64,000 bases of DNA from an uncultured Cohaesibacter sp. (GTDB taxonomy: Bacteria; Pseudomonadota; Alphaproteobacteria; Rhizobiales; Cohaesibacteraceae), in NCBI RefSeq assembly GCF_963678225.1, contig NZ_OY782764.1, positions 2,857,001 through 2,921,000 of the forward strand, written 5' to 3'. Positions within the stretch are counted from its first letter, which is position 1. Each line of letters starts with the position of its first letter. Made by a program: the position numbers and the translations under genes. Below are positions 1 to 64,000 of this stretch, one piece after another. The notes under the pieces were generated by a model. That model was not told the DNA's origin. It did not search any database and saw nothing but the letters and a program-made list of their open reading frames with translations.

Positions 1-321
1 CGCAAGATTACCTTCTGGTATGGTGCTCGCTCCAAGCGCGAAATGTTCTATGTAGAAGATTTTGACAAGCTGGCGGAAGAGCACCCGAACTTCACCTGGA
101 ATGTTGCTCTGTCTGATGCTTTGCCTGAAGATGATTGGGACGGTTACACCGGTTTCATTCACAATGTGCTGTATGAACAGTATCTGCGTGACCATGAAGC
201 TCCGGAAGACTGCGAATATTACATGTGCGGTCCTCCGATCATGAACCAGTCCGTGATCAACATGCTGCTTGATCTGGGCGTTGATCGCGAAGACATCATG
301 CTTGATGACTTCGGTGGTTAA
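1..321 (+). CDS. nqrF: Na+-translocating NADH:quinone reductase subunit F, C-terminal part (5' truncated)
   Basis: The reading frame is open from base 1 to a TAA at 319-321, so only the last 106 residues are present. They match the end of NqrF, the subunit that takes electrons from NADH through FAD and a 2Fe-2S centre and feeds the Na+-pumping Nqr complex in the inner membrane. Visible are the NAD-binding end of the ferredoxin-reductase domain ([11 protein letters not shown] near the start), the conserved MCGPPIM motif, and the terminal acidic LDDFGG tail typical of the family. The ferredoxin and FAD parts lie outside the window. NqrF is normally the last gene of nqrABCDEF, which fits the strong terminator directly downstream. 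Na+-NQR in an alphaproteobacterium hints at a marine habitat (inference). Confidence 0.95.
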
Positions 322-350
322 ACCTGGGTGACCAGAAACAACGTTTATGA

Positions 351-383
351 AAAGGCCGGAGCATCCCCGCTCCGGCCTTTTTG
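351..383 (+). terminator. Rho-independent terminator of the nqr operon
   Basis: There is a perfect 12-bp stem, AAAGGCCGGAGC (351-362) and GCTCCGGCCTTT (369-380), with a 6-base loop and a run of T. It sits 30 bases after the nqrF stop codon. Confidence 0.9.
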
Positions 384-447
384 TATATTCGATATATTTT
401 CCATGAAAACGGAGGAAACGGGCGGAAGAATGAGGGCGACAGCCCTT

Positions 448-870
448 CTAGTCTTTGGTAAAGCGCAAATAGCCAGCAATATGCGATTTACCGTCGCCAT
501 CCTTGGGGTGATTGACCCCGTCAAAAACAACGATTTCTTCAAAATCAAACGGGCTGACGCCTTCAATACAAGCGACATTGATGCCAAATTCATTCGGGCT
601 AGAGCGGCGTTTGTGATGAGTATAGATGCCGCATTTGGAGCAGAAATAATGTTCGGCGGTCATCGTGCCGAATTGATATTTGGTCAGCATCTCCTCGCCT
701 TTGAGAAACTCGATACCATCCAATGGTGTTGAAACCGCCGCAGCGCCTCTCATCCGGCAGATGGAACATGTGCAGCGTCTCGGCGGCTTGTCATTTTCCG
801 ATATTGTGACACGAAATTGTACGGAACCGCAATGACAGGCGGCATTATAGCTGTGCCCTGGCTTTATCAA
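448..870 (-). CDS. GFA / CENP-V domain zinc-binding protein
   Basis: This is a glutathione-dependent formaldehyde-activating-like (GFA/CENP-V) fold protein. Zinc ligands are visible as CHCG near the N-terminus, a CTCSIC pair in the middle, and CSKCGIYTHH further on. Members are small cytosolic proteins of about 130-140 residues; some bind glutathione or S-hydroxymethylglutathione, but most have no proven activity. The frame is open upstream to an ATG at 1014, which would add about 48 residues unlike the family. I prefer the TTG at 870, because AAGGAG lies seven bases before it and the protein then has the normal length of 140 residues. The gene faces nqrF and stands alone, so its substrate cannot be inferred from neighbours. 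Confidence 0.75.
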   Translation of the reverse strand: MIKPGHSYNAACHCGSVQFRVTISENDKPPRRCTCSICRMRGAAAVSTPLDGIEFLKGEEMLTKYQFGTMTAEHYFCSKCGIYTHHKRRSSPNEFGINVACIEGVSPFDFEEIVVFDGVNHPKDGDGKSHIAGYLRFTKD

Positions 871-1163
871 CTCAAGTCTCCTTATGCGTGGCGTGAGGAC
901 GCAAGTCTGCCGCCAATCTGCGCCCTTGGCAAGAAGCGCATCCATAGAGTGAGCGTTTGAACAGGCTATGATCGGCTCCATTAGATAGAGTTCCAAGGAT
1001 AGGGCAGCTCCCACGTGAGGGGGGCAAGGCCTTGTCGTTACAAGCCTTTTGGAGAAAATCCGAATACGTTATGCAACTATAAATACACTCTTGATTGATT
1101 GTACAAGAATTAATATATTTTTCGGGCTAAAATATTTAAACGCAGCCTGTGTATGTGTAGAGG

Positions 1164-1937
1164 GTGGCTAAGACAACGCAAATATGCGTTGAAAGCGCAA
1201 AGGCTGTGATTGTGTCTGGTGGAGGATGTATAGGGAGCGTGCCTAAAAATGGATATCTTGCGATCAAGGAGTATATCTCTTCTATGATCCGGAGCAAAGA
1301 ATGGCCGCCTGGCCATTTGCTGCCAACGGAAACAGAGCTGGCTGCGCAATTTGATTGCGCCAGAGCAACGGTCAATCGCGCACTGGGGGAGTTAGCCGAA
1401 GAACAGATCATCGACCGAAGGCGCAAGGCGGGCAGTCGAGTGCGCGACGGTCGTGAACGGATGGCCAATCTTAAAATCCAGTTCCCGTGTCGCGAAATCG
1501 AGGCGATGGGAAAGGAGCATCGCTATGTTTCCCTTCAAAGAGAGATGTGTGCTCTTCCCGTGTTATTGCAGAGCGCGTGCGAAGGGGGACTGGAAAACCA
1601 GTGCTTGCGGACAGAAGGGGTTCACTATGCCAGTGAAACCCCTTTTCAATTTGAGCGCAGCTGGTTTAGCAGGGATGCCTTTCCCGAACTGTTCCAAGAG
1701 GGTGGTAAGGTCAAAGCACCCTGCGTGACGCTTTTGGAAAAGAATCCCTTTTATCACGGCAGTTTGTTTATCTCCGCCTCGAAAGCCAATCACGTGGAAG
1801 CGCGCCATCTGGGGATCAAGATGGGGGAGCCTCTTATCAGCAAAGAATATATTCTGACAGATGGGCTGGAAGGGACGCCCGTTGCTGTCATGCAAATCAG
1901 ATATAAGCCGGATTATTGCGTATCCTGCATATTCTAG
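1164..1937 (+). CDS. GntR-family regulator (HutC type, UTRA effector domain)
   Basis: An N-terminal winged helix-turn-helix of GntR type is seen around residues 28-95 (GYLAIKEYISSMI, LPTETELAAQF, ARATVNRALGEL, IIDRRRKAGSRV). It is followed by a UTRA ligand-binding domain to the C-terminus, ending in VAVMQIRYKPD. HutC-type members are repressors released by a small metabolite. The start is uncertain: GTG codons at 1164, 1212 and 1239 are in frame. The one at 1239 gives the most typical length, with GGAGG 13 bases and AGGGAG one base upstream, so no site is ideally spaced. No catabolic gene is adjacent on the same strand, and no target can be named. The downstream small gene on the other strand converges with it. 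Confidence 0.8.
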   Translation: MAKTTQICVESAKAVIVSGGGCIGSVPKNGYLAIKEYISSMIRSKEWPPGHLLPTETELAAQFDCARATVNRALGELAEEQIIDRRRKAGSRVRDGRERMANLKIQFPCREIEAMGKEHRYVSLQREMCALPVLLQSACEGGLENQCLRTEGVHYASETPFQFERSWFSRDAFPELFQEGGKVKAPCVTLLEKNPFYHGSLFISASKANHVEARHLGIKMGEPLISKEYILTDGLEGTPVAVMQIRYKPDYCVSCIF

Positions 1938-1956
1938 TGCAGTGCAATATGCCCGA

Positions 1957-2205
1957 TCAAAGTCTTGCAGATTTGTCACGTGTGATCACATGCTCGATGG
2001 CTTGCATCAGGATAGGGAAATCATAAGGCACAGCGCCTGTTCGAACCCGGTCGCGGCCGATGCTGTAGGCGAGAAGCTGCGTGTCCAACGCCGCAAAAGC
2101 GGGTTCAACTTCCATTGTGCATGTGCTTGGTGAGATTGCTTCGGCATCCTGCGCTATGGAGCGCGCCACTTCGATAAGCTCAGGGTCTTGATCTACGCCA
2201 ACCAT
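1957..2205 (-). CDS. Small unknown protein (82 aa)
   Basis: I do not recognise this protein. It is 82 residues, acidic at the N-terminus, soluble-looking, with no signal peptide, membrane segment or cysteine cluster. Support for a real gene is a textbook ribosome site: TAGGAG lies about seven bases before the ATG at 2205. Composition is also ordinary for the genome. It converges with the GntR regulator (19 bases apart), and the sdaA stop lies upstream. It could be a short regulator or a conserved hypothetical; no function is proposed. Confidence 0.5.
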   Translation of the reverse strand: MVGVDQDPELIEVARSIAQDAEAISPSTCTMEVEPAFAALDTQLLAYSIGRDRVRTGAVPYDFPILMQAIEHVITRDKSARL

Positions 2206-2343
2206 TATAGTCTCCTACTTTTGTAGAAGATACTTACTGATTTTTACGGAGGTGGGCATCCGTAAATTATCTTATTTTCCATTTTTTGCACTGCAAAATA
2301 GTTATGTGTGAATGAACAGGAATTGCGTTTTCCCTGATTGGGT

Positions 2344-2471
2344 CTCCGTACCTCAGCATTCGGGCGGGTTACGGTGTACTCGTCACAAGATAGGCCCTGA
2401 TCCATGCGGCTCAGGGAAAGCCTATCGCTAGAAAAGAAGCGAGGCGGGCACTCCGTGTCTCAGCATTCGGG
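2344..2471. repeat. 21-bp imperfect direct repeat around the sdaA stop codon
   Basis: CTCCGTACCTCAGCATTCGG (from 2344) recurs as CTCCGTGTCTCAGCATTCGG (from 2451), each followed by G, with two mismatches in 21 bases. The right copy contains the sdaA stop codon and its last codons, so the left copy is a duplicate of the gene's extreme 3' end, 107 bases downstream of it on the minus strand. Confidence 0.7.
2389..2426 (-). other. Stem-loop downstream of sdaA
   Basis: Outer arms GATAGG (2389-2394) and CCTATC (2421-2426) enclose inner arms CCCTGA and TCAGGG. No T-run follows on either strand, so it is not a classical intrinsic terminator. It lies 34-71 bases after the sdaA stop on the minus strand and may stabilise the transcript end. 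Confidence 0.5.
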
Positions 2472-3875
2472 AAGATTGACAGCGAGCCCGCCGAGCGACG
2501 TTTCCTTGTATTTCTCATCCATGTCGCGACCGGTTTCCCTCAGAGTGCGGATGCAATTGTCGAGCGGCATGAAGTGGGAACCGTCACCATATAGAGCGAG
2601 GGAAGCCGCTGACACGGCCTTTATGGCGCCAAGTCCGTTGCGCTCGATACAGGGCACTTGAACCAGTCCTTTGACCGGATCACACGTCATGCCCAGATGA
2701 TGCTCCAGAGCGATTTCTGCCGCATTCTCAATCTGCTCATTGCTGCCGCCTAGAGCCGCACAAAGACCGCTGGCCGCCATCGCCGCTGCGGAACCGACTT
2801 CGGCCTGACAGCCCGCCTCAGCCCCAGATATGGATGCATTATGCTTAATGAGGCCACCAATCGCCGCCGCTGTCAAAAGGAAGGTCGTGATGCCCGCATC
2901 ATTGGAGCCGGGGCAGTGGTCGCGGTAATAGCGTAACACGGAAGGCACCACGCCCGCTGCACCGTTGGTCGGAGCGGTGACCACACGCCCGCCTGCTGCA
3001 TTCTCTTCATTGACCGCCATCGCATAGCAGCTCAGCCAGTCATTGATCTGATGGGGCATTGGCATATTGTCGCCGTGGCGGCTGGTGAGCTGCTGATGGA
3101 TGTGCTTGGCGCGCCGCTTGACCTTGAGCCCTCCGGGGAGAATGCCATCTTTGGCCAGGCCTCTATCGATGGAAGAGAGCATCGCCTGCCAAATGCGGGC
3201 AATGCCTGTGTCAAGCTCCTGCCGCGACAGGCTGATTTCCTCGTTGGCGCGCTTCATGGCGGCAATGGAAAGGCCGGAACGCTGCCCCATGGCCAGCATC
3301 TCTGTCGCAGCGCCGAAGGGGTAGGGGAACCCTGCCGCTTCCTGTACCTGATGAAGCGCGTCGGGCTTGTGGCTGATTTTCTCTTCCATTTCGCTGGCTG
3401 TCACGATGAAACCGCCGCCGATGGAATAGTAGGTGACGCTGGCCAACTGTCGATTGCCTTCGCCATAGGCGAACAGCTTCATGCCATTGGCGTGACCGGG
3501 AAGCGATGGGCCATAATCGAAGATGAGGTCTTCATCCGGATTGAAGCGCAGCCGCGGGAACCCTTCTGGTTCGATGAATTTCTCCTCGCGTACCCGTGCT
3601 TCCTGTGCTTCAGCGTCATCCGGATCAAGCCGGTCTGGCGCAAAGCCCAGAAGCCCGAGGATAACTGCGCGGTCTGTTGCGTGGCCCTTGCCGGTAAAGG
3701 CCAGAGATCCATGCAGCGAACAGCTTATGCGCCGGACGTCTCCAGCATCGACACCCATGAAGCCTCCCACTCGCAAATCATCCATGAACCGCAAGGCCGC
3801 ATTCATCGGCCCCATGGTGTGGGACGATGAAGGACCAATGCCGATCTTGAAGATGTCGAAGATGGAGAGGAACAT
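2460..3875 (-). CDS. sdaA: L-serine ammonia-lyase (iron-sulfur type)
   Basis: This enzyme deaminates L-serine to pyruvate and ammonia in the cytosol using a 4Fe-4S centre. At 471 residues it is the normal single-chain bacterial form. The N-terminus has the beta-domain signature [18 protein letters not shown]. The alpha domain shows the cluster cysteines in [12 protein letters not shown], and in [16 protein letters not shown]. The start ATG at 3875 lies 30 bases after the gcvP stop, so the two are very probably one leftward operon. With GlyA elsewhere, GcvP and SdaA would route glycine through serine to pyruvate. A short copy of the gene's end lies just downstream (see repeat). Confidence 0.96.
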
Positions 3876-3905
3876 GGGCGCTCACTCAACGAGAGGTGCT
3901 GCGGA

Positions 3906-6779
3906 TCACTCCGCAGCTTCGTCTTCCTCATAGGCATCCACCGGTGGGCAGGTGCAGATGAGGTGGCGGTCACCATAAACATTGTCGACGCGGTTGACCG
4001 GTGGCCAGTATTTATCCACTTCGAAAGCCCCCGCCGGGAAGCATCCCTGTTTGCGAGAGTAGGGGCGATCCCACTCGCCGACAAGGTCGCGCACGGTATG
4101 AGGGGCATTTTTCAGCGGATTATTCTCCGCGTCGATTTTCTCGTCTTCAATGTCCTGTGCTTCGCGGCGGATGTCGAGCATGGCATTGATGAAGCGATCA
4201 AGCTCGGCCTTGGGCTCGGATTCCGTTGGCTCGACCATCAGCGTGCCCGGCACAGGGAAGCTCATGGTCGGCGCATGGAAGCCATTGTCCATCAGGCGCT
4301 TGGCGATATCGTCCACGGTTACGCCGCAGCTATCCTTGAGCGGACGGGTTTCCAGAATGCACTCATGGGCCACGAGACCGGCCTTGGAGGCATAAAGGGT
4401 ATCATAGGCGCCCTTGAGGCTGGCCGCGATATAGTTGGCGTTGAGGATGGCCACCTTAGTGGATTGGGTTAGGCCAGCACCGCCCATCAGCAGGCAATAG
4501 GCCCAGCTGACCGGTAGAATGGAAGGCGAGCCGAATGGCGCGGCAGACACCGGTCCGATGGCAGCATCGCGCTCAGGGTGACCCGGCAGGTAAGGGGCAA
4601 GATGGGCCTTGACGCCAATCGGTCCCATGCCCGGACCACCGCCACCATGGGGAATGCAGAAGGTCTTGTGCAGATTGAGATGGCTGACGTCGCCGCCAAT
4701 GTCGCCCGGGCGGGAAAGACCCACCATGGCGTTCATGTTCGCCCCGTCAATATAGACCTGTCCCCCATGCTCATGGGTGATTGCGCAGACATCTTGCACC
4801 GTTTCCTCGAACACACCGTGGGTGGACGGATAGGTGATCATGCAAGCGGCAAGATTGGCGCTGTGCTTTTCGGCCTTGGCGCGGAAATCTTCAACGTCAA
4901 TATCGCCATTTTCGGCTGATTTGACGACCACCACCTTGAAACCGGCCATATGGGCCGAGGCAGGGTTGGTGCCATGGGCTGAGGTCGGGATGAGGCAGAC
5001 ATCGCGATGGCCTTCGCCGCGCGCCATGTGATAGTTGCGAATGGTGATGAGACCGGCATATTCGCCCTGCGCGCCCGAGTTCGGCTGCTGGGAAATGGCG
5101 TCATAGCCGGTCACAAGGCAGAGTTTTTCGTTTAGATCGTCGATCATCTCCTTGTAGCCCAGCGCTTGATCATCGGGCACAAACGGATGCAGGTTGGCAA
5201 ATTCGGGCCATGTGATCGGGATCATCTCGATGGTGGCGTTGAGCTTCATGGTGCAGGAGCCAAGCGGAATCATGGCCCGGTCGAGCGCCAGATCGCGGTC
5301 GGCGAGGCGACGCATATAGCGGGTGATCTCGGCTTCGGCACGGTTGAGATGGAAGATTGGATGCGTGAGATACTCGGTTGTGCGCAGATTGTTGGTTGGC
5401 AGACGATAGGGGATATCCTGCTCGCGCTCATGCTCGAAGGCACCATAGGTCAGCTCGCCGCCAAAGCTCTTCCAGACCGCTTCCACGGTTTCCGGACGGG
5501 TCTGCTCATCAAGGCTGATGCCGATCTTGCTGTTGCCTACCTTGCGCAGGTTGATGCCATTGGCGACAGCTGCGTTGAGGATCACGCCCTGCAGCGCGCC
5601 CACTTCCACCGTGATGGTATCGAAGAACACATCCGGCTCTGGCTTGAAGCCGAGCTTTTCGAGGCCGTCGACCAGACGTACGGTCTTGCGATGGACATAT
5701 TGCGCAATCGCCTTGATGCCATCCGGCCCGTGATAGACCGCATACATGGAGGCAATGACGGCCAGCAGCGCCTGTGCGGTGCAAACGTTGGAGTTAGCCT
5801 TCTCGCGGCGAATATGCTGCTCTCGGGTCTGAAGGGCGAGGCGATAGGCTTTGCGCCCGTGGCTGTCGATGGTCACCCCGATGATGCGCCCCGGCATGGC
5901 GCGTTTGAAGGCATCACCACAGGACATGTAAGCTGCGTGCGGGCCGCCATAGCCAAGCGGAACGCCAAATCGCTGGGTGGAGCCGACGGCAATGTCTGCG
6001 CCCATTTCGCCCGGAGATTTCAGCAGCGCCAGTGCCAGCGGGTCGGCAATCACGATGCCAAGGGCCTTGTTCTCGTGCAACGCTGCCATGGCAGAGGTGA
6101 AATCACGCACATGGCCATGGGTACCCGGATACTGGAAGATCGCACCGAAGACTTCGCTTGGCTCCAGCTCTTCAGGAGCGGCAACCTTCACTTCGATGCC
6201 CAGCGGCTCTGCGCGGGTTTCGATGACAGCGATATTCTGCGGATGACAATTCTCATCCACGAAGAAAATGTTGGATTTGGACTTGGCTGCGCGCTTGGCC
6301 ATGGTCATGGCCTCTGCTGCGGCTGTGGCTTCATCAAGTAATGAGGCGTTGGCGATCTCAAGGCCGGTCAGGTCGGATACCATGGTCTGGAAGTTGAGCA
6401 GCGCTTCAAGGCGGCCTTGGCTGATCTCTGGCTGATAAGGGGTGTAGGCTGTGTACCAAGCCGGATTTTCAAGGATGTTGCGCAGGATGACCGGCGGAGT
6501 GCTGGTGCCGTAATAGCCCTGGCCGATGAGTGAAGTGAGCAGCTTGTTCTTGGAGGCAACCTTGCGCATGTGATGCAGCGTGTCGCCTTCGGCCAGTGCG
6601 CCACCCCATTTGAGCGGTTCTTTCTGGCGGATGGACGCCGGAACCGTCGCATCGATCAGCTCATCCAGTGTGGTGAAGCCGATTACCTTGAGCATTTCAG
6701 CCATTTCGCTCGGCGACGGCCCGATATGGCGTCGGTTGGCAAAATCATAAGCTTCATAATCGGTCAGTTTGAAGGTCAT
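3906..6779 (-). CDS. gcvP: Glycine dehydrogenase (decarboxylating), P-protein
   Basis: P-protein of the glycine cleavage system: a PLP enzyme that decarboxylates glycine and passes the aminomethyl group to the lipoyl arm of GcvH. The 957 residues make the long fused homodimeric form (N and C halves in one chain). Seen are the N-terminal [14 protein letters not shown], the glycine-rich active-site stretch after [14 protein letters not shown] (the lysine in HKTF binds PLP), and a C-terminal [10 protein letters not shown]. The ATG at 6779 is preceded by GGAG. It heads the operon with sdaA. The usual partners gcvT and gcvH are not in this window, although they often precede gcvP. Expression is likely controlled from the palindrome at 6941-6962 by the divergent XRE-cupin regulator (inference). 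Confidence 0.97.
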
Positions 6780-7085
6780 TGCCTGCTCCTCAATCCTTGT
6801 CTTTGCCTGTGGCTGTCACACCCCGGATCGTGACAGTCTCCCGTGGTTTTTCCAAGGGAAACGATCGGCTAGGGCTTTAAGGAAACAAAGAGGATCGCGG
6901 AAAGCTGCCGATTCTTCACGTGGTTTCTTGTTAAGTTTCTTATAGGGGAATTTTCCCCTATATGCAATAATGATGCTTATGCTTGTCAAAATCTACCCAA
7001 GAGGGGTTTCTTTGCAGATTTTGACCTTGAGAGAAAATTGTGCGAATTTGCAGCCCGATCAGGGCAGTGACGACAGGAGTGGAAC
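6780..7085. promoter_or_regulatory. Divergent promoter region of gcvP-sdaA and the XRE-cupin gene, with palindromic operator at 6941-6962
   Basis: This 306-base gap separates the two divergent start codons. It contains a 22-base inverted repeat with arms TATAGGGGAA (6941-6950) and TTCCCCTATA (6953-6962), separated by TT. It is AT-rich around the palindrome. I looked for the paired glycine riboswitch upstream of gcvP and did not see a convincing one. The palindrome is the best candidate for the regulator's binding site. Confidence 0.6.
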
Positions 7086-7763
7086 ATGGGTGATCTGGAA
7101 CGTGGGGAATTTGGCACGATAGAAAGCCTGCAAGAGGACACATCTGTCACGGAAGCCATTCCCGGTGTGCTTGCTCCGGCCGGTGCGTCGGCACCCGGTG
7201 CCCCCGGTATGGATGAGTTGGGCCAAATGGTGCGCGAGGCGCGCAAGCGCAAAGGCTGGACGCTGGAAGAGACTGGGCGCCATGCGGGCATTGGCCGCTC
7301 GACCCTGTCCAAGATCGAGAATGGCCAGACCAGTCCGGGCTTCGACATCGTGCGTCGCCTGACGCAGGCGTTGGAGCTGGAAACGCCGAACCTGTTTCTG
7401 CAAAGCGGCAAGAGCGACCTGACCGGGCGGCGGGATGTGACAAGAAAGGGCGAAGGCGAAGGCAAGGTCACCGCGACCTATTCCCATGAGCTTTTGTGCA
7501 ACGAGCTAACCAGCAAGGCGATGTTGCCCTATGTCAGCACGATCAAGGCGCGAGATATTTCCGATTTCGGCGACTGGATTCGCCATCGGGGCGAGGAATT
7601 CATGTATGTGCTCTCCGGCGAGTTGGAGCTGCATACCGAGCATTATCGGCCACTGGCTATGCAAGCGGGCGATAGCGTCTATTATGACAGCTCCATGGGT
7701 CATTGCTGTGTAACCACCAGCAAGGAAGATGCCGTGGTGCTCTGGGTGAGCCTCGAGCGCTGA
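7086..7763 (+). CDS. XRE-family regulator with cupin sensor domain
   Basis: The N-terminal 40 residues are acidic and probably disordered. An XRE/Cro helix-turn-helix follows (LGQMVREARKRKGWTLEETGRHAG and IGRSTLSKIENGQTSPG). A C-terminal cupin barrel covers roughly residues 140-223 (RGEEFMYVLSGELELH, MQAGDSVYYDSSMGH). Such proteins act as amino-acid or amine-responsive regulators. GGAG six bases before the ATG supports the start. It is divergent from gcvP-sdaA, which suggests control of glycine/serine breakdown and of itself; this is inference from position plus the palindrome between them. A GNAT gene follows 32 bases downstream on the same strand. Confidence 0.88.
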   Translation: MGDLERGEFGTIESLQEDTSVTEAIPGVLAPAGASAPGAPGMDELGQMVREARKRKGWTLEETGRHAGIGRSTLSKIENGQTSPGFDIVRRLTQALELETPNLFLQSGKSDLTGRRDVTRKGEGEGKVTATYSHELLCNELTSKAMLPYVSTIKARDISDFGDWIRHRGEEFMYVLSGELELHTEHYRPLAMQAGDSVYYDSSMGHCCVTTSKEDAVVLWVSLER

Positions 7764-7795
7764 CCAGAATCCAGAAGCAAAGGACGCATAGTAAA

Positions 7796-8290
7796 ATGAT
7801 TAGAAGCGCAAAGCCGGAAGATGCTGCCGCCATCGCGGAGATCTATAATGATGCCGTGCGCACCACCACCGCCATCTGGAATGATGAAACCGTGAGCGTT
7901 CAGAACAGAGCCGACTGGATTGCATCAAAGCAGAAAGATGGCTGGCCGCTGTTTGTGCTGGAAGACGAGCAGGGTGCTGTGGCCGGCTACGCCACCTATG
8001 GCTCCTGGCGTGCATGGGATGGCTATCGCCACACCGTGGAGCATTCGGTCTATGTAGAAAAAGGCCACCGGGGGCAGGGGATCGGCAAGGCGCTCATGCA
8101 AGCTCTTATCAGCAAGGCCAGACAGACTGATATTCATGTGATGGTCGCAGGCATTGAAGCTGGCAATGAAGCCTCCATCAGGCTGCACGAAAAGCTGGGC
8201 TTCAATCGGGCGGGAAACCTGCATGAAGTTGGCACAAAGTTTGGCCGTTGGCTGGACCTGACTTTTTTGGAATTGAAGCTTGGCGAGTAA
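7796..8290 (+). CDS. GNAT N-acetyltransferase, phosphinothricin acetyltransferase-like
   Basis: A 164-residue GNAT protein of the Pat/Bar-like subfamily. It begins MIRSAKPEDAAAIAEIYNDAV and has the acetyl-CoA pyrophosphate-binding motif RGQGIGKALMQAL. It also has the IRLHEKLGF segment and the C-terminal FGRWLDLTFLEL block typical of the subfamily. Family members acetylate phosphinothricin, methionine sulfoximine or similar amino-acid analogues, and sometimes only methionine sulfone; the true substrate is unknown. I chose the ATG at 7796 because AGGA lies before it and the family N-terminus starts there, although the frame is open upstream into the regulator gene. It may be cotranscribed with the XRE-cupin gene. 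Confidence 0.88.
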   Translation: MIRSAKPEDAAAIAEIYNDAVRTTTAIWNDETVSVQNRADWIASKQKDGWPLFVLEDEQGAVAGYATYGSWRAWDGYRHTVEHSVYVEKGHRGQGIGKALMQALISKARQTDIHVMVAGIEAGNEASIRLHEKLGFNRAGNLHEVGTKFGRWLDLTFLELKLGE

Positions 8291-8345
8291 ACCTTGATAC
8301 CATTCGCACCAAAGCAAAAGGTACCAAGGTGTATTAGCCCTGTGG

Positions 8346-9335
8346 TTACCAGTCTGGCATCTTTACAACCATGATGTCGAGATTCTGGTCGGGCATATAG
8401 TTCTGGGCCCTGAATTCAAATTGTGTCGGGGCGATCTTGCGAATGCCGTTGATGCAGAGGGTGATCAAGTTGTCTGGCTGCATCTTGTCGATGACCAGAC
8501 GAAAGTCCCCGATGGGACCAAGCCAAGTGTTGGCGGTTTTCAGAATATAGCGAACTTCGGAGCTGACGGTGGTTTCGTGGCCACCCTTCTTGAGCAGGTG
8601 GCGAAACCCCCGGATGAAGCTGTCATCGATGCAAAAGCGCTCTATATTGTCGCGAATGCCATATTGCTCATCAATCACGCCTCCTCCAACGACCGGCGCA
8701 TAGCTGTGGTCCAGCACGGTGCGGCTATTGGCCGGGAAGGTCTGCCACCAATAATAGGTGGCTTTCACCTTCCATTTCTTGTCGAACCAAGCTTCTCCCG
8801 GCACCCAGTTGATCAGGCCTTTAGCGGCCAGTGCCTGCTTGGCGGAATCTGGAATATTTTCCAGTCGATCATAATAGTCCGGCGCAAAGCGGTGCAGGGG
8901 AACGCCATTGCTGACCAGATCTTCGGTATAATCTCGGCCATTCATCGTGAGCTTGACCTCCAGCTCCGGCCTGATCTGCTGGCCGTTGGAATGCACCGTG
9001 AAGCCCAGAAAGTTGATCGGATCCGCATTGTTGATGCCATAATTCCATTCCGGTTCGGCTTCGATCTCGGGGACCGGAAAGGCAACGAGCATGCGCTGGT
9101 CTTCATCGGAATGGTTGAAGAATTCATAGTGAATGCGGATCTGCTCGGGGCTGATATAGAGGTCTTCCAAATCAAGGGAAATGGCGTTGGTTTCTACCAG
9201 ACGTATGCCGCCAGCATCGAGCATCGCTGACGCATCATTGGCGCTGGCGTCTGTCGGCATAGTCACATTGCCAAGCATGAGCAAGGCCAGCATTAGGTGC
9301 GAGAGACGAAACCGGCGAAATAGTGACTGAATCAT
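8346..9335 (-). CDS. DUF4424 family exported protein
   Basis: 329 residues with an N-terminal signal peptide (basic RRFRLSH, hydrophobic LMLALLMLGN, probable cleavage after SAN). The mature start resembles the DUF4424 family: a residue block with AGGIRLVETNAISLDLEDLYIS, then IRIHYEFFNHSDEDQ and VAFPVPEI. Members are periplasmic proteins of unknown function with a beta-rich fold. The sequence carries two conserved aromatic patches (YYWWQTFPA and YGIRDNIERFC) and no catalytic motif that I recognise. The gene stands alone, facing the GNAT gene. A weak hairpin at 8291-8331 lies just past its stop, without a T-run. Confidence 0.8.
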   Translation of the reverse strand: MIQSLFRRFRLSHLMLALLMLGNVTMPTDASANDASAMLDAGGIRLVETNAISLDLEDLYISPEQIRIHYEFFNHSDEDQRMLVAFPVPEIEAEPEWNYGINNADPINFLGFTVHSNGQQIRPELEVKLTMNGRDYTEDLVSNGVPLHRFAPDYYDRLENIPDSAKQALAAKGLINWVPGEAWFDKKWKVKATYYWWQTFPANSRTVLDHSYAPVVGGGVIDEQYGIRDNIERFCIDDSFIRGFRHLLKKGGHETTVSSEVRYILKTANTWLGPIGDFRLVIDKMQPDNLITLCINGIRKIAPTQFEFRAQNYMPDQNLDIMVVKMPDW

Positions 9336-9709
9336 GGGCCCTCACTCAAGCATGGCACCGCCTGCCTGCATATGAGAAGGAAACAGGACAGCGCACGAGA
9401 AACAACAATGACAGGGCTGAGGTAAACACGCTTGCGGTTCGCGCCAATCACCCTGTTCTATCAATATGTTCAAGGCTCCTCGTGGCTAATCTTCCTTAAG
9501 ACAGGTCCAAAACGTCCAGCCCAAAAGCGCAAAGTCCCAAAAGTGCCAAGCCCATGTGTCCGTAGTTTAACGATTGTCCGTGCAGAGAGCTAGCGCTCCT
9601 TTGCCGAGGCGAGTTTTTTTCTTAATCAAGCCGCTTTTCCATGCCGCGCCAAGAGGGGATCGGCGCGGTATGAAAATCAACATCCTAGAGTTTGCCTAAT
9701 CCGACAGGC
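9336..9709. other. Gene-free stretch with a palindromic element
   Basis: This 374-base gap lies between the DUF4424 start and the DUF533 stop. The only structure seen is the hairpin at 9640-9672 (separate entry) and a T-run at 9614-9620. I see no convincing coding frame. Confidence 0.5.
9640..9672. repeat. Palindromic element, copy 1 (related copy at 49178-49215)
   Basis: Arms CATGCCGCGCC (9640-9650) and GGCGCGGTATG (9662-9672) pair with one G-T wobble around an 11-base G-rich loop. The same arm sequence recurs in a second intergenic hairpin at 49178-49215, so this may be a dispersed small repeat rather than a private terminator. On the minus strand it lies 38-70 bases after the DUF533 stop, without a T-run. 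Confidence 0.55.
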
Positions 9710-10513
9710 TCAGTCTGTTGCTTCCAACAGGGTCTGGTGAATTTGGTCAATCAGCTCGGGTTCGAGGCCAAGGCGTGCAGCAAGCAAAGACAAATAGGCT
9801 TGCTCGGAAGGAGTGTCCGGTTCAATGGCCATGAGAGAGGCCAGATAAATTTCCATGGCCTGTTCTGTGCTGCGCGCTTGGGAGACGATGCTGTCGATAT
9901 CGAGCGGCTTGTTGATCTGATCGAGCAGAAAGGCCTTTTCTTCGGCGCTCAGATCTTCCTGACCTATTTTCTCGAAGATGGCCTGTTGCTCTTGCGCATC
10001 TATGGTGCCATCGGCTTTGGCCGCGGCAATCATGGCGCTGACAAGCGTTGCCCCGAAGCCAGTGGCGCGCTGGGTCATTTCGTTGACTTCAAACCCGGAC
10101 CCCATGGGAACCACGGGCACATGGGTGATCTTTCGGCCAACCGCGCCTTCAGGGGCGTGAAGATGGGCGGGAATGGTTTGATCGCCGCGTCCTATCTGTC
10201 CGTCGACCACTGGAACGCCAGCCTTCTTGCCCTGATAATCCGAATAGGCCTTGTATGCGAGGCCTGCCACCAACGCCAACCCGCCATAGGTTGCGGCTTT
10301 CTTGGCCATTTTGCGTCCCTTCTTGGACCCCATCATATAGCCTGCCAGACCTCCGGCCAAAGCGCCGCCGCCAATGCCGCCAGCATTCTGTGAAAGATAA
10401 TCCTTGCCCCTTTGCATCAAATCGCCATTGCCAGCCCCGGTGCCCTGAGACCGTGATCCGGGGGCACCGGCAGCTCCCAGAAATTCATTGATCAGTTTTG
10501 ATGCATCAAACAT
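9710..10513 (-). CDS. DUF533 / TerB-like tellurite-resistance-fold protein
   Basis: 267 residues. The N-terminal third is glycine-rich with a probable membrane-inserting segment (GGIGGGALAGGLAGYMMGS, then AATYGGLALVAGLAYKAY), as in E. coli YebE-type DUF533 proteins. The C-terminal half is an all-helical TerB-like domain (MIAAAKADGTIDAQEQQAIFEKI, and YLSLLAARLGLEPELIDQIH). The aspartates of the TerB metal site are visible in AKADGTIDAQE. Function is not established; it is an envelope-associated protein often linked to stress. It is a single gene with no operon partners. Confidence 0.85.
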   Translation of the reverse strand: MFDASKLINEFLGAAGAPGSRSQGTGAGNGDLMQRGKDYLSQNAGGIGGGALAGGLAGYMMGSKKGRKMAKKAATYGGLALVAGLAYKAYSDYQGKKAGVPVVDGQIGRGDQTIPAHLHAPEGAVGRKITHVPVVPMGSGFEVNEMTQRATGFGATLVSAMIAAAKADGTIDAQEQQAIFEKIGQEDLSAEEKAFLLDQINKPLDIDSIVSQARSTEQAMEIYLASLMAIEPDTPSEQAYLSLLAARLGLEPELIDQIHQTLLEATD

Positions 10514-10779
10514 TGATTACCCCTCTGCTAATTGTCCTTTTTACGTAGTCTCTTAAGGATATAAGGACAGTTCGTGCGGAGGCAAGGTGGGGCACCCATC
10601 AATTTGCTTGGTCAATGGTCTCAATCGAAAGCATTGTTGCGATTATTGCCAAATAATAGTAGCCATTCGACAAATCGGCCTTCTTTACGCTTCGATACCG
10701 CAGGATGCGGTTCGGGGCAGGGGCTGTTTGCAAAAAGCACAGGCACGTGAAGGCAGCCAAGAGCGGGAATTGCAAGACC

Positions 10780-11007
10780 ATGATGAAGACTTTGGACAGA
10801 CTGCCAGTGGGCACACTCGTGATGATCGCTCTGACATTGGGACTGGCTCCATTTGTGCCCGAACCGCATGTCTGGCAGAAGCTCAAGATGCTGGTTGCCG
10901 GCACGCTCACCCGACCGGTCGATATTTTCGATTTGCTGTTTCACGGCGTTCCATGGCTGTTGTTGCTTGCTAAAGTGGGGCGGCAGGCTTCCCTCTCCCG
11001 AGGATGA
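10780..11007 (+). CDS. Small two-helix membrane protein (75 aa)
   Basis: The reading starts MMKTLDRLPVGTLVMIALTLG and shows two hydrophobic stretches (VGTLVMIALTLGLAPFV, and GVPWLLLLAKV) joined by PEPHVWQKLKMLVAGTLTRP and IDFDLL-like residues. I recall similar short proteins in many Proteobacteria, sometimes mislabelled as RND transporter; the PEPH...AGTL.RPIDIFDLLLHG pattern is their hallmark. Function is unknown, probably an inner-membrane microprotein. The start at the double ATG (10780/10783) fits the family; an in-frame ATG at 10705 would add 25 hydrophilic residues. The ribosome site is weak. Confidence 0.65.
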   Translation: MMKTLDRLPVGTLVMIALTLGLAPFVPEPHVWQKLKMLVAGTLTRPVDIFDLLFHGVPWLLLLAKVGRQASLSRG

Positions 11008-11577
11008 GATGTCGAAGACAGTGATTGGCCAGTTGGGACGGCGAAAAGCGGTCCCAAGTGATTCTCATCCGCTCATGCCGAACAGAGAGAAATCGAAACA
11101 TCGCTTTATTGCTTGATTTAAAAGGTAATTTATTACCCGAGTGAGGCTGTGGACGAGTTCTGCGAACGAATGTTGCGGGGCGCTCATCGCCCTTTCTTCG
11201 GTTTCTAATATAGAATTGTTCGACAAAAATATTCTGTAAGGAGATCGACATACAAAAACTTGCCATCAGCAGCTGAGCACAACCAACAGAAGCAAGTTGG
11301 TTAATTATCACTTGAGAAAGATTGTAAAGTTCGAACGAAAACCGTTCTCATTAAATGATACTACTTTAGAATCCAAGAAAAGAAGTCTGAATAAACGGAA
11401 TGGTTGCGTAATTGTTGCTTTTGCACCATGTTCGGAACGTTGTTTTTGCTCGATATTTCAGGTTTTTCGCAATTTTGCTTTTTGGCGAACTTTTGCGATT
11501 TGGGAGGCGGCAATCTTGTCATCCAGAGGTCATCTGTGATCCACTAAATACGGATAGCGACTTATGGGTGACGGGAA
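11008..11577. other. AT-rich gene-free stretch
   Basis: This 570-base gap before the LysR gene becomes markedly AT-rich from about 11100 to 11480. Several short frames exist on both strands, but none has a good ribosome site or a plausible protein. It probably holds the promoter of the LysR gene; no clear terminator was found for the small membrane protein. Confidence 0.4.
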
Positions 11578-12447
11578 ATGAAATTATCAATCAATCAGAT
11601 GCGCGCAGTGGAAGCCGTTGTGCGCACTGGCAGCTTCTCTGCTGCGGCCAAAGAGTTGGGCATTTCCCAACCCTCGGTTTCCAACCATCTCTCTGCGTTG
11701 GAAAAGCACTATCGCACACAATTAATCCATCGAAACGGGCGTCAGGCCGAGGCGACGGAAACCTGTCGCGAAATCCTGTCGCGCATTCGTTCTGTTCTGG
11801 CGATGACCGACGAGATCGAACATGCCCTCGAAGGGCGCCGCCGTATGCAGGCCGGATCCCTGCGCCTCGGCTATTCTACCTACCAGTTTGCTATGCCCAT
11901 TCTGTCAGACTTCATGATCCAGTTCCCTGAAGTTGAGATCGAAGCGCGTGCGATGGCCTCGAATGATCTTTTGCCCTTGTTGGAAGATGGCAAATTTGAT
12001 GTTGTCTTCATTACCTCGGATGAGGCGCCAAGCAGTTTGCATGTCGAAAAGATCCGCACCGAGCGGATCGTTCTCGTTGTTCCGCCTGATCATCCACTCT
12101 GTGAGAAGGGCTCAGCCAGTTGGCAGGATGTTGCCAATGCAGCACTCGTACAGAGGGAAAACAGCTCTGGCACACGTCGAGTGTTTGAAAAGGCGGCAAC
12201 GTCTGCTGGAGTTAAGTTGAACACAGTGTTGGCGCTGGGGTCCTGGGGCGCAATTGTAACCACGATCAACAGCGGAATGGGCATTGGCGTGGCGATGGAA
12301 GGCGAGGTGCTGCCTTCCAACAATGTGGTGATCATTCCCATTGAAGACGAAACCCTGACCGTTTCGCATTATCTCGCCTGCCTGCCAGAGATGCAGCATG
12401 TCTCCGCGATCAGGGCAATGTTCAATGCCCTTAAAGACAATGAGTGA
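11578..12447 (+). CDS. LysR-family regulator of the phosphonate operon
   Basis: 289 residues with a standard LysR helix-turn-helix at residues 3-62 (INQMRAVEAVVRTGSFSAAAKELGISQPSVSNHLSALEKHY). A periplasmic-binding-like effector domain follows (SLRLGYSTYQFAMPILSDFMIQFPEVEIE; NSGMGIGVAMEGE). It lies directly upstream of, and on the same strand as, the ABC-importer/phnWX operon. A palindrome between them (12516-12530) has LysR-box form. Regulators of this family govern 2-aminoethylphosphonate use in other bacteria, so an AEP-type inducer is likely (inference from context). Unusually for LysR it is not divergent from its target. Confidence 0.88.
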   Translation: MKLSINQMRAVEAVVRTGSFSAAAKELGISQPSVSNHLSALEKHYRTQLIHRNGRQAEATETCREILSRIRSVLAMTDEIEHALEGRRRMQAGSLRLGYSTYQFAMPILSDFMIQFPEVEIEARAMASNDLLPLLEDGKFDVVFITSDEAPSSLHVEKIRTERIVLVVPPDHPLCEKGSASWQDVANAALVQRENSSGTRRVFEKAATSAGVKLNTVLALGSWGAIVTTINSGMGIGVAMEGEVLPSNNVVIIPIEDETLTVSHYLACLPEMQHVSAIRAMFNALKDNE

Positions 12448-12515
12448 AAAGACCAGTAGAAACGCCGGGGGGCTGCGCGTCAGAATTGTGACTGTTATAT
12501 GTCATGGCTCTCTTG

Positions 12516-12530
12516 ATAGCTTTAAGCTAT
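12516..12530. promoter_or_regulatory. LysR-type operator candidate
   Basis: ATAGCTT (12516-12522) and AAGCTAT (12524-12530) form a perfect inverted repeat with a single central T, matching the LysR-box form of a short dyad with T and A at the ends. It lies 78 bases upstream of the binding-protein ATG, between the LysR gene and its presumed target. Confidence 0.5.
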
Positions 12531-12607
12531 AGATAGAAGATGTTCATAAAACTGTTAAATAGCATCTCTAGGAAGGGTCTGCTCGATCCAAACAGGGAGA
12601 CCTTCCA

Positions 12608-14662
12608 ATGAGCCCCAAATCTGTTTTTCTCGCCGGAGCGGCCTATGTCGCGCTGAGCGCCTCTGCCTTTGCTGCATGCCCGGTAGCAACTGTTGCAGAT
12701 ATGAAAGGCCTGACCTCTGCCTATCCTGAGCAGTTTGAGTTGGCCGAATTTCAAAAAGCCGGTAGCTGCGAGCTGTCCTTTGCCCAGAACCCGGATATCG
12801 CCAAATTCAACAGCCAGATCCTCGGTAACAAAGAGCTGCCAGCGCTTGCTGATCGTCTGCCGCAAGAGCCGCTTGTTGTTGTTCCCTATGATGCCGTCGG
12901 CACCTATGGCGGCGTGATTACCGGCCTTTCCAAAGGGACGGAATCCGGCACCTCGGATCTTCTCTCCGTGCGCCATGTAAACCTTGTGCGTTATGCCGAT
13001 GACCTGCAGACCGTGGTTCCCAACATTGCCAAAAGCTGGGAATGGAATGACGACTACACGCAGCTGACCTTCACCCTGCGCAAAGGGCATAAATGGTCTG
13101 ATGGCGAGCCTTTCACCGCAGCCGATATCGAATTCTGGTATAACGATCTGATCCTGAACAAAGATGTTTACGAAAAGACGCCGGGCCGCTGGTTGTTCGC
13201 TGGTGAGCCAGCCGTTGTCAAGGCGCTGGATGATGTCACCGTCTCCTTCACTTTCCCTGTGCCAACGCCAGGCATTCTCAACCGCTTCGCTGTTGACTAT
13301 GGTCAGGCTTTCCAGCCCAAGCATTTCCTCGCCCAGTTCATGCCGAAATACAACAAGGATGCCGACAAGCTGGCAAAGGACATGGGGCTTGAGAATGGCG
13401 CTGCGGCCATCAAGATGTATTATGGCGGCTCCGACTGGAAAGACGTGCCAAGCCCGCTGCTGAAGGACGCTGAAGTTGCCGAGAAATTCGGTCGTGCCGT
13501 GGTGCCGACGCTGGAATCCCACATTGTGGTGGAAGAAAATGCCGAAGGCCGCAAGCTGGTCGCCAACCCATATTTCCATATGGTTGACACCGCAGGCAAT
13601 CAGCTTCCCTACATTCCAGAAATTGACGAAAGCTACGTCAAGGACAAGGAAGTCCAGAATCTGAAGATCATGAATGGTGAAGTTGTCTGGAAACAACAGG
13701 CCGTCTTCCTGGAGGACTTCCCGCTGCTCAAGGAAAATGAAGCCAAGGGCAACTATACCGTTTCCTACGCGCCGACCTTCGGGGAGAATATCTTCTTCTC
13801 CTTCAACCGCACCCACAAGGATCCGGTGCTGGCCAAGCTGTTCAATGACATCCGCTTTGAACGCGCTATGTCCATTGCGCTGGATCGTGAAGAAATCAAC
13901 GAGATTGTCTATCTGGGGCAGGGGAAGCCGGCACAGGGTGTACCGGCCGAACCAAAGACCGTGTCTTTCGTCTCTGAAGACATCCTCAATCAGGATATCG
14001 AATTCGATCCTGATCATGCCAGAGAGCTGCTCGCCGATATGGGCCTCAAGGATGCGGATGGCGACGGCACGCTGGAACGTCCGGATGGCAAGCCGCTGGT
14101 TATCCGCCTGATCTATTCCTCTCAGGGTGTGCCAGTGAAGATGATGGAACTGGTGCGTGACTATTGGTCCGCTGTGGGTGTTCGCATCGATCTTAAAGAG
14201 GTGACCTCTGATGAATATCGCGCTGGCGCCAACAACAACGATCTTGATCTGACGACCTGGAAATATGACGGCACCGCCGGTCCTGCCATTTCTCAGGATG
14301 TGACAGCCTTCATTCCGCCATTCGGAGATGTCTTCAACCCGGGCACCGGTTTTGCCTGGGCCCAGTGGATGGATTCCGATGGCAAGGAAGGCGTTGAGCC
14401 ACCAGCCTATGTCAAGAAGCTCTATGACCTGTCCGAGAAGTTCCTGCAGGTTTCCATGGGCTCTGAGGAATCCAACAAACTGGGCGCCGAGATCGTCAAG
14501 ATCCATGTCGACAATTTGCTGAAAATCGGCACCGTCGGCGATATCGTCGCGCCATTCATGTATCGCAATGATTTGAAAAACGTCAAACCGATCAAGGCCA
14601 AGTCCTACGACTTCTACTGGACATACCCATACCGCCCACAACAGTGGTTCCTGTCCAAATAA
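12608..14662 (+). CDS. Oligopeptide-type ABC transporter substrate-binding protein (phosphonate operon)
   Basis: 684 residues, family 5 solute-binding protein. A signal peptide is evident (SVFLAGAAYVALSASAFA, cleavage before ACPV). Hallmarks include PNIAKSWEWNDDYTQLTFTLRKGHKWSDGEPFTAADIEFWYND near residue 140 and the RFERAMSIALDREEINEIVYLGQG block near residue 415. It is longer than the usual 500-540 residues, with extra sequence at the N-terminus and after residue 560, as in a subgroup found in Rhizobiales. GGGAGA before the ATG supports the start. It is the first gene of an operon with two permeases, two ATPases, phnW, phnX and a phosphonate-ester hydrolase. The ligand is therefore predicted to be an aminoethylphosphonate conjugate rather than a plain peptide (inference). 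Confidence 0.92.
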   Translation: MSPKSVFLAGAAYVALSASAFAACPVATVADMKGLTSAYPEQFELAEFQKAGSCELSFAQNPDIAKFNSQILGNKELPALADRLPQEPLVVVPYDAVGTYGGVITGLSKGTESGTSDLLSVRHVNLVRYADDLQTVVPNIAKSWEWNDDYTQLTFTLRKGHKWSDGEPFTAADIEFWYNDLILNKDVYEKTPGRWLFAGEPAVVKALDDVTVSFTFPVPTPGILNRFAVDYGQAFQPKHFLAQFMPKYNKDADKLAKDMGLENGAAAIKMYYGGSDWKDVPSPLLKDAEVAEKFGRAVVPTLESHIVVEENAEGRKLVANPYFHMVDTAGNQLPYIPEIDESYVKDKEVQNLKIMNGEVVWKQQAVFLEDFPLLKENEAKGNYTVSYAPTFGENIFFSFNRTHKDPVLAKLFNDIRFERAMSIALDREEINEIVYLGQGKPAQGVPAEPKTVSFVSEDILNQDIEFDPDHARELLADMGLKDADGDGTLERPDGKPLVIRLIYSSQGVPVKMMELVRDYWSAVGVRIDLKEVTSDEYRAGANNNDLDLTTWKYDGTAGPAISQDVTAFIPPFGDVFNPGTGFAWAQWMDSDGKEGVEPPAYVKKLYDLSEKFLQVSMGSEESNKLGAEIVKIHVDNLLKIGTVGDIVAPFMYRNDLKNVKPIKAKSYDFYWTYPYRPQQWFLSK

Positions 14663-14720
14663 AGCCATCGACAAGGCTGTCCTAACCAATCAGGTGCGGG
14701 GGAGTGCTCCCGCATCAGTG

Positions 14721-14745
14721 CCTGCCCATGTCGGCAGGGTTTTCC
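14721..14745 (+). terminator. Intercistronic stem-loop after the binding-protein gene
   Basis: CCTGCC (14721-14726) and GGCAGG (14733-14738) pair around a 6-base loop, followed by GTTTTCC. A second stem (TGCGGG / CCCGCA, just before) precedes it. It lies between the binding-protein gene and the first permease, a common place for partial termination or RNA stabilisation that keeps binding protein in excess. Confidence 0.55.
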
Positions 14746-14760
14746 TGTGGGGATCCGATA

Positions 14761-15756
14761 ATGCTTCGTTTTACGCTTGAGCGACTGGTTGGCATGATTG
14801 TCACGATGGTGCTTGTTTCCATGATGGTTTTCCTGATCATGGAAATTCCACCTGGTGACTATGCGGATCGCTATGCCTTCCGCAAATATTCAGGCACCGG
14901 TATCGCCATTACGGAAGCGGACATTGAGGCCATCCGGCATGATTTCGGCCTCGATAAACCCATGGCACTGCGCTATGTCGACTGGATTGGCAACATCGTT
15001 CTACATGGCGATTTCGGGCAGGCCTTCGCCTTTGAAACCGATGTGACCAAGGTCATAGGCGACAAGGTCTGGCTGACGATGGCGATCCTGTTTGGAACAT
15101 TGCTGCTCACCTATCTGATTGCCATCCCAATAGGCATCTATGCCGCCGTCAGGCGGGCCTCTTTGGCCGATTACGGTCTCACGATCTTTTCTTATCTGGG
15201 GCTGGCTCTGCCCAACTTCCTGCTGGCTCTAATTCTGCTTTATTTCGTCAATCTCTGGTTCGGTGCGGACATTGGTGGATTGTTTTCAACGGGCATGTCC
15301 GATGCGCCTTGGTCTTTTGCCAAGGCATGGGACCTGATCAAGCATCTGTGGCTTCCGGCCTTCGTGCTGGCCTGGTCGGCGGTCGCCTATCAGATCCAGA
15401 CCATTCGCGCCACCATGTCAGATGAACTCAACAAGCTTTCGGTTACGGCAGCGCGTGCCCGTGGTGTGCCGGAGACCAAGTTGCTGATCAAATATCCCGC
15501 CCGCCTTGCCATCAATCCGGTGGTCTCCACCATCGGCTTTGACGTCAACCGTATCTTCTCCGAGCTCCCCATCGTTGCCGTCGTGCTGGGGCTGACTGAG
15601 CTCGGCGAATTGCTGCTCAATGCCTATCTCGATCTCGACATGTATGTCGCCGGAGCCATCTTGCTGATGCTTACCTTTGTGATTGTGTTGATGAACTTCA
15701 TTTCGGACCTGCTGCTGGCCTGGCTTGATCCGCGCATCAAACTGGGGAGCAATTGA
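14761..15756 (+). CDS. Opp/Dpp-type ABC permease 1
   Basis: 331 residues, starting MLRFTLERLVGMIVTMVLVSMMVFLIMEIPPGD, the typical N-terminus of DppB/OppB-like permeases. About six membrane helices are seen, with the family EAA-like cytoplasmic loop at LSVTAARARGVPETKLLIKYPARLAINPVVS. The extra cytosolic/periplasmic segment after helix 1 (YADRYAFRKYSGTGIAITEADIEAIRHDFGLD) belongs to the longer subgroup. The ATG at 14761 was chosen over an upstream in-frame codon because it gives the canonical start and has GGGGA before it. It forms the membrane channel with the next gene, which begins two bases after this stop. Confidence 0.93.
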   Translation: MLRFTLERLVGMIVTMVLVSMMVFLIMEIPPGDYADRYAFRKYSGTGIAITEADIEAIRHDFGLDKPMALRYVDWIGNIVLHGDFGQAFAFETDVTKVIGDKVWLTMAILFGTLLLTYLIAIPIGIYAAVRRASLADYGLTIFSYLGLALPNFLLALILLYFVNLWFGADIGGLFSTGMSDAPWSFAKAWDLIKHLWLPAFVLAWSAVAYQIQTIRATMSDELNKLSVTAARARGVPETKLLIKYPARLAINPVVSTIGFDVNRIFSELPIVAVVLGLTELGELLLNAYLDLDMYVAGAILLMLTFVIVLMNFISDLLLAWLDPRIKLGSN

Positions 15757-15758
15757 TC

Positions 15759-16934
15759 ATGGCAGATATCACAGACAGCGGCGCTTCCATGTCCACCTCA
15801 ACCAAAGGCTCGAAAGAGAGCGCAAAGGAACACAAGAAGCGGCTCAAATATTATTCAGCCAGCCAATGGACCCTGATATGGTGGCGCTTCCGCCGCCATC
15901 GTGCGGCCATGGTTGCTGCTGCTGTGCTTATCTTCATGGCGTTGTTGGGCATCTTTGCCGAGTTCGTGGCGCCCTATGGCCCAACCAGCCGCGATACCAA
16001 ATATCTAGATGGCGCGCCTCAAGTGCCGCTCTTCTGCGATCAGAATGGTTGCTCATGGCGCCCCTTCGTGCATGGTGTCAGCACAAAACGCGATCCCGTG
16101 ACGTTGCGGGCTATCTCGGTGCCCGATCCTGAGAAGCGTGTCTATCTGACCTTCTTTGCCCAAGGGGAAAAGACAGAGCTTTTGGGCTTTATCCCCTCCA
16201 AGACCCATTTCTTTTTGTTGGATGACAAGCGTGCCAAGCTGCATCTGTGGGGCACGGATGATCTGGGCCGCGATGTCTTTTCGCGCACCATCTATGCAAC
16301 GCGCACCTCGCTCTCCATCGGCGTGATTGGCGTGTTGATCTCTTTCGTGCTCGCTCTCATCATCGGTGGCGTGGCTGGCTATGCCGGGGGCTGGGTGGAC
16401 AATATCATCCAGCGCGTGACCGAGGTCATCCGCGTGGTGCCGATCATCCCGCTCTATATGGGGCTGGCCGCAGCCATGCCCAAGGAGTGGTCCACCACAG
16501 AAGTCTATTTCGCGATGACGCTCATCTTGGGCTTTTTCGGTTGGCCCACGCTGGCTCGACGCATCCGCTCACAGCTGCTTTCCATCCGTTCGGAGGATTA
16601 TGTGGTGGCGGCACGGTTGGCCGGAGCGCGCCCGTTGCGCATCATTTCCCAGCATATGCTGCCCAGCTTTACCAGCTTTATCATCGTCGATCTGGTGATC
16701 TCGTTCCCCTACATGATCCTCAGCGAGACGGCGCTGTCCTTTGTCGGCCTCGGCTTGCGACCACCTACGGTGTCGTGGGGCGTTCTGTTGCAACAGGCCC
16801 AGTCGGTGCGAGTCATCGAGCAGACGCCTTGGCTGTTCATTCCTGCAATCTTCGTGGTGCTGGCTGTGCTGGCCTTCACTGTGGTGGGCGATGGTCTGCG
16901 CGATGCGGCCGACCCATATTCGGACGCACGATAG
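15759..16934 (+). CDS. Opp/Dpp-type ABC permease 2
   Basis: 391 residues, DppC/OppC-like. A polar N-terminal tail of about 45 residues leads to helix 1 (AAMVAAAVLIFMALLGIFAEFVAPYGP). A roughly 90-residue periplasmic insert precedes LHLWGTDDLGRDVFSRTIYATRTSLSIG, the family signature. The cytoplasmic coupling loop is seen in VVAARLAGARPLRIISQHMLP. The ATG at 15759 is preceded by GGGAG; a TTG two codons upstream is in frame but less likely. The long insert, longer than in E. coli DppC, matches the oversized binding protein and may help dock it (inference). Confidence 0.93.
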   Translation: MADITDSGASMSTSTKGSKESAKEHKKRLKYYSASQWTLIWWRFRRHRAAMVAAAVLIFMALLGIFAEFVAPYGPTSRDTKYLDGAPQVPLFCDQNGCSWRPFVHGVSTKRDPVTLRAISVPDPEKRVYLTFFAQGEKTELLGFIPSKTHFFLLDDKRAKLHLWGTDDLGRDVFSRTIYATRTSLSIGVIGVLISFVLALIIGGVAGYAGGWVDNIIQRVTEVIRVVPIIPLYMGLAAAMPKEWSTTEVYFAMTLILGFFGWPTLARRIRSQLLSIRSEDYVVAARLAGARPLRIISQHMLPSFTSFIIVDLVISFPYMILSETALSFVGLGLRPPTVSWGVLLQQAQSVRVIEQTPWLFIPAIFVVLAVLAFTVVGDGLRDAADPYSDAR

Positions 16935-16955
16935 GAAACGGGAAGGATATCAATC

Positions 16956-17957
16956 ATGCTGAAAGTAAAAAATCTCTCCATTTCCTTCCGCACAGATGAA
17001 GGGCTGATCACGCCGGTTCAGGATATTGCCTTTGAAGTTCAGCCGGGGCGCACCCTCGGCATCGTTGGGGAATCCGGCTCGGGTAAATCCATCTCCACCA
17101 AGGCACTGATGCAGCTTCTTCCCGGCAACGGCATCATTTCCAGTGAAGCGAAAATTCTCTATACCGACAAGTCCGGAAAGACATTCGATATCAACAAGCT
17201 GGGCAAGAAGGGAAGGGCCATTCGTCATATTCGGGGGGGCGAAATTGGTATGATCTTTCAGGAGCCCATGGCGTCCTTCTCGCCCGTTTACACCATAGGC
17301 AACCAGATGGTGGAAGCCATACGGCTGCATCGCAATGTCGGACGCAAGGATGCGCGCCACATCGCCATTGAAATGCTCGACAAGGTGGGTATCTCCAACC
17401 CCGAAGCACGGGTGGATCAATATCCTCACGAAATGTCCGGCGGCATGCGTCAGCGGGCGATGATTGCTCTGGCCCTGTCGGCTGGTCCCGCCTTGCTGAT
17501 AGCCGACGAGCCGACCACCGCGCTGGACGTAACCATTCAGGCACAGGTGCTTGAATTGATGCGTAACCTGCAGCGCGATCTCTCGATGGGCATGATTTTC
17601 ATTACCCATGATCTTGGCGTCATTTCCCATATCGCCGATGATGTGGCGGTGATGTATCTGGGTACGATTGTTGAGCGAGGACCGACCGACAAGGTCATTC
17701 ACGAGCCAGCCCATCCCTATACGCAAGGACTGATCAAGGCCTTGCCCAGCGTCGACCGGCTGCATGATCGCTTGACACCCATTCCCGGAGACATACCCAG
17801 CCCCAACGACCGGCCCACAGGCTGCCCGTTTCATACCCGCTGCACCAAGGTGATTGCCGGGCTCTGCGATCAACATCAACCGCAGATTTTACAGGTGGGG
17901 GAAGATCACACCGTGCGCTGCTTTCTGCATGAAAAACAGCAAAGAGCAAGCGCATGA
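16956..17957 (+). CDS. ABC transporter ATPase, OppD-like
   Basis: 333 residues. The Walker A motif is GESGSGKS near residue 40, the Q-loop IGMIFQEPMASFSPVYTIG, the signature MSGGMRQRAMIALAL, Walker B LLIADEPTTALDV, and the H-loop ITHDLGVIS. The C-terminal oligopeptide/dipeptide extension (PTGCPFHTRC..., with conserved cysteines) is the OppD/F-specific cap. It pairs with the next ATPase as a heterodimer energising the two permeases. The start has GGAAGG upstream. Its stop overlaps the following gene by four bases, which suggests coupled translation. Confidence 0.95.
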   Translation: MLKVKNLSISFRTDEGLITPVQDIAFEVQPGRTLGIVGESGSGKSISTKALMQLLPGNGIISSEAKILYTDKSGKTFDINKLGKKGRAIRHIRGGEIGMIFQEPMASFSPVYTIGNQMVEAIRLHRNVGRKDARHIAIEMLDKVGISNPEARVDQYPHEMSGGMRQRAMIALALSAGPALLIADEPTTALDVTIQAQVLELMRNLQRDLSMGMIFITHDLGVISHIADDVAVMYLGTIVERGPTDKVIHEPAHPYTQGLIKALPSVDRLHDRLTPIPGDIPSPNDRPTGCPFHTRCTKVIAGLCDQHQPQILQVGEDHTVRCFLHEKQQRASA

Positions 17958-19105
17958 CCATGGACGCAACAAGGATGGACAACAGCAGTAAACAAGAGAA
18001 CGAGCTTCTCATCGAGGTCAAGAATCTTGAAGTCCGGTTCCCGATCCGCAAGAAGAAACTCTTTTCATCCGAAGTCTCCTATCTGCGAGCGGTCGACGAT
18101 GTCAGCTTTGACATCAGACGAGGCGAAACGGTCGGTCTGGTAGGAGAATCCGGGTCTGGCAAAACCACCGTTGGCCGCGCCATTCTGCGCGCCATTGACC
18201 CCACTGCGGGCGATGTGATCTTCCACACCCGCGAGCATGATATCTATCTCGATGAGTTGGAAGGGGAAGAGCTGCGCCGGTTTCGAAAGAAAATGGGCAT
18301 GGTCTTCTCTGAAGGTCCTCATTCGATTGCCAATATGGCGAGTGACATTCTGCGTTCCTTTCGCCCGCGCATGAGCCTTGTCTTTCAGGATCCCTATTCT
18401 TCGCTCAACCCGCGCATGACCGTGCGCGACATCATTGCCGAGCCTCTGGTCGCATCCGGCATGATGAAAAATCGCGACAAGATCGATCAGCGGGTGCGCG
18501 ATATCGCAAGTCGCTGCAAGCTCAATCTGGAGCATCTGCGCCGTTTCCCCCACGCATTCTCGGGCGGACAACGCCAGCGCATCTGCATCGCGCGGGCCTT
18601 GGTAACGCGGCCTGATTTTGTGGTTTGCGACGAGAGCGTTTCTGCGCTGGATGTGTCCATTCAGGCAGAGATCGTCAATCTACTCAAAGACCTACAGGAA
18701 GAAATGGGCGTGGCCTTTCTGTTCATTGCCCATGATCTGTCTGTGGTGGCCCAAATGTCCCATCGTGTGGCCGTGATGTATGTGGGCAAGTTCGTTGAAT
18801 ATGCGCCTACCGAGAGTCTTTTCTATAAGCCGCGCCATCCCTATACCCACGCGCTTTTGTCGGCCATTCCGACCATAGATCCGGACGAGAGTTTCGATCC
18901 GATCAGGTTGGAAGGCGAAATTCCCAACCCGCTCGCCGCGCCATCCGGCTGTCGCTTTCACACCCGCTGCCCCTATGCAACGGAGCAATGCGCCAGTGAA
19001 ATCCCGCACTGGCAGGAAATAGCGCCGGAGCATTTTGTGGCCTGCCATAGGGTGGATGAGCTCGATTTCTCCCGCGACAAACAAAGCGCGGATATCACCG
19101 ATTAG
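17954..19105 (+). CDS. ABC transporter ATPase, OppF-like, with extra Q-loop segment
   Basis: 383 residues. Walker A GESGSGKT is at about 64-71, the real Q-loop [17 protein letters not shown] near 131-147, the signature [15 protein letters not shown], Walker [12 protein letters not shown] (D-E intact), the H-loop IAHDLSVV, and the C-terminal [13 protein letters not shown] cap. Residues about 100-128 hold an unusual insert: [14 protein letters not shown] reads like a second, degenerate copy of the Q-loop start, followed by about 15 further residues. It partners the OppD-like ATPase. A four-base overlap with that gene implies coupled translation; an internal ATG at residue 8 is an alternative start. 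Confidence 0.93.
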
Positions 19106-19120
19106 AAACCAGACCCAAAA

Positions 19121-19145
19121 GGAAGCAAACAGCTCTGCTGCTTCC
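19121..19145 (+). other. Intercistronic stem-loop before phnW
   Basis: GGAAGCA (19121-19127) and TGCTTCC (19139-19145) pair around 11 bases, with no T-run after. It divides the transporter part from the catabolic part of the operon and may be an RNA-processing or stability element. Confidence 0.45.
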
Positions 19146-19184
19146 CCAATAAACAAGAAAGCCTAACGAGAAGAGGATCGTCCG

Positions 19185-20399
19185 ATGTCCAAGCTGGACA
19201 ATGAACGTGCCAACAATCTGAAAAGCAGTTTGCTGCCTGATCCCGAAATGGGCGAGCCTTTTCTGCTGACGCCCGGTCCGCTGACCACCTCCTTTGCCGT
19301 CAAGCAGGCGATGCTGAGGGATTGGGGCAGTTGGGATGGCGACTTCCGTGCCATGACCGCCGATATGCGCCGCCGACTGCTCGCTCTGTTGGGGGCGGAA
19401 CAAGGCGCCTTTGAATGCATTCCCATGCAAGGCTCCGGCTCCTATCTGGTCGAAGCGTTGCTCGGCACCATGGTGCCCAAGGATGGCAAATTGCTTGTGC
19501 TGGCCAATGGGGCCTATGGCCTGCGGGCCGCAAAGACAATGGAAGCCATTGGCAGGGCTTATCACCTGCTTCACAAGGGCGATTATCTGCCTCCGCGTGG
19601 TGCCGAGGTGGCTGATATCCTTGCCAATGATCCGGCTATCACCCATGTGCTGGCGATCCATTGCGAAACCAGTTCGGGCATTCTCAACCCCATCGCCGAG
19701 ATTTCTCAGGCCACCTATGCCGCCGGGCGCAAGCTGCTGGTGGATTCCATGTCTGCCTTTGGCGCTGTGACCATGGAGCCCGATCAGATCCGTTATGAGG
19801 CGCTGGTTTCATCGGCAAACAAATGCATCGAGGGGGTGCCGGGCTTTGGCTTTGCGCTGGTACGCCGCAGTGAACTCATCGCCACCAAAGGCAACTGCCA
19901 TTCTCTCAGTCTTGATCTTCATGCCCAATGGGAAAATCTGGAAAAGAGCGGCCAGTGGCGCTTTACACCGCCGACCCATGTGGTTGCCGCATTTCTTGAG
20001 GCATTGAAAGCCCATGAGGCCGAGGGCGGTGTGGCGGTGCGTGGGGCCCGCTACACCAACAATCGCGACGTGATGGTCGCCGGTATGCGGGCGTTGGGCT
20101 TTGAAACCCTGCTCGATGCGCGTTGGCTTTCGCCGATCATCGTTACCTTTTTCTGCCCGGCCGATGAGCGCTTCGTGTTTGATCGCTTCTATGAGCTGAT
20201 GAAAGACAAGGGCTTCATCATCTATCCGGGCAAGCTGACGGTGGTGGAAAGCTTCCGCATTGGCTGCATCGGCCAGATGGATGAAGCCATCATGCGTCGC
20301 GTTGTGGCTGCGGCAAAACAGAGCCTTGAGGAACTGGGCGTAACAAGCGCCGCCCCGCCTTTGGCAGCCTTTGAAGAACGTAAGAAGCTGAACGCTTGA
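19185..20399 (+). CDS. phnW: 2-aminoethylphosphonate:pyruvate aminotransferase
   Basis: 404 residues, class V PLP aminotransferase. It converts 2-aminoethylphosphonate and pyruvate into phosphonoacetaldehyde and alanine. Family marks are LLTPGPLTTSFAVKQAML with DWGSWD, the FECIPMQGSGSYLVEA block, the VDSMSAFGAV stretch holding the PLP aspartate region, the PLP lysine in SSANKCIEGVPGFGF, and the C-terminal FIIYPGKLT.VESFRIGCIGQM. The length is a little above the usual 370, from extensions at both ends. GAAGAGGA before the ATG fits. phnX follows at once, completing the phosphonatase pathway. Confidence 0.96.
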   Translation: MSKLDNERANNLKSSLLPDPEMGEPFLLTPGPLTTSFAVKQAMLRDWGSWDGDFRAMTADMRRRLLALLGAEQGAFECIPMQGSGSYLVEALLGTMVPKDGKLLVLANGAYGLRAAKTMEAIGRAYHLLHKGDYLPPRGAEVADILANDPAITHVLAIHCETSSGILNPIAEISQATYAAGRKLLVDSMSAFGAVTMEPDQIRYEALVSSANKCIEGVPGFGFALVRRSELIATKGNCHSLSLDLHAQWENLEKSGQWRFTPPTHVVAAFLEALKAHEAEGGVAVRGARYTNNRDVMVAGMRALGFETLLDARWLSPIIVTFFCPADERFVFDRFYELMKDKGFIIYPGKLTVVESFRIGCIGQMDEAIMRRVVAAAKQSLEELGVTSAAPPLAAFEERKKLNA

Positions 20400-20422
20400 A
20401 GGCCATTCGGAGAGAGAACATC

Positions 20423-21196
20423 ATGACACAGATAAAAGCGGTTATATTTGATTGGGCCGGAACGCTGGTGGATTTCGGCAGCTTCGCGCCTATGGGCGTC
20501 TTCGTCAAATGCTTCGAGGAATTTGGCATCAAGGCGTCCATTGAGCAGGCCCGTGCCCCCATGGGGTTGCCCAAATGGAACCATATCCGCGCCATGATGG
20601 ACGATGACGCCATCGCGGCCCAATGGCAGGCCAAATATGGCCAGGAACCAACCGATGCCGATGTCGACAAGATCTATGAGATCTTCGTACCGATGAATGA
20701 AAAGGTCGCTGCCGACTATGCCGATCTGGTGCCCGGTGCGCTGGAAACCATCGACTGGCTGCGCACGCGCGGCATCAAGATTGGCTCCACGACAGGCTAT
20801 ACCCGCTCGATCATGGAGCATGTCTTGCCTGTTGTGAAGAAACAGGGGTTCGAGCCGGACAATCTCATCTGTGCTGATGATCTGGCCGAGGGCCGCCCCG
20901 GTCCGCTGGGCATGTATCAGAGCTTCGTGGATCTGGCCGTCTATCCGCCTTCTGCTGTCATCAAGGTGGATGACACGGTGCCGGGCCTCAAGGAAGGTGT
21001 CGCCGCAGGCTGTATCACGGTCGGGCTGGCGCTCTCCGGCAATTTCGTCGGCAAGACGCCGCAAGAGCTGGCTGCGCTTTCCGAGGGGGAAATTGCCAGC
21101 TTGCGAGAGGCCGCGACTGTGCTACTCAAAGAGGGTGGGGCGGATTATGTCATCGACACGGTGGCCGATCTGCCAGCCCTGATCGAAACACTCTGA
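20423..21196 (+). CDS. phnX: Phosphonoacetaldehyde hydrolase (phosphonatase)
   Basis: 257 residues, HAD superfamily. It cleaves the C-P bond of phosphonoacetaldehyde to acetaldehyde and phosphate. The nucleophile motif is DWAGTLVDFG near residue 10. The Schiff-base lysine lies in the cap domain at ARAPMGLPKWNHIRAM. Motif II is GSTTGYTR and the C-terminal acidic motif is IKVDDTVPGLKEG. The ATG at 20423 (after AGAGAG) was preferred to an in-frame ATG at 20396, which overlaps the phnW stop and would add nine residues. Confidence 0.96.
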   Translation: MTQIKAVIFDWAGTLVDFGSFAPMGVFVKCFEEFGIKASIEQARAPMGLPKWNHIRAMMDDDAIAAQWQAKYGQEPTDADVDKIYEIFVPMNEKVAADYADLVPGALETIDWLRTRGIKIGSTTGYTRSIMEHVLPVVKKQGFEPDNLICADDLAEGRPGPLGMYQSFVDLAVYPPSAVIKVDDTVPGLKEGVAAGCITVGLALSGNFVGKTPQELAALSEGEIASLREAATVLLKEGGADYVIDTVADLPALIETL

Positions 21197-21239
21197 TTGT
21201 TAAAAGATCCTTTGATCGGATTTGAGGAGAACCCGCGCC

Positions 21240-22793
21240 ATGTCCAGACCGAATATCATTCTTATAACGGCCGATCAGTGGCGCGGTGATTGTTTGGGCG
21301 CGGTGGGGCATCCGACTCTCAAGACCCCCAATCTGGATGCATTGGCGGCCGATGCAGTTTTGTTTCGCAATCACTATTGTGCAACGGCTCCTTGCTCGCC
21401 GGCGCGGGCAACCCTTTACACCGGTCTTTACCAGATGAACCACAGGGTGGTGCGCAATGGAGCGCCATTGGCTGACGGGTTTGATACGCTCGCCAAGGCC
21501 GGGCGCAGGGCTGGTTACAAGCCGACGCTTTTCGGCTACACGGACACGGCGCTCGACCCGCGCACTCTGGCACCAGATGATCCGGCTCTGACCACCTATG
21601 AGAATGTGCTACCGGGCATGGAGGTGGGGCAAGCGCTGCCCGAAGATGACAAGCCATGGCTGACATGGCTCAAGACGCGCGGCTATGATGTTGCCTCCCG
21701 CTTTGAGGCCCTCACGCCGCCGATGGAACCGGGGGAACGGGTCTCCATGCTGCCGCCTTGCTACGGGGCAGATGAAACACCGACGGCCTTCCTGCTGGAA
21801 AAGATGGAAGACTGGCTGGATGAGCAGCGGGAGGAGGACGCACCTTTCTTTGCTCATCTCTCCTTCATTCGTCCGCATCCGCCTTTTGTTGTGCCTGAGC
21901 CTTACAACAGCATGTATGCGCCTGAGGCTGCTCAAGACGCAGCACCTGCCTTCGATCGGCATCCCTGCGCCACAGCCGAGGCGGCAAGCCACCCGTTTGC
22001 CGACTTGATGATGCAGCATAACGGGCTATCGAGCTTCCTCACCTATGATGAGGACGGCAACCCGAACCCGAAAGGGCGTGTCAAGGATCTATCAGCTCAT
22101 GATATCAGCCGTATTCGAGCCCTCTATTATGGCATGATCTCGGAAGTCGACGCCGCCATTGGTCGCCTGATTGCCAGCCTCAAGGCGCGCGGGCTCTGGG
22201 AGAATACGGTCTTCATCTTTACCTCCGATCATGCCGAAATGATGGGGGATCACTGGATGCTCGGCAAGGGCGGATTTCACGCCTCCAGCTATCACATCCC
22301 TCTGATTATCCGGACACCGGACGGCGGCCGCGGCGAGACGGTTAGCGCCTTTACGTCCAGCGCCGACATCTTCCCCACCTTGCTTGAAATTCTTGGTGAT
22401 GAGGCTATCAACGCGCTTGATGGCACCTCGCTTATGGAGCATGTCTGCGGCAATCCCGTAAGCGGGTGGCGCGATGCTGCCTTTTACGAGTTTGACTTCC
22501 GCGCCCAGCGTGCGGGCAGCGCCGAACTCAAGGCCCGTATGCGGCAGGAAGAATGTTCGCTTGCGGTATTGCGAGACGAAGCCTTTCACTATGTGCACAT
22601 CCCCGGCTTTCCAGCCCTGTTGTTCGATCTGCAAAAGGACCCCCAGTGCCTTAACAATGTCGCCGAGGATGAAGCCTATCTGCGCACGCGGCTCATCTAT
22701 GCCGAGAAGCTGCTTGATCTGAGGGCGCGGCATATGGACGAAACACTGGCGCGCATGCTGATGACCCCGCAAGGCGCGGTGATCACCGACTAA
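21240..22793 (+). CDS. Phosphonate monoester hydrolase / sulfatase-family phosphodiesterase
   Basis: 517 residues, alkaline-phosphatase superfamily. The metal and formylglycine motifs are seen: ITADQWRGD at residues 9-17, Cys52 in APCSPARATLYTG (CxPxR, the site converted to formylglycine), and TSDHAEMMGDHWMLGKGGF further on. Overall pattern, including PHPPFVVPEPYNSMY, the YEFDFR block and the C-terminal HMDETLARML.TPQGA segment, resembles rhizobial phosphonate monoester hydrolases, which cleave phosphonate and phosphate diesters. In this operon it would free AEP from an ester before PhnW acts (inference). The ATG at 21240 follows GAGGAG. No formylglycine-generating enzyme is in the window. 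Confidence 0.85.
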   Translation: MSRPNIILITADQWRGDCLGAVGHPTLKTPNLDALAADAVLFRNHYCATAPCSPARATLYTGLYQMNHRVVRNGAPLADGFDTLAKAGRRAGYKPTLFGYTDTALDPRTLAPDDPALTTYENVLPGMEVGQALPEDDKPWLTWLKTRGYDVASRFEALTPPMEPGERVSMLPPCYGADETPTAFLLEKMEDWLDEQREEDAPFFAHLSFIRPHPPFVVPEPYNSMYAPEAAQDAAPAFDRHPCATAEAASHPFADLMMQHNGLSSFLTYDEDGNPNPKGRVKDLSAHDISRIRALYYGMISEVDAAIGRLIASLKARGLWENTVFIFTSDHAEMMGDHWMLGKGGFHASSYHIPLIIRTPDGGRGETVSAFTSSADIFPTLLEILGDEAINALDGTSLMEHVCGNPVSGWRDAAFYEFDFRAQRAGSAELKARMRQEECSLAVLRDEAFHYVHIPGFPALLFDLQKDPQCLNNVAEDEAYLRTRLIYAEKLLDLRARHMDETLARMLMTPQGAVITD

Positions 22794-22798
22794 AGCCG

Positions 22799-23605
22799 CT
22801 AAAAGATGAAGCGATCCGAGCGATCCATGAAATCGTGCATATGCACCATGATCTGCTCTTCGTTGGCCAGCACCACGCCATAGGCTGGAGCTTCGAAATT
22901 GCCATATTGACCCTTCGGAGAGGATGTCATCTCTAGGGCCACCTGATGGTTGAGCCCGCGCATGCAGGAAACGGGCAGCCCGCGCCAATTGCCATAGACC
23001 ATCCGATGGGCATGACCGACAAAGATATGCCGCACGCGATGGCGATGGGGCCTCAGGATCTGCCAGAAGGCTTCCGCATCTTCAAGGCGGCTCTCATCCA
23101 TGTCGGGCAGGCCGATGGCGAAGGGGGGATGGTGCATGAACAGCATCACCGGCCCCGAGGTTTCGCTCAAGACGCCCTTCAGCCATCCTTGCCTCTCTTC
23201 GCAATAACGCCCCACATCACTGCCGCGCTGGCTGGTATCCAGAAACAGACAAAGTCCGAATGGCGTGCGCTTGGAGCCTTGAATGAAGCCGCAATCGCAG
23301 CGCTGTGCTTCGGGGAAATGAAAGCGGAAGGTACGAACATCATCATGATTGCCCACGAGAAGATGGGACGGAATGGACAGCCGCCGGAGTTCACGGGCAA
23401 ATATTTCATAAGCAGCATCATCGCCATGATGGGTCAGATCGCCTGTTATGACGACGAAGTCTGCATCATGATGCTCGCTGTTGATGCTGTCGATTGCCGC
23501 GCGCAACCTGCCTGCTGGCTGTTGGCCGTATACAGCGCCGCCATCCTTGACAATATGGCAATCGGTCAGATGGATGAATTTCAGCATATCGGGATTTTTG
23601 ATCAT
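22799..23605 (-). CDS. Metallophosphoesterase (GpdQ/CpdA-like phosphodiesterase)
   Basis: 268 residues with the complete dinuclear-metal phosphoesterase set: LTDCH near residue 13, ITGDLTHHGDD, VGNHDD, a histidine in MLFMHHPPFAIG, and FVGHAHR. The closest characterised types are glycerophosphodiesterase GpdQ and cyclic-nucleotide phosphodiesterase CpdA. It lacks a signal peptide, so it acts in the cytosol. The ATG at 23605 has AGGTG upstream; an ATG at 23587 giving MLKFIHLTD is a good alternative. It converges with the phosphonate-ester hydrolase five bases away. It diverges from the DeoR/ABC operon, which points to a phosphodiester delivered by that importer (inference). Confidence 0.88.
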   Translation of the reverse strand: MIKNPDMLKFIHLTDCHIVKDGGAVYGQQPAGRLRAAIDSINSEHHDADFVVITGDLTHHGDDAAYEIFARELRRLSIPSHLLVGNHDDVRTFRFHFPEAQRCDCGFIQGSKRTPFGLCLFLDTSQRGSDVGRYCEERQGWLKGVLSETSGPVMLFMHHPPFAIGLPDMDESRLEDAEAFWQILRPHRHRVRHIFVGHAHRMVYGNWRGLPVSCMRGLNHQVALEMTSSPKGQYGNFEAPAYGVVLANEEQIMVHMHDFMDRSDRFIF

Positions 23606-24120
23606 CTGGCAGGCACCTGTGTTTCAAGGCGGGAACGCTCGATGAGATTCCCGAAGTCGGGCGACTATGCCCCGCAAAGATGACAATCAGATAATGGAAT
23701 GACGACTCTTTGCTGACAAAAGACGAGACAAGCAGCATCAGCTCAGAGCGCGGCTTTGCTGCACCGGAAACTGGCAGGAACGCCCAAACCAGACCCGCCC
23801 CTATCGCTAGCCCTGTCATGCTTCCTTCATGACGCTGGGTGAAAGCGATGGTCATTTGAGCATCTTTGCACGGTCGGGAAATTCAAAAAAGAATAGAAAA
23901 TTCAGTCAGAAAAGAGATGGTTGTTAAAATCTCATGTTCATTTTCAATTTCATTTGAATGTCACATAACGTTCAAATGGCTGAAATATTCCCGGCCTAAC
24001 GTCCCCTCATAAACAGAGCAATTGAGCCTTTAGCCTCTCCAGGCGATGGGGGTGCCAGCTTTGGCAAAAGCCACAAGTGGGTGCCCCTGACTGGAGGGGA
24101 CGAGGACAAGGTGGCTCTTT
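23606..24120. promoter_or_regulatory. Divergent control region of the phosphodiesterase and DeoR/ABC operons
   Basis: A 515-base gap. Its AT-rich centre (about 23880-24000) holds an inverted repeat, CATTTGAA (23951-23958) and TTCAAATG (23971-23978) separated by 12 bases. Overlapping TTCA-rich direct repeats (TTCATTTTCAATTTCATTTG from 23938) lie beside it. These suit a DeoR-type repressor, whose sites are often repeated half-sites. No intervening gene is convincing; a minus-strand frame ending inside the phosphodiesterase gene was rejected. Confidence 0.5.
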
Positions 24121-24969
24121 ATGAGAGTCGCAAGAGCGGATCGGGGCATTATGAAAAACTATAGCGAACGGCAATTGGAAATCATTCGGACGGTTACCGA
24201 AAGCGGCTTTTCAGCCATCGATGCCTTGTCCGAACAGTTCAATGTTTCCACGCAGACCATTCGCCGTGATGTCAACGCCCTGTGTGAGCTGGGCGAGCTG
24301 CGCCGCGTCTGGGGCGGGGTGGAGCCACCACCCGTGAGCGGCAACCTGCTTTATGCCAAGCGCAAGATCATGAATGTAACCGCCAAGCGGCAGATTGCCT
24401 TTGAAGTTGCCAAACATATTCCCGATGGCAGCACCATAGCGCTTTCCATAGGCACCACACCGGAAATGGTCATCGAGGCCTTGCAGGAAAAGGCCAATCT
24501 CAAGGTCTTTACCAACAACCTCAATGTTGCCATGCAGGCAAGCGAACGCCACGACTGGTCTGTGACCATTGCGGGTGGCAGCGTGCGCCCAGGCGACAAG
24601 GACATTCTGGGCTCGGATGTGGAGGTTTTCTTTGATCGCTTCGAGGTAGACTTCGGCATTTTCGGCGTGGCGGGTGTGACGCCCGATGGCGGCCTGCTGG
24701 ATTTCTCCGAGGCCGAAGTGGGGAGCCGCCGGGCCATCATGAAAAACAGCCGAAAGTCTTTTCTGGTCATGGACCATACCAAATTCGGGCGCGCGGCCCA
24801 TGTGCGGGGCGGGCATCTTTCCGATGTGTCCTGCATTGTCTGCGATGAACCCATTCCGCATCCATTTGAAAGCGGGCTCGGCTCGGCCAGCGTGATTATT
24901 GCCAATGAAACAAGCCGTGATGAGAAGGCTGACGCGGGCAACGACCCTTATGAACGAGGCACGCGATGA
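24121..24969 (+). CDS. DeoR/GlpR-family transcriptional regulator
   Basis: DeoR helix-turn-helix at the N-terminus (SERQLEIIRTVTESGFSAIDALSEQFNVSTQTIRRDVNALCELGELRRVWGGVEPP). The DeoRC sensor domain follows, with SIGTTPEMVIEAL, FTNNLNVAMQA, VTIAGGSVRPGDKDILG and MDHTKFGRAAHVR, the phosphosugar-binding fold related to GlpR. The effector is probably a phosphorylated C3-C6 compound. Two starts are possible: ATG 24121 or ATG 24151 (MKNYSERQ), the latter closer to the family norm. It overlaps the next gene, an ABC ATPase, by four bases and so is part of the importer operon it presumably controls. Confidence 0.9.
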   Translation: MRVARADRGIMKNYSERQLEIIRTVTESGFSAIDALSEQFNVSTQTIRRDVNALCELGELRRVWGGVEPPPVSGNLLYAKRKIMNVTAKRQIAFEVAKHIPDGSTIALSIGTTPEMVIEALQEKANLKVFTNNLNVAMQASERHDWSVTIAGGSVRPGDKDILGSDVEVFFDRFEVDFGIFGVAGVTPDGGLLDFSEAEVGSRRAIMKNSRKSFLVMDHTKFGRAAHVRGGHLSDVSCIVCDEPIPHPFESGLGSASVIIANETSRDEKADAGNDPYERGTR

Positions 24970-26051
24970 GCGCTGCACATCCGGCCCATCACGGGCGATC
25001 AATCGAGCTGCAGTCGATCTCCAAGAGCTGGGATCAGACCAAGGCGCTCGATAGCGTGAACATATCCATTCCCGCGGGCTCTTTCACCGCCTTGCTCGGA
25101 CCATCCGGCTGTGGCAAGTCGACCTTGTTGCGCATCATTGCAGGGCTGGAAACCGCCACGGAAGGAACGGTTCGAATTGGCGATGAAGATGTCACCCGCC
25201 GTCCACCAGACAAGCGCGATCTGTCCATGGTGTTCCAGTCCTACGCTCTGTTTCCGCATCTGGATGTGGCCGAGAATATCATATTTGGCCTCAAGACCCG
25301 CAAGGAGCCGAAGAAGCAGCGCACCGAAAAGCTGCTCGCAGTTGCCGAGCTGATGGGCCTTGAAAAACTGTTGGATCGCAAACCCGGCGCGCTTTCCGGC
25401 GGACAGCAGCAGCGCGTGGCGCTGGCCCGTGCCGTCATTGCCGAGCGTTCCATTTGCCTGATGGATGAACCGCTTTCAAACCTTGATGCCAAATTGCGTC
25501 ACGAGATGCGGGTTGAGCTGCGGGCTCTGCAACAAAAGCTCGGTTTTACCATGGTCTATGTCACCCACGATCAGGCCGAGGCAATCACCATGGCGGATCA
25601 GGTGGTGCTGCTCAATGCAGGTCAGGTGGAACAGGTCGATGCACCGCGCGCCCTTTATGATGCGCCACGCTCCACCTTCGCTGCCCGTTTTATCGGGACC
25701 CCCCCCATGAGCCTGTTCGAAGCCTCAGCGCTTGGCGATATGGGCCAGCAACTGAGCCGTGATGCAGGCACCGAACTGTTGCTCGGGCTTCGCCCGGAAG
25801 CGGTAACCCCTAATGAGGATGGCCTTCTGAAGGCCACCATCGCTGCCGCCGAGTTTCAGGGCGCAGACACCATGCTCGATTGTCTGGTTGGCGATGAAAT
25901 GATCACCGTGCGGGCCTCTGGCAGAAGCCACTTTGCTGCAGGCAGTCCGGTCTCCCTTTCCTTCGCTCCTGAGGAACTGGCCTTGTTCGACAAGGCATCA
26001 GGGGCACGTCTCATAAAGTCCCAAAAACTGGTCGAGGCCCTGCGGTCTTGA
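24966..26051 (+). CDS. ABC transporter ATPase, UgpC/MalK-like
   Basis: 361 residues. Walker A GPSGCGKST near residue 40, the Q-loop VFQSYALFPHLDVAENI, the signature LSGGQQQRVALARAV, Walker B ICLMDEPLSNLDAKLR, and the switch histidine VYVTHDQAEA are all intact. The C-terminal TOBE-like regulatory domain is seen with FIGTPPMSLFEA and GLRPEAV. This is the carbohydrate/glycerol-phosphate importer type. It would work as a homodimer with the two permeases at 27472-29171. Its start overlaps the DeoR stop. Confidence 0.95.
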   Translation: MSAAHPAHHGRSIELQSISKSWDQTKALDSVNISIPAGSFTALLGPSGCGKSTLLRIIAGLETATEGTVRIGDEDVTRRPPDKRDLSMVFQSYALFPHLDVAENIIFGLKTRKEPKKQRTEKLLAVAELMGLEKLLDRKPGALSGGQQQRVALARAVIAERSICLMDEPLSNLDAKLRHEMRVELRALQQKLGFTMVYVTHDQAEAITMADQVVLLNAGQVEQVDAPRALYDAPRSTFAARFIGTPPMSLFEASALGDMGQQLSRDAGTELLLGLRPEAVTPNEDGLLKATIAAAEFQGADTMLDCLVGDEMITVRASGRSHFAAGSPVSLSFAPEELALFDKASGARLIKSQKLVEALRS

Positions 26052-26104
26052 TCGATAACCAAATCTATTTTTAACAGTCAAACAGGATGAAAAGGACCAT
26101 ACCC

Positions 26105-27385
26105 ATGGCTTCCCGTTTTCTCAAATCCACTCTTGCAGCAGCCATGCTTTCCGCTGTTGCCATGCCAGCATTTGCTGTTGACCTGCAATTCTATTTCCCG
26201 GTTTCTGTTGGCGGCAAGGCCGCTGATACCATCCAGTCGCTAACCGAAGACTATGTCGCGTCCCATGAAGACGTGAATATCGATGCGATCTATGCCGGCT
26301 CCTATACCGATGCCCTGACCAAAGCCATGACGGCTGCCCGCGGCGGCAACGCCCCGCAGCTTTCGGTGCTGCTCTCCACCGACATGTTCACCCTGATCGA
26401 TCAGGACCTGATCGAGCCATTTGATGACTTCGTCACCGAAGAAGAAGGTAAGGAATGGTTCGGCTCTTTCTATCCTGCTTTCATGATGAACAGTCAGACC
26501 GGCGGCAAAACCTGGGGCATTCCTTTCCAGCGCTCCACGCCCGTCATGTATTGGAACAAGGAAGCCTTCAAGGAAGCCGGTCTTGACCCAGACAAAGCCC
26601 CGGCAACCTGGGAAGAAATGGTCGACTATGCGCACAAGCTGACCAAAAAGGACGACAACGGCAACGTAACCCAGTGGGGCCTGCGCATTCCGCTCGATGG
26701 CTTCCCTTACTGGCTGTTCCAGGGGCTTTCCACGCCAGCAGGTGCCATTCTGGCCAATGCAGACGGCAACAAGACCGACTTTGCCAACCCGAAAGTGGTT
26801 GAAGCCCTACAGTTCCTCGTCGATATGGCCAAAAAAGAGAAGGTCATCGAAGATGGCGTGACCTCTTGGTCTGCCACGCCGAAGGCCTTTTTCGAGCGTC
26901 AGTCTGCCATGATCTGGACCACCACCGGCAACCTGACCAACATCCGCACCAATGCTCCGTTTGATTTTGGGGTCGGCTTCCTGCCAAAGCATGAACGCTA
27001 CGGCGCACCAACCGGTGGCGGCAACTTCGTTCTGTTCAAGGATGCCTCTGAAGACCAGAAGAAAGCCGCTGTCAATTTCGTAAAATGGATCTCTGCTCCG
27101 GAACAGGCTGCCAAATGGTCCATCGCAACCGGCTATGTCGCTCCAAGCCCGGCCGCATGGGAAACCGAAGCCATGAAAGCCTACGCCAAGGACGTGCCGC
27201 AGGCTGCCGTTGCCCGCGATCAGCTTGAATATGCTGTTGCAGAGCTGTCCACCTATGAAAACCAGAAAGTGACCAACTTCCTCAACGACGCCATTCATGC
27301 CGCTCTGGCTGGTGAGAAGTCACCCAAGGAAGCGCTTGAAGAAGCTCAGAAGAAAGCGGAACGCGTTCTGAAGAACTATCGCTGA
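26105..27385 (+). CDS. ABC transporter substrate-binding protein, UgpB-like (family 1)
   Basis: 426 residues. A signal peptide (ASRFLKSTLAAAMLSAVAMPAFA) is cleaved before VDLQFYF. The mature start FPVSVGGKAADTIQ, the YAGSYTDALTKAMTAARGGNAPQ stretch, STDMFTLID and the YWNKEAFKEAGLDP.APATWEE block place it with the sn-glycerol-3-phosphate/sugar binding proteins. UgpB-like members bind glycerol phosphate or glycerophosphodiesters such as glycerophosphocholine. The metallophosphoesterase and DeoR/GlpR neighbours favour a phospho-compound here (inference). The ATG at 26105, with GGA nine bases before, is preferred to an in-frame ATG at 26087. Confidence 0.92.
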   Translation: MASRFLKSTLAAAMLSAVAMPAFAVDLQFYFPVSVGGKAADTIQSLTEDYVASHEDVNIDAIYAGSYTDALTKAMTAARGGNAPQLSVLLSTDMFTLIDQDLIEPFDDFVTEEEGKEWFGSFYPAFMMNSQTGGKTWGIPFQRSTPVMYWNKEAFKEAGLDPDKAPATWEEMVDYAHKLTKKDDNGNVTQWGLRIPLDGFPYWLFQGLSTPAGAILANADGNKTDFANPKVVEALQFLVDMAKKEKVIEDGVTSWSATPKAFFERQSAMIWTTTGNLTNIRTNAPFDFGVGFLPKHERYGAPTGGGNFVLFKDASEDQKKAAVNFVKWISAPEQAAKWSIATGYVAPSPAAWETEAMKAYAKDVPQAAVARDQLEYAVAELSTYENQKVTNFLNDAIHAALAGEKSPKEALEEAQKKAERVLKNYR

Positions 27386-27406
27386 TCCACTTTGCGATTG
27401 GCTTTT

Positions 27407-27437
27407 GCGAGGGGGATGTCTTCCCCTCGCTTCTTTT
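27407..27437 (+). terminator. Stem-loop with T-tract after the binding-protein gene
   Basis: GCGAGGGG (27407-27414) and CCCCTCGC (27423-27430) pair around an 8-base loop, followed by TTCTTTT. It lies between the binding-protein and permease genes and probably causes partial termination. Confidence 0.75.
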
Positions 27438-27471
27438 ATGACTTTGCGATGGATCGCATGTGAGGGCAAGA

Positions 27472-28341
27472 ATGAGACGCTACTGGATATATGCTCTGCT
27501 GCTGCTGTTACCGGCGATGGTGCTGCTCATGGGCTTTACCCATATTCCAGCTATTGAAACCGTCATTAGCAGCTTTTTCTCGACGCCCCACGGACGTCGT
27601 CCGGCGCATTTCGTCGGTATCGATAACTATCTCTATCTGCTCGAAGACGATGTGTTCATCCGCTCTTGCTGGAACAACCTCATCTATGCCGCCATCACGA
27701 TCCCAGCTTCCATCATCATCGCTTTGGTCATGGCGCTGTTTGTGCATAGCCGCATGGCTGGGCTTTCCTTTCTGCGCATGGCCTACTTCACGCCGACCGT
27801 GCTGCCGATGATCGCGGTGGGCAACATCTGGCTGTTTTTCTTTACCCCAAGCTTCGGGCTCATCGACCAGATCCGCGCCCTGTTTGATCTGCCCGCGCAG
27901 AACTGGATGGGCGACCCTGACACGGTTCTTTATACGGTGCTGGTGGTTGCCGTCTGGAAGAATGCCGGCTTCTTCATGATTTTCTATCTTGCCGCCTTGC
28001 AGACCATTCCGGAACCCCTGCGCGAGGCGGCCAAGCTGGAAGGGGCAGGGCGCTGGACCTTCTTCCGCCGCGTCACCCTACCGCTGATCATGCCCACGAC
28101 CCTGTTCATTCTGGTGAACGCCATTATCAATTCGGTGCGCCTCATCGATCATATTTTCATCATGACCCTCGGCGGGCCGAACAATGCCTCCAGATTGCTG
28201 CTCTATCACATTTATGAAACGGCCTTTGAATATTGGGACACCGCTTCGGCCAGCGCGATGACAGTGGTCATCCTGTTCGTTCTCTCGCTGTTGGCCATTG
28301 GGCAATTCTTCTGGCTCGATCGTAAGGTGCATTACAAATGA
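27472..28341 (+). CDS. ABC transporter permease, UgpA/MalF-like
   Basis: 289 residues with six predicted helices, starting MRRYWIYALLLLLPAMVLLMGFTHIPAIETVISSFF. The EAA coupling loop is in EPLREAAKLEGAGRWTFFRRVTLPLIMP. GAGGG before the ATG at 27472 supports this start over the GTG at 27460. It is the first of the two permease subunits; the stop overlaps the next ATG by four bases. Confidence 0.94.
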   Translation: MRRYWIYALLLLLPAMVLLMGFTHIPAIETVISSFFSTPHGRRPAHFVGIDNYLYLLEDDVFIRSCWNNLIYAAITIPASIIIALVMALFVHSRMAGLSFLRMAYFTPTVLPMIAVGNIWLFFFTPSFGLIDQIRALFDLPAQNWMGDPDTVLYTVLVVAVWKNAGFFMIFYLAALQTIPEPLREAAKLEGAGRWTFFRRVTLPLIMPTTLFILVNAIINSVRLIDHIFIMTLGGPNNASRLLLYHIYETAFEYWDTASASAMTVVILFVLSLLAIGQFFWLDRKVHYK

Positions 28342-29171
28342 CTGCTCAAGACACCATGATTGCAGCCCGTCTCGATCGGGCGCTGATGACCTTCGGGGCC
28401 TGGCTACTTGCCCTTCTATGGATTTTGCCACTGGCCTATGCCGTCTGGACAGCGTTCCACCCCTCGGCCTATGAGACCAATTTCACGTTGACCGCCCCGC
28501 TGACGCTGGAAAACTTTCCAAAGGCGTGGGCGCAGGCACCCTTTGCTCGCTATTTCCTCAACACCATGATTCTGGTGGCCATGACGCTCAGCGCGCAGTT
28601 GGTGCTCAGCACATTCGCCGCCTATGCATTTGCGCGATTGAAATTCCCCGGCAAGACCATCCTCTTCACGCTGGTGCTGCTGCAGCTCATGGTTACGCCC
28701 GATATCCTGCTGGTCAAAAACTATGAGACCATGGGCACGTTGGGGCTGGTGGATAGCATACTGGCAATCGGGCTGCCCTATTTTGCCTCCGGCTTCTGCA
28801 TTTTTCTGTTGCGCCAGACCTTCATGACCATCCCCAAAGAGCTTGATGATGCGGCTCGGATCGAAGGGGAAGGGCTGATAGGTACTCTCTGGCGGGTCTA
28901 TATTCCGCTGGCCAAACCGACCTATCTTGCCTTTGGTCTCGTGTCGGTTTCTGCCCACTGGAACGACTTCCTGTGGCCGCTGATTGTTACTAACTCGGTG
29001 GAAACCCGTCCGTTGACCGTGGGCCTCTCTGTCTTTTCCATGACAGAATCCGGAGTGGAATGGTCGGTCATCAATGCCGCAACCCTGATGACCTCCGGTC
29101 CTCTTCTTGTGGGCTTTCTGCTTTTCCAGAGACAGTTTGTTCAAAGTTTCATGCGAGCTGGTATTAAATAG
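28338..29171 (+). CDS. ABC transporter permease, UgpE/MalG-like
   Basis: 277 residues with six helices. The N-terminus LLALLWILPLAYAVWTAFHPS and the EAA loop PKELDDAARIEGEGLIGTLWRVYIPLAKP are typical of MalG/UgpE. The C-terminal QRQFVQSFMRAGIK ending is the classic family terminus (QR.FV.GL..GAVKG-like). It is translated in overlap with the preceding permease. The TIM-barrel gene follows after 118 bases. Confidence 0.95.
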   Translation: MTAQDTMIAARLDRALMTFGAWLLALLWILPLAYAVWTAFHPSAYETNFTLTAPLTLENFPKAWAQAPFARYFLNTMILVAMTLSAQLVLSTFAAYAFARLKFPGKTILFTLVLLQLMVTPDILLVKNYETMGTLGLVDSILAIGLPYFASGFCIFLLRQTFMTIPKELDDAARIEGEGLIGTLWRVYIPLAKPTYLAFGLVSVSAHWNDFLWPLIVTNSVETRPLTVGLSVFSMTESGVEWSVINAATLMTSGPLLVGFLLFQRQFVQSFMRAGIK

Positions 29172-29289
29172 GCCAAACCAACGAGTCGGCCCGACCTTGA
29201 CCAAATAGTCAGAGCCAGAAAAACGGATCTGAAATACAGGCCTGAAATACGGGCTTGAAAAACAGGCCAGATAAAAGGAATTACATCCC

Positions 29290-30111
29290 ATGCCCCCATT
29301 GCCAGTGCTTGGCGCTTCGCTCAAATATGATGAACTTGTTTCTCTGAAAGACTGGATTTTTGAGAAGAACCGCACCATCGAATTGCAGGATTTCTGCATG
29401 GTGGATGTTCTGGATGACGATCAGGACGACCTGATCGAGGCCTACAAGGATGTTCTGGATGGCTTCAGGGGCCTGCATGGCATTCACGGCCCGTTTTTCA
29501 GTCTCGATCTGGCTGCGACCGATCCGCTGATCCAGCAGGTTGTGACGGTGCGTCTGCTTGATGCGCTTAACAAATGCGAAAAACTGGGCGCGACACACAT
29601 GGTCGTGCATAGCCCTTTCACATTCTGGCACAGCCTCAATTTCACCAACTATGCCTATCTCAAGCCGAATATCTTTGAAGCAGCGCAGCGGATACTGGAA
29701 CCGGTTGTCCAGCGCGCCGAGCAGATTGGCTGTTGCCTGATGCTGGAAAATATCGATGATGCCGATCCGGCGTTGCGCTGTGAATTGGTGGAAATCATCA
29801 ATAGCCCGATGTTGCAGGTTTCCCTCGATACTGGCCATGCCCAACTGGCCCATGGCCAATATAAGGCCCCTCCGGTGGCGGATTATGTGACTGTCGCCGG
29901 TCCGCTTCTGGGGCATGTGCATTTGCAGGATGCCGACGGCTTTGCCGATCGCCACTGGCATCCGGGTGAGGGGTCCATTCCCTGGGGCGGTGTTTTCAAG
30001 GCGCTATCGGACATCCACGCCGCGCCGCGCCTGATCATCGAAGCGCGCGACCGCAAGGAGCTGTTGCCGCAAACGGTTAAACATCTCGAGGCGCTTGGCT
30101 TGGCCGAGTAG
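29290..30111 (+). CDS. Sugar-phosphate isomerase/epimerase-like TIM-barrel protein
   Basis: 273 residues, xylose-isomerase-like/AP endonuclease 2 fold. Metal ligands can be placed at the glutamate in MLENIDD, the aspartate and histidine in VSLDTGHAQ, the histidine in LGHVHLQDADG, and the glutamate in LIIEARD. WHPGEGSIPWGGVF is the usual barrel-closing motif. Members isomerise or epimerise sugars, dehydrate inososes or cut DNA; this one sits at the end of a phosphodiester/sugar importer operon. It would therefore process the imported carbon skeleton (inference). AGGA precedes the ATG. A modest hairpin (30154-30175) may end the operon. Confidence 0.82.
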   Translation: MPPLPVLGASLKYDELVSLKDWIFEKNRTIELQDFCMVDVLDDDQDDLIEAYKDVLDGFRGLHGIHGPFFSLDLAATDPLIQQVVTVRLLDALNKCEKLGATHMVVHSPFTFWHSLNFTNYAYLKPNIFEAAQRILEPVVQRAEQIGCCLMLENIDDADPALRCELVEIINSPMLQVSLDTGHAQLAHGQYKAPPVADYVTVAGPLLGHVHLQDADGFADRHWHPGEGSIPWGGVFKALSDIHAAPRLIIEARDRKELLPQTVKHLEALGLAE

Positions 30112-30506
30112 CGGACGCTGCGCAAAGGGCGCTTCATGATTGTAATATCAAAAGGCGGTGCTGCGTGGCATCGCCCTTTGGTGCTGTTACTCGCAAATTA
30201 CCTTTGGTTTACCTCGGATAGATCGCAAACAGGGCCTTTGGGCCCAATCTGCGACAATTGTGATCTGTTTCTCCACAAAACGAACCATTGGGATGGGTCT
30301 GATTGCTGGCCTTTCTGCGCAATCTTGGCTATGACCTTTGCCAGCCCGCACGCCGTTGGCATCAGCGCATATGAGCGCTATCGCCCTCTGAGCGTGCAGA
30401 TTTTGAGCCTTTGGCTCGCGTGATCTGGAGTTGACCTGTCGGTGATTTCGAAAAAGGCCTCTCGGACCTTCGCTCCGGTGCCGCCTCAGATGCGGCTGAT
30501 AGTGAC
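30112..30506. promoter_or_regulatory. Structured gene-free leader upstream of bioMNY
   Basis: This 395-base gap is dense in stem-loops. An 8-bp stem GGCGGTGC / GCATCGCC (30154-30175) may terminate the upstream operon. A two-tier hairpin follows at 30223-30254, with outer TCGCA/TGCGA and inner GGGCC/GGCCC. Later come GAGCC-TTTG-GGCTC-like dyads near 30405. The heptamer CCTTTGG appears four times (30175, 30201, 30235, 30408). No BioR-type TTATnnATAA palindrome was seen, and no good ribosome site precedes the bioM ATG. Confidence 0.4.
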
Positions 30507-31259
30507 ATGATGAACAATGCCATCGTCCTTGATGGGGTAAACCATCAATTGAATGACAAGCCCTTTTTCAAGGACCTGTCTATAGAGCTGCGTGAAAAGC
30601 GCATTGGTCTGATCGGGCGTAATGGCTCGGGCAAATCCACCTTGGCGCGCATGATTTCCGGTCTCATCGAACCTGAGGCCGGGCAAATCCGTGTGCATGG
30701 TGTCGACATCGCCAAGGATCGCAAAAAGGCCATCGAAACCATCGGGCTCATTTTTCAGAATCCCGATCATCAGATCATCTTCCCGACAGTGGAAGAGGAA
30801 ATCGCCTTCGGACTGGAGAGCCTGTCTGGCAACCGCAAGCAGGCCCGCGAAGGAGCTCGAAGCTTCTTAGCCTCTTTCGGACGGCTCGATTGGGCCGAGC
30901 GGGGCACCTTTACGCTGTCACAAGGGCAGCGGCATCTGGTTTGCCTGATGGCCGTGCTGGCCATGCAGCCCAAGGCGGTGTTGCTCGACGAACCCTTTGC
31001 CGGTCTCGATTGGCCTACCACGCGGCGGCTCTATCATTGGCTGGACGGGCTTGAGCAGCAAGTGGTGCTTGTCACTCACGATATTGATCATCTGGAGAGC
31101 TATGATCGCATTCTCTGGCTTGAAAAAGGCCAGCTGATTGCGGATGGCGCCCCGGCCGATGTGTTGCCAGCCTATCGCGAGAAGATGGAACGTCTGGTCT
31201 TCAGCGATGACGAAATTCTTGGCCCCGGCCTGCCCGCCACGAATGGGGAGCAGGGCTGA
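30507..31259 (+). CDS. bioM: Biotin ECF transporter ATPase BioM
   Basis: 250 residues. ECF-type ABC ATPase with Walker A GRNGSGKST near residue 37, the Q-loop GLIFQNPDHQIIFPTVEEEIAFG (the NPDHQ form is typical of BioM/CbiO), the signature TLSQGQRHLVCL, Walker B AVLLDEPFAGLD and the H-loop LVTHDIDHLE. It energises biotin uptake with BioN and BioY. A double ATG (30507/30510) starts the protein, but no clear Shine-Dalgarno precedes it. Its stop overlaps bioN by one base. Confidence 0.93.
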   Translation: MMNNAIVLDGVNHQLNDKPFFKDLSIELREKRIGLIGRNGSGKSTLARMISGLIEPEAGQIRVHGVDIAKDRKKAIETIGLIFQNPDHQIIFPTVEEEIAFGLESLSGNRKQAREGARSFLASFGRLDWAERGTFTLSQGQRHLVCLMAVLAMQPKAVLLDEPFAGLDWPTTRRLYHWLDGLEQQVVLVTHDIDHLESYDRILWLEKGQLIADGAPADVLPAYREKMERLVFSDDEILGPGLPATNGEQG

Positions 31260-31900
31260 TGCTGTCCTTGACCGCAGAGCAAAGAAGCTGGATGCATCGA
31301 TTGCCCGTGTGGCTGAAGCTTCTTCTGCTGTGCCTCTTTACGCTGGTGCTCTGGCCGCTGGCTGATTGGCGCCTGCTGCTGGCCTCCTGCCTTCCGGTGG
31401 TTTTGCTCTATGCCTCTGCCGGACGCTATTTCGCGAAACTGGGCGCCCAGCGCTTGAAGCCGGTTGTCTATCTTGTCGCCATTATATTCATCTATCAGGT
31501 CGTCACAGGGCGCATCGAGGAAGGGCTCGCTATTTGTCTCAAGATAATTGCGACGGTCAGCCTTGCAAATTTGGTGACCATGACATCGCGTCTTGATGAT
31601 ATGATGGCCGTAATAGAAACGCTGGCAAAGCCATTCCATGCGCTTGGCTTGCCGCCCCGCGCACTGGGGTTTGCCATGGGGTTGGTCATACGCTTCACGC
31701 CTCTGTTCCTGCAAAGAGGAACCCAGCTCAATCAGGCTTGGCGTGCGCGCAGCCCAAGGCGGACTAGCCCGCGCCTGTTGGTGCCTCTGGCGCTCAGCGC
31801 CATTGATGATGCGGATCGGGTCGCCGAGGCGTTGAAGGCGCGCGGTGGACTTCAGAATACAAAGACAAAAGAAATTCAGTCGGATAGCGCGCCCCAATAG
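31259..31900 (+). CDS. bioN: Biotin ECF transporter transmembrane protein BioN
   Basis: 213 residues, the T-component (EcfT-like) that couples BioM to BioY. Membrane helices are seen at LLLLCLFTLVLWPL, LLLASCLPVVLLYA and VYLVAIIFIYQVV. The coupling arginine motifs are in GTQLNQAWRARSPRRTSPRLLVPL (the ARS-R-type motif of EcfT/BioN). It is shorter than CbiQ proteins, as usual for BioN. The TGATG overlap with bioM implies coupled translation. Confidence 0.92.
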   Translation: MLSLTAEQRSWMHRLPVWLKLLLLCLFTLVLWPLADWRLLLASCLPVVLLYASAGRYFAKLGAQRLKPVVYLVAIIFIYQVVTGRIEEGLAICLKIIATVSLANLVTMTSRLDDMMAVIETLAKPFHALGLPPRALGFAMGLVIRFTPLFLQRGTQLNQAWRARSPRRTSPRLLVPLALSAIDDADRVAEALKARGGLQNTKTKEIQSDSAPQ

Positions 31901-31934
31901 CGCGTGCACTAAAATGTAAGGGAGAATACAGTTT

Positions 31935-32480
31935 ATGGAACGCCAAGTTGCCTTTATCGCTCTGTTTGCGGCACTCGTTGCCGCATTGGGCCTCATGCCA
32001 CAATTTATGCTACCGTTCGGAGTACCCGTCAGCGCCCAGAGCCTTGGTGTCATGATGGCTGGCGTCGTGCTAGGCGCGCGCCGCGGTGCTCTCTCCATGA
32101 TCCTGTTCGTCGTGCTGGTTCTGGCCGGTTTGCCGCTGTTGGCTGGTGGCCGTGGTGGTCTCGGCGTGCTTGCCGGTCCGACCGTCGGTTTCTTCCTTGG
32201 CTGGCCATTTGCAGCCTATGCTACTGGTCTGATCGTGGAGAAATGGGGCAAGGGCAATCTGCTCATCGCCGGTACCTTCGCGTCCATCGTTGGTGGCATC
32301 TTCGTGCTCTACCTGCTGGGTGTGCTGGGCATGGCTGTGCGCCTTGACAAATCCTTCATGGAAGCCGCTTCCATGGTTCTGGTCTTCATTCCGGGCGACG
32401 TGATCAAGGCCTTTGTTGCCGGTTTTGTCCTTCAGGGCATTGCCAAGGCTCGCCCGAGCGCCTTGCTGTCGCGCGGCTGA
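31935..32480 (+). CDS. bioY: Biotin ECF transporter substrate-specific component BioY
   Basis: 181 residues with six helices. The BioY signatures are seen: PFGVPVSAQSLGVMMAGVVLGARRGALSMILFVVLVLAGLPLLAGGRGGLGVLAGPTVGF is the conserved biotin-binding core (cited here only as landmarks PVSAQSLGV, GGRGGLGVLAGPT). It captures biotin with high affinity, alone or with BioMN. AGGGAG lies before the ATG at 31935. It ends the operon at a strong terminator. The pyruvate carboxylase at the window's right end is a biotin-dependent enzyme. Confidence 0.95.
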   Translation: MERQVAFIALFAALVAALGLMPQFMLPFGVPVSAQSLGVMMAGVVLGARRGALSMILFVVLVLAGLPLLAGGRGGLGVLAGPTVGFFLGWPFAAYATGLIVEKWGKGNLLIAGTFASIVGGIFVLYLLGVLGMAVRLDKSFMEAASMVLVFIPGDVIKAFVAGFVLQGIAKARPSALLSRG

Positions 32481-32551
32481 CCGGGCTCGGCGGATCCTGT
32501 GAAAGGCGCATGACAGGGCGCATGATATGCACCATCCGCTTTCAATCTATC

Positions 32552-32587
32552 AAAAAAGGGGCGCCAAACTGGTCGCCCCTTTTTTTA
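32552..32587. terminator. Bidirectional terminator between bioY and the GGCT-like gene
   Basis: AAAAAAGGGGCG (32552-32563) and CGCCCC followed by seven or more T (32574-32587) form a long stem. A-run on one side and T-run on the other let it serve bioMNY and the convergent gene. Confidence 0.92.
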
Positions 32588-32605
32588 TGGCCAAATGGGG
32601 CTTGT

Positions 32606-33022
32606 CTAAAGGGGAGCAACCTCGAGAAACCGGAAATAGTCCCCATGGGAAATGCGGTCGCTGTCTGAAAGATCACGTCTATAGATATAGATCCAGGCCT
32701 CGACATGCGTCCCGTCTGCAAGGCTTACCGGCATCTTGCAGCGTTCATACTCGAATGGCTCGGAAAAGTCGGGTCCGATGCCTTCATACTCGTCAATGGC
32801 ACGCCAAAGGGGCTCGTCACAAGGCAGGGCGAGCAGTTGCCCCACGATCTGATCTTGCGGATCGTCAGACGGGACCGCTCCGGGATAGTGCGCTATCTGA
32901 TAAAGGCGTCCCTGAAACCGGGCGGGGCCCACATTGCGGGCATGATTGAAAAAGAGGCGAGAGATTTCGCTGTCAGAATGTTGACGTAACTTGCCATAGA
33001 CAAAGAGGAAGTCTTCACACAT
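32606..33022 (-). CDS. Gamma-glutamylcyclotransferase-like (AIG2/GGCT fold) protein
   Basis: 138 residues. The GGCT substrate loop FVYGKLR is at the N-terminus (the usual form is YGTL or YGSLR). The catalytic glutamate is in WRAIDEYEGI near residue 80. The C-terminal EAWIYIYRRD block closes the fold. Members release 5-oxoproline from gamma-glutamyl compounds or act on modified lysines; the precise substrate is unknown. GGAAG before the ATG at 33022 supports the start. It converges with bioY and diverges from a GNAT gene 35 bases away. Confidence 0.85.
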   Translation of the reverse strand: MCEDFLFVYGKLRQHSDSEISRLFFNHARNVGPARFQGRLYQIAHYPGAVPSDDPQDQIVGQLLALPCDEPLWRAIDEYEGIGPDFSEPFEYERCKMPVSLADGTHVEAWIYIYRRDLSDSDRISHGDYFRFLEVAPL

Positions 33023-33057
33023 GGTTTGGTCTTCCTTAAATGGGAGCTGAAGGTCTT

Positions 33058-33603
33058 ATGACGCATTGTTTTGATACAGTATCACTTTCGGAATGCAAAA
33101 GTGCAATTCCGTTGATTGCCCAATGGTTTTGTTACCAATGGCCTGACTGGTATGGGGCGGAAGGCTCTGGAAATGCCATCGCCGATCTGGAAGAATGGGC
33201 AAATGGAGATGCTCTGCCTTTGGCTCGGCTGGCTCTGTCCGCAAGTGGTGAGCCTCTGGGCATAGCGGCATTGAAGAATGAGGGGCTGGGAGAGGAATAT
33301 GGATTCGGGCCGTTCCTGTCTGCTTTTTATGTGCCGTCCATCCATCGCCGCCGAGGCGTTGGATTGGCGTTGATCAGGGCGATAGAGGCGGCGGCGAGGG
33401 AGCATGGGCTCGGGGTGCTTTACTGCACAACCGATGGCGCGCGCTCATTGATCGAAAAGGCCGGTTGGGAGAATACCGGTTTGTCCTCCCCTTCAGAACG
33501 CGGTCTGCTGACGATCTACCGGCGAGCCCTCAAATCGCGCAATTCCATGAGATTGCAGCTATTCGAAAAAGGAGCTTCCAATGGCTCAAAGACGGCCCTA
33601 TAG
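33058..33603 (+). CDS. GNAT-family N-acetyltransferase
   Basis: 181 residues with the acetyl-CoA-binding motif RRRGVGLALIRAIE near residue 98 and the later ARSLIEKAGWENTG segment. The N-terminal WFCYQWPDWYG patch resembles a group of uncharacterised GNAT proteins. The substrate cannot be told. The ATG at 33058, with AAGG just before, is chosen over the ATG at 33040. It stands alone between the GGCT-like gene and glk. Confidence 0.82.
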   Translation: MTHCFDTVSLSECKSAIPLIAQWFCYQWPDWYGAEGSGNAIADLEEWANGDALPLARLALSASGEPLGIAALKNEGLGEEYGFGPFLSAFYVPSIHRRRGVGLALIRAIEAAAREHGLGVLYCTTDGARSLIEKAGWENTGLSSPSERGLLTIYRRALKSRNSMRLQLFEKGASNGSKTAL

Positions 33604-33777
33604 AAAGAGAAAATTAATTTGGGGGATGAAAATAACAATGATTCCCTGTATGCAGAACGTGGTTCGGACGGGCTGACATGGCCCTGGCGCGGTGTGGTAG
33701 AGATTTGCCATGAATTGAGGCGCTGTCTGTTGAAGTGAAACCTGTTTGTCAGACTATAAATTTGTGAGGGAAGCGCA

Positions 33778-34785
33778 ATGGCTTGGGAACTGGTTGCCGA
33801 TGTTGGTGGAACCAATATGCGTTTGGCTGCCGCGGTGGATGGCCGCATAAAGGAACAGCATACTTTCGACACGACCGGCACAATGCACTTGACCGATGCG
33901 GTTAAAAGCTTCGTTGGCAAGATTGGATCGAGCCCGCGCCATGTCGTGGTGGCCGCTGCGGGTGTTATCCAGAATGGCTATGTCACATTGACCAATGCCG
34001 GCAATCAGCAATTTTCGCAGGCCGATCTCATCGTGGCTGCCGGAGCCGAAGGCGCGCGCATCCTGAACGATTTCGAAGCGGCAGCCTGGTCTCTCGTTAC
34101 GGCCGATCCAGATGACCTCACGCTTATCCAGGGCGCGCTTCCTGCCGCTCTGCAGACCCCGCCAGTCCCGACGCCTCCGCGCCTGATCATTGGTCCGGGC
34201 ACCGGTCTGGGGGTTGGTACCCAAGTCTGGGCTGGCCATCAGCCCGAGGTGCTGCAAGGTGAGGGGGGCCATGTGCGCGTTGCGCCCCATAGCCTTGACG
34301 AAGTGGCCGCATTCACAAAGCTTGCCGAATTGTGGCCCGAAACGCAGATGGACAGCTCTTCATGCCTTGCTCTGGAAGCCGAGGCAATCCTGTCGGGTAC
34401 CGGTATTCCCTATCTGATGAAAGCGCTGGAGCTGCTGGACGGACAGGAGCCTTCCGAGATGTCCGCTCGCGATATCTTTGATGTCGCCCGCACCGAGGGG
34501 AATCCGCTGGCCGTGCGCGCCATCAACATGTTTGCGCACCATCTGGGCGCAGTGGCAGGCGATCTGGCACTGTATATCTCCGCCTATGGCGGCGTTTTCC
34601 TGACCGGTGGTGTGCTGCAGAAGAACGAATGGATCTTCCAGAATCCGCATTTCCTGCGCGGCTTCAATCAGGGTGGACGCCACACCAAATTCCGCGTCAA
34701 CATGCCGATCTATCTCTACCGCAATTCCAATTTCGGTCTTGAAGGGGCGATCAACGCCATGACCTTCGATCCAGATTTGCACTAG
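33778..34785 (+). CDS. glk: Glucokinase
   Basis: 335 residues, the proteobacterial Glk family. The ATP-binding phosphate-1 motif is VADVGGTNMRLA, the sugar-site residues are LNDFEAAAWSL and GPGTGLGVG, the conserved GEGGH motif is in LQGEGGHVRVAP, and FLTGGVLQKN is the adenosine motif. It phosphorylates glucose to glucose-6-phosphate in the cytosol. Together with pgl 312 bases downstream it feeds the Entner-Doudoroff or pentose-phosphate route. GAGGGAAGC precedes the ATG. A strong terminator follows, so pgl probably has its own promoter. Confidence 0.95.
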   Translation: MAWELVADVGGTNMRLAAAVDGRIKEQHTFDTTGTMHLTDAVKSFVGKIGSSPRHVVVAAAGVIQNGYVTLTNAGNQQFSQADLIVAAGAEGARILNDFEAAAWSLVTADPDDLTLIQGALPAALQTPPVPTPPRLIIGPGTGLGVGTQVWAGHQPEVLQGEGGHVRVAPHSLDEVAAFTKLAELWPETQMDSSSCLALEAEAILSGTGIPYLMKALELLDGQEPSEMSARDIFDVARTEGNPLAVRAINMFAHHLGAVAGDLALYISAYGGVFLTGGVLQKNEWIFQNPHFLRGFNQGGRHTKFRVNMPIYLYRNSNFGLEGAINAMTFDPDLH

Positions 34786-34823
34786 AGCTGACCAATAGTC
34801 ATCTCCTTCGTCGGGCCATTTCA

Positions 34824-34854
34824 GGCAGCGCTCTATTCGGGCGCTGCCTTTTTC
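34824..34854 (+). terminator. Rho-independent terminator of glk
   Basis: GGCAGCGC (34824-34831) and GCGCTGCC (34841-34848) form a perfect 8-bp stem followed by TTTTT. The rest of the 312-base gap to pgl shows nothing else certain. Confidence 0.93.
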
Positions 34855-35097
34855 ATGTCTCTTGCTCATGTCGACAATCATAAAACTGCAATGTGCCAGC
34901 CCTAATAACCCAGTGGTGGCATGGGTATCGATTCGGGAGGGCAAATCTGGTCCTCCTGATGTTTGTCAAAGTGGTCTGACATGCGGGCGCCTCATAAGGT
35001 CGCACATTGAAACGGGCACGCATATCCATTCCAGAAAGAATGAACAGGGCCTGTTTCGCTGCAGAACCGCAGCATGCTCTGAATGCAGGAGAAAAAC

Positions 35098-35784
35098 GTG
35101 ACTGAAACCCGAGTTTATCCCGACCGAGGCAGCTTGGCTGCTGGCCTTGCCGAACAGGTGGCTGTTGAACTGAACAAGGCCATCCGCAAGAGGGGAAGAG
35201 CCACGCTTGCCGTTCCTGGTGGAGAAACCCCGCGTACTTTTCTGACCGAACTCAGTCTGCAAAAAGTCGAATGGGACTGCGTGTCTGTGATCTTGACTGA
35301 CGAGCATTTTGTGCCCGAATCCTCCGAACACTCGAACGGGCGTCAGGTTCGCACACTTTTGTTGCAGAATCTGGCTGCTGAAGCTCAGTTCCATCCCTTC
35401 TATCACGAGGTTTCCGAGCCGGAAGACGCGTTACCTCTGATCGCAACCGATCTGCATGAAGTTCTGCCGATCGATGTGTGCATTCTGGGCATGGGAACGG
35501 ATACGCGCGTTGCAGCACTCCTTCCCAATTCGGACCAACTCGAAGAAGCACTGGGGCTTTGGGCACCGACGGTCATGGTGGTTCGCGATCATGAAGATGG
35601 AGAACCGCGTTTCACGCTCACAGCTCCGGTTCTGGAGCGTGCCCGTAAGGCCCACGTGTTGATCGTGGGCGAAGAAAAGAAAGTCACCCTGCGCGAAGCC
35701 CAGAAAGTAGGGCTCGTGGAAGACGCGCCAGTCCGGGTCATCCTCAATCGGGCGCGGGCTACAACCATTCATTACGCAGACTAG
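35098..35784 (+). CDS. pgl: 6-phosphogluconolactonase
   Basis: 228 residues, the SOL/DevB family. It hydrolyses 6-phosphogluconolactone to 6-phosphogluconate. Marks are TLAVPGGETPRTFLTEL, the DEHFVP motif (as in TDERWVP of relatives), ILGMGTDTRVAALLP and the C-terminal RVILNRARATTIHYAD. I chose the GTG at 35098, six bases after AGGAG, over the in-frame ATG at 35083 which lies inside that ribosome site. The usual neighbour zwf is absent here. Confidence 0.94.
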   Translation: MTETRVYPDRGSLAAGLAEQVAVELNKAIRKRGRATLAVPGGETPRTFLTELSLQKVEWDCVSVILTDEHFVPESSEHSNGRQVRTLLLQNLAAEAQFHPFYHEVSEPEDALPLIATDLHEVLPIDVCILGMGTDTRVAALLPNSDQLEEALGLWAPTVMVVRDHEDGEPRFTLTAPVLERARKAHVLIVGEEKKVTLREAQKVGLVEDAPVRVILNRARATTIHYAD

Positions 35785-36374
35785 TTCGATACAACGGGCC
35801 GACCACTCTTCTGGCCGGCCCATATCGATAATCAATGCAAATTGTCGTGGAAAAATCGTGATTCTGAACAAAACAATTGTCAAATTAGGCAATTCGATAC
35901 AGAAAAGCTGTCCTCTCGGATCACTTCCATCTCTTTCACAAAGCGCTACAATCATCTAATGTGCAGTCAGTGCAGTATGGTTAGAAATTGCATACGGCTT
36001 GAGCCCACTGTGGCATAGAGAGATATCTTCCATATTGGCTCTTATGGAAAATATCCCGCTTGGCATCCGTCCGGATGATTGCTGTGCTTATTGATAATGG
36101 AAACAGAAATCGAACTGCTCAAAAGGTGGTTCTGATGACTGTAGGGAGTATGTCGAATCGTCTGATTTATCTATGTGAATTTGCGTAAATGAGGAAAAAT
36201 TACCACGATGCGGGACAAATTTTGGTAAATCGCACCGGATAACGCGCAACTGATCCACAAAGATGGCTTGGCAATTTGACTTTGGTCTGCACTATAAGAG
36301 CCGGAGGGTAATTTGCTTCTTTGTTGGGGAGACTCAGCAGGGAGCATTAACATTTTGTGAGAAGGGAGTCTGTC
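35785..36374. other. Gene-free stretch upstream of pntAB
   Basis: 590 bases with no convincing gene. A GC dyad (GGGCCG / CGGCCC, about 35798-35822) just after pgl lacks a T-run. Close to pntA, TTGGCA (36268) and TATAAG (36293) make a possible promoter, but the 19-base spacing is long. The large antisense frame that runs from here into pntA is a shadow. Confidence 0.4.
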
Positions 36375-37946
36375 GTGAAGATAGGTACACCTAAGGAGCT
36401 GTTCGAGGGAGAGGCGCGCGTAGCCATGACGCCGTCTTCGGCACAACAGCTTCAGAAATTGGGATATGACTGCGTCCTGGAAAGCGGTGCCGGTGTTCTG
36501 GCCGGTTTTTCCGACGCAGTTTATGCAGAAGCGGGCGTTGAAATTGTCCCGAACGCGGCTGCGCTGTGGGAGGCTGCTGACATTGTTGCCAAGGTGCGAC
36601 AGCCAGAGTCTGACGAACTGAAGTATCTTGCTAAAGGCAAGACACTGATTTCGTTCTTCAACCCTGCAGGCAACGAAGAAGGCATGGAAGCAGCCAAGGC
36701 TGCTGGCTCGAATGTCATCGCAATGGAAATGGTGCCACGTATTTCTCGTGCCCAGAAAATGGACGCTCTGTCCTCCATGGCGAACATTGCCGGTTATCGC
36801 GCTGTTATCGAAGCGGGTAACAATTTTGGTCGTTTCTTCACCGGTCAGATCACTGCCGCCGGTAAAGTGCCGCCTGCACGCGTTCTCATTGTTGGCGCCG
36901 GTGTTGCCGGTCTGGCCGCAATCGGTACGTCTGTTGCGCTCGGTGCTGTCACCTATGCATTTGACGTGCGTCCCGAAGTGGCCGAACAGGTCGAATCGAT
37001 GGGCGCCGAATTTGTCTATTTGGATTTTGAAGAAGAACAGCAGGATGGCTCGGCCACCGGCGGGTATGCTTCGGTACAGTCCGAAGAGTTCCGCAACGCC
37101 CAGCTTGCCAAATTCCGCGAAATCGCTGGCGACATGGATATCGTGATCACCACTGCGTTGATCCCGAACCGTCCCGCTCCAAAGCTCTGGCTTGAAGACA
37201 TGGTCAAGGCCATGAAGCCTGGCTCCGTGATTGTCGACCTTGCTGCCGAACGCGGTGGTAACGTTGAAGGCACGGTCAAGGACGAGAAAGTCGTAACCGA
37301 TAATGGCGTAACCATCATTGGCTACACCGACTTCCCATCCCGCATGGGCGCACAGGCTTCCGAGCTTTATGCAACCAACATCCGTCACATGATGACCGAC
37401 CTGACCCCTGAAAAGGATGGTCAGATCAACCACAACATGGAAGACGATGTGATCCGCGGCGCAACCGTGACCTTTGAAGGCGAAATTACCTTCCCGCCTC
37501 CACCGCCAAAAATTCAGGCGATTGCGGCTCAGCCGAAGAAGGAAGTCAAGGAAAAGACTCCTGAAGAAATCAAGGCCGAAGAAGAAGCTGCCGCCCGCAA
37601 GGCTGGTCGTCAGCAGATCAGCCTTCTGGTGGCCGGCGCAGTTATCATGGGGCTTATCGGTCTTTATGCACCTGCTGCCTTCATGGGCCACTTCATCGTG
37701 TTCGTATTGGCGGTGTTCATCGGCTTCCAGGTTATCTGGGGCGTCAGCCACTCCCTGCATACGCCTCTCATGGCTGTTACGAACGCCATTTCGGGGATTA
37801 TTATCCTCGGCTCGCTCCTGCAGCTTGGCTCAGGCTCATGGATTGTGTTGCTTCTGGCATTCATTTCCATCCTGATCGCCACAATCAACATCGTCGGTGG
37901 CTTCATGGTTACCCGTCGTATGCTGCAGATGTTCCAGAAATCCTGA
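36375..37946 (+). CDS. pntA: NAD(P) transhydrogenase alpha subunit
   Basis: 523 residues. The NAD(H)-binding domain I includes IGTPKELFEGEARVAMTPSS at the start and the Rossmann motif VLIVGAGVAGLAAIGTS, and extends to about residue 380. A charged, proline-rich linker (PPPPPKIQAIA... KEKTPEEIKAEEE) leads to four C-terminal membrane helices. This is the fused E. coli-type PntA, not the split PntAA/PntAB form of many alphaproteobacteria. With PntB it uses the proton gradient to make NADPH from NADH. The GTG at 36375 has GGGAG six bases before; an upstream GTG (36357) is less likely. Confidence 0.96.
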   Translation: MKIGTPKELFEGEARVAMTPSSAQQLQKLGYDCVLESGAGVLAGFSDAVYAEAGVEIVPNAAALWEAADIVAKVRQPESDELKYLAKGKTLISFFNPAGNEEGMEAAKAAGSNVIAMEMVPRISRAQKMDALSSMANIAGYRAVIEAGNNFGRFFTGQITAAGKVPPARVLIVGAGVAGLAAIGTSVALGAVTYAFDVRPEVAEQVESMGAEFVYLDFEEEQQDGSATGGYASVQSEEFRNAQLAKFREIAGDMDIVITTALIPNRPAPKLWLEDMVKAMKPGSVIVDLAAERGGNVEGTVKDEKVVTDNGVTIIGYTDFPSRMGAQASELYATNIRHMMTDLTPEKDGQINHNMEDDVIRGATVTFEGEITFPPPPPKIQAIAAQPKKEVKEKTPEEIKAEEEAAARKAGRQQISLLVAGAVIMGLIGLYAPAAFMGHFIVFVLAVFIGFQVIWGVSHSLHTPLMAVTNAISGIIILGSLLQLGSGSWIVLLLAFISILIATINIVGGFMVTRRMLQMFQKS

Positions 37947-37961
37947 TAGGCGGAGGTTATT

Positions 37962-39368
37962 ATGAACGCTGAATTGCAAACCGCCGCCTACATCGCGGCT
38001 ACTGTGCTGTTCATCCTGTCTTTGGGTGGACTGAAGGATCAGGAAAGCGCCAAGCGCGGCGTCTGGTTCGGCATCGTCGGTATGGCGATCGCTGTTCTGG
38101 CCACCGTTTTCGGCCCGATCGATCCGCATGATATCACTCTGGGCACTGTGCTTGCTGCCAGCCCTGTCGTTCTGCTCATCGCAGTTGTCATCGGCGCCGT
38201 CATCGGTGCTGTTGTCGCCAAGCGCGTTGAAATGACCGGCATGCCGCAGCTGGTTGCCATGCTGCACAGCTTTGTGGGTCTGGCTGCTGTCTTCATCGGT
38301 CTCAACTCCGATATGACTGCGCATGCCTTTCCGACCCCTGCCGAAGAGGTCATCCATGAGATCGAGATCTTCCTTGGTGTCTTCATTGGTGCGATCACCT
38401 TCACCGGTTCCCTGATTGCCTATGGCAAGCTGGCTGGTCGCATCGATGGTAAAGCCCTGCTTCTGCCGGGTCGTCACCTCTGGAACATCGTGATGGTGGT
38501 TGTGTCCTTCATCCTGCTCATCATGTATATGAACGGTGCAGGCGCATGGACCCTCTATCTGATGACGCTGATTGCCTTCGTCATCGGTGTTCACATGGTT
38601 ATGGCCATCGGCGGTGCCGACATGCCCGTTGTTGTCTCCATGCTCAACTCCTATTCGGGGTGGGCTGCTGCGGCAACCGGCTTCCTGCTCGGCAACGACC
38701 TGTTGATCGTGACCGGTGCTCTGGTGGGCTCCTCTGGTGCCATCCTGTCCTACATCATGTGTAAGGCCATGAACCGTCACTTCATCTCGGTGATCCTTGG
38801 CGGCTTTGGTAACTCCACTGGCCCAGCCATGGAAATTGAAGGCGAGATGATCGCAATCGACGCTGATGGTGTTGCTGCCAGCCTCGAAGAAGCAGACAGT
38901 GTCATCATCGTTCCTGGTTATGGCATGGCCGTTGCTCAGGCTCAGCAGAATGTGGCTGAACTGACCCGCCGCCTGCGCGCCAAGGGTAAGGAAGTTCGCT
39001 TCGCCATCCATCCGGTGGCTGGTCGTCTTCCCGGTCATATGAACGTGCTGCTGGCTGAAGCCAAGGTACCTTATGACATCGTGATGGAAATGGATGAAAT
39101 CAACGAAGACTTCCCGGAAACGGATGTTGTCATCGTGATCGGCTCCAACGACATCGTGAACCCTGCAGCGCAGGAAGATCCAAACTCCCCGATCGCCGGC
39201 ATGCCGGTTCTGGAAGTCTGGAAAGCCAAGCAGGTCTTCGTCTCCAAACGTGGTCAGGGCACTGGTTACTCCGGTATCGAGAACCCGCTGTTCTTCAAAG
39301 AGAACACCCGCATGTATTATGGCGATGCCAAGGCATCTCTGGACACGCTGCTTCAGCTGATTTCATAA
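37962..39368 (+). CDS. pntB: NAD(P) transhydrogenase beta subunit
   Basis: 468 residues. The N-terminal half holds about eight to nine membrane helices, including the proton channel region. The NADP(H)-binding domain III follows, with [46 protein letters not shown] and [16 protein letters not shown], all family-defining. GGAGG before the ATG, and a 15-base gap after pntA, show one operon. A clear terminator follows. Confidence 0.97.
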
Positions 39369-39396
39369 GCTGTAGAACTGTCCAACATGATTTGAA

Positions 39397-39427
39397 AGCG
39401 CCCGGGGGCATCCTCCGGGCGTTTTTG
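39397..39427 (+). terminator. Rho-independent terminator of pntAB
   Basis: CGCCCGG (39399-39405) and CCGGGCG (39415-39421) form the stem, followed by TTTTTG. Confidence 0.9.
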
Positions 39428-39443
39428 TTTGCCTGTAGCCTTC

Positions 39444-40352
39444 TCAAACGCTTGGGGCGTCAAACAGGCGTGCGGCCAACAGATGGTCTATCAGCGCGCG
39501 CGTTCTGAGGGGCAAATGCTTGCGGGATGGATAGACCAGAGAGAAGATCATCGTCTCTCCGGTCAATTCAGGCAGAATAGGCACCAGCTGCCCCGCGGCC
39601 ACCTCTTTGCGAATGGTGGAGGGAAACATCAGGGCCAGCCCCATGCCTGCCATCGCCATGGCAATTACCATATGGGGTGAATTGCACAGTTCATAATGGG
39701 CTGAGGTGAGGGTAATCAGCTCCTTGCCACGAAACAGCCGGTGCACCCCGCCGGGGCTGACATTGTTCAGACAGACCCAGCGATGCCGGCTAAGCGCCTG
39801 TACATCGACTGGCACGCCATGGGTGGCCAGATAAGCCCGACTGGCATAAAGCCCGAAGCGGTCTTCATAGAGCACCCGCCCAATCAGGCTGTCATCGCGA
39901 GGCAGGCCGATGCGAATGCCCATGTCGATCCCTTCGGCGACGAGGTCAAGGCGCTCGTCGCTGAGGATGATATCCAGCTCTACATCGGGATAGCGGGCGC
40001 GGAAGCTTTCCAGTGCGGGCAGCAATTGCGAAACCCCGACATCGTGCGTCGCCGTAATGGAAACGCGGCCGGACGGCTTTTCCTGCGTCGCGATTTCAAT
40101 GGTTTCCTCAAGCAGACGGGGCAGGGCGCGCACCTTGTCATAGACCCTGCGGCCTTCTTCCGTCAGCGACAATTTGCGTGTGGAGCGATGTAGAAGGCGC
40201 ACGCCCAGATCATCCTCCAATTGCGTGATCTGTTCAGAGACACGAGAGCGGCTTGATTTGAGGGAACGGGCAGCCGAAGCGAAGCTGCCTTCATCGACAA
40301 CCCGCACAAAAATTGCCAGCGGACGCAAATGCTGATATCCGATTGTACTCAT
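39444..40352 (-). CDS. LysR-family regulator divergent from qorB
   Basis: 302 residues. The helix-turn-helix is LAIFVRVVDEGSFASAARSLKSSRSRVSEQITQLEDDLGVRLLHRSTRKLSLTE in outline (family landmarks GSFASAARSL and LLHRSTRKLSL). The effector domain includes DLVAEGIDMGIRIGLPRDDSLIGRVL, the DSALIGRRL-like segment seen in regulators of quinone or aromatic stress. Its ATG at 40352 faces the qorB start across 122 bases with a palindrome. This makes control of qorB likely (inference). Confidence 0.9.
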   Translation of the reverse strand: MSTIGYQHLRPLAIFVRVVDEGSFASAARSLKSSRSRVSEQITQLEDDLGVRLLHRSTRKLSLTEEGRRVYDKVRALPRLLEETIEIATQEKPSGRVSITATHDVGVSQLLPALESFRARYPDVELDIILSDERLDLVAEGIDMGIRIGLPRDDSLIGRVLYEDRFGLYASRAYLATHGVPVDVQALSRHRWVCLNNVSPGGVHRLFRGKELITLTSAHYELCNSPHMVIAMAMAGMGLALMFPSTIRKEVAAGQLVPILPELTGETMIFSLVYPSRKHLPLRTRALIDHLLAARLFDAPSV

Positions 40353-40375
40353 TTATGGAACTATCCATTCTGAAA

Positions 40376-40387
40376 ACTAGTTCTAGT
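40376..40387. promoter_or_regulatory. Palindrome in the LysR-qorB divergent promoter
   Basis: ACTAGTTCTAGT (40376-40387) is ACTAG and CTAGT around TT, 24 bases from the LysR start and 87 from qorB. This is a position expected for a LysR operator. Confidence 0.4.
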
Positions 40388-40474
40388 GATAACAATGCAG
40401 CAACCCCATATTAGGGTCAACATCAATGATAAACCGTCCGCCCACCAGCATGGGCAACGGGGAAAGGAAACGAA

Positions 40475-41329
40475 ATGATTGCAGTAACAGGCGCCTCCGG
40501 CCATCTCGGCCGCCTTGTCATCAAAGCTCTTTTGGCGAAAACCGAAGCCAGCGAAATTGTCGCTCTGGTGCGCAACCCCGAGGCCGTATCCGATCTGGCA
40601 GCCCAGGGAGTCAACGTGCGCAAGGCCGATTACGATCAGCCCGAGAGCTATGGCGAAGCCCTCGAGGGCGTCGAGAAGTTGCTGCTGATCTCCGGCAGTG
40701 CTGTCGGCCAGCGTGTGCCTCAGCATAAAGCCGTGATCGAGGCTGCCAAAGCCAATGGTGTCAAGTTCATGGCTTATACTTCCATTCTGAGAGCAGATCA
40801 GTCTCCGATGCTTCTGGCCGAAGAACATGCCGCGACAGAAGCGCTTCTCAATTCATCCAGCATTCCTCATGCTCTGTTGCGCAATGGCTGGTACAACGAG
40901 AACTACAGCGAAAACCTCGCTCCGGTGCTTGAAACAGGTGCCGTGATTGGATGTTCGGGTGAGGGCCGTGTTGCCTCTGCCTCGCGCGCAGACTATGCCG
41001 AAGCCGCCGCCGTGGTTCTGACATCGTCTGTCGAAGAGCAGGCTGGCAAGATCTATGAGCTGGCAGGAGATGAGTCTTTCACGATGAGCGCCTTTGCTGC
41101 CAAAGTCGCGACCTTGTCCGGCAAGAAGACGGCCTACATGGATATGTCCAAGGAAGACTATATCGCTGCGCTTACAGGAGCAGGCGTGCCGGAAGGTTTC
41201 GCGCAGGTGCTCGCTGACTCTAGCGCCAATGCTGCTGGCGGTTGGCTTGAAGATAACTCCAAAACCTTGTCTGCCTTGATCGGTCGCCCGACAACAACTA
41301 TTGCAGAAAGCATCAAGGCAGCTCTATAA
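40475..41329 (+). CDS. qorB: NAD(P)H:quinone oxidoreductase, NmrA-like (QorB type)
   Basis: 284 residues, an atypical short-chain dehydrogenase. The nucleotide-binding motif is VTGASGHLGRLV at residues 4-15. The pattern LVRNPEAVSDLAAQGVNVRKADYDQPESYGEAL, AAKANGVKFMAYTS and LLRNGWYNENYSENL agrees closely with E. coli QorB (YtfG), which reduces quinones using NADPH. It is cytosolic. It probably protects against quinone or electrophile stress under the divergent LysR regulator. GGAAAGGAAA precedes the ATG, and a terminator lies 47 bases after the stop. Confidence 0.88.
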   Translation: MIAVTGASGHLGRLVIKALLAKTEASEIVALVRNPEAVSDLAAQGVNVRKADYDQPESYGEALEGVEKLLLISGSAVGQRVPQHKAVIEAAKANGVKFMAYTSILRADQSPMLLAEEHAATEALLNSSSIPHALLRNGWYNENYSENLAPVLETGAVIGCSGEGRVASASRADYAEAAAVVLTSSVEEQAGKIYELAGDESFTMSAFAAKVATLSGKKTAYMDMSKEDYIAALTGAGVPEGFAQVLADSSANAAGGWLEDNSKTLSALIGRPTTTIAESIKAAL

Positions 41330-41375
41330 GGCTCTCTCCTCGCTTTCTCATACCATGAAGAAAAGCAGGGTCATG

Positions 41376-41407
41376 AACCGGGGGCGCTGAGACGTCCTCC
41401 GGTTTTT
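41376..41407 (+). terminator. Rho-independent terminator of qorB
   Basis: AACCGG (41376-41381) and CCGGTT (41399-41404) form the stem base, with further partial pairing inside, then TTTC. Confidence 0.75.
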
Positions 41408-41696
41408 CTTTGCCCGTATGCGTGCCTCACTAACCTCCAGCCCGGTGGAGCTACATACACAGACGGCCCCTGATTCCGACGACTTGAATCTGTCTGTGAA
41501 CCGCTTGAACTGTCTGAATCAGTCTTTCAACAGTGATATCTATCATTCTGATAAGACTAACGAAAATTCTTTCACTTGAAGTGGGATTCGAACCTGTCAG
41601 CACCGAAACTTGAATCTGTTTCTGAAGAATGAGGCGTCTGACTTGAATCAGAATCTTAAGCACTGATCGTTGCCCGCTGAAGGGAAATCAAACCTT
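41408..41696. repeat. Convergent gap with five CTTGAA repeats and a tRNA-like fragment
   Basis: This gap lies between the ends of qorB and nagA. CTTGAA occurs at 41483, 41504, 41575, 41609 and 41642, three times as ACTTGAATC. CTGAATCAG and GAATCAGAATC variants are mixed in. On the minus strand, GGTTCGAATCCC (41583-41594) matches a tRNA T-loop, but the flanking arms do not pair, so no tRNA is called. A 70-residue minus-strand frame spans the repeats but looks non-coding. Confidence 0.5.
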
Positions 41697-42887
41697 TCAG
41701 TGTGTCCTGTGATAGCCGTTGATCCAGCTGTGTTTGACGGTCCATGTCATCGGATCGAAGGCGACCAGATCGGCACTGAAGCCCGGCGCGATCAACCCAA
41801 GTGATGTGTCCATGCGCATGAAGCTGGCCGGATAGCGCGACGCCATCCGCAGGGCTTCCGATAGAGGCAGGCCGATCAGTTCGACCACATTGCGCACGGC
41901 GCCTATCATGGTGAGGGCCGAACCTGCCAAGGTGCCATCATTGAGCTGGCATCGGCCATCCTGAACCGTGATCGTTTGATCATGCAGTGTGAAGGCTGCC
42001 TCGTCAGACCCCACGCTCGCCATGGCGTCGGTCACGAGCATCACCTTGCCGCGCGGTTTGGTCTTGATGGCGTTGCGCATGGAAGCCGGATGTACATGAA
42101 AGCCATCCGCGATGAGACCGCACCATGTATCTGGATCATCAAGCGCAGCCCCAACCACGCCCGGCTCACGACTGCCCATGGGGGTCATGGCGTTGAACAG
42201 ATGGGTGAAGCCGCGCAGGCCTGCGCGGATGGCTGCCGTCATATCCTGATAGCTGCCAGCCGTATGGCCTGCTGAAACCAGCGCCCCCTGATGAACGCAC
42301 TCCCGAATGAAGCCCGGGCCGACTTTCTCTGGTGCGACCGTGATGAGGCGAACACCAAGATCGGGATGTGTCATCAAATCAACCGCCCGATCATCTACCG
42401 GGCGCAATTGCTCTTCGGGATGGACTCCCTTGCGGGCTGCATTGAGGTAGGGCCCTTCAAAATGCACGCCCTTGATCGCGGACAGACTGCGATCTTCGCC
42501 CCAATGGCGGTGTGCCTGTTCAATAAGTCGCGCAATATGCTCCATGGCTGGCCACGCGTCGCTGATAAGGGTCGGTAGCATTGATGTGGTGCCGAAGGCC
42601 CTATGGGCGTCGGCCATGGCTTCAAGCTCTTGTAGGGTTGTGTTTGCATTGAGCATAACACCGCCGCCGCCATTCACCTGCGCATCGACAAAACCGGGAG
42701 CCAGAACGAGCCCTGTGAGGTCATGAGGTTCATAGCCGCCCAGTTTGTTGGGGCTGTCGATGATGGACCTGATCCGACCGTCTTCCAGTGTCACGGCCTT
42801 GCCAGCGTGGAACTGGTCGCCATCAAACAGGCGGGCATGCATCAGAATCTGTTTCATGGCGTCGGTCCGGTTGGCAAGGAAGCTCAT
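41697..42887 (-). CDS. nagA: N-acetylglucosamine-6-phosphate deacetylase
   Basis: 396 residues, amidohydrolase fold. It converts GlcNAc-6-phosphate to glucosamine-6-phosphate and acetate. Marks are LAPGFVDAQVNGGGG, the metal glutamate in GVHFEGPYLN, the histidines in VSAGHTAGSY and FTHLFNAMTPM, the substrate loop GLIADGFHVHP, and the catalytic aspartate in VMLVTDAMAS. The ATG at 42887 has AGGA upstream; an ATG at 42857 (MKQIL) is an alternative. It is the last gene of a leftward operon with a BadF-type kinase and a GntR regulator. A 141-base gap separates it from that regulator. Confidence 0.95.
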   Translation of the reverse strand: MSFLANRTDAMKQILMHARLFDGDQFHAGKAVTLEDGRIRSIIDSPNKLGGYEPHDLTGLVLAPGFVDAQVNGGGGVMLNANTTLQELEAMADAHRAFGTTSMLPTLISDAWPAMEHIARLIEQAHRHWGEDRSLSAIKGVHFEGPYLNAARKGVHPEEQLRPVDDRAVDLMTHPDLGVRLITVAPEKVGPGFIRECVHQGALVSAGHTAGSYQDMTAAIRAGLRGFTHLFNAMTPMGSREPGVVGAALDDPDTWCGLIADGFHVHPASMRNAIKTKPRGKVMLVTDAMASVGSDEAAFTLHDQTITVQDGRCQLNDGTLAGSALTMIGAVRNVVELIGLPLSEALRMASRYPASFMRMDTSLGLIAPGFSADLVAFDPMTWTVKHSWINGYHRTH

Positions 42888-43028
42888 GGCGAGAATCCTG
42901 CTGCTGCAAGAGGGATTCCCTTATCATAGCATTACAGATGGGATGTTCCACGTCCGGAGGTGGATTTGATGGACTGGCTAGGAAAAATAAGCGGTTCCAT
43001 GGGAGCCAAAGCTTCCCGACCGCTTGGG

Positions 43029-43895
43029 TTAAATTTTGGATTCAGAGACGAATTCATAGAGGTCTCCACGAAAATAGGCGCGCACAAATTCGATTGGATG
43101 TTCCTCTTGCCTGATCAGGCTGATTCTTCGGGTTGGCTTGTCTGCTCCATCGTGAGCAGAATGAGAGCCCGTACCAGCCCCGGATCTTACCCCGGCCTCT
43201 GAATGCGCGTTGCCTTGCCGGATGAAAGACCGCCGCTCTACATAGAGGCAGGCAGAGCCGGTCGGTACACCCAATAGATGGGCGTGGCTCATATCCAGCA
43301 ACCGTGCTGAGAGGGTCTGTACGCAACGGGTCGGGCGCTGGTGGTGATCTTCCAGCCATGAATAAAGCGATGTCTCGATGGCGGTCGGGTCTGGCAAGAC
43401 GCTATGAGGGAGAACCGTATGCTCAAGACATACTGGCTTTTCATCCACCATGCGCAATCGAAACAGCCTGCTGACAGGGCTATCGGGCATGATTTGCAAC
43501 GCTTCACACTCTTCCGGAGTGGGCGGCCCGCTTGAGCGTTCCAGCCACAGAGCTGCCGTAGGATGCCCCTTTATTTGCATGTCTTCGGTAAAGCCTGCTA
43601 TCTGCCTTGGGCGCAGGGCAAGGCGCGAGGCGACAAAGGTGCCCGCACCGTGGCGCTGCACCAGAATGCTTTTGTCCACGAGTACCCGAACTGCATTACG
43701 CACCGTAACGCGGGAAATGCCCAGAGCAAGGGCAAGCTCACGCTCGGCAGGCAAGGCATCATTGACAGCAACAAGACCAGCTTCAATCGCCTTCTCGATA
43801 CCGCGCTGGAGTCTGAGATAAAGCGGTGTGGCGCTAGGGGCCTCAAGATCAGCTACCTGCCTGACATGCTCGATGAAGCAGTCAAGCTCAACCAT
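43029..43895 (-). CDS. GntR-family regulator (NagR/HutC type) with an insert in its UTRA domain
   Basis: 288 residues from the ATG at 43895, which overlaps the kinase stop by eight bases. The winged helix includes PLYLRLQRGIEKAIEAG, LPAERELALALGISRVTVRNAVRVLVD and QRHGAGTFVAS. The UTRA domain begins at about residue 95 and ends in PIEFVRAYFRGDLYEF. Between VERRSFIRQGN and that end lies an unexpected segment of about 36 residues (228-264), rich in S, G, A and H. It ends in RRISLIRQEEH, which echoes RRSFIRQGN. The core motifs remain in frame, so this may be a real insertion rather than a frameshift. Its role is probably control of the amino-sugar operon. Longer upstream starts overlap the kinase and are less likely. 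Confidence 0.85.
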   Translation of the reverse strand: MVELDCFIEHVRQVADLEAPSATPLYLRLQRGIEKAIEAGLVAVNDALPAERELALALGISRVTVRNAVRVLVDKSILVQRHGAGTFVASRLALRPRQIAGFTEDMQIKGHPTAALWLERSSGPPTPEECEALQIMPDSPVSRLFRLRMVDEKPVCLEHTVLPHSVLPDPTAIETSLYSWLEDHHQRPTRCVQTLSARLLDMSHAHLLGVPTGSACLYVERRSFIRQGNAHSEAGVRSGAGTGSHSAHDGADKPTRRISLIRQEEHPIEFVRAYFRGDLYEFVSESKI

Positions 43896-44823
43896 GACCG
43901 TATCGTTCTTTGTATCCCATATCCTGCTCATGGTTTGGCTGCAAAGGAGGCAGGGAGCCGCCAGCCATGAGAATGGCGCCATCACGGGCATCATACAGCC
44001 TCGGTACAATCAGGGAGGTTGTTTCCGCTTCCAGCCATGGTTCCACGGCCTCAGCGTAGCTGCCCATCAGGGCAATCTGGTTGATGCCGCGCCAAGCCAG
44101 GGCTCGCAACATGGCACTGGCCTGTGTGCCACAGTCAGACATGAGTTTAAGGGCCACCGGATCCTCTTTTTCGGCGAACCGAACCACAAGATGACCATAA
44201 CCGGCAAAGTCCGGTGGTGTGGCCCTGCTAGCCCATAGGGCCATTTCTTCCTGACTGTCACCAAACATCGCCATGATATGGTCTGTCATCGTGCTGACTT
44301 CATAAATGCCATCCAGCGCTGCGATTGCATAGCGCAAGGCCAACACGCCCACTTGCGCCGCGCTTGCCATGTCTGAAAGGTCGAAGCCCCAGCCGCCGAC
44401 ATTCACCGGATGATCCTTGACCAGACCATAGCCACAGCTGCCCGTACCAAGAATCAGAATACCGCCATCGCGTGCGCCCCCATGTCCTCCAAGACAGGCG
44501 ATGTGAGCATCGCTGGAGACCCGTAAGGAAGCAAAGGGATGTTCCCAGTTGCAAAAGGCTTCCTTGTCTGTACTGATGTGAAGCTCCGCAAGACCTATCC
44601 CTACATGGGTATTGCCCAGGACTTCTGCGCCGAAGCCGGCATCCTTTAGCGTTTCTCGCGCCACGCGCGCAACCTGTTCCTGCGCCGCCATGATGCCTTG
44701 ACTGGTTTGCGCCGGGCCACTGATTGCTTCTCCAAGAAGGGAACCATCCCCGCTTCTCAGACGTCCGCGGCAATTGGAGCCGCCTCCGTCTATCCCCATA
44801 TACATGGTCTCTGAACTTGCCAT
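43888..44823 (-). CDS. BadF/BadG-family amino-sugar kinase (N-acetylglucosamine kinase-like)
   Basis: 311 residues, ASKHA fold. The phosphate-1 motif is GIDGGGSNCRGRL, the phosphate-2 motif GILILGTGSCGYGL, and the adenosine motif QIALMGSYAEAVEPWL. GWGFDLSDMASAAQVG is the family G-W-GF.LGDEGS-like block. With nagA next in the operon it is best read as a GlcNAc or glucosamine kinase making the 6-phosphate; the exact substrate is inferred. GGAG eight bases before the ATG at 44823 supports this start over the TTG at 44829. No amino-sugar transporter or nagB lies nearby. Confidence 0.85.
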   Translation of the reverse strand: MASSETMYMGIDGGGSNCRGRLRSGDGSLLGEAISGPAQTSQGIMAAQEQVARVARETLKDAGFGAEVLGNTHVGIGLAELHISTDKEAFCNWEHPFASLRVSSDAHIACLGGHGGARDGGILILGTGSCGYGLVKDHPVNVGGWGFDLSDMASAAQVGVLALRYAIAALDGIYEVSTMTDHIMAMFGDSQEEMALWASRATPPDFAGYGHLVVRFAEKEDPVALKLMSDCGTQASAMLRALAWRGINQIALMGSYAEAVEPWLEAETTSLIVPRLYDARDGAILMAGGSLPPLQPNHEQDMGYKERYGHG

Positions 44824-45229
44824 TGCCAAATCTCCTCACTGGGCGCTCAATGCGCTCCCGTCCCCATTTGCAATGGACTGGCTGATGAGCCTTCAGGTGA
44901 GCCAACCCATCTACCAAGAGTAGAAGACCAATCAAAGCCAATTTCAATTCGTCTTCCGAATGACGATGCAAATTCAATCGTTAGCGGATGAAAGTTGTTT
45001 CACAGATTGCATTGGTATCGAGGTGGTATTGCGTTTTTTGAACAAACCAAAAGTACTTAATTCACTATGGGTAAAACGCCAGTGGAGCAGCTCTGCGGGC
45101 TTCTTCCCAAGGAGGAACTGAGGGTCCCCTCATTTTGGGCTGGCATCAGGATTTCCCCTGAGGCATAGTGCTGTGCGCTGACCCATGCTAGTGCCCACCT
45201 CGCTTTCGGAATAGACGACTATAGGACAA
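44824..45229. promoter_or_regulatory. Divergent promoter region of the amino-sugar operon and guaD
   Basis: A 406-base gap. TTGGTATCGAGGTGGTATTG (45010-45029) holds two GGTAT half-sites and might bind the GntR regulator, although it is a direct rather than inverted repeat. No gene is seen. Confidence 0.35.
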
Positions 45230-46534
45230 ATGATGGCTGAAACGATCCTGCGCGGAAGACTGCTAACTTTTTTGCGAGAGCCTCAGACGCCCGAGGATGA
45301 CAGCGCACATCTCTATATCGAAGATGGTGCCCTGTTGATCGAGGAGGGCCTGATCAAAGCCAGAGGGGTTTTTGGCGAAGTGCAGGCCAAGGCGAGCGCG
45401 GAAGCGATCATCAAGGATCATCGCCCTCATTTACTCGTGCCGGGTTTTATCGACACCCATTTGCATTTTCCGCAGGTGCAGGTGATAGCCAGCTGGGGCG
45501 CGCAGCTTCTGGACTGGCTGGAAAACTATACCTTTCCGGCCGAGGCCCGCTATGCCGATCCTGATCACTGCGCCGCCATGGCCACGCGCTTTTTTGATGA
45601 GATCATCGCCAATGGCACTACCACCACAGTGGCCTACTGCTCATCGCACAAAAGCTCGGCAGATGCCTATTTTGCTGAGGCCGAACGGCGCAACATGCGT
45701 GTGATTGGTGGCAAGGTTCTGATGGATCGCAATGCACCCGAAGGGGTGCGGGATACACCGCAATCCGGATATGACGATTCCAAGGCGCTGATCGCTACTT
45801 GGCATGGCAAGGGCAGGGCGCATTATGCCATCACGCCGCGTTTTGCCATCACCTCGACACCGGCGCAAATGGAAAGCGCCCAAGCTCTGGCTGCAGAGCA
45901 TCCCGATTGTTATATCCAGACCCATTTGGATGAGAACCACGCCGAAATCGAGCAGACCATGGCGCTTTATCCCGATGCGCCGGACTATCTGGGGATTTAT
46001 GAGCAGTATGGCCTGCTGCGCTCCAACGCGCTGCTTGGCCATTGCATCCATATGCAGCCTCGCGAAATTGATGTGCTGATTGACACCAAGGCGCGTCCGG
46101 TCTTCTGCCCGACCTCGAACCTTTTCCTTGGTTCGGGTCTGTTCGACTATGAAGGCTTGCGGGCTCGTGGCGCCACATGTGCCATCGCGACCGATATCGG
46201 TGGCGGTACGTCCTATTCCATGCTGCGCACCCTGCATGAAGGCTACAAGGCGCTCGCCACGCGCGACGACACCAAAATGCATCCCTTGCGCGCCTTCTAT
46301 TGGGCGACATTAGGCAACGCCCTTGCGCTTGGTCTGGAAGACAGGATAGGCACCCTGGATGTTGGCTCGGAGGCAGATATCGTCGTGCTCGACAGCGCAG
46401 CCACCTCCGCCATGGCTCTGCGTATGGAGACCTGTCAGTCTCTGTCAGAAGAACTGTTCATTCTACAGATCATGTCTGATGACCGCTCTGTGGCCGAAAC
46501 CTATGTGGCAGGGGTGCCGATGAAGAGGCACTGA
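45230..46534 (+). CDS. guaD: Guanine deaminase
   Basis: 434 residues, amidohydrolase family. It deaminates guanine to xanthine in the cytosol. Zinc ligands are in GFIDTHLHFPQ near residue 83, the histidine of YIQTHLDENHAEIE, LGHCIHM and the aspartate of CAIATDIGGGTSYSML. CPTSNLFLGSGLFD is characteristic of GuaD. The start is a double ATG (45230/45233) with AGGAC-like purines before. It stands alone and converges with the flavoprotein gene 28 bases away. Purine use in this region is otherwise not represented. Confidence 0.94.
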   Translation: MMAETILRGRLLTFLREPQTPEDDSAHLYIEDGALLIEEGLIKARGVFGEVQAKASAEAIIKDHRPHLLVPGFIDTHLHFPQVQVIASWGAQLLDWLENYTFPAEARYADPDHCAAMATRFFDEIIANGTTTTVAYCSSHKSSADAYFAEAERRNMRVIGGKVLMDRNAPEGVRDTPQSGYDDSKALIATWHGKGRAHYAITPRFAITSTPAQMESAQALAAEHPDCYIQTHLDENHAEIEQTMALYPDAPDYLGIYEQYGLLRSNALLGHCIHMQPREIDVLIDTKARPVFCPTSNLFLGSGLFDYEGLRARGATCAIATDIGGGTSYSMLRTLHEGYKALATRDDTKMHPLRAFYWATLGNALALGLEDRIGTLDVGSEADIVVLDSAATSAMALRMETCQSLSEELFILQIMSDDRSVAETYVAGVPMKRH

Positions 46535-46562
46535 GCCGAGACGGGGGAAGCTGCATTCACCA

Positions 46563-47816
46563 TCAGCCCCGCTTCATCAGCACCTTGAGGTCAATGGCGG
46601 TGTTGGTGACAACGGCAGGGTCAGCCGTCTTGCCCGCTTCGATGAGTCGCTTGCCGACCATATAGGCACGGCCGTCATTCATGGCGTCAACAGCCAGCAA
46701 TTCCTCGCCCTTGTAATACCAGTGAGATGCGGCGCCTTCACCGCTATCGCGAATGATTACGCGATCATAGCCGCTGTTGAGGCCCGCAATCTGGAATTTG
46801 ACATCATACTGATCTGACCAGAACCACGGCTTGGCGATATAGGGCTTCATTGCCTCGCCCTTGAGGATGGCGACGATGTTGCCCGCGACTGCCTTGGCCT
46901 GATCAATGGCGTTGCCCACGCTTTCCAGCCGAATGCGCCCGCCGCGATAGGGAAAGCTTGTGCAATCGCCTGCCGCCCAGATATGCGGGTCGGAAGTGCA
47001 TGAGAAGTCATCTGTCCGGATGCCATTTTCTAGCGTCAACCCAGCTATTTCTGCCAGTTCGACAGATGGCTTCAGCCCGATTCCGCAAATCGCAAAGTTG
47101 GCCTCCAGCTCTTCGCCATTGCCCAACCGCGCTCCACAGACATGCCCGGCTGTTCCGTCATCCTTATCGCCGATAAGCGTAACCGACTGTGCTCCTTCGA
47201 TGATGCGGACGCCGTGGCTCTGATGCAGCTGGCGGAAATAGTCAGATGTTTCTGGTGCCGCGACCCGTCGCAGGATGCGCTCGGATGCCACCACGAGGGT
47301 GACATCAAGGCCGCGTTTGGAGCAGACCGCGGCGGCTTCAAGCCCGATATAGCCCCCGCCAACAATCAACACCTTGCGGCCAGCCACGATTTGCGGCTCC
47401 AGCTTGTTGATGTCATCAATCCCGCGGATGGGGTAGAGCCCGGCCAGTTCGCCTCCTTGCGCTGCAGGCAGGCATGCTGCGTCCCCTCCGGTAGCCAGCA
47501 CCAGATGGTCATAAGCAATGCTTTCCTCTGCCAGACTTATCGTCTGGCTGGCGGGATTTATGGCCAAGACCGGCCTGCCGAGTTTCAGAGCAATCTGCTG
47601 CTCGTCATAAAAGCTCTGCGGGCGTAGGGTCAGGCCATTCAGATCCATGTCGCCCAGCAGATAGGCCTTGGAGAGCGGTGGGCGTTGATAGGGCAGATAG
47701 GGTTCGGCCCCAATCAAGGTCAAGGTACCGTCATAGCCCAATTCTCGCAGCCTTTGTACCAGCGTAGCACCTCCCTGTCCGGCCCCCACAACGACAACAT
47801 GTTCGGCTTTGCTCAT
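46563..47816 (-). CDS. Ferredoxin/rubredoxin reductase-like FAD oxidoreductase
   Basis: 417 residues, pyridine-nucleotide-disulfide fold. The FAD motif is VVVVGAGQGGATLV at the N-terminus, followed by LPYQRPPLSKAYLLG, the signature of putidaredoxin/rhodocoxin-type reductases. The NADH motif is KVLIVGGGYIGLEAAAV near residue 155. The second FAD motif is IWAAGDCTSFP. The C-terminal domain has WFWSDQYDVKFQIAG. It passes electrons from NAD(P)H to a small iron-sulfur protein, often for a P450 or dioxygenase. No such partner is adjacent. Confidence 0.92.
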   Translation of the reverse strand: MSKAEHVVVVGAGQGGATLVQRLRELGYDGTLTLIGAEPYLPYQRPPLSKAYLLGDMDLNGLTLRPQSFYDEQQIALKLGRPVLAINPASQTISLAEESIAYDHLVLATGGDAACLPAAQGGELAGLYPIRGIDDINKLEPQIVAGRKVLIVGGGYIGLEAAAVCSKRGLDVTLVVASERILRRVAAPETSDYFRQLHQSHGVRIIEGAQSVTLIGDKDDGTAGHVCGARLGNGEELEANFAICGIGLKPSVELAEIAGLTLENGIRTDDFSCTSDPHIWAAGDCTSFPYRGGRIRLESVGNAIDQAKAVAGNIVAILKGEAMKPYIAKPWFWSDQYDVKFQIAGLNSGYDRVIIRDSGEGAASHWYYKGEELLAVDAMNDGRAYMVGKRLIEAGKTADPAVVTNTAIDLKVLMKRG

Positions 47817-48183
47817 TTTGGTTTTCCTGATCTTCCTGAAGCTTGGCTAATGGCCCCACACCATTCTTAGCTGGCTACCGTCCCCTCCGATGGAAGTCAA
47901 CGCACTCTCTGTATCAAATTGCATCAAACTGTTGCAGCATTTTCACCGAACTGCCCATATCCAAGGGTCAAAAATCGCCTGCACATAGCGCCGAAAAGGC
48001 AGTGAAATGCAAAATTACGAAATTTTCACGGCAAAACCTATCAAACTCTGCCCTGTTCGCGGCCCAAACCCTTTCCTATCGCGCAACAGTTGGCTAATGT
48101 CCCGCTCAATCTTTGATTGGCTCTTTCCTCCTCAAAAGAGGCGGTCCAGTGCCTTATTCGTTTGACTGAAAAGAAACAGACCT
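47817..48183. other. Gene-free stretch between the reductase and purU
   Basis: 367 bases holding the two divergent promoters. TTGGCTAATG appears at 47844 and 48090 but the flanks differ. No clear operator or RNA structure was seen. A purine-regulon or tetrahydrofolate riboswitch before purU was not evident. Confidence 0.35.
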
Positions 48184-49056
48184 ATGAGCATGATTTTGAA
48201 AATGACATGCCCCGATCAGCCCGGTGTTGTGGCTGACCTGAGCGCGCGTCTCCTCTCCTTCGGATGCAACATTCTGGAGAGCAACCAGTTCTTCCAGCCC
48301 GCAGCGGATTCCAATCGGGAAGACGGTCTTGGTTCTTTCTTCATGCGCGTTGTTCTGGCGACCCCGGAAGGTTTGGATCTTGCCACTTTGCAAGACTCGA
48401 TTGACGAGTTCGCGACCAAATTTGAAGCTAATATCTCGTTCCAATCTGCCGACAAGCAGGTTTCGACCATTCTCATGGTCTCCAAATTCGATCATTGCCT
48501 TCAGGATATTCTCTATCGTGTACAGAAGGGCACCTTGCCGCTGGATATCAAGGCCGTGGTGTCCAACCACGCCGATGCCCGCAACACGGTGGAACGCCTT
48601 GGCATTCCCTTCTATCTCTGGCCTGTGACCAAGGATAATAAGAAAGAACAGGAAGCCAAGATGGACGAGCTGATCGAGCGAACCGACGCAGAGCTTGTCG
48701 TTCTTGCCCGCTATATGCAGATTCTGTCCGATGACTTGTCCAGCAAGCATTTCGGCAAGATCATCAACATCCACCACTCCTTCCTGCCTGCCTTCAAGGG
48801 GGCCAAGCCTTACCACCGCGCATGGGAACGCGGCGTGAAGCTGATTGGTGCCACGGCCCACTATGTAACGCCGGATCTGGATGAAGGCCCGATCATCGAA
48901 CAGGATACCGAACGGGTGAACCACGCCTATAACCCGGACGAACTGGTTAGCCGTGGGCGCGATATCGAGGCACGTGTGCTCTCGCGCGCACTGCGCCTGC
49001 ATGCAGAAGGCCGTGTCTTTATCGATGGACATCGCACAGTGGTCTTCAGCAAATAG
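48184..49056 (+). CDS. purU: Formyltetrahydrofolate deformylase
   Basis: 290 residues. An N-terminal ACT domain (MILKMTCPDQPGVVADLSARLLSFGCNILESNQF) is followed by a formyltransferase-like domain. The catalytic pair is in INIHHSFLPAFKGAKPY and TAHYVTPDLDEGPIIEQD. It hydrolyses 10-formyl-THF to THF and formate, balancing the one-carbon pool with glycine cleavage (gcvP is in this window). A standard-length member; a good terminator follows. Confidence 0.96.
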   Translation: MSMILKMTCPDQPGVVADLSARLLSFGCNILESNQFFQPAADSNREDGLGSFFMRVVLATPEGLDLATLQDSIDEFATKFEANISFQSADKQVSTILMVSKFDHCLQDILYRVQKGTLPLDIKAVVSNHADARNTVERLGIPFYLWPVTKDNKKEQEAKMDELIERTDAELVVLARYMQILSDDLSSKHFGKIINIHHSFLPAFKGAKPYHRAWERGVKLIGATAHYVTPDLDEGPIIEQDTERVNHAYNPDELVSRGRDIEARVLSRALRLHAEGRVFIDGHRTVVFSK

Positions 49057-49088
49057 TCGGCTGCTATTCAGCTCCATATAACAAAGAC

Positions 49089-49125
49089 AAACCGGCTTTC
49101 AGATGCGCTCTGATGGCCGGTTTTT
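49089..49125 (+). terminator. Rho-independent terminator of purU
   Basis: AACCGGC (49090-49096) and GCCGGTT (49116-49122) form the base of a stem that continues through TCAGA/TCTGA, followed by TTTTT. Confidence 0.9.
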
Positions 49126-49177
49126 CGTATCGGATGTGGCGGAAATTATTATGTTGAAACGTTTCAGGTGACAAGCG

Positions 49178-49215
49178 ACCATACCGCGCCATATCTGGGG
49201 GAGGCGCGGTATGGT
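49178..49215. repeat. Palindromic element, copy 2 (related copy at 9640-9672)
   Basis: ACCATACCGCGCC (49178-49190) and GGCGCGGTATGGT (49203-49215) pair perfectly over 13 bases around a 12-base loop. It shares the CATnCCGCGCC arm with the 9.6-kb copy. It lies in the 447-base gap between purU and the TetR gene, beyond purU's own terminator, so it is not needed for termination. No other gene is seen in that gap. Confidence 0.6.
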
Positions 49216-49468
49216 CTATGGCATATTTCCGTGGGTCTAGTGGGGACTAAATCAGGAAATCTATGCCATTTCACGACAGATGGTACCTAGGAAGGTTTTC
49301 TTCATGGCCAGTTTGCACGCTCAAACTTTCTCTTTGTTCACAAACGAGAAACTATATGCCGAATCTTGCTATAAGATGGCTACTGCATAGAGCTATGCAT
49401 TTTGGTCTTCCTCCGGGTCATCTGAATCCGGTGAAACTCATTTCCAAATACGAAGGCCGCCCCCTGTG

Positions 49469-49484
49469 TAGACCGAATGGTCTA
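49469..49484. promoter_or_regulatory. TetR/NemR-type operator
   Basis: TAGACC-GAAT-GGTCTA is a perfect 6+4+6 dyad 20 bases before the TetR start codon. TAGACC/GGTCTA half-sites are known for NemR and LmrA/YxaF-type TetR repressors. Autoregulation is therefore likely. Confidence 0.7.
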
Positions 49485-49503
49485 GTGCTGTAAAGATAAA
49501 ATA

Positions 49504-50139
49504 ATGGAACATTCCACATATCAGAAACTCGTTGTCGCAGCCGCCGATTTACTGCGCCAAAAAGGCTACGCAGCTACCGGTATTTCTGACATCCTGAAAA
49601 CTGCGGGGGTGACGCGCGGGTCGCTCTATCATCACTTCCCCGGAGGCAAAAGGGATCTTGCCATTGCTGCTGCTCGTTACTCTGCAGAGCTGCTCCTTAA
49701 AATGATCGAAACCGCATGTCGCACGGCGTATGCCGAAGGAGGCGACTATCACGATGCGATGATCGAGTTTGGGAAAAAGATTTACGCCTCTTTCGAGAAA
49801 AATGGCAATTGGCGTTTCATGACAGTGTCTGCAACCTTGCAGGAAGGGGGAGAGCGTAACGAAATTTTCAGCAAGGAAGCACGCAAGCATTATGCAAGCA
49901 TCAGAATGAAAGCCATTGAAGAAGGAGGGAAATTCGGGCTCTCCGCCGAGGCATCCTATCTGCCATTGCGCAAGGCGATGTTGATGCTGGAAGGAAGCTG
50001 GCTGCTGGCCCGTGTCTTGGGCGACGCAATGCCGATGCGATCAGCGGTGAAATTCATCGAAGAGGAAAAACTGTTTCATGAACTGCGTCAGCAGGCGCAG
50101 CTGCAAATTGCCCATGATGACACCCTCTTAGAGAGATGA
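49504..50139 (+). CDS. TetR-family regulator (LmrA/YxaF-like)
   Basis: 211 residues. The helix-turn-helix is in AADLLRQKGYAATGISDILKTAGVTRGSLYHHFPGGKRDLAIAAARYS, which matches the LmrA/YxaF/NemR-like subgroup with the FPGGK motif. The C-terminal helical domain has ATLQEGGERNEIFSKEA and GSWLLARVLGDAMP. Such regulators respond to small hydrophobic or electrophilic compounds. The operator lies just upstream. There is no efflux pump or reductase gene next to it; the following pbpC gene converges four bases away. Confidence 0.9.
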   Translation: MEHSTYQKLVVAAADLLRQKGYAATGISDILKTAGVTRGSLYHHFPGGKRDLAIAAARYSAELLLKMIETACRTAYAEGGDYHDAMIEFGKKIYASFEKNGNWRFMTVSATLQEGGERNEIFSKEARKHYASIRMKAIEEGGKFGLSAEASYLPLRKAMLMLEGSWLLARVLGDAMPMRSAVKFIEEEKLFHELRQQAQLQIAHDDTLLER

Positions 50140-50143
50140 CCCG

Positions 50144-52282
50144 TCATGGGGCCTCACTTGGCACTTGCAGGAAGACGCTGACACTGTCGGCCCGACCGGC
50201 TGCATCGATAACTGTAAGCGTTGATTGGCCCTGACCATCAGGCATCCAGCTGATGCGCCGCTTGCGACCGTTTGCCGCAAAGACACGCCCGTTGCCCAGC
50301 CAGCGGAAGGGTGGTCTACCATTTTGCAATTTGACGACCAGAGGCATTTGTTTTCCCTGTGCTGTCGGGGTGAGTTCTATTCTGGCGCCATCAGGTGGAT
50401 AGCTGATCTGGGGCGAGGCCTCGGGCACTTGGGAAGGCGCGGTCCAGAGGGTGGATATTCTGAAATGCTTGAGCGTTGGTGGCAGGTCGGCAAAGGCTTG
50501 CTCTTGCGCACCGAACGGCGCCTTGGGGAAGGGGGTAAGTGTAAGGCCGGAGCGGGCAAAGGCTTCATAAAGGATGGGCGCAGCGGCACTGCGCCCCGTG
50601 ATGCCCGGCACGGCGCTGTTGTCCGGTTTACCAACCCAGACACCAATGACATAGCGCCCGTCAAAACCAACAGACCAGGCATCACGATAGCCATAGGACG
50701 TACCGGTCTTGTAGGCGATGGAAAGCTTGCCAGTGCCCCGTGGCGGGGTGGTATCCTTGAGAATATGGCTAACATGCCAACTGGCTTCGCGGTCCAGCAC
50801 CGGCATGCGGAAGGTAGCACTTGCTGAAGGTATCAAGGGCTGTTCATGTAGTCGCTTGATCCGACCATCATTGACAAAGCTCGTATAGAGCTGGGTGAGA
50901 TCCTTCAGGGTAATACCCAGCCCGCCAAGGCCGATCGCCAACCCCACATCGCTGCCCTCGGGTAGTTTGACCGTTACATCGCCACGCTTCAGTCGTTCCA
51001 TCAGGCGAGCTGGCCCAACCGCATCAAGCAAGGCCACTGCGGGCACGTTGAGCGAGAGCAGCAACGCATCATGGATGCTCACATCGCCCTGATAGCCCAT
51101 ATCGAAATTCTTGGGCCTGTAACCGCCAAAATCCACGGGGCTGTCTGTAATCTGGGTCTGGGCGCGGATCAGCCCTTCTTCGAAGGCAAGGCCGTAGATA
51201 AAGGGCTTGAGAGCTGAGCCCGGCGAGCGCTGCTTGCGAGTCATATCAATCCAGCCTGAGCGCGCAGCGCTGAGATAGTCTGCTGAGCCCACTTCAGCCA
51301 AAATGGCCCCGCTTTTGCCATCTGCCAGAATGAGGGCGGCGGAGAGATCTGGCGCCAGCTTGCCGGTGGCATCCAGAAGCACTTGCTCCATCTTTTCCTG
51401 AAGATCGCGATCCAGCGTTGTTTGATGCTTCCGCTGCAATGACGACTGACTGTAAAGGCGATCTGCCACATGGGCGGCCAATTGCGGCATGGTATGACGC
51501 ACAGCCTCCAGCGGTTGCGCCGAAGCACGGGTCACTTCGCTTTCGGGCATGAGACCGGCGATGGCCATGCGCTCAAGTACGGTGTTGCGTGCAGCAAGGG
51601 CACGCTTGGGTGAAATATCCGGCCTGCGGGCCTCTGGCGACTGGGGCAGAGCCACCAGCAGCGCAGCCTGCGCCAAGCTCAGCTCTTTGGGCTCCTTGGC
51701 GAAATAGGCAAGCGATGCCGCGCGGATGCCCTCAAGGTTGCCGCCATAGGGGGCGAGCGTGAGATAGGCGGTCAGGATTTCCCGCTTGCTCATGCGTTCT
51801 TCGAGTTGCAGAGCGCGCAACATCTGCCAGAATTTGGCCTTGAAGCTCCGTTTCTCGCGTGGTTCGAGAAGGCGGGCAAGCTGCATGGATATGGTGGATG
51901 CGCCCGAAATGATCCGGCCATTTGAGAGCAACTGCCAGCTGGCCCGCAGGATGGCGCGCAGGTCTACGCCTACGTGGTCCCAGAAGCGCTTGTCTTCATA
52001 AGTCAGCAGAATGTCGATGAATTCGGCATCGACGCCATCAAGATCCGCGCCAAGGCGCCATTGACCGGCCTTGTTGGTATAGGCGCGCAACAAGGCTCCA
52101 TCCCGGTCGACCACTTCAACGGAGAGATCGGTGAGTTTGTCGAGCGGTGGCGGATTGATCCGATCAAAGAGCACGAAGCCGCCGACGCTTCCCAGACCTA
52201 CAAGGATGAGAAACCCCAAGCCAGCGACCATGCCAAAGAGCATCTTCGGCATGGCTTTCTGTCTGTTACGCAGCTTCAACAA
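50144..52282 (-). CDS. pbpC: Penicillin-binding protein 1C
   Basis: 712 residues. A single N-terminal membrane anchor (MLFGMVAGLGFLILVGLGSVGGFVLF) precedes a glycosyltransferase-51 domain with the catalytic glutamate in LTYEDKRFWDHVGVD and the ISGASTISMQLARLL motif. The transpeptidase domain has SPGSALKPF (SxxK) near residue 355, SLN in LLSLNVPAV, and KTGTSYGYRDAW. The C-terminal BiPBP_C domain (ISYPPDGARIEL...) is present. It polymerises and crosslinks peptidoglycan in the periplasm. It lies 18 bases after the alpha-2-macroglobulin gene in one operon, the classic pbpC-yfhM pair. Confidence 0.95.
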   Translation of the reverse strand: MLKLRNRQKAMPKMLFGMVAGLGFLILVGLGSVGGFVLFDRINPPPLDKLTDLSVEVVDRDGALLRAYTNKAGQWRLGADLDGVDAEFIDILLTYEDKRFWDHVGVDLRAILRASWQLLSNGRIISGASTISMQLARLLEPREKRSFKAKFWQMLRALQLEERMSKREILTAYLTLAPYGGNLEGIRAASLAYFAKEPKELSLAQAALLVALPQSPEARRPDISPKRALAARNTVLERMAIAGLMPESEVTRASAQPLEAVRHTMPQLAAHVADRLYSQSSLQRKHQTTLDRDLQEKMEQVLLDATGKLAPDLSAALILADGKSGAILAEVGSADYLSAARSGWIDMTRKQRSPGSALKPFIYGLAFEEGLIRAQTQITDSPVDFGGYRPKNFDMGYQGDVSIHDALLLSLNVPAVALLDAVGPARLMERLKRGDVTVKLPEGSDVGLAIGLGGLGITLKDLTQLYTSFVNDGRIKRLHEQPLIPSASATFRMPVLDREASWHVSHILKDTTPPRGTGKLSIAYKTGTSYGYRDAWSVGFDGRYVIGVWVGKPDNSAVPGITGRSAAAPILYEAFARSGLTLTPFPKAPFGAQEQAFADLPPTLKHFRISTLWTAPSQVPEASPQISYPPDGARIELTPTAQGKQMPLVVKLQNGRPPFRWLGNGRVFAANGRKRRISWMPDGQGQSTLTVIDAAGRADSVSVFLQVPSEAP

Positions 52283-52300
52283 GGACGTGCTCGTTTCTTC

Positions 52301-55300
52301 CTAGCGGATGACATTCATCCAGCCACTTGCTGTACGTGCCGCCTTTTCAGGCCGGTACATGTCTTCAATCACCGCAGCCGGATGCATGAAGCTGCCCGGA
52401 GAGACTGCCCGCACCGTGTAGGCGATGGTGAAGTCCTTGGCCCCGCCCTGTTCGCGGTTGATGGCTGCGAGCACCCGATCCTTGCGGAATTCCACATGGG
52501 CGACATCCGTCTTCGGCAACCAGCTGAAATTCTGCTGCTCGGCGCTTTTCACGAGATGCGGATTTTCTACCTCAAGGCCAGCCGGTAGCAGGTCGCTGAT
52601 CATCAGGCGAGAAGGTACGTCGTCAAACTGGGTCGCATTGACCACCACGACAAGGCGTTCATTCTGCTTGACCTCAGCCACATTGACCGGGCTGCCATCC
52701 AGTGCGTGATAGCTGCGCGAAATGGCAAAGCCGTTTCCGCCTGCAGGCAGAGGCTCTGATGGTGAAGCGACCACGGTTACGAGCGCTTCCAGAGGGGCGT
52801 CACCGCCATTGACGATGGTAACAGGTTCTTCATCGATGGCTTGCCCATTATAGGAGGCCACCAGAGGCCCCGAACTGGCCACACCATTGACCGCGATACC
52901 CAGATCAGTGGTGGCTTCTGCCTCTGCGCGAGCTGCCAGAACCATCCAGACCTGCTCCTGCGTATTGAGACGCTTTTCGGGATCATGAATGCGGCGGGCA
53001 AGAGCTTTGATCCCTTCAAGGCTGCCAAGGGCAGGGCTGACCTCGGAAGCCAGTGCCAACATGCCAGCCACATCGCGCTGCAGGCTGGAGAAGCTATAAA
53101 CGCCGCCTTCTGACATCGCCATGTCGCCTTCGCGCCGTTCCGCCAGCCAGAGGGCTGAATCAAAGGCCCGTTCGGCGCGAGTGCGATCCCCATAGAGCGC
53201 GAGTGCTGCGCCCAGTTGAGCCCGCGAGAAGGGACTGTCAAAGCTGTCGAGCTTGGTCTCTACATAGTAGCGCAGGTCTCCGGCCGAGGCCAGGCGATTG
53301 CGCGCCAGATCATAAAGACCATAGGCAACGCTGGCCGAATCCCGCTGCAGATCGCTCTGATAGGCGAGGCGATTCTTGATGTCTTGCAAGGCCCGCTTCA
53401 TTGCTTCTTGCGGCACCTTGAAGCCCTGCTCTTGTGCTCTTGTCAGGAAGTCGGTGGCATATGCCGTGAGCCATGGATCGTCGACATAGCCGCCGCCCCA
53501 AAGGCTAAAGCCTCCCATGTCGCTCTGATAGGACAAGAGCTTGTTGATCGCTTTCTGGATGCGTTCCTTCATTGCGGTTCCTGAAAGGCTGGCCAGCTCT
53601 TCAGGCAGGTTGAAGGCCAGTTCCTTGGCATAGAGCAGAGGCAGGGCACGACTCGTGATCTGCTCGGCGCAGCCATAGGGATAGCGATCCAGCTGCATGA
53701 GCAGAGAGGCAACATCATAGGTGCCTGGTTCATTCACCGATACCGAGAGGGTGGCGTTGTGCTTTTGCAGTCCGGCCATCCATGCCGCATCCAGCTTCAG
53801 CTCTCCACCCCCGGCGGCTAACGGCACGCGGGTCACAGTGGTCAGCGGAAGCACGCCAGAACGCACCGGCATCTGCGCATCATAAAGAATGCCCAGTCCG
53901 TCGCCTGAAGTGGAGGTCAGCTTGACGGTGACATCGCCCATGCCTTCCTTGAACCCGCTAAGGGGCACGGAGAGGGAGACCATCTCATCCTTTTTGAGGG
54001 TGACGGTTTCCGGTGCCTTGGCTATATCCAGCGCAAGGCTCTCGCTGGTGATCAATTCCAGATGATAGTCCCCTTCGGGGGCTTCCAGATTGGTCAGTTC
54101 GATAATGGCACGGGAGGTGTCGCCCGGTGCCAGAACCTTGGGCAAGCTGACATGCACCACAATGGGGTCGCGGATGATGGTGTCTTCATCGCTGCTGCCA
54201 ACCGCATTGTCGGTCCAGGCGGTTGCCATCAGGCGTGCTGTGCCGTTGAACTGCGGAATGTCGAAAGCGACCTTGGCTGCGCCATTTTCATCAAGGCGCA
54301 CGATGCCGGAGACGAAGGCAACCAGTTCCTGTGTCGGCACATCGCCGCTGGCATCCATCTGTGGACCACCGCCGTCACCGCCCGTGCGCAAGGCACCGAA
54401 AGCGCCATTCGAGCCATCGATCAGACGGCCGTAAAGGTCGCGAATATCCACGCCCAGACGCCGCTGGCCGAAATAGCGCCCGACAGGATCAGGCGTCTTG
54501 TATCCGGTGAGATTGAGGATGCCCTCATCCACCAGAGCCACCGTAACATAGGCTTCCTCTCCGGCCTCGAGGCCATCCACTTTGACCGGAACTTCCATCT
54601 GTTCACGAGGGCGGATGGTTTCTGGTGCCTCCATGCTGATTGAAAGGGCGCGCTCTTCAGGCGAGACGCCCAGCCATTCCACACCGATGGCGCGCATCGG
54701 ATTGCGCGACGCGCCTTTGTCGGACGGGCGATAGAGATTGGCCAGCAGATAGGCGCCAGCGCCCCAGTCTTCTTCCACCGGAATGTCGAGCGTGGTGCCT
54801 TCAGCCGGAACATCGACAGACAGCGTCTTGCGGATCCGGTCTGTGCCGATGGCAAGGAGAAGCTTGCCTGCAAAGCGCGGTGAAACCTTCAGCTTGGCAG
54901 TCTCGCCTGCCTTGTAGCTTGGCTTATCAAGCGCCAGTTCCAACCCGTCTGGCGTATCAAGCGAGCCTGCGCTGGCCCAACCTGCGCGGAATTCAACGCT
55001 GGTGCTGTCGCCAAGGGTCAGCCGATACCGGCCCCATTCAACCGGGAGAGACAGTTTGGCAGGATCGCCCGTACCCAGATCGACCTGACCGTCAGCCACC
55101 TTGCTTTCCAGATCCACCGATTCCGAGTACCAGCTAGACCCGTTGCGATACCATTGATACTGGCGCTCGATCTTGACGAGGGACCAATCCACGCTAGATT
55201 GGCTCGCCCGACTGGCATCCGGAGATACGGCTATGAGCTGGAACTGTGCGTCACTATTCTCGCTCACCTGATTGCCGTCAAACTGGGGCTTGATGCCCAA

Positions 55301-57856
55301 CATGATATCGTCGGGTTTGACGCGATATTGCGCCCGACGCTCGATGGCGCGGCCGGAGCCTTCCTGCATCCGCACAACCAGATCAGCGATCTTGGGGCGG
55401 GTGGAGGCACGCAACGCTCCGAGGCTGAAGTCATATTGGCCCTTGCCGTCTGCGTCCAGTGCGGGCAGTGGGCCCAGCGGTATCCGCTCTATGCCGGTAT
55501 CTTCTTCTTCGGCCAGACCAAAGAGATAGCCTTCAAAGCCATCCATCTTGCGGGTTTCGCGCACCAGTATATCGCCGGAAAGGGCGAGACCGGCAGCCGG
55601 AGCGCCATAAAGATAGCGCCCTTCGATGGCACCGGTTGCGCTATCGCCAACGGCAATGACGTCTCCGTCGGGCGTCAGTGTCATATCGGTACGATCAGGG
55701 ATGAAATCCTCGACAAGGAAACTCACTTCGCCAAGGGCCGGTTTCTTCGGATCGGCAAAGATCTGAACCCGCCAGCCGCCGCGCTTGGCGTTACTGAGAA
55801 GGGGTAGATCCACTGAATACCCCCCGAGCGCCTTGCCCGAGCCGATCAGACGTTGGGCTTCCACGCCATCGGGGCGCAGGAATGAGAAGGTGAGCGGCAA
55901 GTCGTTCACAGCACGGGCGGTGTCATCGCGCGCCAAAGCAGAGACATGCACCTCCTCGCCAGGGCGATAGACCCCACGCTCGGTCCATGCATAGACATCG
56001 ACCCCTTCCGGCGACGGCCGACCGGTCACACCTCTATCAGAGAGGTCAAAACCGGCTCGGGTCAGATCGAGAAAGACGAAATCATTCTTGTCTATATTGC
56101 TGGCTGTCAGAACCGCCGGAGACAATCCGTCTGAGCCGCGCATGAGCCCGGCATCGAAGGTAACCATGCCGGTGGCATCGCTGGTGCCGCTGCCCAGAAT
56201 TTCGTTGTTGCGGGCGATAAGTTGAACCTTGATGCCGGAGAGCGGCGCAGCGCTTTCCAGCGAGCGGGCAAAGACCTGAAGGCCGCCCAGATCATCACTG
56301 GCCTCGCTGCTGCTGCCAGCGGGTGTAGATTTGGTGCTCGAGAAGGTCGTCAGTCCGATGTCTGAAATCACGAACCACTGGCTTGCGGCAGAGGGATAGT
56401 CGTTCAGATCAATGGTCGTGGCGGCTGCCGTCATGAGATAGACCCCCGGCTCACGCTCGGGCAGGGCCTCGTCGATCGGAATGGCTGTTACCACTTCACG
56501 GTTCTTTTCCGGTGTGATTGCCATGGAGCCTTCCCAGACCGGAGAGCCCATATTTTCTGTCAGGTCGGAAAGTTGCCATTCTTCAAGTTGGCTGAGAAAA
56601 CGGGAGCCCCGCACCAGTTGCGCCAGAGAGCGGTCATTGATGCGATAGAGTGCCAGCTTGGCTTCATCGGCATTGACCGACACCAGAGGAAGACCGCGGC
56701 GATTGCTGGCCGGCAATACGTAATTGTTGCCGCTAAAGCGCATGCCCGGCTTGCGGTCGCGCACATATAGATCCAGTTGCAGATTGGAAAGCAGTTGCTC
56801 GCCATTGTCCGCAGGCAGGCCTTCGCGCACATCCAGCTGATAGTTGTTGCCGTGGGCAAGCCCTTCTACACAGATCTGCCGCTTGCTCACATCAAGCGCC
56901 TTGGGTTCTTGCTGATTGATGCGGATATAGGAGGCATAATCGCCGAAGCCCTTTTTCAGTTCTTCGGAAAACTGAATGCAAATGCGCGGATTTTGCAAAT
57001 CCGCATCAATGCTGTGATTGATCATGCGGAAGCCATGGCTTTCCAGAAGGCGGTGATAGTCTGCCCGATCTGCCGGATTTTCGCGCATTTCAAGCGCCAG
57101 TTTGAAACTGTCTATAGCTTCGCGGAAGCGCGCGGTCGCTTCTAGTGCGCGGGCAAGCTGGGAGAGAGCGGCCGCACGATTGGTGCGCGTGCGAGAGCTC
57201 GTATAGGCATTGAGAGCTGCATTGATGGCTGAGGCCCGCGCCGTGCGAGCTTCTCTCAAGTCTTGAGTGGTGCGGGCAGCTTGCGCCGCAGCCTGTGAGT
57301 AGGCATGCCAGATGTCACTGGCCTCCGGATCCATTGCCAAAGCACTGCGGAACAGGGTCATGGCACGCGTCGGATCGTTGAAGTCCATTGCACCATAGCC
57401 GCGTTTGATCAGCTCATCAAAGCCGATGGTGCCAGCTCCAACGTCGGGACTAGAGGATGATACCTCTTTATACATCTTGGCGGCGGCGTTATGGATGCTC
57501 TGAGGCAGATTGGTAAGGGGAGTGGCTTTGCCGATATCTTCTTCTTCAAAGCGAGTCGCAATACGGCCTGAAATCGCGCCCTTGAACGGCGTTGCCTTGG
57601 CAAAATCAGATTTTAAAAAGCAGAATTCGGCTTTGACATTATAGGTAAAGGCCTTGCATCCGCGCGTCTTCAAACAGGCCGACTGGCATTGATCCAGCGT
57701 CACCTTTTTCAGCGTCTTGAAGTCGAAGCCATAAAAATCCGTATCGCGCGAGAGGATCACTTCATCCCGATAGGTGCCATCAAGAGCCCATGCGTTTTGC
57801 GATGCGGAAAATGAAATGAGAATTAGAGCGACTATCGCAGATAGAATCCGGGCCAT
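52301..57856 (-). CDS. yfhM: Bacterial alpha-2-macroglobulin with N-terminal PAN domain
   Basis: 1851 residues. A signal peptide (ILSAIVALILISFSASQNAWA) is cleaved before LDGTYRD; I see no lipobox, unlike E. coli YfhM. A PAN/apple domain with four cysteines follows at about 35-85 (VTLDQCQSACLKTRGCKAFTY), then a TPR-like stretch (about 140-250). MG domains make up the body, including RGVYRPGEEVHVSALARDD. The thioester motif CAEQ is at about residue 1396 (YPYGCAEQITSR), so protease trapping by covalent bond is possible. It guards the envelope against host or competitor proteases. The gene is first in the operon with pbpC, whose product may repair the wall. Confidence 0.94.
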   Translation of the reverse strand: MARILSAIVALILISFSASQNAWALDGTYRDEVILSRDTDFYGFDFKTLKKVTLDQCQSACLKTRGCKAFTYNVKAEFCFLKSDFAKATPFKGAISGRIATRFEEEDIGKATPLTNLPQSIHNAAAKMYKEVSSSSPDVGAGTIGFDELIKRGYGAMDFNDPTRAMTLFRSALAMDPEASDIWHAYSQAAAQAARTTQDLREARTARASAINAALNAYTSSRTRTNRAAALSQLARALEATARFREAIDSFKLALEMRENPADRADYHRLLESHGFRMINHSIDADLQNPRICIQFSEELKKGFGDYASYIRINQQEPKALDVSKRQICVEGLAHGNNYQLDVREGLPADNGEQLLSNLQLDLYVRDRKPGMRFSGNNYVLPASNRRGLPLVSVNADEAKLALYRINDRSLAQLVRGSRFLSQLEEWQLSDLTENMGSPVWEGSMAITPEKNREVVTAIPIDEALPEREPGVYLMTAAATTIDLNDYPSAASQWFVISDIGLTTFSSTKSTPAGSSSEASDDLGGLQVFARSLESAAPLSGIKVQLIARNNEILGSGTSDATGMVTFDAGLMRGSDGLSPAVLTASNIDKNDFVFLDLTRAGFDLSDRGVTGRPSPEGVDVYAWTERGVYRPGEEVHVSALARDDTARAVNDLPLTFSFLRPDGVEAQRLIGSGKALGGYSVDLPLLSNAKRGGWRVQIFADPKKPALGEVSFLVEDFIPDRTDMTLTPDGDVIAVGDSATGAIEGRYLYGAPAAGLALSGDILVRETRKMDGFEGYLFGLAEEEDTGIERIPLGPLPALDADGKGQYDFSLGALRASTRPKIADLVVRMQEGSGRAIERRAQYRVKPDDIMLGIKPQFDGNQVSENSDAQFQLIAVSPDASRASQSSVDWSLVKIERQYQWYRNGSSWYSESVDLESKVADGQVDLGTGDPAKLSLPVEWGRYRLTLGDSTSVEFRAGWASAGSLDTPDGLELALDKPSYKAGETAKLKVSPRFAGKLLLAIGTDRIRKTLSVDVPAEGTTLDIPVEEDWGAGAYLLANLYRPSDKGASRNPMRAIGVEWLGVSPEERALSISMEAPETIRPREQMEVPVKVDGLEAGEEAYVTVALVDEGILNLTGYKTPDPVGRYFGQRRLGVDIRDLYGRLIDGSNGAFGALRTGGDGGGPQMDASGDVPTQELVAFVSGIVRLDENGAAKVAFDIPQFNGTARLMATAWTDNAVGSSDEDTIIRDPIVVHVSLPKVLAPGDTSRAIIELTNLEAPEGDYHLELITSESLALDIAKAPETVTLKKDEMVSLSVPLSGFKEGMGDVTVKLTSTSGDGLGILYDAQMPVRSGVLPLTTVTRVPLAAGGGELKLDAAWMAGLQKHNATLSVSVNEPGTYDVASLLMQLDRYPYGCAEQITSRALPLLYAKELAFNLPEELASLSGTAMKERIQKAINKLLSYQSDMGGFSLWGGGYVDDPWLTAYATDFLTRAQEQGFKVPQEAMKRALQDIKNRLAYQSDLQRDSASVAYGLYDLARNRLASAGDLRYYVETKLDSFDSPFSRAQLGAALALYGDRTRAERAFDSALWLAERREGDMAMSEGGVYSFSSLQRDVAGMLALASEVSPALGSLEGIKALARRIHDPEKRLNTQEQVWMVLAARAEAEATTDLGIAVNGVASSGPLVASYNGQAIDEEPVTIVNGGDAPLEALVTVVASPSEPLPAGGNGFAISRSYHALDGSPVNVAEVKQNERLVVVVNATQFDDVPSRLMISDLLPAGLEVENPHLVKSAEQQNFSWLPKTDVAHVEFRKDRVLAAINREQGGAKDFTIAYTVRAVSPGSFMHPAAVIEDMYRPEKAARTASGWMNVIR

Positions 57857-58274
57857 GGGTCCCCTCCGGTCTTCAATGAACGGTCCGCTGTCTCTTTCTT
57901 CTCAATAATAATAGGCTATGAGCGAGAGCTTGGCGGCATTTATGAAATGTAAGCAACAAACGAGTTCTGACAGTATGTAGCATTATTGCGACGATTTTGA
58001 GAGCAAATATGTCTTGAAAGAAATAAATTGTTTTTGATTGATGCGTGTACACTCTCCTGTGTATGGACGTCATCATGCCCGGACAAAGACCCGAATTGCG
58101 GTCCGCACTTCTGCGCTTGCGGGCCTATCTGGCTCTCCTTCATTCATAGTTTAAAATGGAAAGGGCTTGATTGTCTGTGCCAAAATCATGCAAACAGGCT
58201 CATAAAATGGTAACGCTTTTATATTGTGTTAAGCAAAGATTCGCGTCGAATTGGCTCAAACGAGGGATGTGAGA
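57857..58274. other. Gene-free stretch between the macroglobulin and Sel1-protein genes
   Basis: 418 bases, divergent promoters for the two envelope proteins. AT-rich from 57900 to 58040. No clear operator, hairpin or gene was seen. Confidence 0.4.
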
Positions 58275-59864
58275 ATGGCTGGCAGTTGGATTGAAACAGG
58301 CAGGATGGCACTAAGAGGCGCAGGACTTGGGGGCGTGTCTTTGCTGCTTTCTACCGTGCTGTCCCATGCTCAGGCGGTCGATGTCACAACCACTGTGTCG
58401 TCTATCAAAGACTCCGGAGCCATCGAGCTTGTTTTGCCAAAAGACCGTATGGTTGCCATTGGTGACAAGGTTGAATTCGACATGCCGCTTTCCAGGGAAA
58501 ATGCAGATGGCTCTGATGATCAACCAGCCATCGAATGGAGCGTGCAGGGCCTCAAGGATGGGGTGATTATCGCTGAACCCAGCGCAAAGCCGGAAAAGAT
58601 GCCCGAGCTGGGCTATCGCGTCACCATCAAGACTTTGGCCAATCAGCCGACGATCCTCTCTTCGAGTGAAGCCAAAATCAAAGCCGCTGAAATCAACTCG
58701 GCCGATTCTGATACAGCCGTTGCTACAACCGATCAGATGGGCGATGACAAAGAGGCAACTAGCGCGGAAAAAACCTCGGAAGCAGAGACCGCTGATGCAA
58801 AGACGCCAGTTGAAGAAATCTCTGAACCCAAGACAGATAATATAAAAGAGCCTGTTGAGCCCGAAGAGCCTTCCATGGCCAAGGAGCCTGCACCAGAGGC
58901 ACCTGCTGACCCTCAAATGACGCAACCTGAAGAAGCGTCAAAGCCAACTGCCAAGCAGGAGGGCTCCGGGGATGCTCCAGAGAAGGTATCCGTCGAGGAA
59001 CAGAAAAAGACTGACACCCCTTTAACTGACACCCCTTTAGCAGAAAAGACCGAAGTTCCAAGCATCAAGGCCGAGAGTGCTGAGCCAAAAGCGACCGGCC
59101 CTGTTGCGAAACAAACGCCTGTCGGGCCCGCACCAGAAATGGCGTGTGACCGCTTGGCTGCCCATCCTTTCGACCCGGATGCCGTTGCCAAAGGGGTATT
59201 CTATGCCGATCTTGATGCAGACAAGGTGATCGCCGCCTGTCAGGACGCCATTGCCGCCTATCCGCAGGAAGCACGTTTCTACACCCAGTTGACGCGCGGG
59301 CTGCATAAGGCAGGTAAGCCTGCGCTCGCCCATGCTGCAACCCAAAAAGGGGCGGAGCTGGGCAGCGGCCAATCCATGGCCTATCTGGGGGTCATGTACA
59401 AGAATGGCGAACAGGTTGCCCAGGATCAGACGCAGGCCCTTCAATGGTTCGAAAAGGCCGCAGAGGCGGGTAATCCCGGTGGCATGGTGTTTGCTGCCTC
59501 CATGTATCGCGATGGTGTGGGAACGGCTCGCAACTACAAGCGGGCTGCCGAGCTCTACCAAATGGCCAGCGACAAGGACATTGCCGAAGCGTCAGCCGAT
59601 TTGGGCATCTTCTATGATCGCGGGCAGGGCGTTGAGCGCAACGCCGAGCAGGCCGCAACCCTGTTGCTGAAAGCCTATGTACAAGATGACAAAGACACCC
59701 AGCAAATATTCTTTGAGGCCCCCGGCGTGCTCTCTGAAGAAACGCGCAAAGCCGTTCAGATCGCACTCAAAGACAAGGGCTTTTACAAAAGCGCCATCGA
59801 CGCCGATTTTGGTTCCGGCACCCGCAGGGCCCTGATCCTTTATAAGCGGAATGCCCGTCGCTAA
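58275..59864 (+). CDS. Sel1-repeat and peptidoglycan-binding envelope protein
   Basis: 529 residues. A signal peptide (residues about 1-34, ending SHAQA) is followed by a small beta-rich domain (residues 35-120). A Pro/Glu/Lys-rich low-complexity linker then runs to about residue 285, which should span the periplasm. A cysteine pair domain comes next (MACDRLAAHPFD and VIAACQDAIAAYP). Three Sel1/TPR-like repeats follow (SMAYLGVMYKNGEQVAQDQTQALQWFEKAAEAG and two more). The C-terminus, TRKAVQIALKDKGFYKSAIDADFGSGTRRALILY, is a peptidoglycan-binding-1 domain. The linker contains a 15-base tandem repeat giving TDTPL twice. The ATG at 58275 after GAGG is preferred to the TTG at 58251. It probably links envelope complexes to the wall. 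Confidence 0.82.
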   Translation: MAGSWIETGRMALRGAGLGGVSLLLSTVLSHAQAVDVTTTVSSIKDSGAIELVLPKDRMVAIGDKVEFDMPLSRENADGSDDQPAIEWSVQGLKDGVIIAEPSAKPEKMPELGYRVTIKTLANQPTILSSSEAKIKAAEINSADSDTAVATTDQMGDDKEATSAEKTSEAETADAKTPVEEISEPKTDNIKEPVEPEEPSMAKEPAPEAPADPQMTQPEEASKPTAKQEGSGDAPEKVSVEEQKKTDTPLTDTPLAEKTEVPSIKAESAEPKATGPVAKQTPVGPAPEMACDRLAAHPFDPDAVAKGVFYADLDADKVIAACQDAIAAYPQEARFYTQLTRGLHKAGKPALAHAATQKGAELGSGQSMAYLGVMYKNGEQVAQDQTQALQWFEKAAEAGNPGGMVFAASMYRDGVGTARNYKRAAELYQMASDKDIAEASADLGIFYDRGQGVERNAEQAATLLLKAYVQDDKDTQQIFFEAPGVLSEETRKAVQIALKDKGFYKSAIDADFGSGTRRALILYKRNARR

Positions 59865-59908
59865 GAGCGCGATAATTGCTATTTTGATTCGTTCAGTGGG
59901 GCGAGACT

Positions 59909-60349
59909 ATGCGTATTGGACCTGACACACGAGCCGACTATAAGACGTTTCAGGTGGTTCCGACCCGTTGGAACGACAATGACAGCTTTGGTCACCTCAA
60001 CAACGCTGTTCATTATTCCCTTTTTGACAGTGCCATTGCTGGCTGGCTGATGGAAAACACATCGCTTGATGTGGCCAATGATGAGCAGATCTGCGTCGTC
60101 GTGGAAAACGGCTGCAACTATTTCGAGGAGATCTCTTTCCCCGATGTGGTTACCGTGGGCTTGAGGATCACGCACATCGGCACCAGCTCGGTGCGCTATG
60201 AAATCGGGTTGTTCCGCAATGATGACCTGGTAACGGCAGCACGCGGCCACTTTGTTCATGTGTATGTCAATGAGAAAAGCCGTACGCCCGAACCCATGAA
60301 CGACGCCGTGCGCGCGCTTTTCACGTCGATTTTGAAAAGCGCAGACTGA
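59909..60349 (+). CDS. 4HBT-family acyl-CoA thioesterase
   Basis: 146 residues, hot-dog fold. The catalytic aspartate lies in VPTRWNDNDSFGHLNNAVHYSLFDSAI, the YbgC/FadM-type motif. TSSVRYEIGLFRNDDLVTAARGHFVHVYVN is the second conserved strand block. It hydrolyses an acyl-CoA thioester in the cytosol; chain length and substrate are unknown. AGTGGGGCGAG-like purines precede the ATG. It lies 44 bases after the Sel1-protein gene on the same strand and may be cotranscribed with it. Confidence 0.9.
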   Translation: MRIGPDTRADYKTFQVVPTRWNDNDSFGHLNNAVHYSLFDSAIAGWLMENTSLDVANDEQICVVVENGCNYFEEISFPDVVTVGLRITHIGTSSVRYEIGLFRNDDLVTAARGHFVHVYVNEKSRTPEPMNDAVRALFTSILKSAD

Positions 60350-60681
60350 TTGTCTCCACTTCGGCTTTGACGATGACAAAAGGGGACGATGGTCCACAAG
60401 TCATTGAAGGGCTATTGTTCTTCGCTTTCGATTTGATATAAATCAAGGGGGAGGCAATGTCCACAAAACCTGTATTACGATGCGACAATTGGTATATTTC
60501 TCACAAAAGTGCTTGGTAGAATTACACGTATAACGTGATAATGCAGAGCCCTATCCAATAAGGCCGTCGGGGACGGGCTTGAGATAGGGGGCGGGACAGG
60601 AACCCATCCTTTTCGATCATCCTTACCCTTCGGCGAGAGGCATCTAGGGGCTTGCTCAAGGGACAGAAACCGGGAATAGTT
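60350..60681. promoter_or_regulatory. pyc upstream region with a long hairpin (60549-60589)
   Basis: A 332-base gap. CCCTATC (60549-60555) and GATAGGG (60583-60589) close a stem that continues inside as AAGGCCGTC / GACGGGCTT with one mismatch and a GGG loop. A CACG/CGTG dyad (60526-60538) lies just before. The hairpin ends 92 bases before the pyc ATG and could be a 5'-leader structure. Confidence 0.45.
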
Positions 60682-63600
60682 ATGGCTGACTTCAAGAAAA
60701 TTCTGATTGCTAACCGTGGCGAAATCGCCATCCGAGTCATGCGCGCAGCAAATGAGCTGGGCAAGCGAACAGTTGCCATCTATGCAGAGGAAGACAAACT
60801 CTCCCTGCACCGGTTCAAGGCGGACGAAGCTTATCGTGTCGGGGCTGGCATGGGCCCCGTTGCTGCATATCTCTCCATTTCCGAGATCATCCGCGTTGCC
60901 AAGGAATCTGGCGCCGATGCCATTCATCCCGGCTACGGGCTGCTGTCCGAGAATCCCGAATTCGTGGATGCCTGCACCGAGGCTGGAATCACCTTCATTG
61001 GCCCGAAAGCGGAAACCATGCGCAAGCTTGGCGACAAGGCGTCGGCGCGTAAGGTGGCAATCGAAGCGGGCGTTCCGGTCATTCCGGCAACCGAAGTGTT
61101 GGGCGATGACATGGAAGAGATCGCCCGTGAAGCCGAAAAGATTGGCTATCCCCTCATGCTGAAAGCCAGCTGGGGTGGCGGCGGTCGCGGCATGCGCCCG
61201 ATCAATGGCCCGAATGAACTGGAAGATAAAATCCGCGAAGGACGCCGCGAAGCTGAAAACGCCTTCGGCAACGGCGAAGGTTATCTGGAAAAGATGATCA
61301 TCAAGGCCCGCCATGTCGAGGTTCAGATTCTGGGTGACAGCCACGGCGGCATGTATCACCTGTTCGAGCGCGATTGCTCTGTGCAGCGCCGGAACCAGAA
61401 AGTGGTCGAGCGTGCGCCTGCGCCTTATCTCAGCGAAGAACAGCGTAAGGAAATCTGCGAGCTAGGCTACAAGATCTGCAAGCATGTGAATTATGAATGC
61501 GCCGGTACCGTCGAGTTCCTGATGGACATGGATAGCGGTAACTTCTACTTCATCGAGGTGAACCCGCGCGTGCAGGTCGAGCATACGGTGACGGAAGAAG
61601 TGACCGGCATCGACATCGTACAATCGCAGATCAAGATCGCCGAAGGCAAGACCATCGAGGAGGCCACCGGCGTTGCCAGTCAGGAAGAGGTGCAGCTGCA
61701 CGGCCACGCCCTGCAGTGCCGTGTGACCACCGAAGACCCACAAAACAACTTCATTCCCGATTACGGGCGCCTCAATGCTTATCGCTCTGCCACCGGCATG
61801 GGCGTGCGTCTTGATGGCGGCACCGCCTACACCGGCGGTGTCATCACCCGTTATTATGATAGTCTGCTGACCAAGGTCACCGCATGGGCGCCGACGCCAG
61901 AGCAGGCCATTGCCCGCATGGATCGCGCCTTGCGTGAATTCCGTGTACGCGGTGTTTCAACCAACATCCGCTTTGTTGAGAATCTGCTCAAGCATCCGAC
62001 CTTCCTTGACAATAGCTACACCACCAAATTCATCGATACCACGCCTGAGCTTTTTGCCTTCAAGAAGCGGCGCGACCGGGGCACCAAGGTGCTCACCTAT
62101 ATTGCGGACATCACGGTAAACGGGCATCCTGAAGCCAAGGACCGGCCACGTCCAGCCGAAGGGTTACGGGCCCCTGTCATCCCGGCGCCTCGGGCAGAGA
62201 AGCCAGCGGCAGGCACCCGCAATTTGCTTGATGAGAAAGGCCCGCAAGCCGTTGCTGACTGGATGAAAGAGCAGAAGCAACTGCTTTTGACCGATACCAC
62301 CATGCGTGATGGGCATCAGTCCCTTCTGGCAACCCGCATGCGCTCCATAGACATGATCAAGGTGGCGCCAAGCTACGCGGTCAACCTGCCGCAGCTCTTC
62401 TCCGTTGAAGCGTGGGGCGGGGCAACCTTCGATGTAGCCTACCGCTTCCTGCAGGAATGCCCATGGCAACGTCTGCGCGATTTGCGCAGCTATATGCCCA
62501 ACATCATGATTCAGATGTTGCTGCGCGGATCAAACGGTGTTGGCTATACCAATTATCCGGACAATGTGGTCCAAAGCTTCGTCAAACAGGCCGCCATCTC
62601 GGGCGTTGACCTGTTCCGCGTATTCGATTCCCTCAACTGGGTTGAGAATATGCGCGTTGCCATGGATGCTGTGCTGGAAAATAACAAGCTGTGCGAAGGC
62701 ACCATCTGTTACACCGGCGATATTTATGATCCGAACCGGGCCAAATATGATCTCAACTATTATGTGAAGATGGGCAAGGAGCTACGCGACGCTGGTGCGC
62801 ATATCCTCGGCCTCAAGGACATGGCCGGACTTCTGAAGCCCGCTCAGGCTCGTGTTCTGGTCAAGGCCCTGAAGGAAGAGGTCGGCCTGCCGATCCATCT
62901 GCACACCCATGACACATCCGGTATTTCTGCCGCCACCGTGCTGGCCGCAAGCGAAGCGGGCGTGGATGCGGTGGACGCTGCCATGGACGCCTTCTCCGGT
63001 TCCACTTCGCAGCCATGCCTTGGATCCATCGCCGAAGCTCTACGCAATACCGATCGGGATTCTGGCCTTGATGTGGAAGCCATCCGAGATGTTTCCCGTT
63101 ATTGGGAGGCGGTTCGCGGTCAGTATGCTGCATTTGAAAGCGGCACTGCCGCACCAGCTTCCGAGGTTTATCTGCATGAGATGCCCGGGGGCCAGTTCAC
63201 CAATCTCAAGGCTCAGGCCCGCAGCATGGGGCTTGAAGAGCGTTGGCACGAAGTCGCCCAGACCTATGCTGACGTAAACCTGATGTTCGGCGATATCCCG
63301 AAGGTGACCCCGTCATCCAAGGTGGTCGGCGATATGGCTCTTATGATGGTGTCTCAGGGGCTGACACGCAAACAGGTGGAAGATCCAACGGTTGACCTGT
63401 CCTTCCCGGACTCTGTCATCGACATGATGCGCGGCAATCTGGGCCAGCCGAAAGGGGGCTTCCCGGCCAATATCATCGAGAAGGTGCTCAAGGGGGACAA
63501 ACCCAACACCGAGCGTCCGGGCAAGCACTTGCCTCCGGTGGATCTGGAAGACGTCCGCGCCAAGCTGTCCGAAGAGCTGGAAGGCTTTGCCATCGATGAT

Positions 63601-64000
63601 GAGGACCTCAACGGCTACCTGATGTACCCGAAGGTGTTCCTCGACTATATGGGGCGTCATCGCCTGTATGGTCCGGTTCGCACGCTGCCAACCAAAACCT
63701 TCTTCTATGGCATGGAGCAGGGCGAAGAGATCTCGGCCGAGATCTCTCCGGGCAAGACGCTGGAAATTCGCATGCAGGCCATTTCGGAAACCAATGATGA
63801 AGGCGACGTGAAGGTCTATTTTGAATTGAACGGTCAGCCACGCTCCGTCACCGTACCGAACCGTATGGTCAAGTCCACCACCGCCATGCGTCCGAAGGCC
63901 GAGACGAACAATCCAAACCATATCGGTGCCCCGATGCCCGGCGTTGTCGCCACCATCGGCGTCAAGGCAGGTCAGCAGGTCCGCACCGGCGATCTGCTGC
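60682..64000 (+). CDS. pyc: Pyruvate carboxylase (3' end beyond window)
   Basis: 1106 residues are visible, with the frame open to the window end. The order is: biotin carboxylase domain (KKILIANRGEIAIRVMRAANELG, YGLLSENPEF, ATP-loop SWGGGGRGMRPI, EVNPRVQVEHTVTEEVTGIDIV), then the carboxyltransferase domain (TDTTMRDGHQSLLATRMRS near residue 540; metal histidines in IHLHTHDTSGIS). The PC-specific tetramerisation domain follows, and the start of the biotinyl domain (GAPMPGVVATIGVKAGQQV). The biotin-accepting lysine lies just past base 64000, as a usual protein has about 1150 residues. It carboxylates pyruvate to oxaloacetate. Confidence 0.97.
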   Translation, partial: MADFKKILIANRGEIAIRVMRAANELGKRTVAIYAEEDKLSLHRFKADEAYRVGAGMGPVAAYLSISEIIRVAKESGADAIHPGYGLLSENPEFVDACTEAGITFIGPKAETMRKLGDKASARKVAIEAGVPVIPATEVLGDDMEEIAREAEKIGYPLMLKASWGGGGRGMRPINGPNELEDKIREGRREAENAFGNGEGYLEKMIIKARHVEVQILGDSHGGMYHLFERDCSVQRRNQKVVERAPAPYLSEEQRKEICELGYKICKHVNYECAGTVEFLMDMDSGNFYFIEVNPRVQVEHTVTEEVTGIDIVQSQIKIAEGKTIEEATGVASQEEVQLHGHALQCRVTTEDPQNNFIPDYGRLNAYRSATGMGVRLDGGTAYTGGVITRYYDSLLTKVTAWAPTPEQAIARMDRALREFRVRGVSTNIRFVENLLKHPTFLDNSYTTKFIDTTPELFAFKKRRDRGTKVLTYIADITVNGHPEAKDRPRPAEGLRAPVIPAPRAEKPAAGTRNLLDEKGPQAVADWMKEQKQLLLTDTTMRDGHQSLLATRMRSIDMIKVAPSYAVNLPQLFSVEAWGGATFDVAYRFLQECPWQRLRDLRSYMPNIMIQMLLRGSNGVGYTNYPDNVVQSFVKQAAISGVDLFRVFDSLNWVENMRVAMDAVLENNKLCEGTICYTGDIYDPNRAKYDLNYYVKMGKELRDAGAHILGLKDMAGLLKPAQARVLVKALKEEVGLPIHLHTHDTSGISAATVLAASEAGVDAVDAAMDAFSGSTSQPCLGSIAEALRNTDRDSGLDVEAIRDVSRYWEAVRGQYAAFESGTAAPASEVYLHEMPGGQFTNLKAQARSMGLEERWHEVAQTYADVNLMFGDIPKVTPSSKVVGDMALMMVSQGLTRKQVEDPTVDLSFPDSVIDMMRGNLGQPKGGFPANIIEKVLKGDKPNTERPGKHLPPVDLEDVRAKLSEELEGFAIDDEDLNGYLMYPKVFLDYMGRHRLYGPVRTLPTKTFFYGMEQGEEISAEISPGKTLEIRMQAISETNDEGDVKVYFELNGQPRSVTVPNRMVKSTTAMRPKAETNNPNHIGAPMPGVVATIGVKAGQQVRTGDLL

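Follow-up and report, generated by a model that had tools for sequence, protein, structure and literature searches.

A putative operon for the uptake and mineralisation of 2-aminoethylphosphonate esters in Cohaesibacter, joining an oligopeptide-type importer with PhnW, PhnX and a phosphonate monoester hydrolase

The described importers of 2-aminoethylphosphonate (AEP), namely PhnSTUV, AepXVW, AepSTU and PhnCDE, occur with the catabolic enzymes PhnWX or PhnWYA, and in the passages of PMC8316502 considered here their binding proteins belong to the FbpA-rooted AepX/PhnS/AepS group or are PhnD. According to the same passages, these importers were assayed with free 2AEP, and phosphonates are incorporated in lipids and glycans. 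Phosphonoacetaldehyde can also be formed by PbfD enzymes from N-methyl-AEP and AEP, as stated in the parts of PMC10590968 considered; the words "monoester", "sulfatase" and "oligopeptide" are absent from the main text of that paper, and under these terms it discusses neither a phosphonate monoester hydrolase (PMH) nor an Opp-type importer. Sosa et al. 2017 postulated, in the passages considered of PMC5649143, that alkaline-phosphatase-like enzymes release phosphonates from marine polysaccharides, with a PhoD-like enzyme and a PMH as candidates. Characterised PMHs are both phosphonate monoester hydrolases and phosphodiesterases (PMC5066984, in part), and the passages of PMH literature covered here name no natural substrate.

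In an uncultured marine Cohaesibacter sp., such a hydrolase is joined with an importer and AEP catabolism. The window, which is the whole stretch of 64,000 nucleotides analysed, contains an operon on the plus strand at positions 11578-22793 with, in this order, genes for a LysR-type regulator (11578-12447), a family-5 (SBP_bac_5) periplasmic binding protein of 684 residues (12608-14662), an OppB/DppB-type permease (14761-15756), an OppC/DppC-type permease (15759-16934), an OppD-type ATPase (16956-17957), an OppF-type ATPase (17954-19105), the 2-AEP:pyruvate transaminase PhnW (19185-20399), the phosphonoacetaldehyde hydrolase PhnX (20423-21196) and a formylglycine-type PMH (21240-22793). The intergenic gaps from LysR to PMH are 160, 98, 2, 21, -4, 79, 23 and 43 bases, the negative value being the 4-base overlap of oppF with oppD. 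Open reading frames and family matches confirm this one-strand gene list, which an earlier note on this DNA had given; the LysR gene precedes position 12608, where that note had let the locus start. The tRNA and Rfam scans gave no matches, and the 12 terminator-like and 6 promoter-like sites do not exceed the numbers in shuffled DNA (12.3 and 6.9).

The importer parts form an Opp/Dpp-type (PepT) ABC set, all above the Pfam gathering scores. The binding protein matches SBP_bac_5 with 192 bits, both permeases match BPD_transp_1, one of them carrying BPD_transp_1_N and the other OppC_N, and both ATPases possess ABC_tran and oligo_HPY domains. Among the matches listed for these proteins, no named Opp/Dpp/Nik model reached its cut-off, the best for the permeases being Opp4B (203.5 of 450 bits) and Opp4C (260.9 of 350 bits). 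Like the known AEP importers, this one adjoins PhnW, PhnX and a LysR regulator and leads into the same catabolic route, but it combines an SBP_bac_5 protein with OppBCDF and a PMH, and a PhnS2/PhnS-type binding protein (TIGR03261/TIGR03227) is absent from the operon. The earlier note was right in this respect, as the AEP importers in the considered parts of PMC8316502 use binding proteins of other families (PhnD, PhnS, AepX, AepS). A published description of this operon was not found in the open-licence PMC literature, which was covered mostly by title and the start of the abstract.

PhnW (TIGR02326, 463.9 bits, cut-off 400.8) and PhnX (TIGR01422, 334.4 bits, cut-off 220) make up the hydrolytic AEP pathway, and the phnW of the operon is the only TIGR02326 match above cut-off in the genome. 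We think that the operon serves the uptake and mineralisation of an O-ester of AEP, or of N-methyl-AEP in relatives, with a probability of roughly 0.6. Gene content, order, motifs, conservation and exchange of partners are observed directly, and we infer the ligand, the direction of transport and the activity of the PMH on AEP esters as follows. The SBP/OppBCDF importer would carry the intact ester into the cytoplasm, where the PMH, its Cys52 having become formylglycine, would cut the P-O-C bond to give AEP and an alcohol. PhnW would then transfer the amine to pyruvate, resulting in alanine and phosphonoacetaldehyde, and PhnX would convert the latter to acetaldehyde and phosphate. The ligand would most likely be either phosphonolipid-derived glyceryl-AEP or a fragment of phosphonoglycans containing glycosyl-AEP; glyceryl-AEP is possible, and a glycosyl-AEP ester is as likely, because, among solved relatives whose ligand is known, the nearest ones are sugar-binding proteins. 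As reported by Murphy et al. in the considered parts of PMC8316502, 2AEP is missing from marine high-molecular-weight DOM or forms a minor part of it, an argument against a source in bulk dissolved polysaccharide.

The import of an AEP conjugate, followed by the hydrolase and then PhnW and PhnX, had already been proposed in the earlier note and is supported by the gene context, but the phosphonopeptide that it offered as a conjugate is not borne out. A phosphonopeptide ligand, in which AEP or phosphonoalanine would be in peptide linkage, would fit the binding protein, permeases and ATPases, which are indeed of the oligopeptide/dipeptide class. However, the open reading frames and a domain search revealed no peptidase gene in the operon, the PMH as a phosphonate monoester hydrolase/phosphodiesterase attacks P-O and not amide bonds, and sugars are the ligands of the closest binding proteins for which a ligand is known, so that phosphonopeptide import was rejected as extremely improbable.

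PMHs are well-studied promiscuous enzymes. The hydrolase of the operon, whose Pfam Sulfatase match starts at residue 4, is most similar in the PDB to 4uph (598 bits), followed by 2w8s (BcPMH, 354 bits), 2vqr (RlPMH, 335 bits) and 4upk (319.5 bits), and contains the CxPxR motif as C52-S-P-A-R56. It retains D12, Q13, C52, R56, N73, Y100, H213, D330, H331 and K343; apart from the formylglycine and the Tyr105/Thr107 positions, we take the Asp/Gln/Asp/His residues to be metal ligands and the Asn, His and Lys to have their assigned roles. Two positions tell PMHs from arylsulfatases: 105, with Tyr in the former and Lys in the latter, and 107, with Thr and His, respectively. The Tyr105 equivalent is kept here as Y100, whereas the place of Thr107 holds D102, as in 4uph and 4upk. 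The enzyme resembles the PMH/PehA proteins of Burkholderia caryophylli and Rhizobium leguminosarum, as well as 4uph and 4upk, in its alkaline-phosphatase superfamily membership, formylglycine cysteine, metal ligands and Tyr105 equivalent, and differs from the former two by the Asp at 107. As further differences, it stays below the cut-off of its best family, the PehA equivalog NF045661 (467 bits, cut-off 900), and is coupled to an importer and AEP enzymes. A formylglycine-generating enzyme gene was found in the source genome.

The binding protein shares 99% of its residues with its Cohaesibacter marisflavi counterpart, and its best PDB matches are SPH1118 (272 bits) and 5ipw (268 bits), followed by an alpha-galactoside-binding protein (101 bits). 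An AlphaFold2 model (pLDDT 86) has 7veu as its best Foldseek match (TM 0.81/0.90; 29% identity), so that it shares fold and size class with SPH1118 and MelB (SBP_bac_5, cluster C). The excess of about 150 residues over DppA that the earlier note had calculated is correct, but its reading of this length as a mark of a new ligand was rejected, as the long form is normal for the subfamily (619 residues in the PDB chain of SPH1118 and 683 in that of the alpha-galactoside-binding protein MelB). When the pocket residues of SPH1118 were transferred by hand from the alignment, the ligand arginines R57, R294, R438, R466 and R496 corresponded to L119, Q364, Q506, S534 and D564, and R47 to Lys109. Five of the six ligand-touching arginines are thus not kept, and SPH1118-like pectin/uronate binding was rejected by this mapping. 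Four of the 12 pocket places mapped (K109, G392, S534 and D564 in the close clade) hold other residues in clade II (binding proteins 46-56% identical), because of which the importers of both clades may, as judged from sequence, differ in ligand.

The gene order from the binding protein onward is retained in 17 of 25 close loci, defined as sampled loci with a binding protein at least 60% identical (13 with PhnW, 4 with a PbfD-type oxidase), which is more than chance would give. As the earlier note had suggested examining, the order is kept well beyond this genome, also outside Hyphomicrobiales (Shimia, Ruegeria, Thalassobius, Mameliella). PMH occurs in 19 of the close loci, PhnX in 20, PhnW in 14 and a PbfD-type TIGR03364 protein in 6, and PMH is found together with an AEP enzyme in 19. 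The TIGR03364 protein that replaces PhnW is above cut-off in L003 and L016, with relatives in L005, L123, L124 and L125 (tblastn); likewise, in the considered parts of PMC10590968, PbfD-PhnX clusters use such an oxidase in place of PhnW, as do the Roseibium operons among these loci. Five close importers (L006, L007, L011, L142, L143) have neither PMH nor an AEP gene in the stretch examined, which counts against the AEP-ester reading, as do the locus L124, where PbfD and PhnX occur but no PMH, the score of the hydrolase below the PehA cut-off and the 13 changes of PMH presence on the importer tree (66 rows). From these changes it follows that the link between importer and PMH was often lost or gained. 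The PMHs beside close importers belong to at least two separate subfamilies, with 2 changes on the importer tree, and PhnW/PbfD shows 3 changes. Both the importer and the PMH tree are quick trees without bootstrap, on which the placement of L048, L146, L127 and further long rows is unsure, and the subfamilies were set by hand from the PMH tree (12 rows A, 22 rows B, remaining rows uncounted). L040, with two binding proteins, and the poorly matching L050-L053 were dropped before counting, contig-cut loci stay in n with full-flank counts beside them, and L130 (in-frame stop) and L164 (contig end) count as PMH loci with a PMH too short for alignment, tree and signature check.

With decreasing identity of the binding protein, a PMH lies beside the importer in 19 of 50 loci at 46-56% (21 with L131 and L134, left out for their Lys/His arylsulfatase signature), 5 of 6 at 40-45%, 1 of 2 at 36-39% and none of 13 below 36%. 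In the order sample, counting genomes that possess a PMH, binding-protein places of at least 44% were within 12 kb of a PMH in 23 of 29 cases, those of 33-39% in 0 of 9. In clade II, PMH was not found nearby in 31 of the 50 loci (present in 17 of 36 with full flanks), PhnW occurs in 6, PbfA in 5 and glycolate-oxidase genes in 5 gammaproteobacterial loci. Distant-clade loci with importer and PMH nearly always lack PhnX (PhnX in 1/50 at 46-56%). Among 20 selected PMHs that are not next to the importer, three (L183, L184, L188) adjoin PbfD, PhnX and other transport genes, one (L187) adjoins another Opp-like importer (31-37% identical), and 17 have no PhnW, PhnX, PbfD or PbfA match within about 9 kb on each side, some being contig-cut; PMH is therefore not an AEP-only enzyme. 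As it occurs with PhnX and PbfD without this importer, and with the importer without PhnX, PMH is the hub.

This widespread Opp-type importer branch, whose binding protein carries an N-terminal extension with two conserved cysteines, could be a dedicated uptake system for organophosphorus esters (phosphonate monoesters and glycerol, inositol or sugar phosphodiesters) with a cytoplasmic PMH as partner, to which we give slightly less than even odds. For the operon itself, a general importer of (sugar-)phosphodiesters such as glycerophosphodiesters, with the PMH as phosphodiesterase and PhnW/PhnX as passengers or serving one substrate among several, seems quite unlikely. It would fit the phosphodiesterase activity of characterised PMHs (PMC5066984, in part), the galacturonate and melibiose/raffinose bound by the nearest solved binding proteins of known ligand, a phosphatase of the IMPase family near six of the 50 loci of clade II and one of the six of clade III, a DeoR regulator in five of those 50 clade II loci, with weaker matches (74-106 bits) in five of the six clade III loci, the HisN-like phosphatase (235 of 275 bits) and GlpR/AgaR-like regulator of L029, both below cut-off, and the GH4 protein of L048. 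However, close-locus PMHs always occur with PhnX plus PhnW or PbfD (19 of 19), and the LysR regulator is nearest to an AEP-associated family.

Free AEP or N-methyl-AEP has also to be considered as the imported compound; the PMH would then serve separately, as a scavenging esterase encoded in the same operon. In 14 of 19 chosen operon-bearing genomes, the single PhnW match (E up to 1e-60) is above cut-off and lies in or beside the operon locus, and no PhnW match occurs in the remaining 5; an AEP binding protein of PhnS2 type exceeds the cut-off in one of the 19, which is not the source genome (131 of 393 bits); and L124 has importer, PbfD and PhnX without PMH. Nevertheless, the source genome is already equipped for free phosphonates with PhnCDE and C-P lyase, four others of the 19 genomes contain PhnS2 matches that score 207-341 bits, short of the 393-bit cut-off, and may likewise represent AEP importers, the importer keeps PMH in clades nearly devoid of PhnX, a PMH from another subfamily occupies the same place, and a large cluster-C binding protein would be unusual for so small a ligand. 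We consider free AEP an unlikely ligand.

Beyond the proposal of Sosa et al. 2017, the PMH is here linked to an importer and AEP catabolism. In the module of importer, PMH and PhnX, equivalent partners are exchanged (PhnW for PbfD, and the PMH subfamilies), which makes the uptake of bound AEP and the substrate of the PMH testable in cultured marine bacteria. If the AEP-ester reading is true, a little-understood esterase gains a job in nature. If the wider reading of the branch as an importer of organophosphorus esters is true, the physiological role of PMH is revealed, and bacteria would have a direct route into lipid and glycan phosphonate esters that bypasses extracellular hydrolysis.

The operon would be controlled by LysR, whose best match out of 53 families is the AEP-catabolism LysR TIGR03339, below cut-off (207 of 341 bits), and in Cohaesibacter probably also by PhoB. 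A Pho-box-like direct repeat, TTGTCAT-N6-GTCAT (11516-11533, plus strand), ends 44 bases before the LysR start and has three mismatches to CTGTCATNNNNCTGTCAT; with 9 such matches in the window against 5.9 expected, a single match is at chance level. A match recurs at -62 to -65 in five further Cohaesibacter loci (L001, L002, L163, L164, L167), where 0.00-0.02 are expected by chance per 300-base stretch. TTGTCAT followed by GTCA forms an invariant block, and the mean column identity of the upstream region that contains it is 63%. This directly observed footprint before LysR is retained in 6 of 7 Cohaesibacter loci, the match of L004 sitting at -181 instead, and in 0 of 11 loci from outside Cohaesibacter. 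In L003 and L005, Pho-box-like matches lie upstream of the binding-protein gene.

The operon under study comprises nine genes on the forward strand at window positions 11578-22793, which encode a LysR-type regulator, an SBP_bac_5 binding protein, OppB, OppC, OppD, OppF, the 2-aminoethylphosphonate (AEP) transaminase PhnW, the phosphonoacetaldehyde hydrolase PhnX and a formylglycine-type hydrolase. The intergenic gaps range from -4 to 160 bases, which bears out the one-strand run of importer, phnW, phnX and hydrolase genes with short gaps that an earlier note had described. PhnW and PhnX both score above the curated cut-offs in profile searches; the nearest families of the regulator and the hydrolase are the AEP-associated LysR and PehA, respectively, each with a score under the cut-off. 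A description of this operon by title or abstract was not found in the mainly open-access full-text literature. The host genome of 4.94 Mb encodes a single PhnW over the cut-off, one match to the formylglycine-generating enzyme, and also PhnCDE and C-P lyase. Neither a PhnS2-type AEP binding protein over the cut-off nor a near paralogue of the operon's binding protein was found in it (next best 33%, over part of the length only), and the binding protein of Cohaesibacter marisflavi is 99% identical to that of the window.

Burkholderia phosphonate monoester hydrolase (PMH) was reportedly discovered using glyceryl glyphosate, the glycerol ester of a phosphonate. The best PDB match of the operon's hydrolase is 4uph (598 bits), followed by 2w8s, 2vqr and 4upk, all of which are named PMH or PMH-like; PMHs are described in PMC5066984 as phosphonate monoester hydrolases/phosphodiesterases. 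In the alignment, the hydrolase keeps the formylglycine cysteine, the metal ligands and the PMH-type tyrosine, and it carries an aspartate at the Thr107 position, as do 4uph and 4upk. This Tyr/Asp signature is present in 63 of 65 aligned PMH-like proteins, among which the PMHs of loci L130 and L164 are not included because they are too short. The hydrolases of L131 and L134 have the Lys/His signature of arylsulfatases and were dropped from the PMH counts. Since the Pfam Sulfatase match starts at residue 4, the hydrolase is predicted to be cytoplasmic. The PMH genes in G647:C36 and G556:C401 (genome:contig) contain one in-frame TAG each, and the G647 copy adjoins the importer.

The AlphaFold2 model of the binding protein (gene at 12608-14662; pLDDT 86) is structurally closest to the pectin-binding SPH1118 with galacturonate (TM 0.81/0.90), then to 5ipw and then to the melibiose/raffinose protein MelB. 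As mapped by alignment to SPH1118 only, five of the six ligand-touching arginines are replaced, and the sixth (R47) corresponds to Lys109. Residues T115, Q364, Q506, W551 and mostly Y667 are common to the close clade (at least 60% identity to the window's binding protein) and clade II (46-56%), both unlike SPH1118, and K109, G392, S534 and D564 distinguish the close clade from clade II. We think that the ligand is probably an AEP ester (probability about 0.6). A glycerol or a sugar ester of AEP, either alcohol being possible, fits the importer, the PMH and the AEP enzymes jointly. A bulk polysaccharide source is disfavoured, because PMC8316502 describes 2AEP as a missing or minor component of marine high-molecular-weight dissolved organic matter. 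Import of free AEP would agree with the finding that 14 of 19 chosen operon-bearing genomes have PhnW, each only as the operon's copy, and that one of the 19 has a PhnS2-type importer over the cut-off (four more have matches under it), and we regard it as a live though less likely alternative. Residues 24-74 form an N-terminal extension with the cysteines C24 and C54, each of which is found in at least 94% of 37 rows (close clade, clade II and L048) and is absent from four Chloroflexi relatives.

Conservation was scored in 96 loci, drawn from 53 of a protein search and 50 further regions, with L040, L050-L053 and two own-genome stretches without a binding protein of this kind left out; five overlaps were removed and the two sets may still share some loci. 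The 25 close loci contain PMH in 19, PhnX in 20, PhnW in 14 and a PbfD-type oxidase in 6 cases, and the synteny comparison proposed in the earlier note finds the window's order from the binding protein onward kept in 17 of them (13 with PhnW, 4 with PbfD). As for the others, the enzyme genes come first in L017, the PMH is divergent in L016, with a PhnZ-like HD gene 3' of PhnX, L124 has a close importer without PMH, and L006, L007, L011, L142 and L143 show neither PMH nor AEP genes within the stretch in reach. The PhnZ-like HD oxygenase of L016 (18368-18919; TIGR03276, 204 of 214.6 bits) ends an importer-PbfD-PhnX operon.

In the 46-56% band, PMH occurs in 19 of 50 loci after removal of L131 and L134 (17 of the 36 with full flanks); PhnX occurs in 1, PhnW in 6 and the (R)-1-hydroxy-AEP ammonia-lyase PbfA in 5 of the 50. 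PMH is found in 5 of 6 loci at 40-45%, in one of two at 36-39%, namely L048, and in none of 13 below 36% (10 with full flanks). Among the PMH-bearing genomes of an order-wide sample (397 genomes, binding protein at E up to 1e-80 in 53 and PMH in 83, the best two and three candidates per genome being scored, respectively), PMH lies within 12 kb of 23 of 29 binding-protein places at 44% or more vs 0 of 9 at 33-39%; as these genomes are related by descent, no significance figure is attached. A general phosphodiester importer is favoured by the clade II genes for an IMPase-type phosphatase (6 of 50) and a DeoR-type regulator (5 of 50), and by the GH4 gene of L048; we regard this reading as slightly less likely than import of free AEP. 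In L048 (15812-18611), a distant importer (38%) is followed by a PMH with Gln at the Lys337 place and by a GH4 glycosidase; this arrangement would be in keeping with a ligand that is a phosphorylated or phosphonylated glycoside. Five gammaproteobacterial clade II importers (L026, L030, L032, L033, L036) have glycolate-oxidase genes upstream (GlcE 5/5, GlcD 4/5), and no PMH was seen near them, some contigs being short. PbfA lies near clade II importers in the Ruegeria loci L031 and L038, both without PMH, and in L023, L027 and L029; that of L027 scores 669 bits against a cut-off of 525, and the others were recognized by similarity to it.

A real functional link predicts that a functionally equivalent partner can replace another at the same place. 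PbfD enzymes oxidize N-methyl-AEP and AEP to phosphonoacetaldehyde, as stated in PMC10590968. PMH forms the hub of these gene associations. Importer and PMH remain together in loci without PhnX, and of the 20 PMHs sampled elsewhere than at this importer, three stand with PhnX and PbfD: in L184 a PotI-like permease adjoins them (129 of 476 bits; PhnV only 66), in L188 there are a binding protein resembling PotD (101 of 582) and an ATPase whose best match is PhnT2 (344.5 of 457.7), and in L183 NMT1-type binding proteins lie at greater distance. Near the other 17, L187 included, PhnW, PhnX, PbfD and PbfA gave no match; the PMH of L187 stands beside another Opp-like importer, 31-37% identical to the window's parts. 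The PMH tree splits the enzymes of close importers into at least two separate groups. The first (99 SH-aLRT) places those of Cohaesibacter, Roseibium, L017, L123 and L125 with PMHs from other genomes of the window's order, the second (100 SH-aLRT) unites seven, mostly of Rhodobacterales, with clade II PMHs, and the PMH of L016 groups more weakly with clade III, the 40-45% band (88 SH-aLRT). L127 combines a clade II importer with a group 1 PMH, PhnW and PhnX. The importer tree requires two changes of PMH subfamily and three of PhnW/PbfD, and the 13 changes of PMH presence over its 66 rows indicate that the link between importer and PMH was often lost or gained.

Upstream of the LysR gene, a Pho-box-like TTGTCAT-N6-GTCAT lies at 11516-11533, which taken alone is at chance level in the window. 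L001, L002, L163, L164 and L167 share the block (TTGTCAT, GTCA) without variation at positions -62 to -65 relative to LysR, while the sequence around it has diverged; a match occurs at -181 in L004 and ahead of the binding-protein gene in L003 and L005, and the C-P lyase stretch of the window's genome has six vs 1.4 expected. None was found before LysR in 11 non-Cohaesibacter loci tested. This pattern of motifs suggests a PhoB control of the operon that would hold in Cohaesibacter and not generally.

Downstream, convergent with the PMH gene, a metallophosphoesterase gene (22799-23605, reverse strand) has its closest family in SpdA, a cyclic-nucleotide phosphodiesterase of rhizobia (213 of 400 bits), and elsewhere among the compared loci it occurs only in L001 and L002, in the same place. 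The forward-strand genes at 24121-30111 encode a DeoR/GlpR-like regulator and UgpC-, UgpB- and UgpA-like importer components, all under the cut-off, with a further ORF and a gene without NCBIfam match, and represent a neighboring putative sugar or glycerol-phosphate importer.
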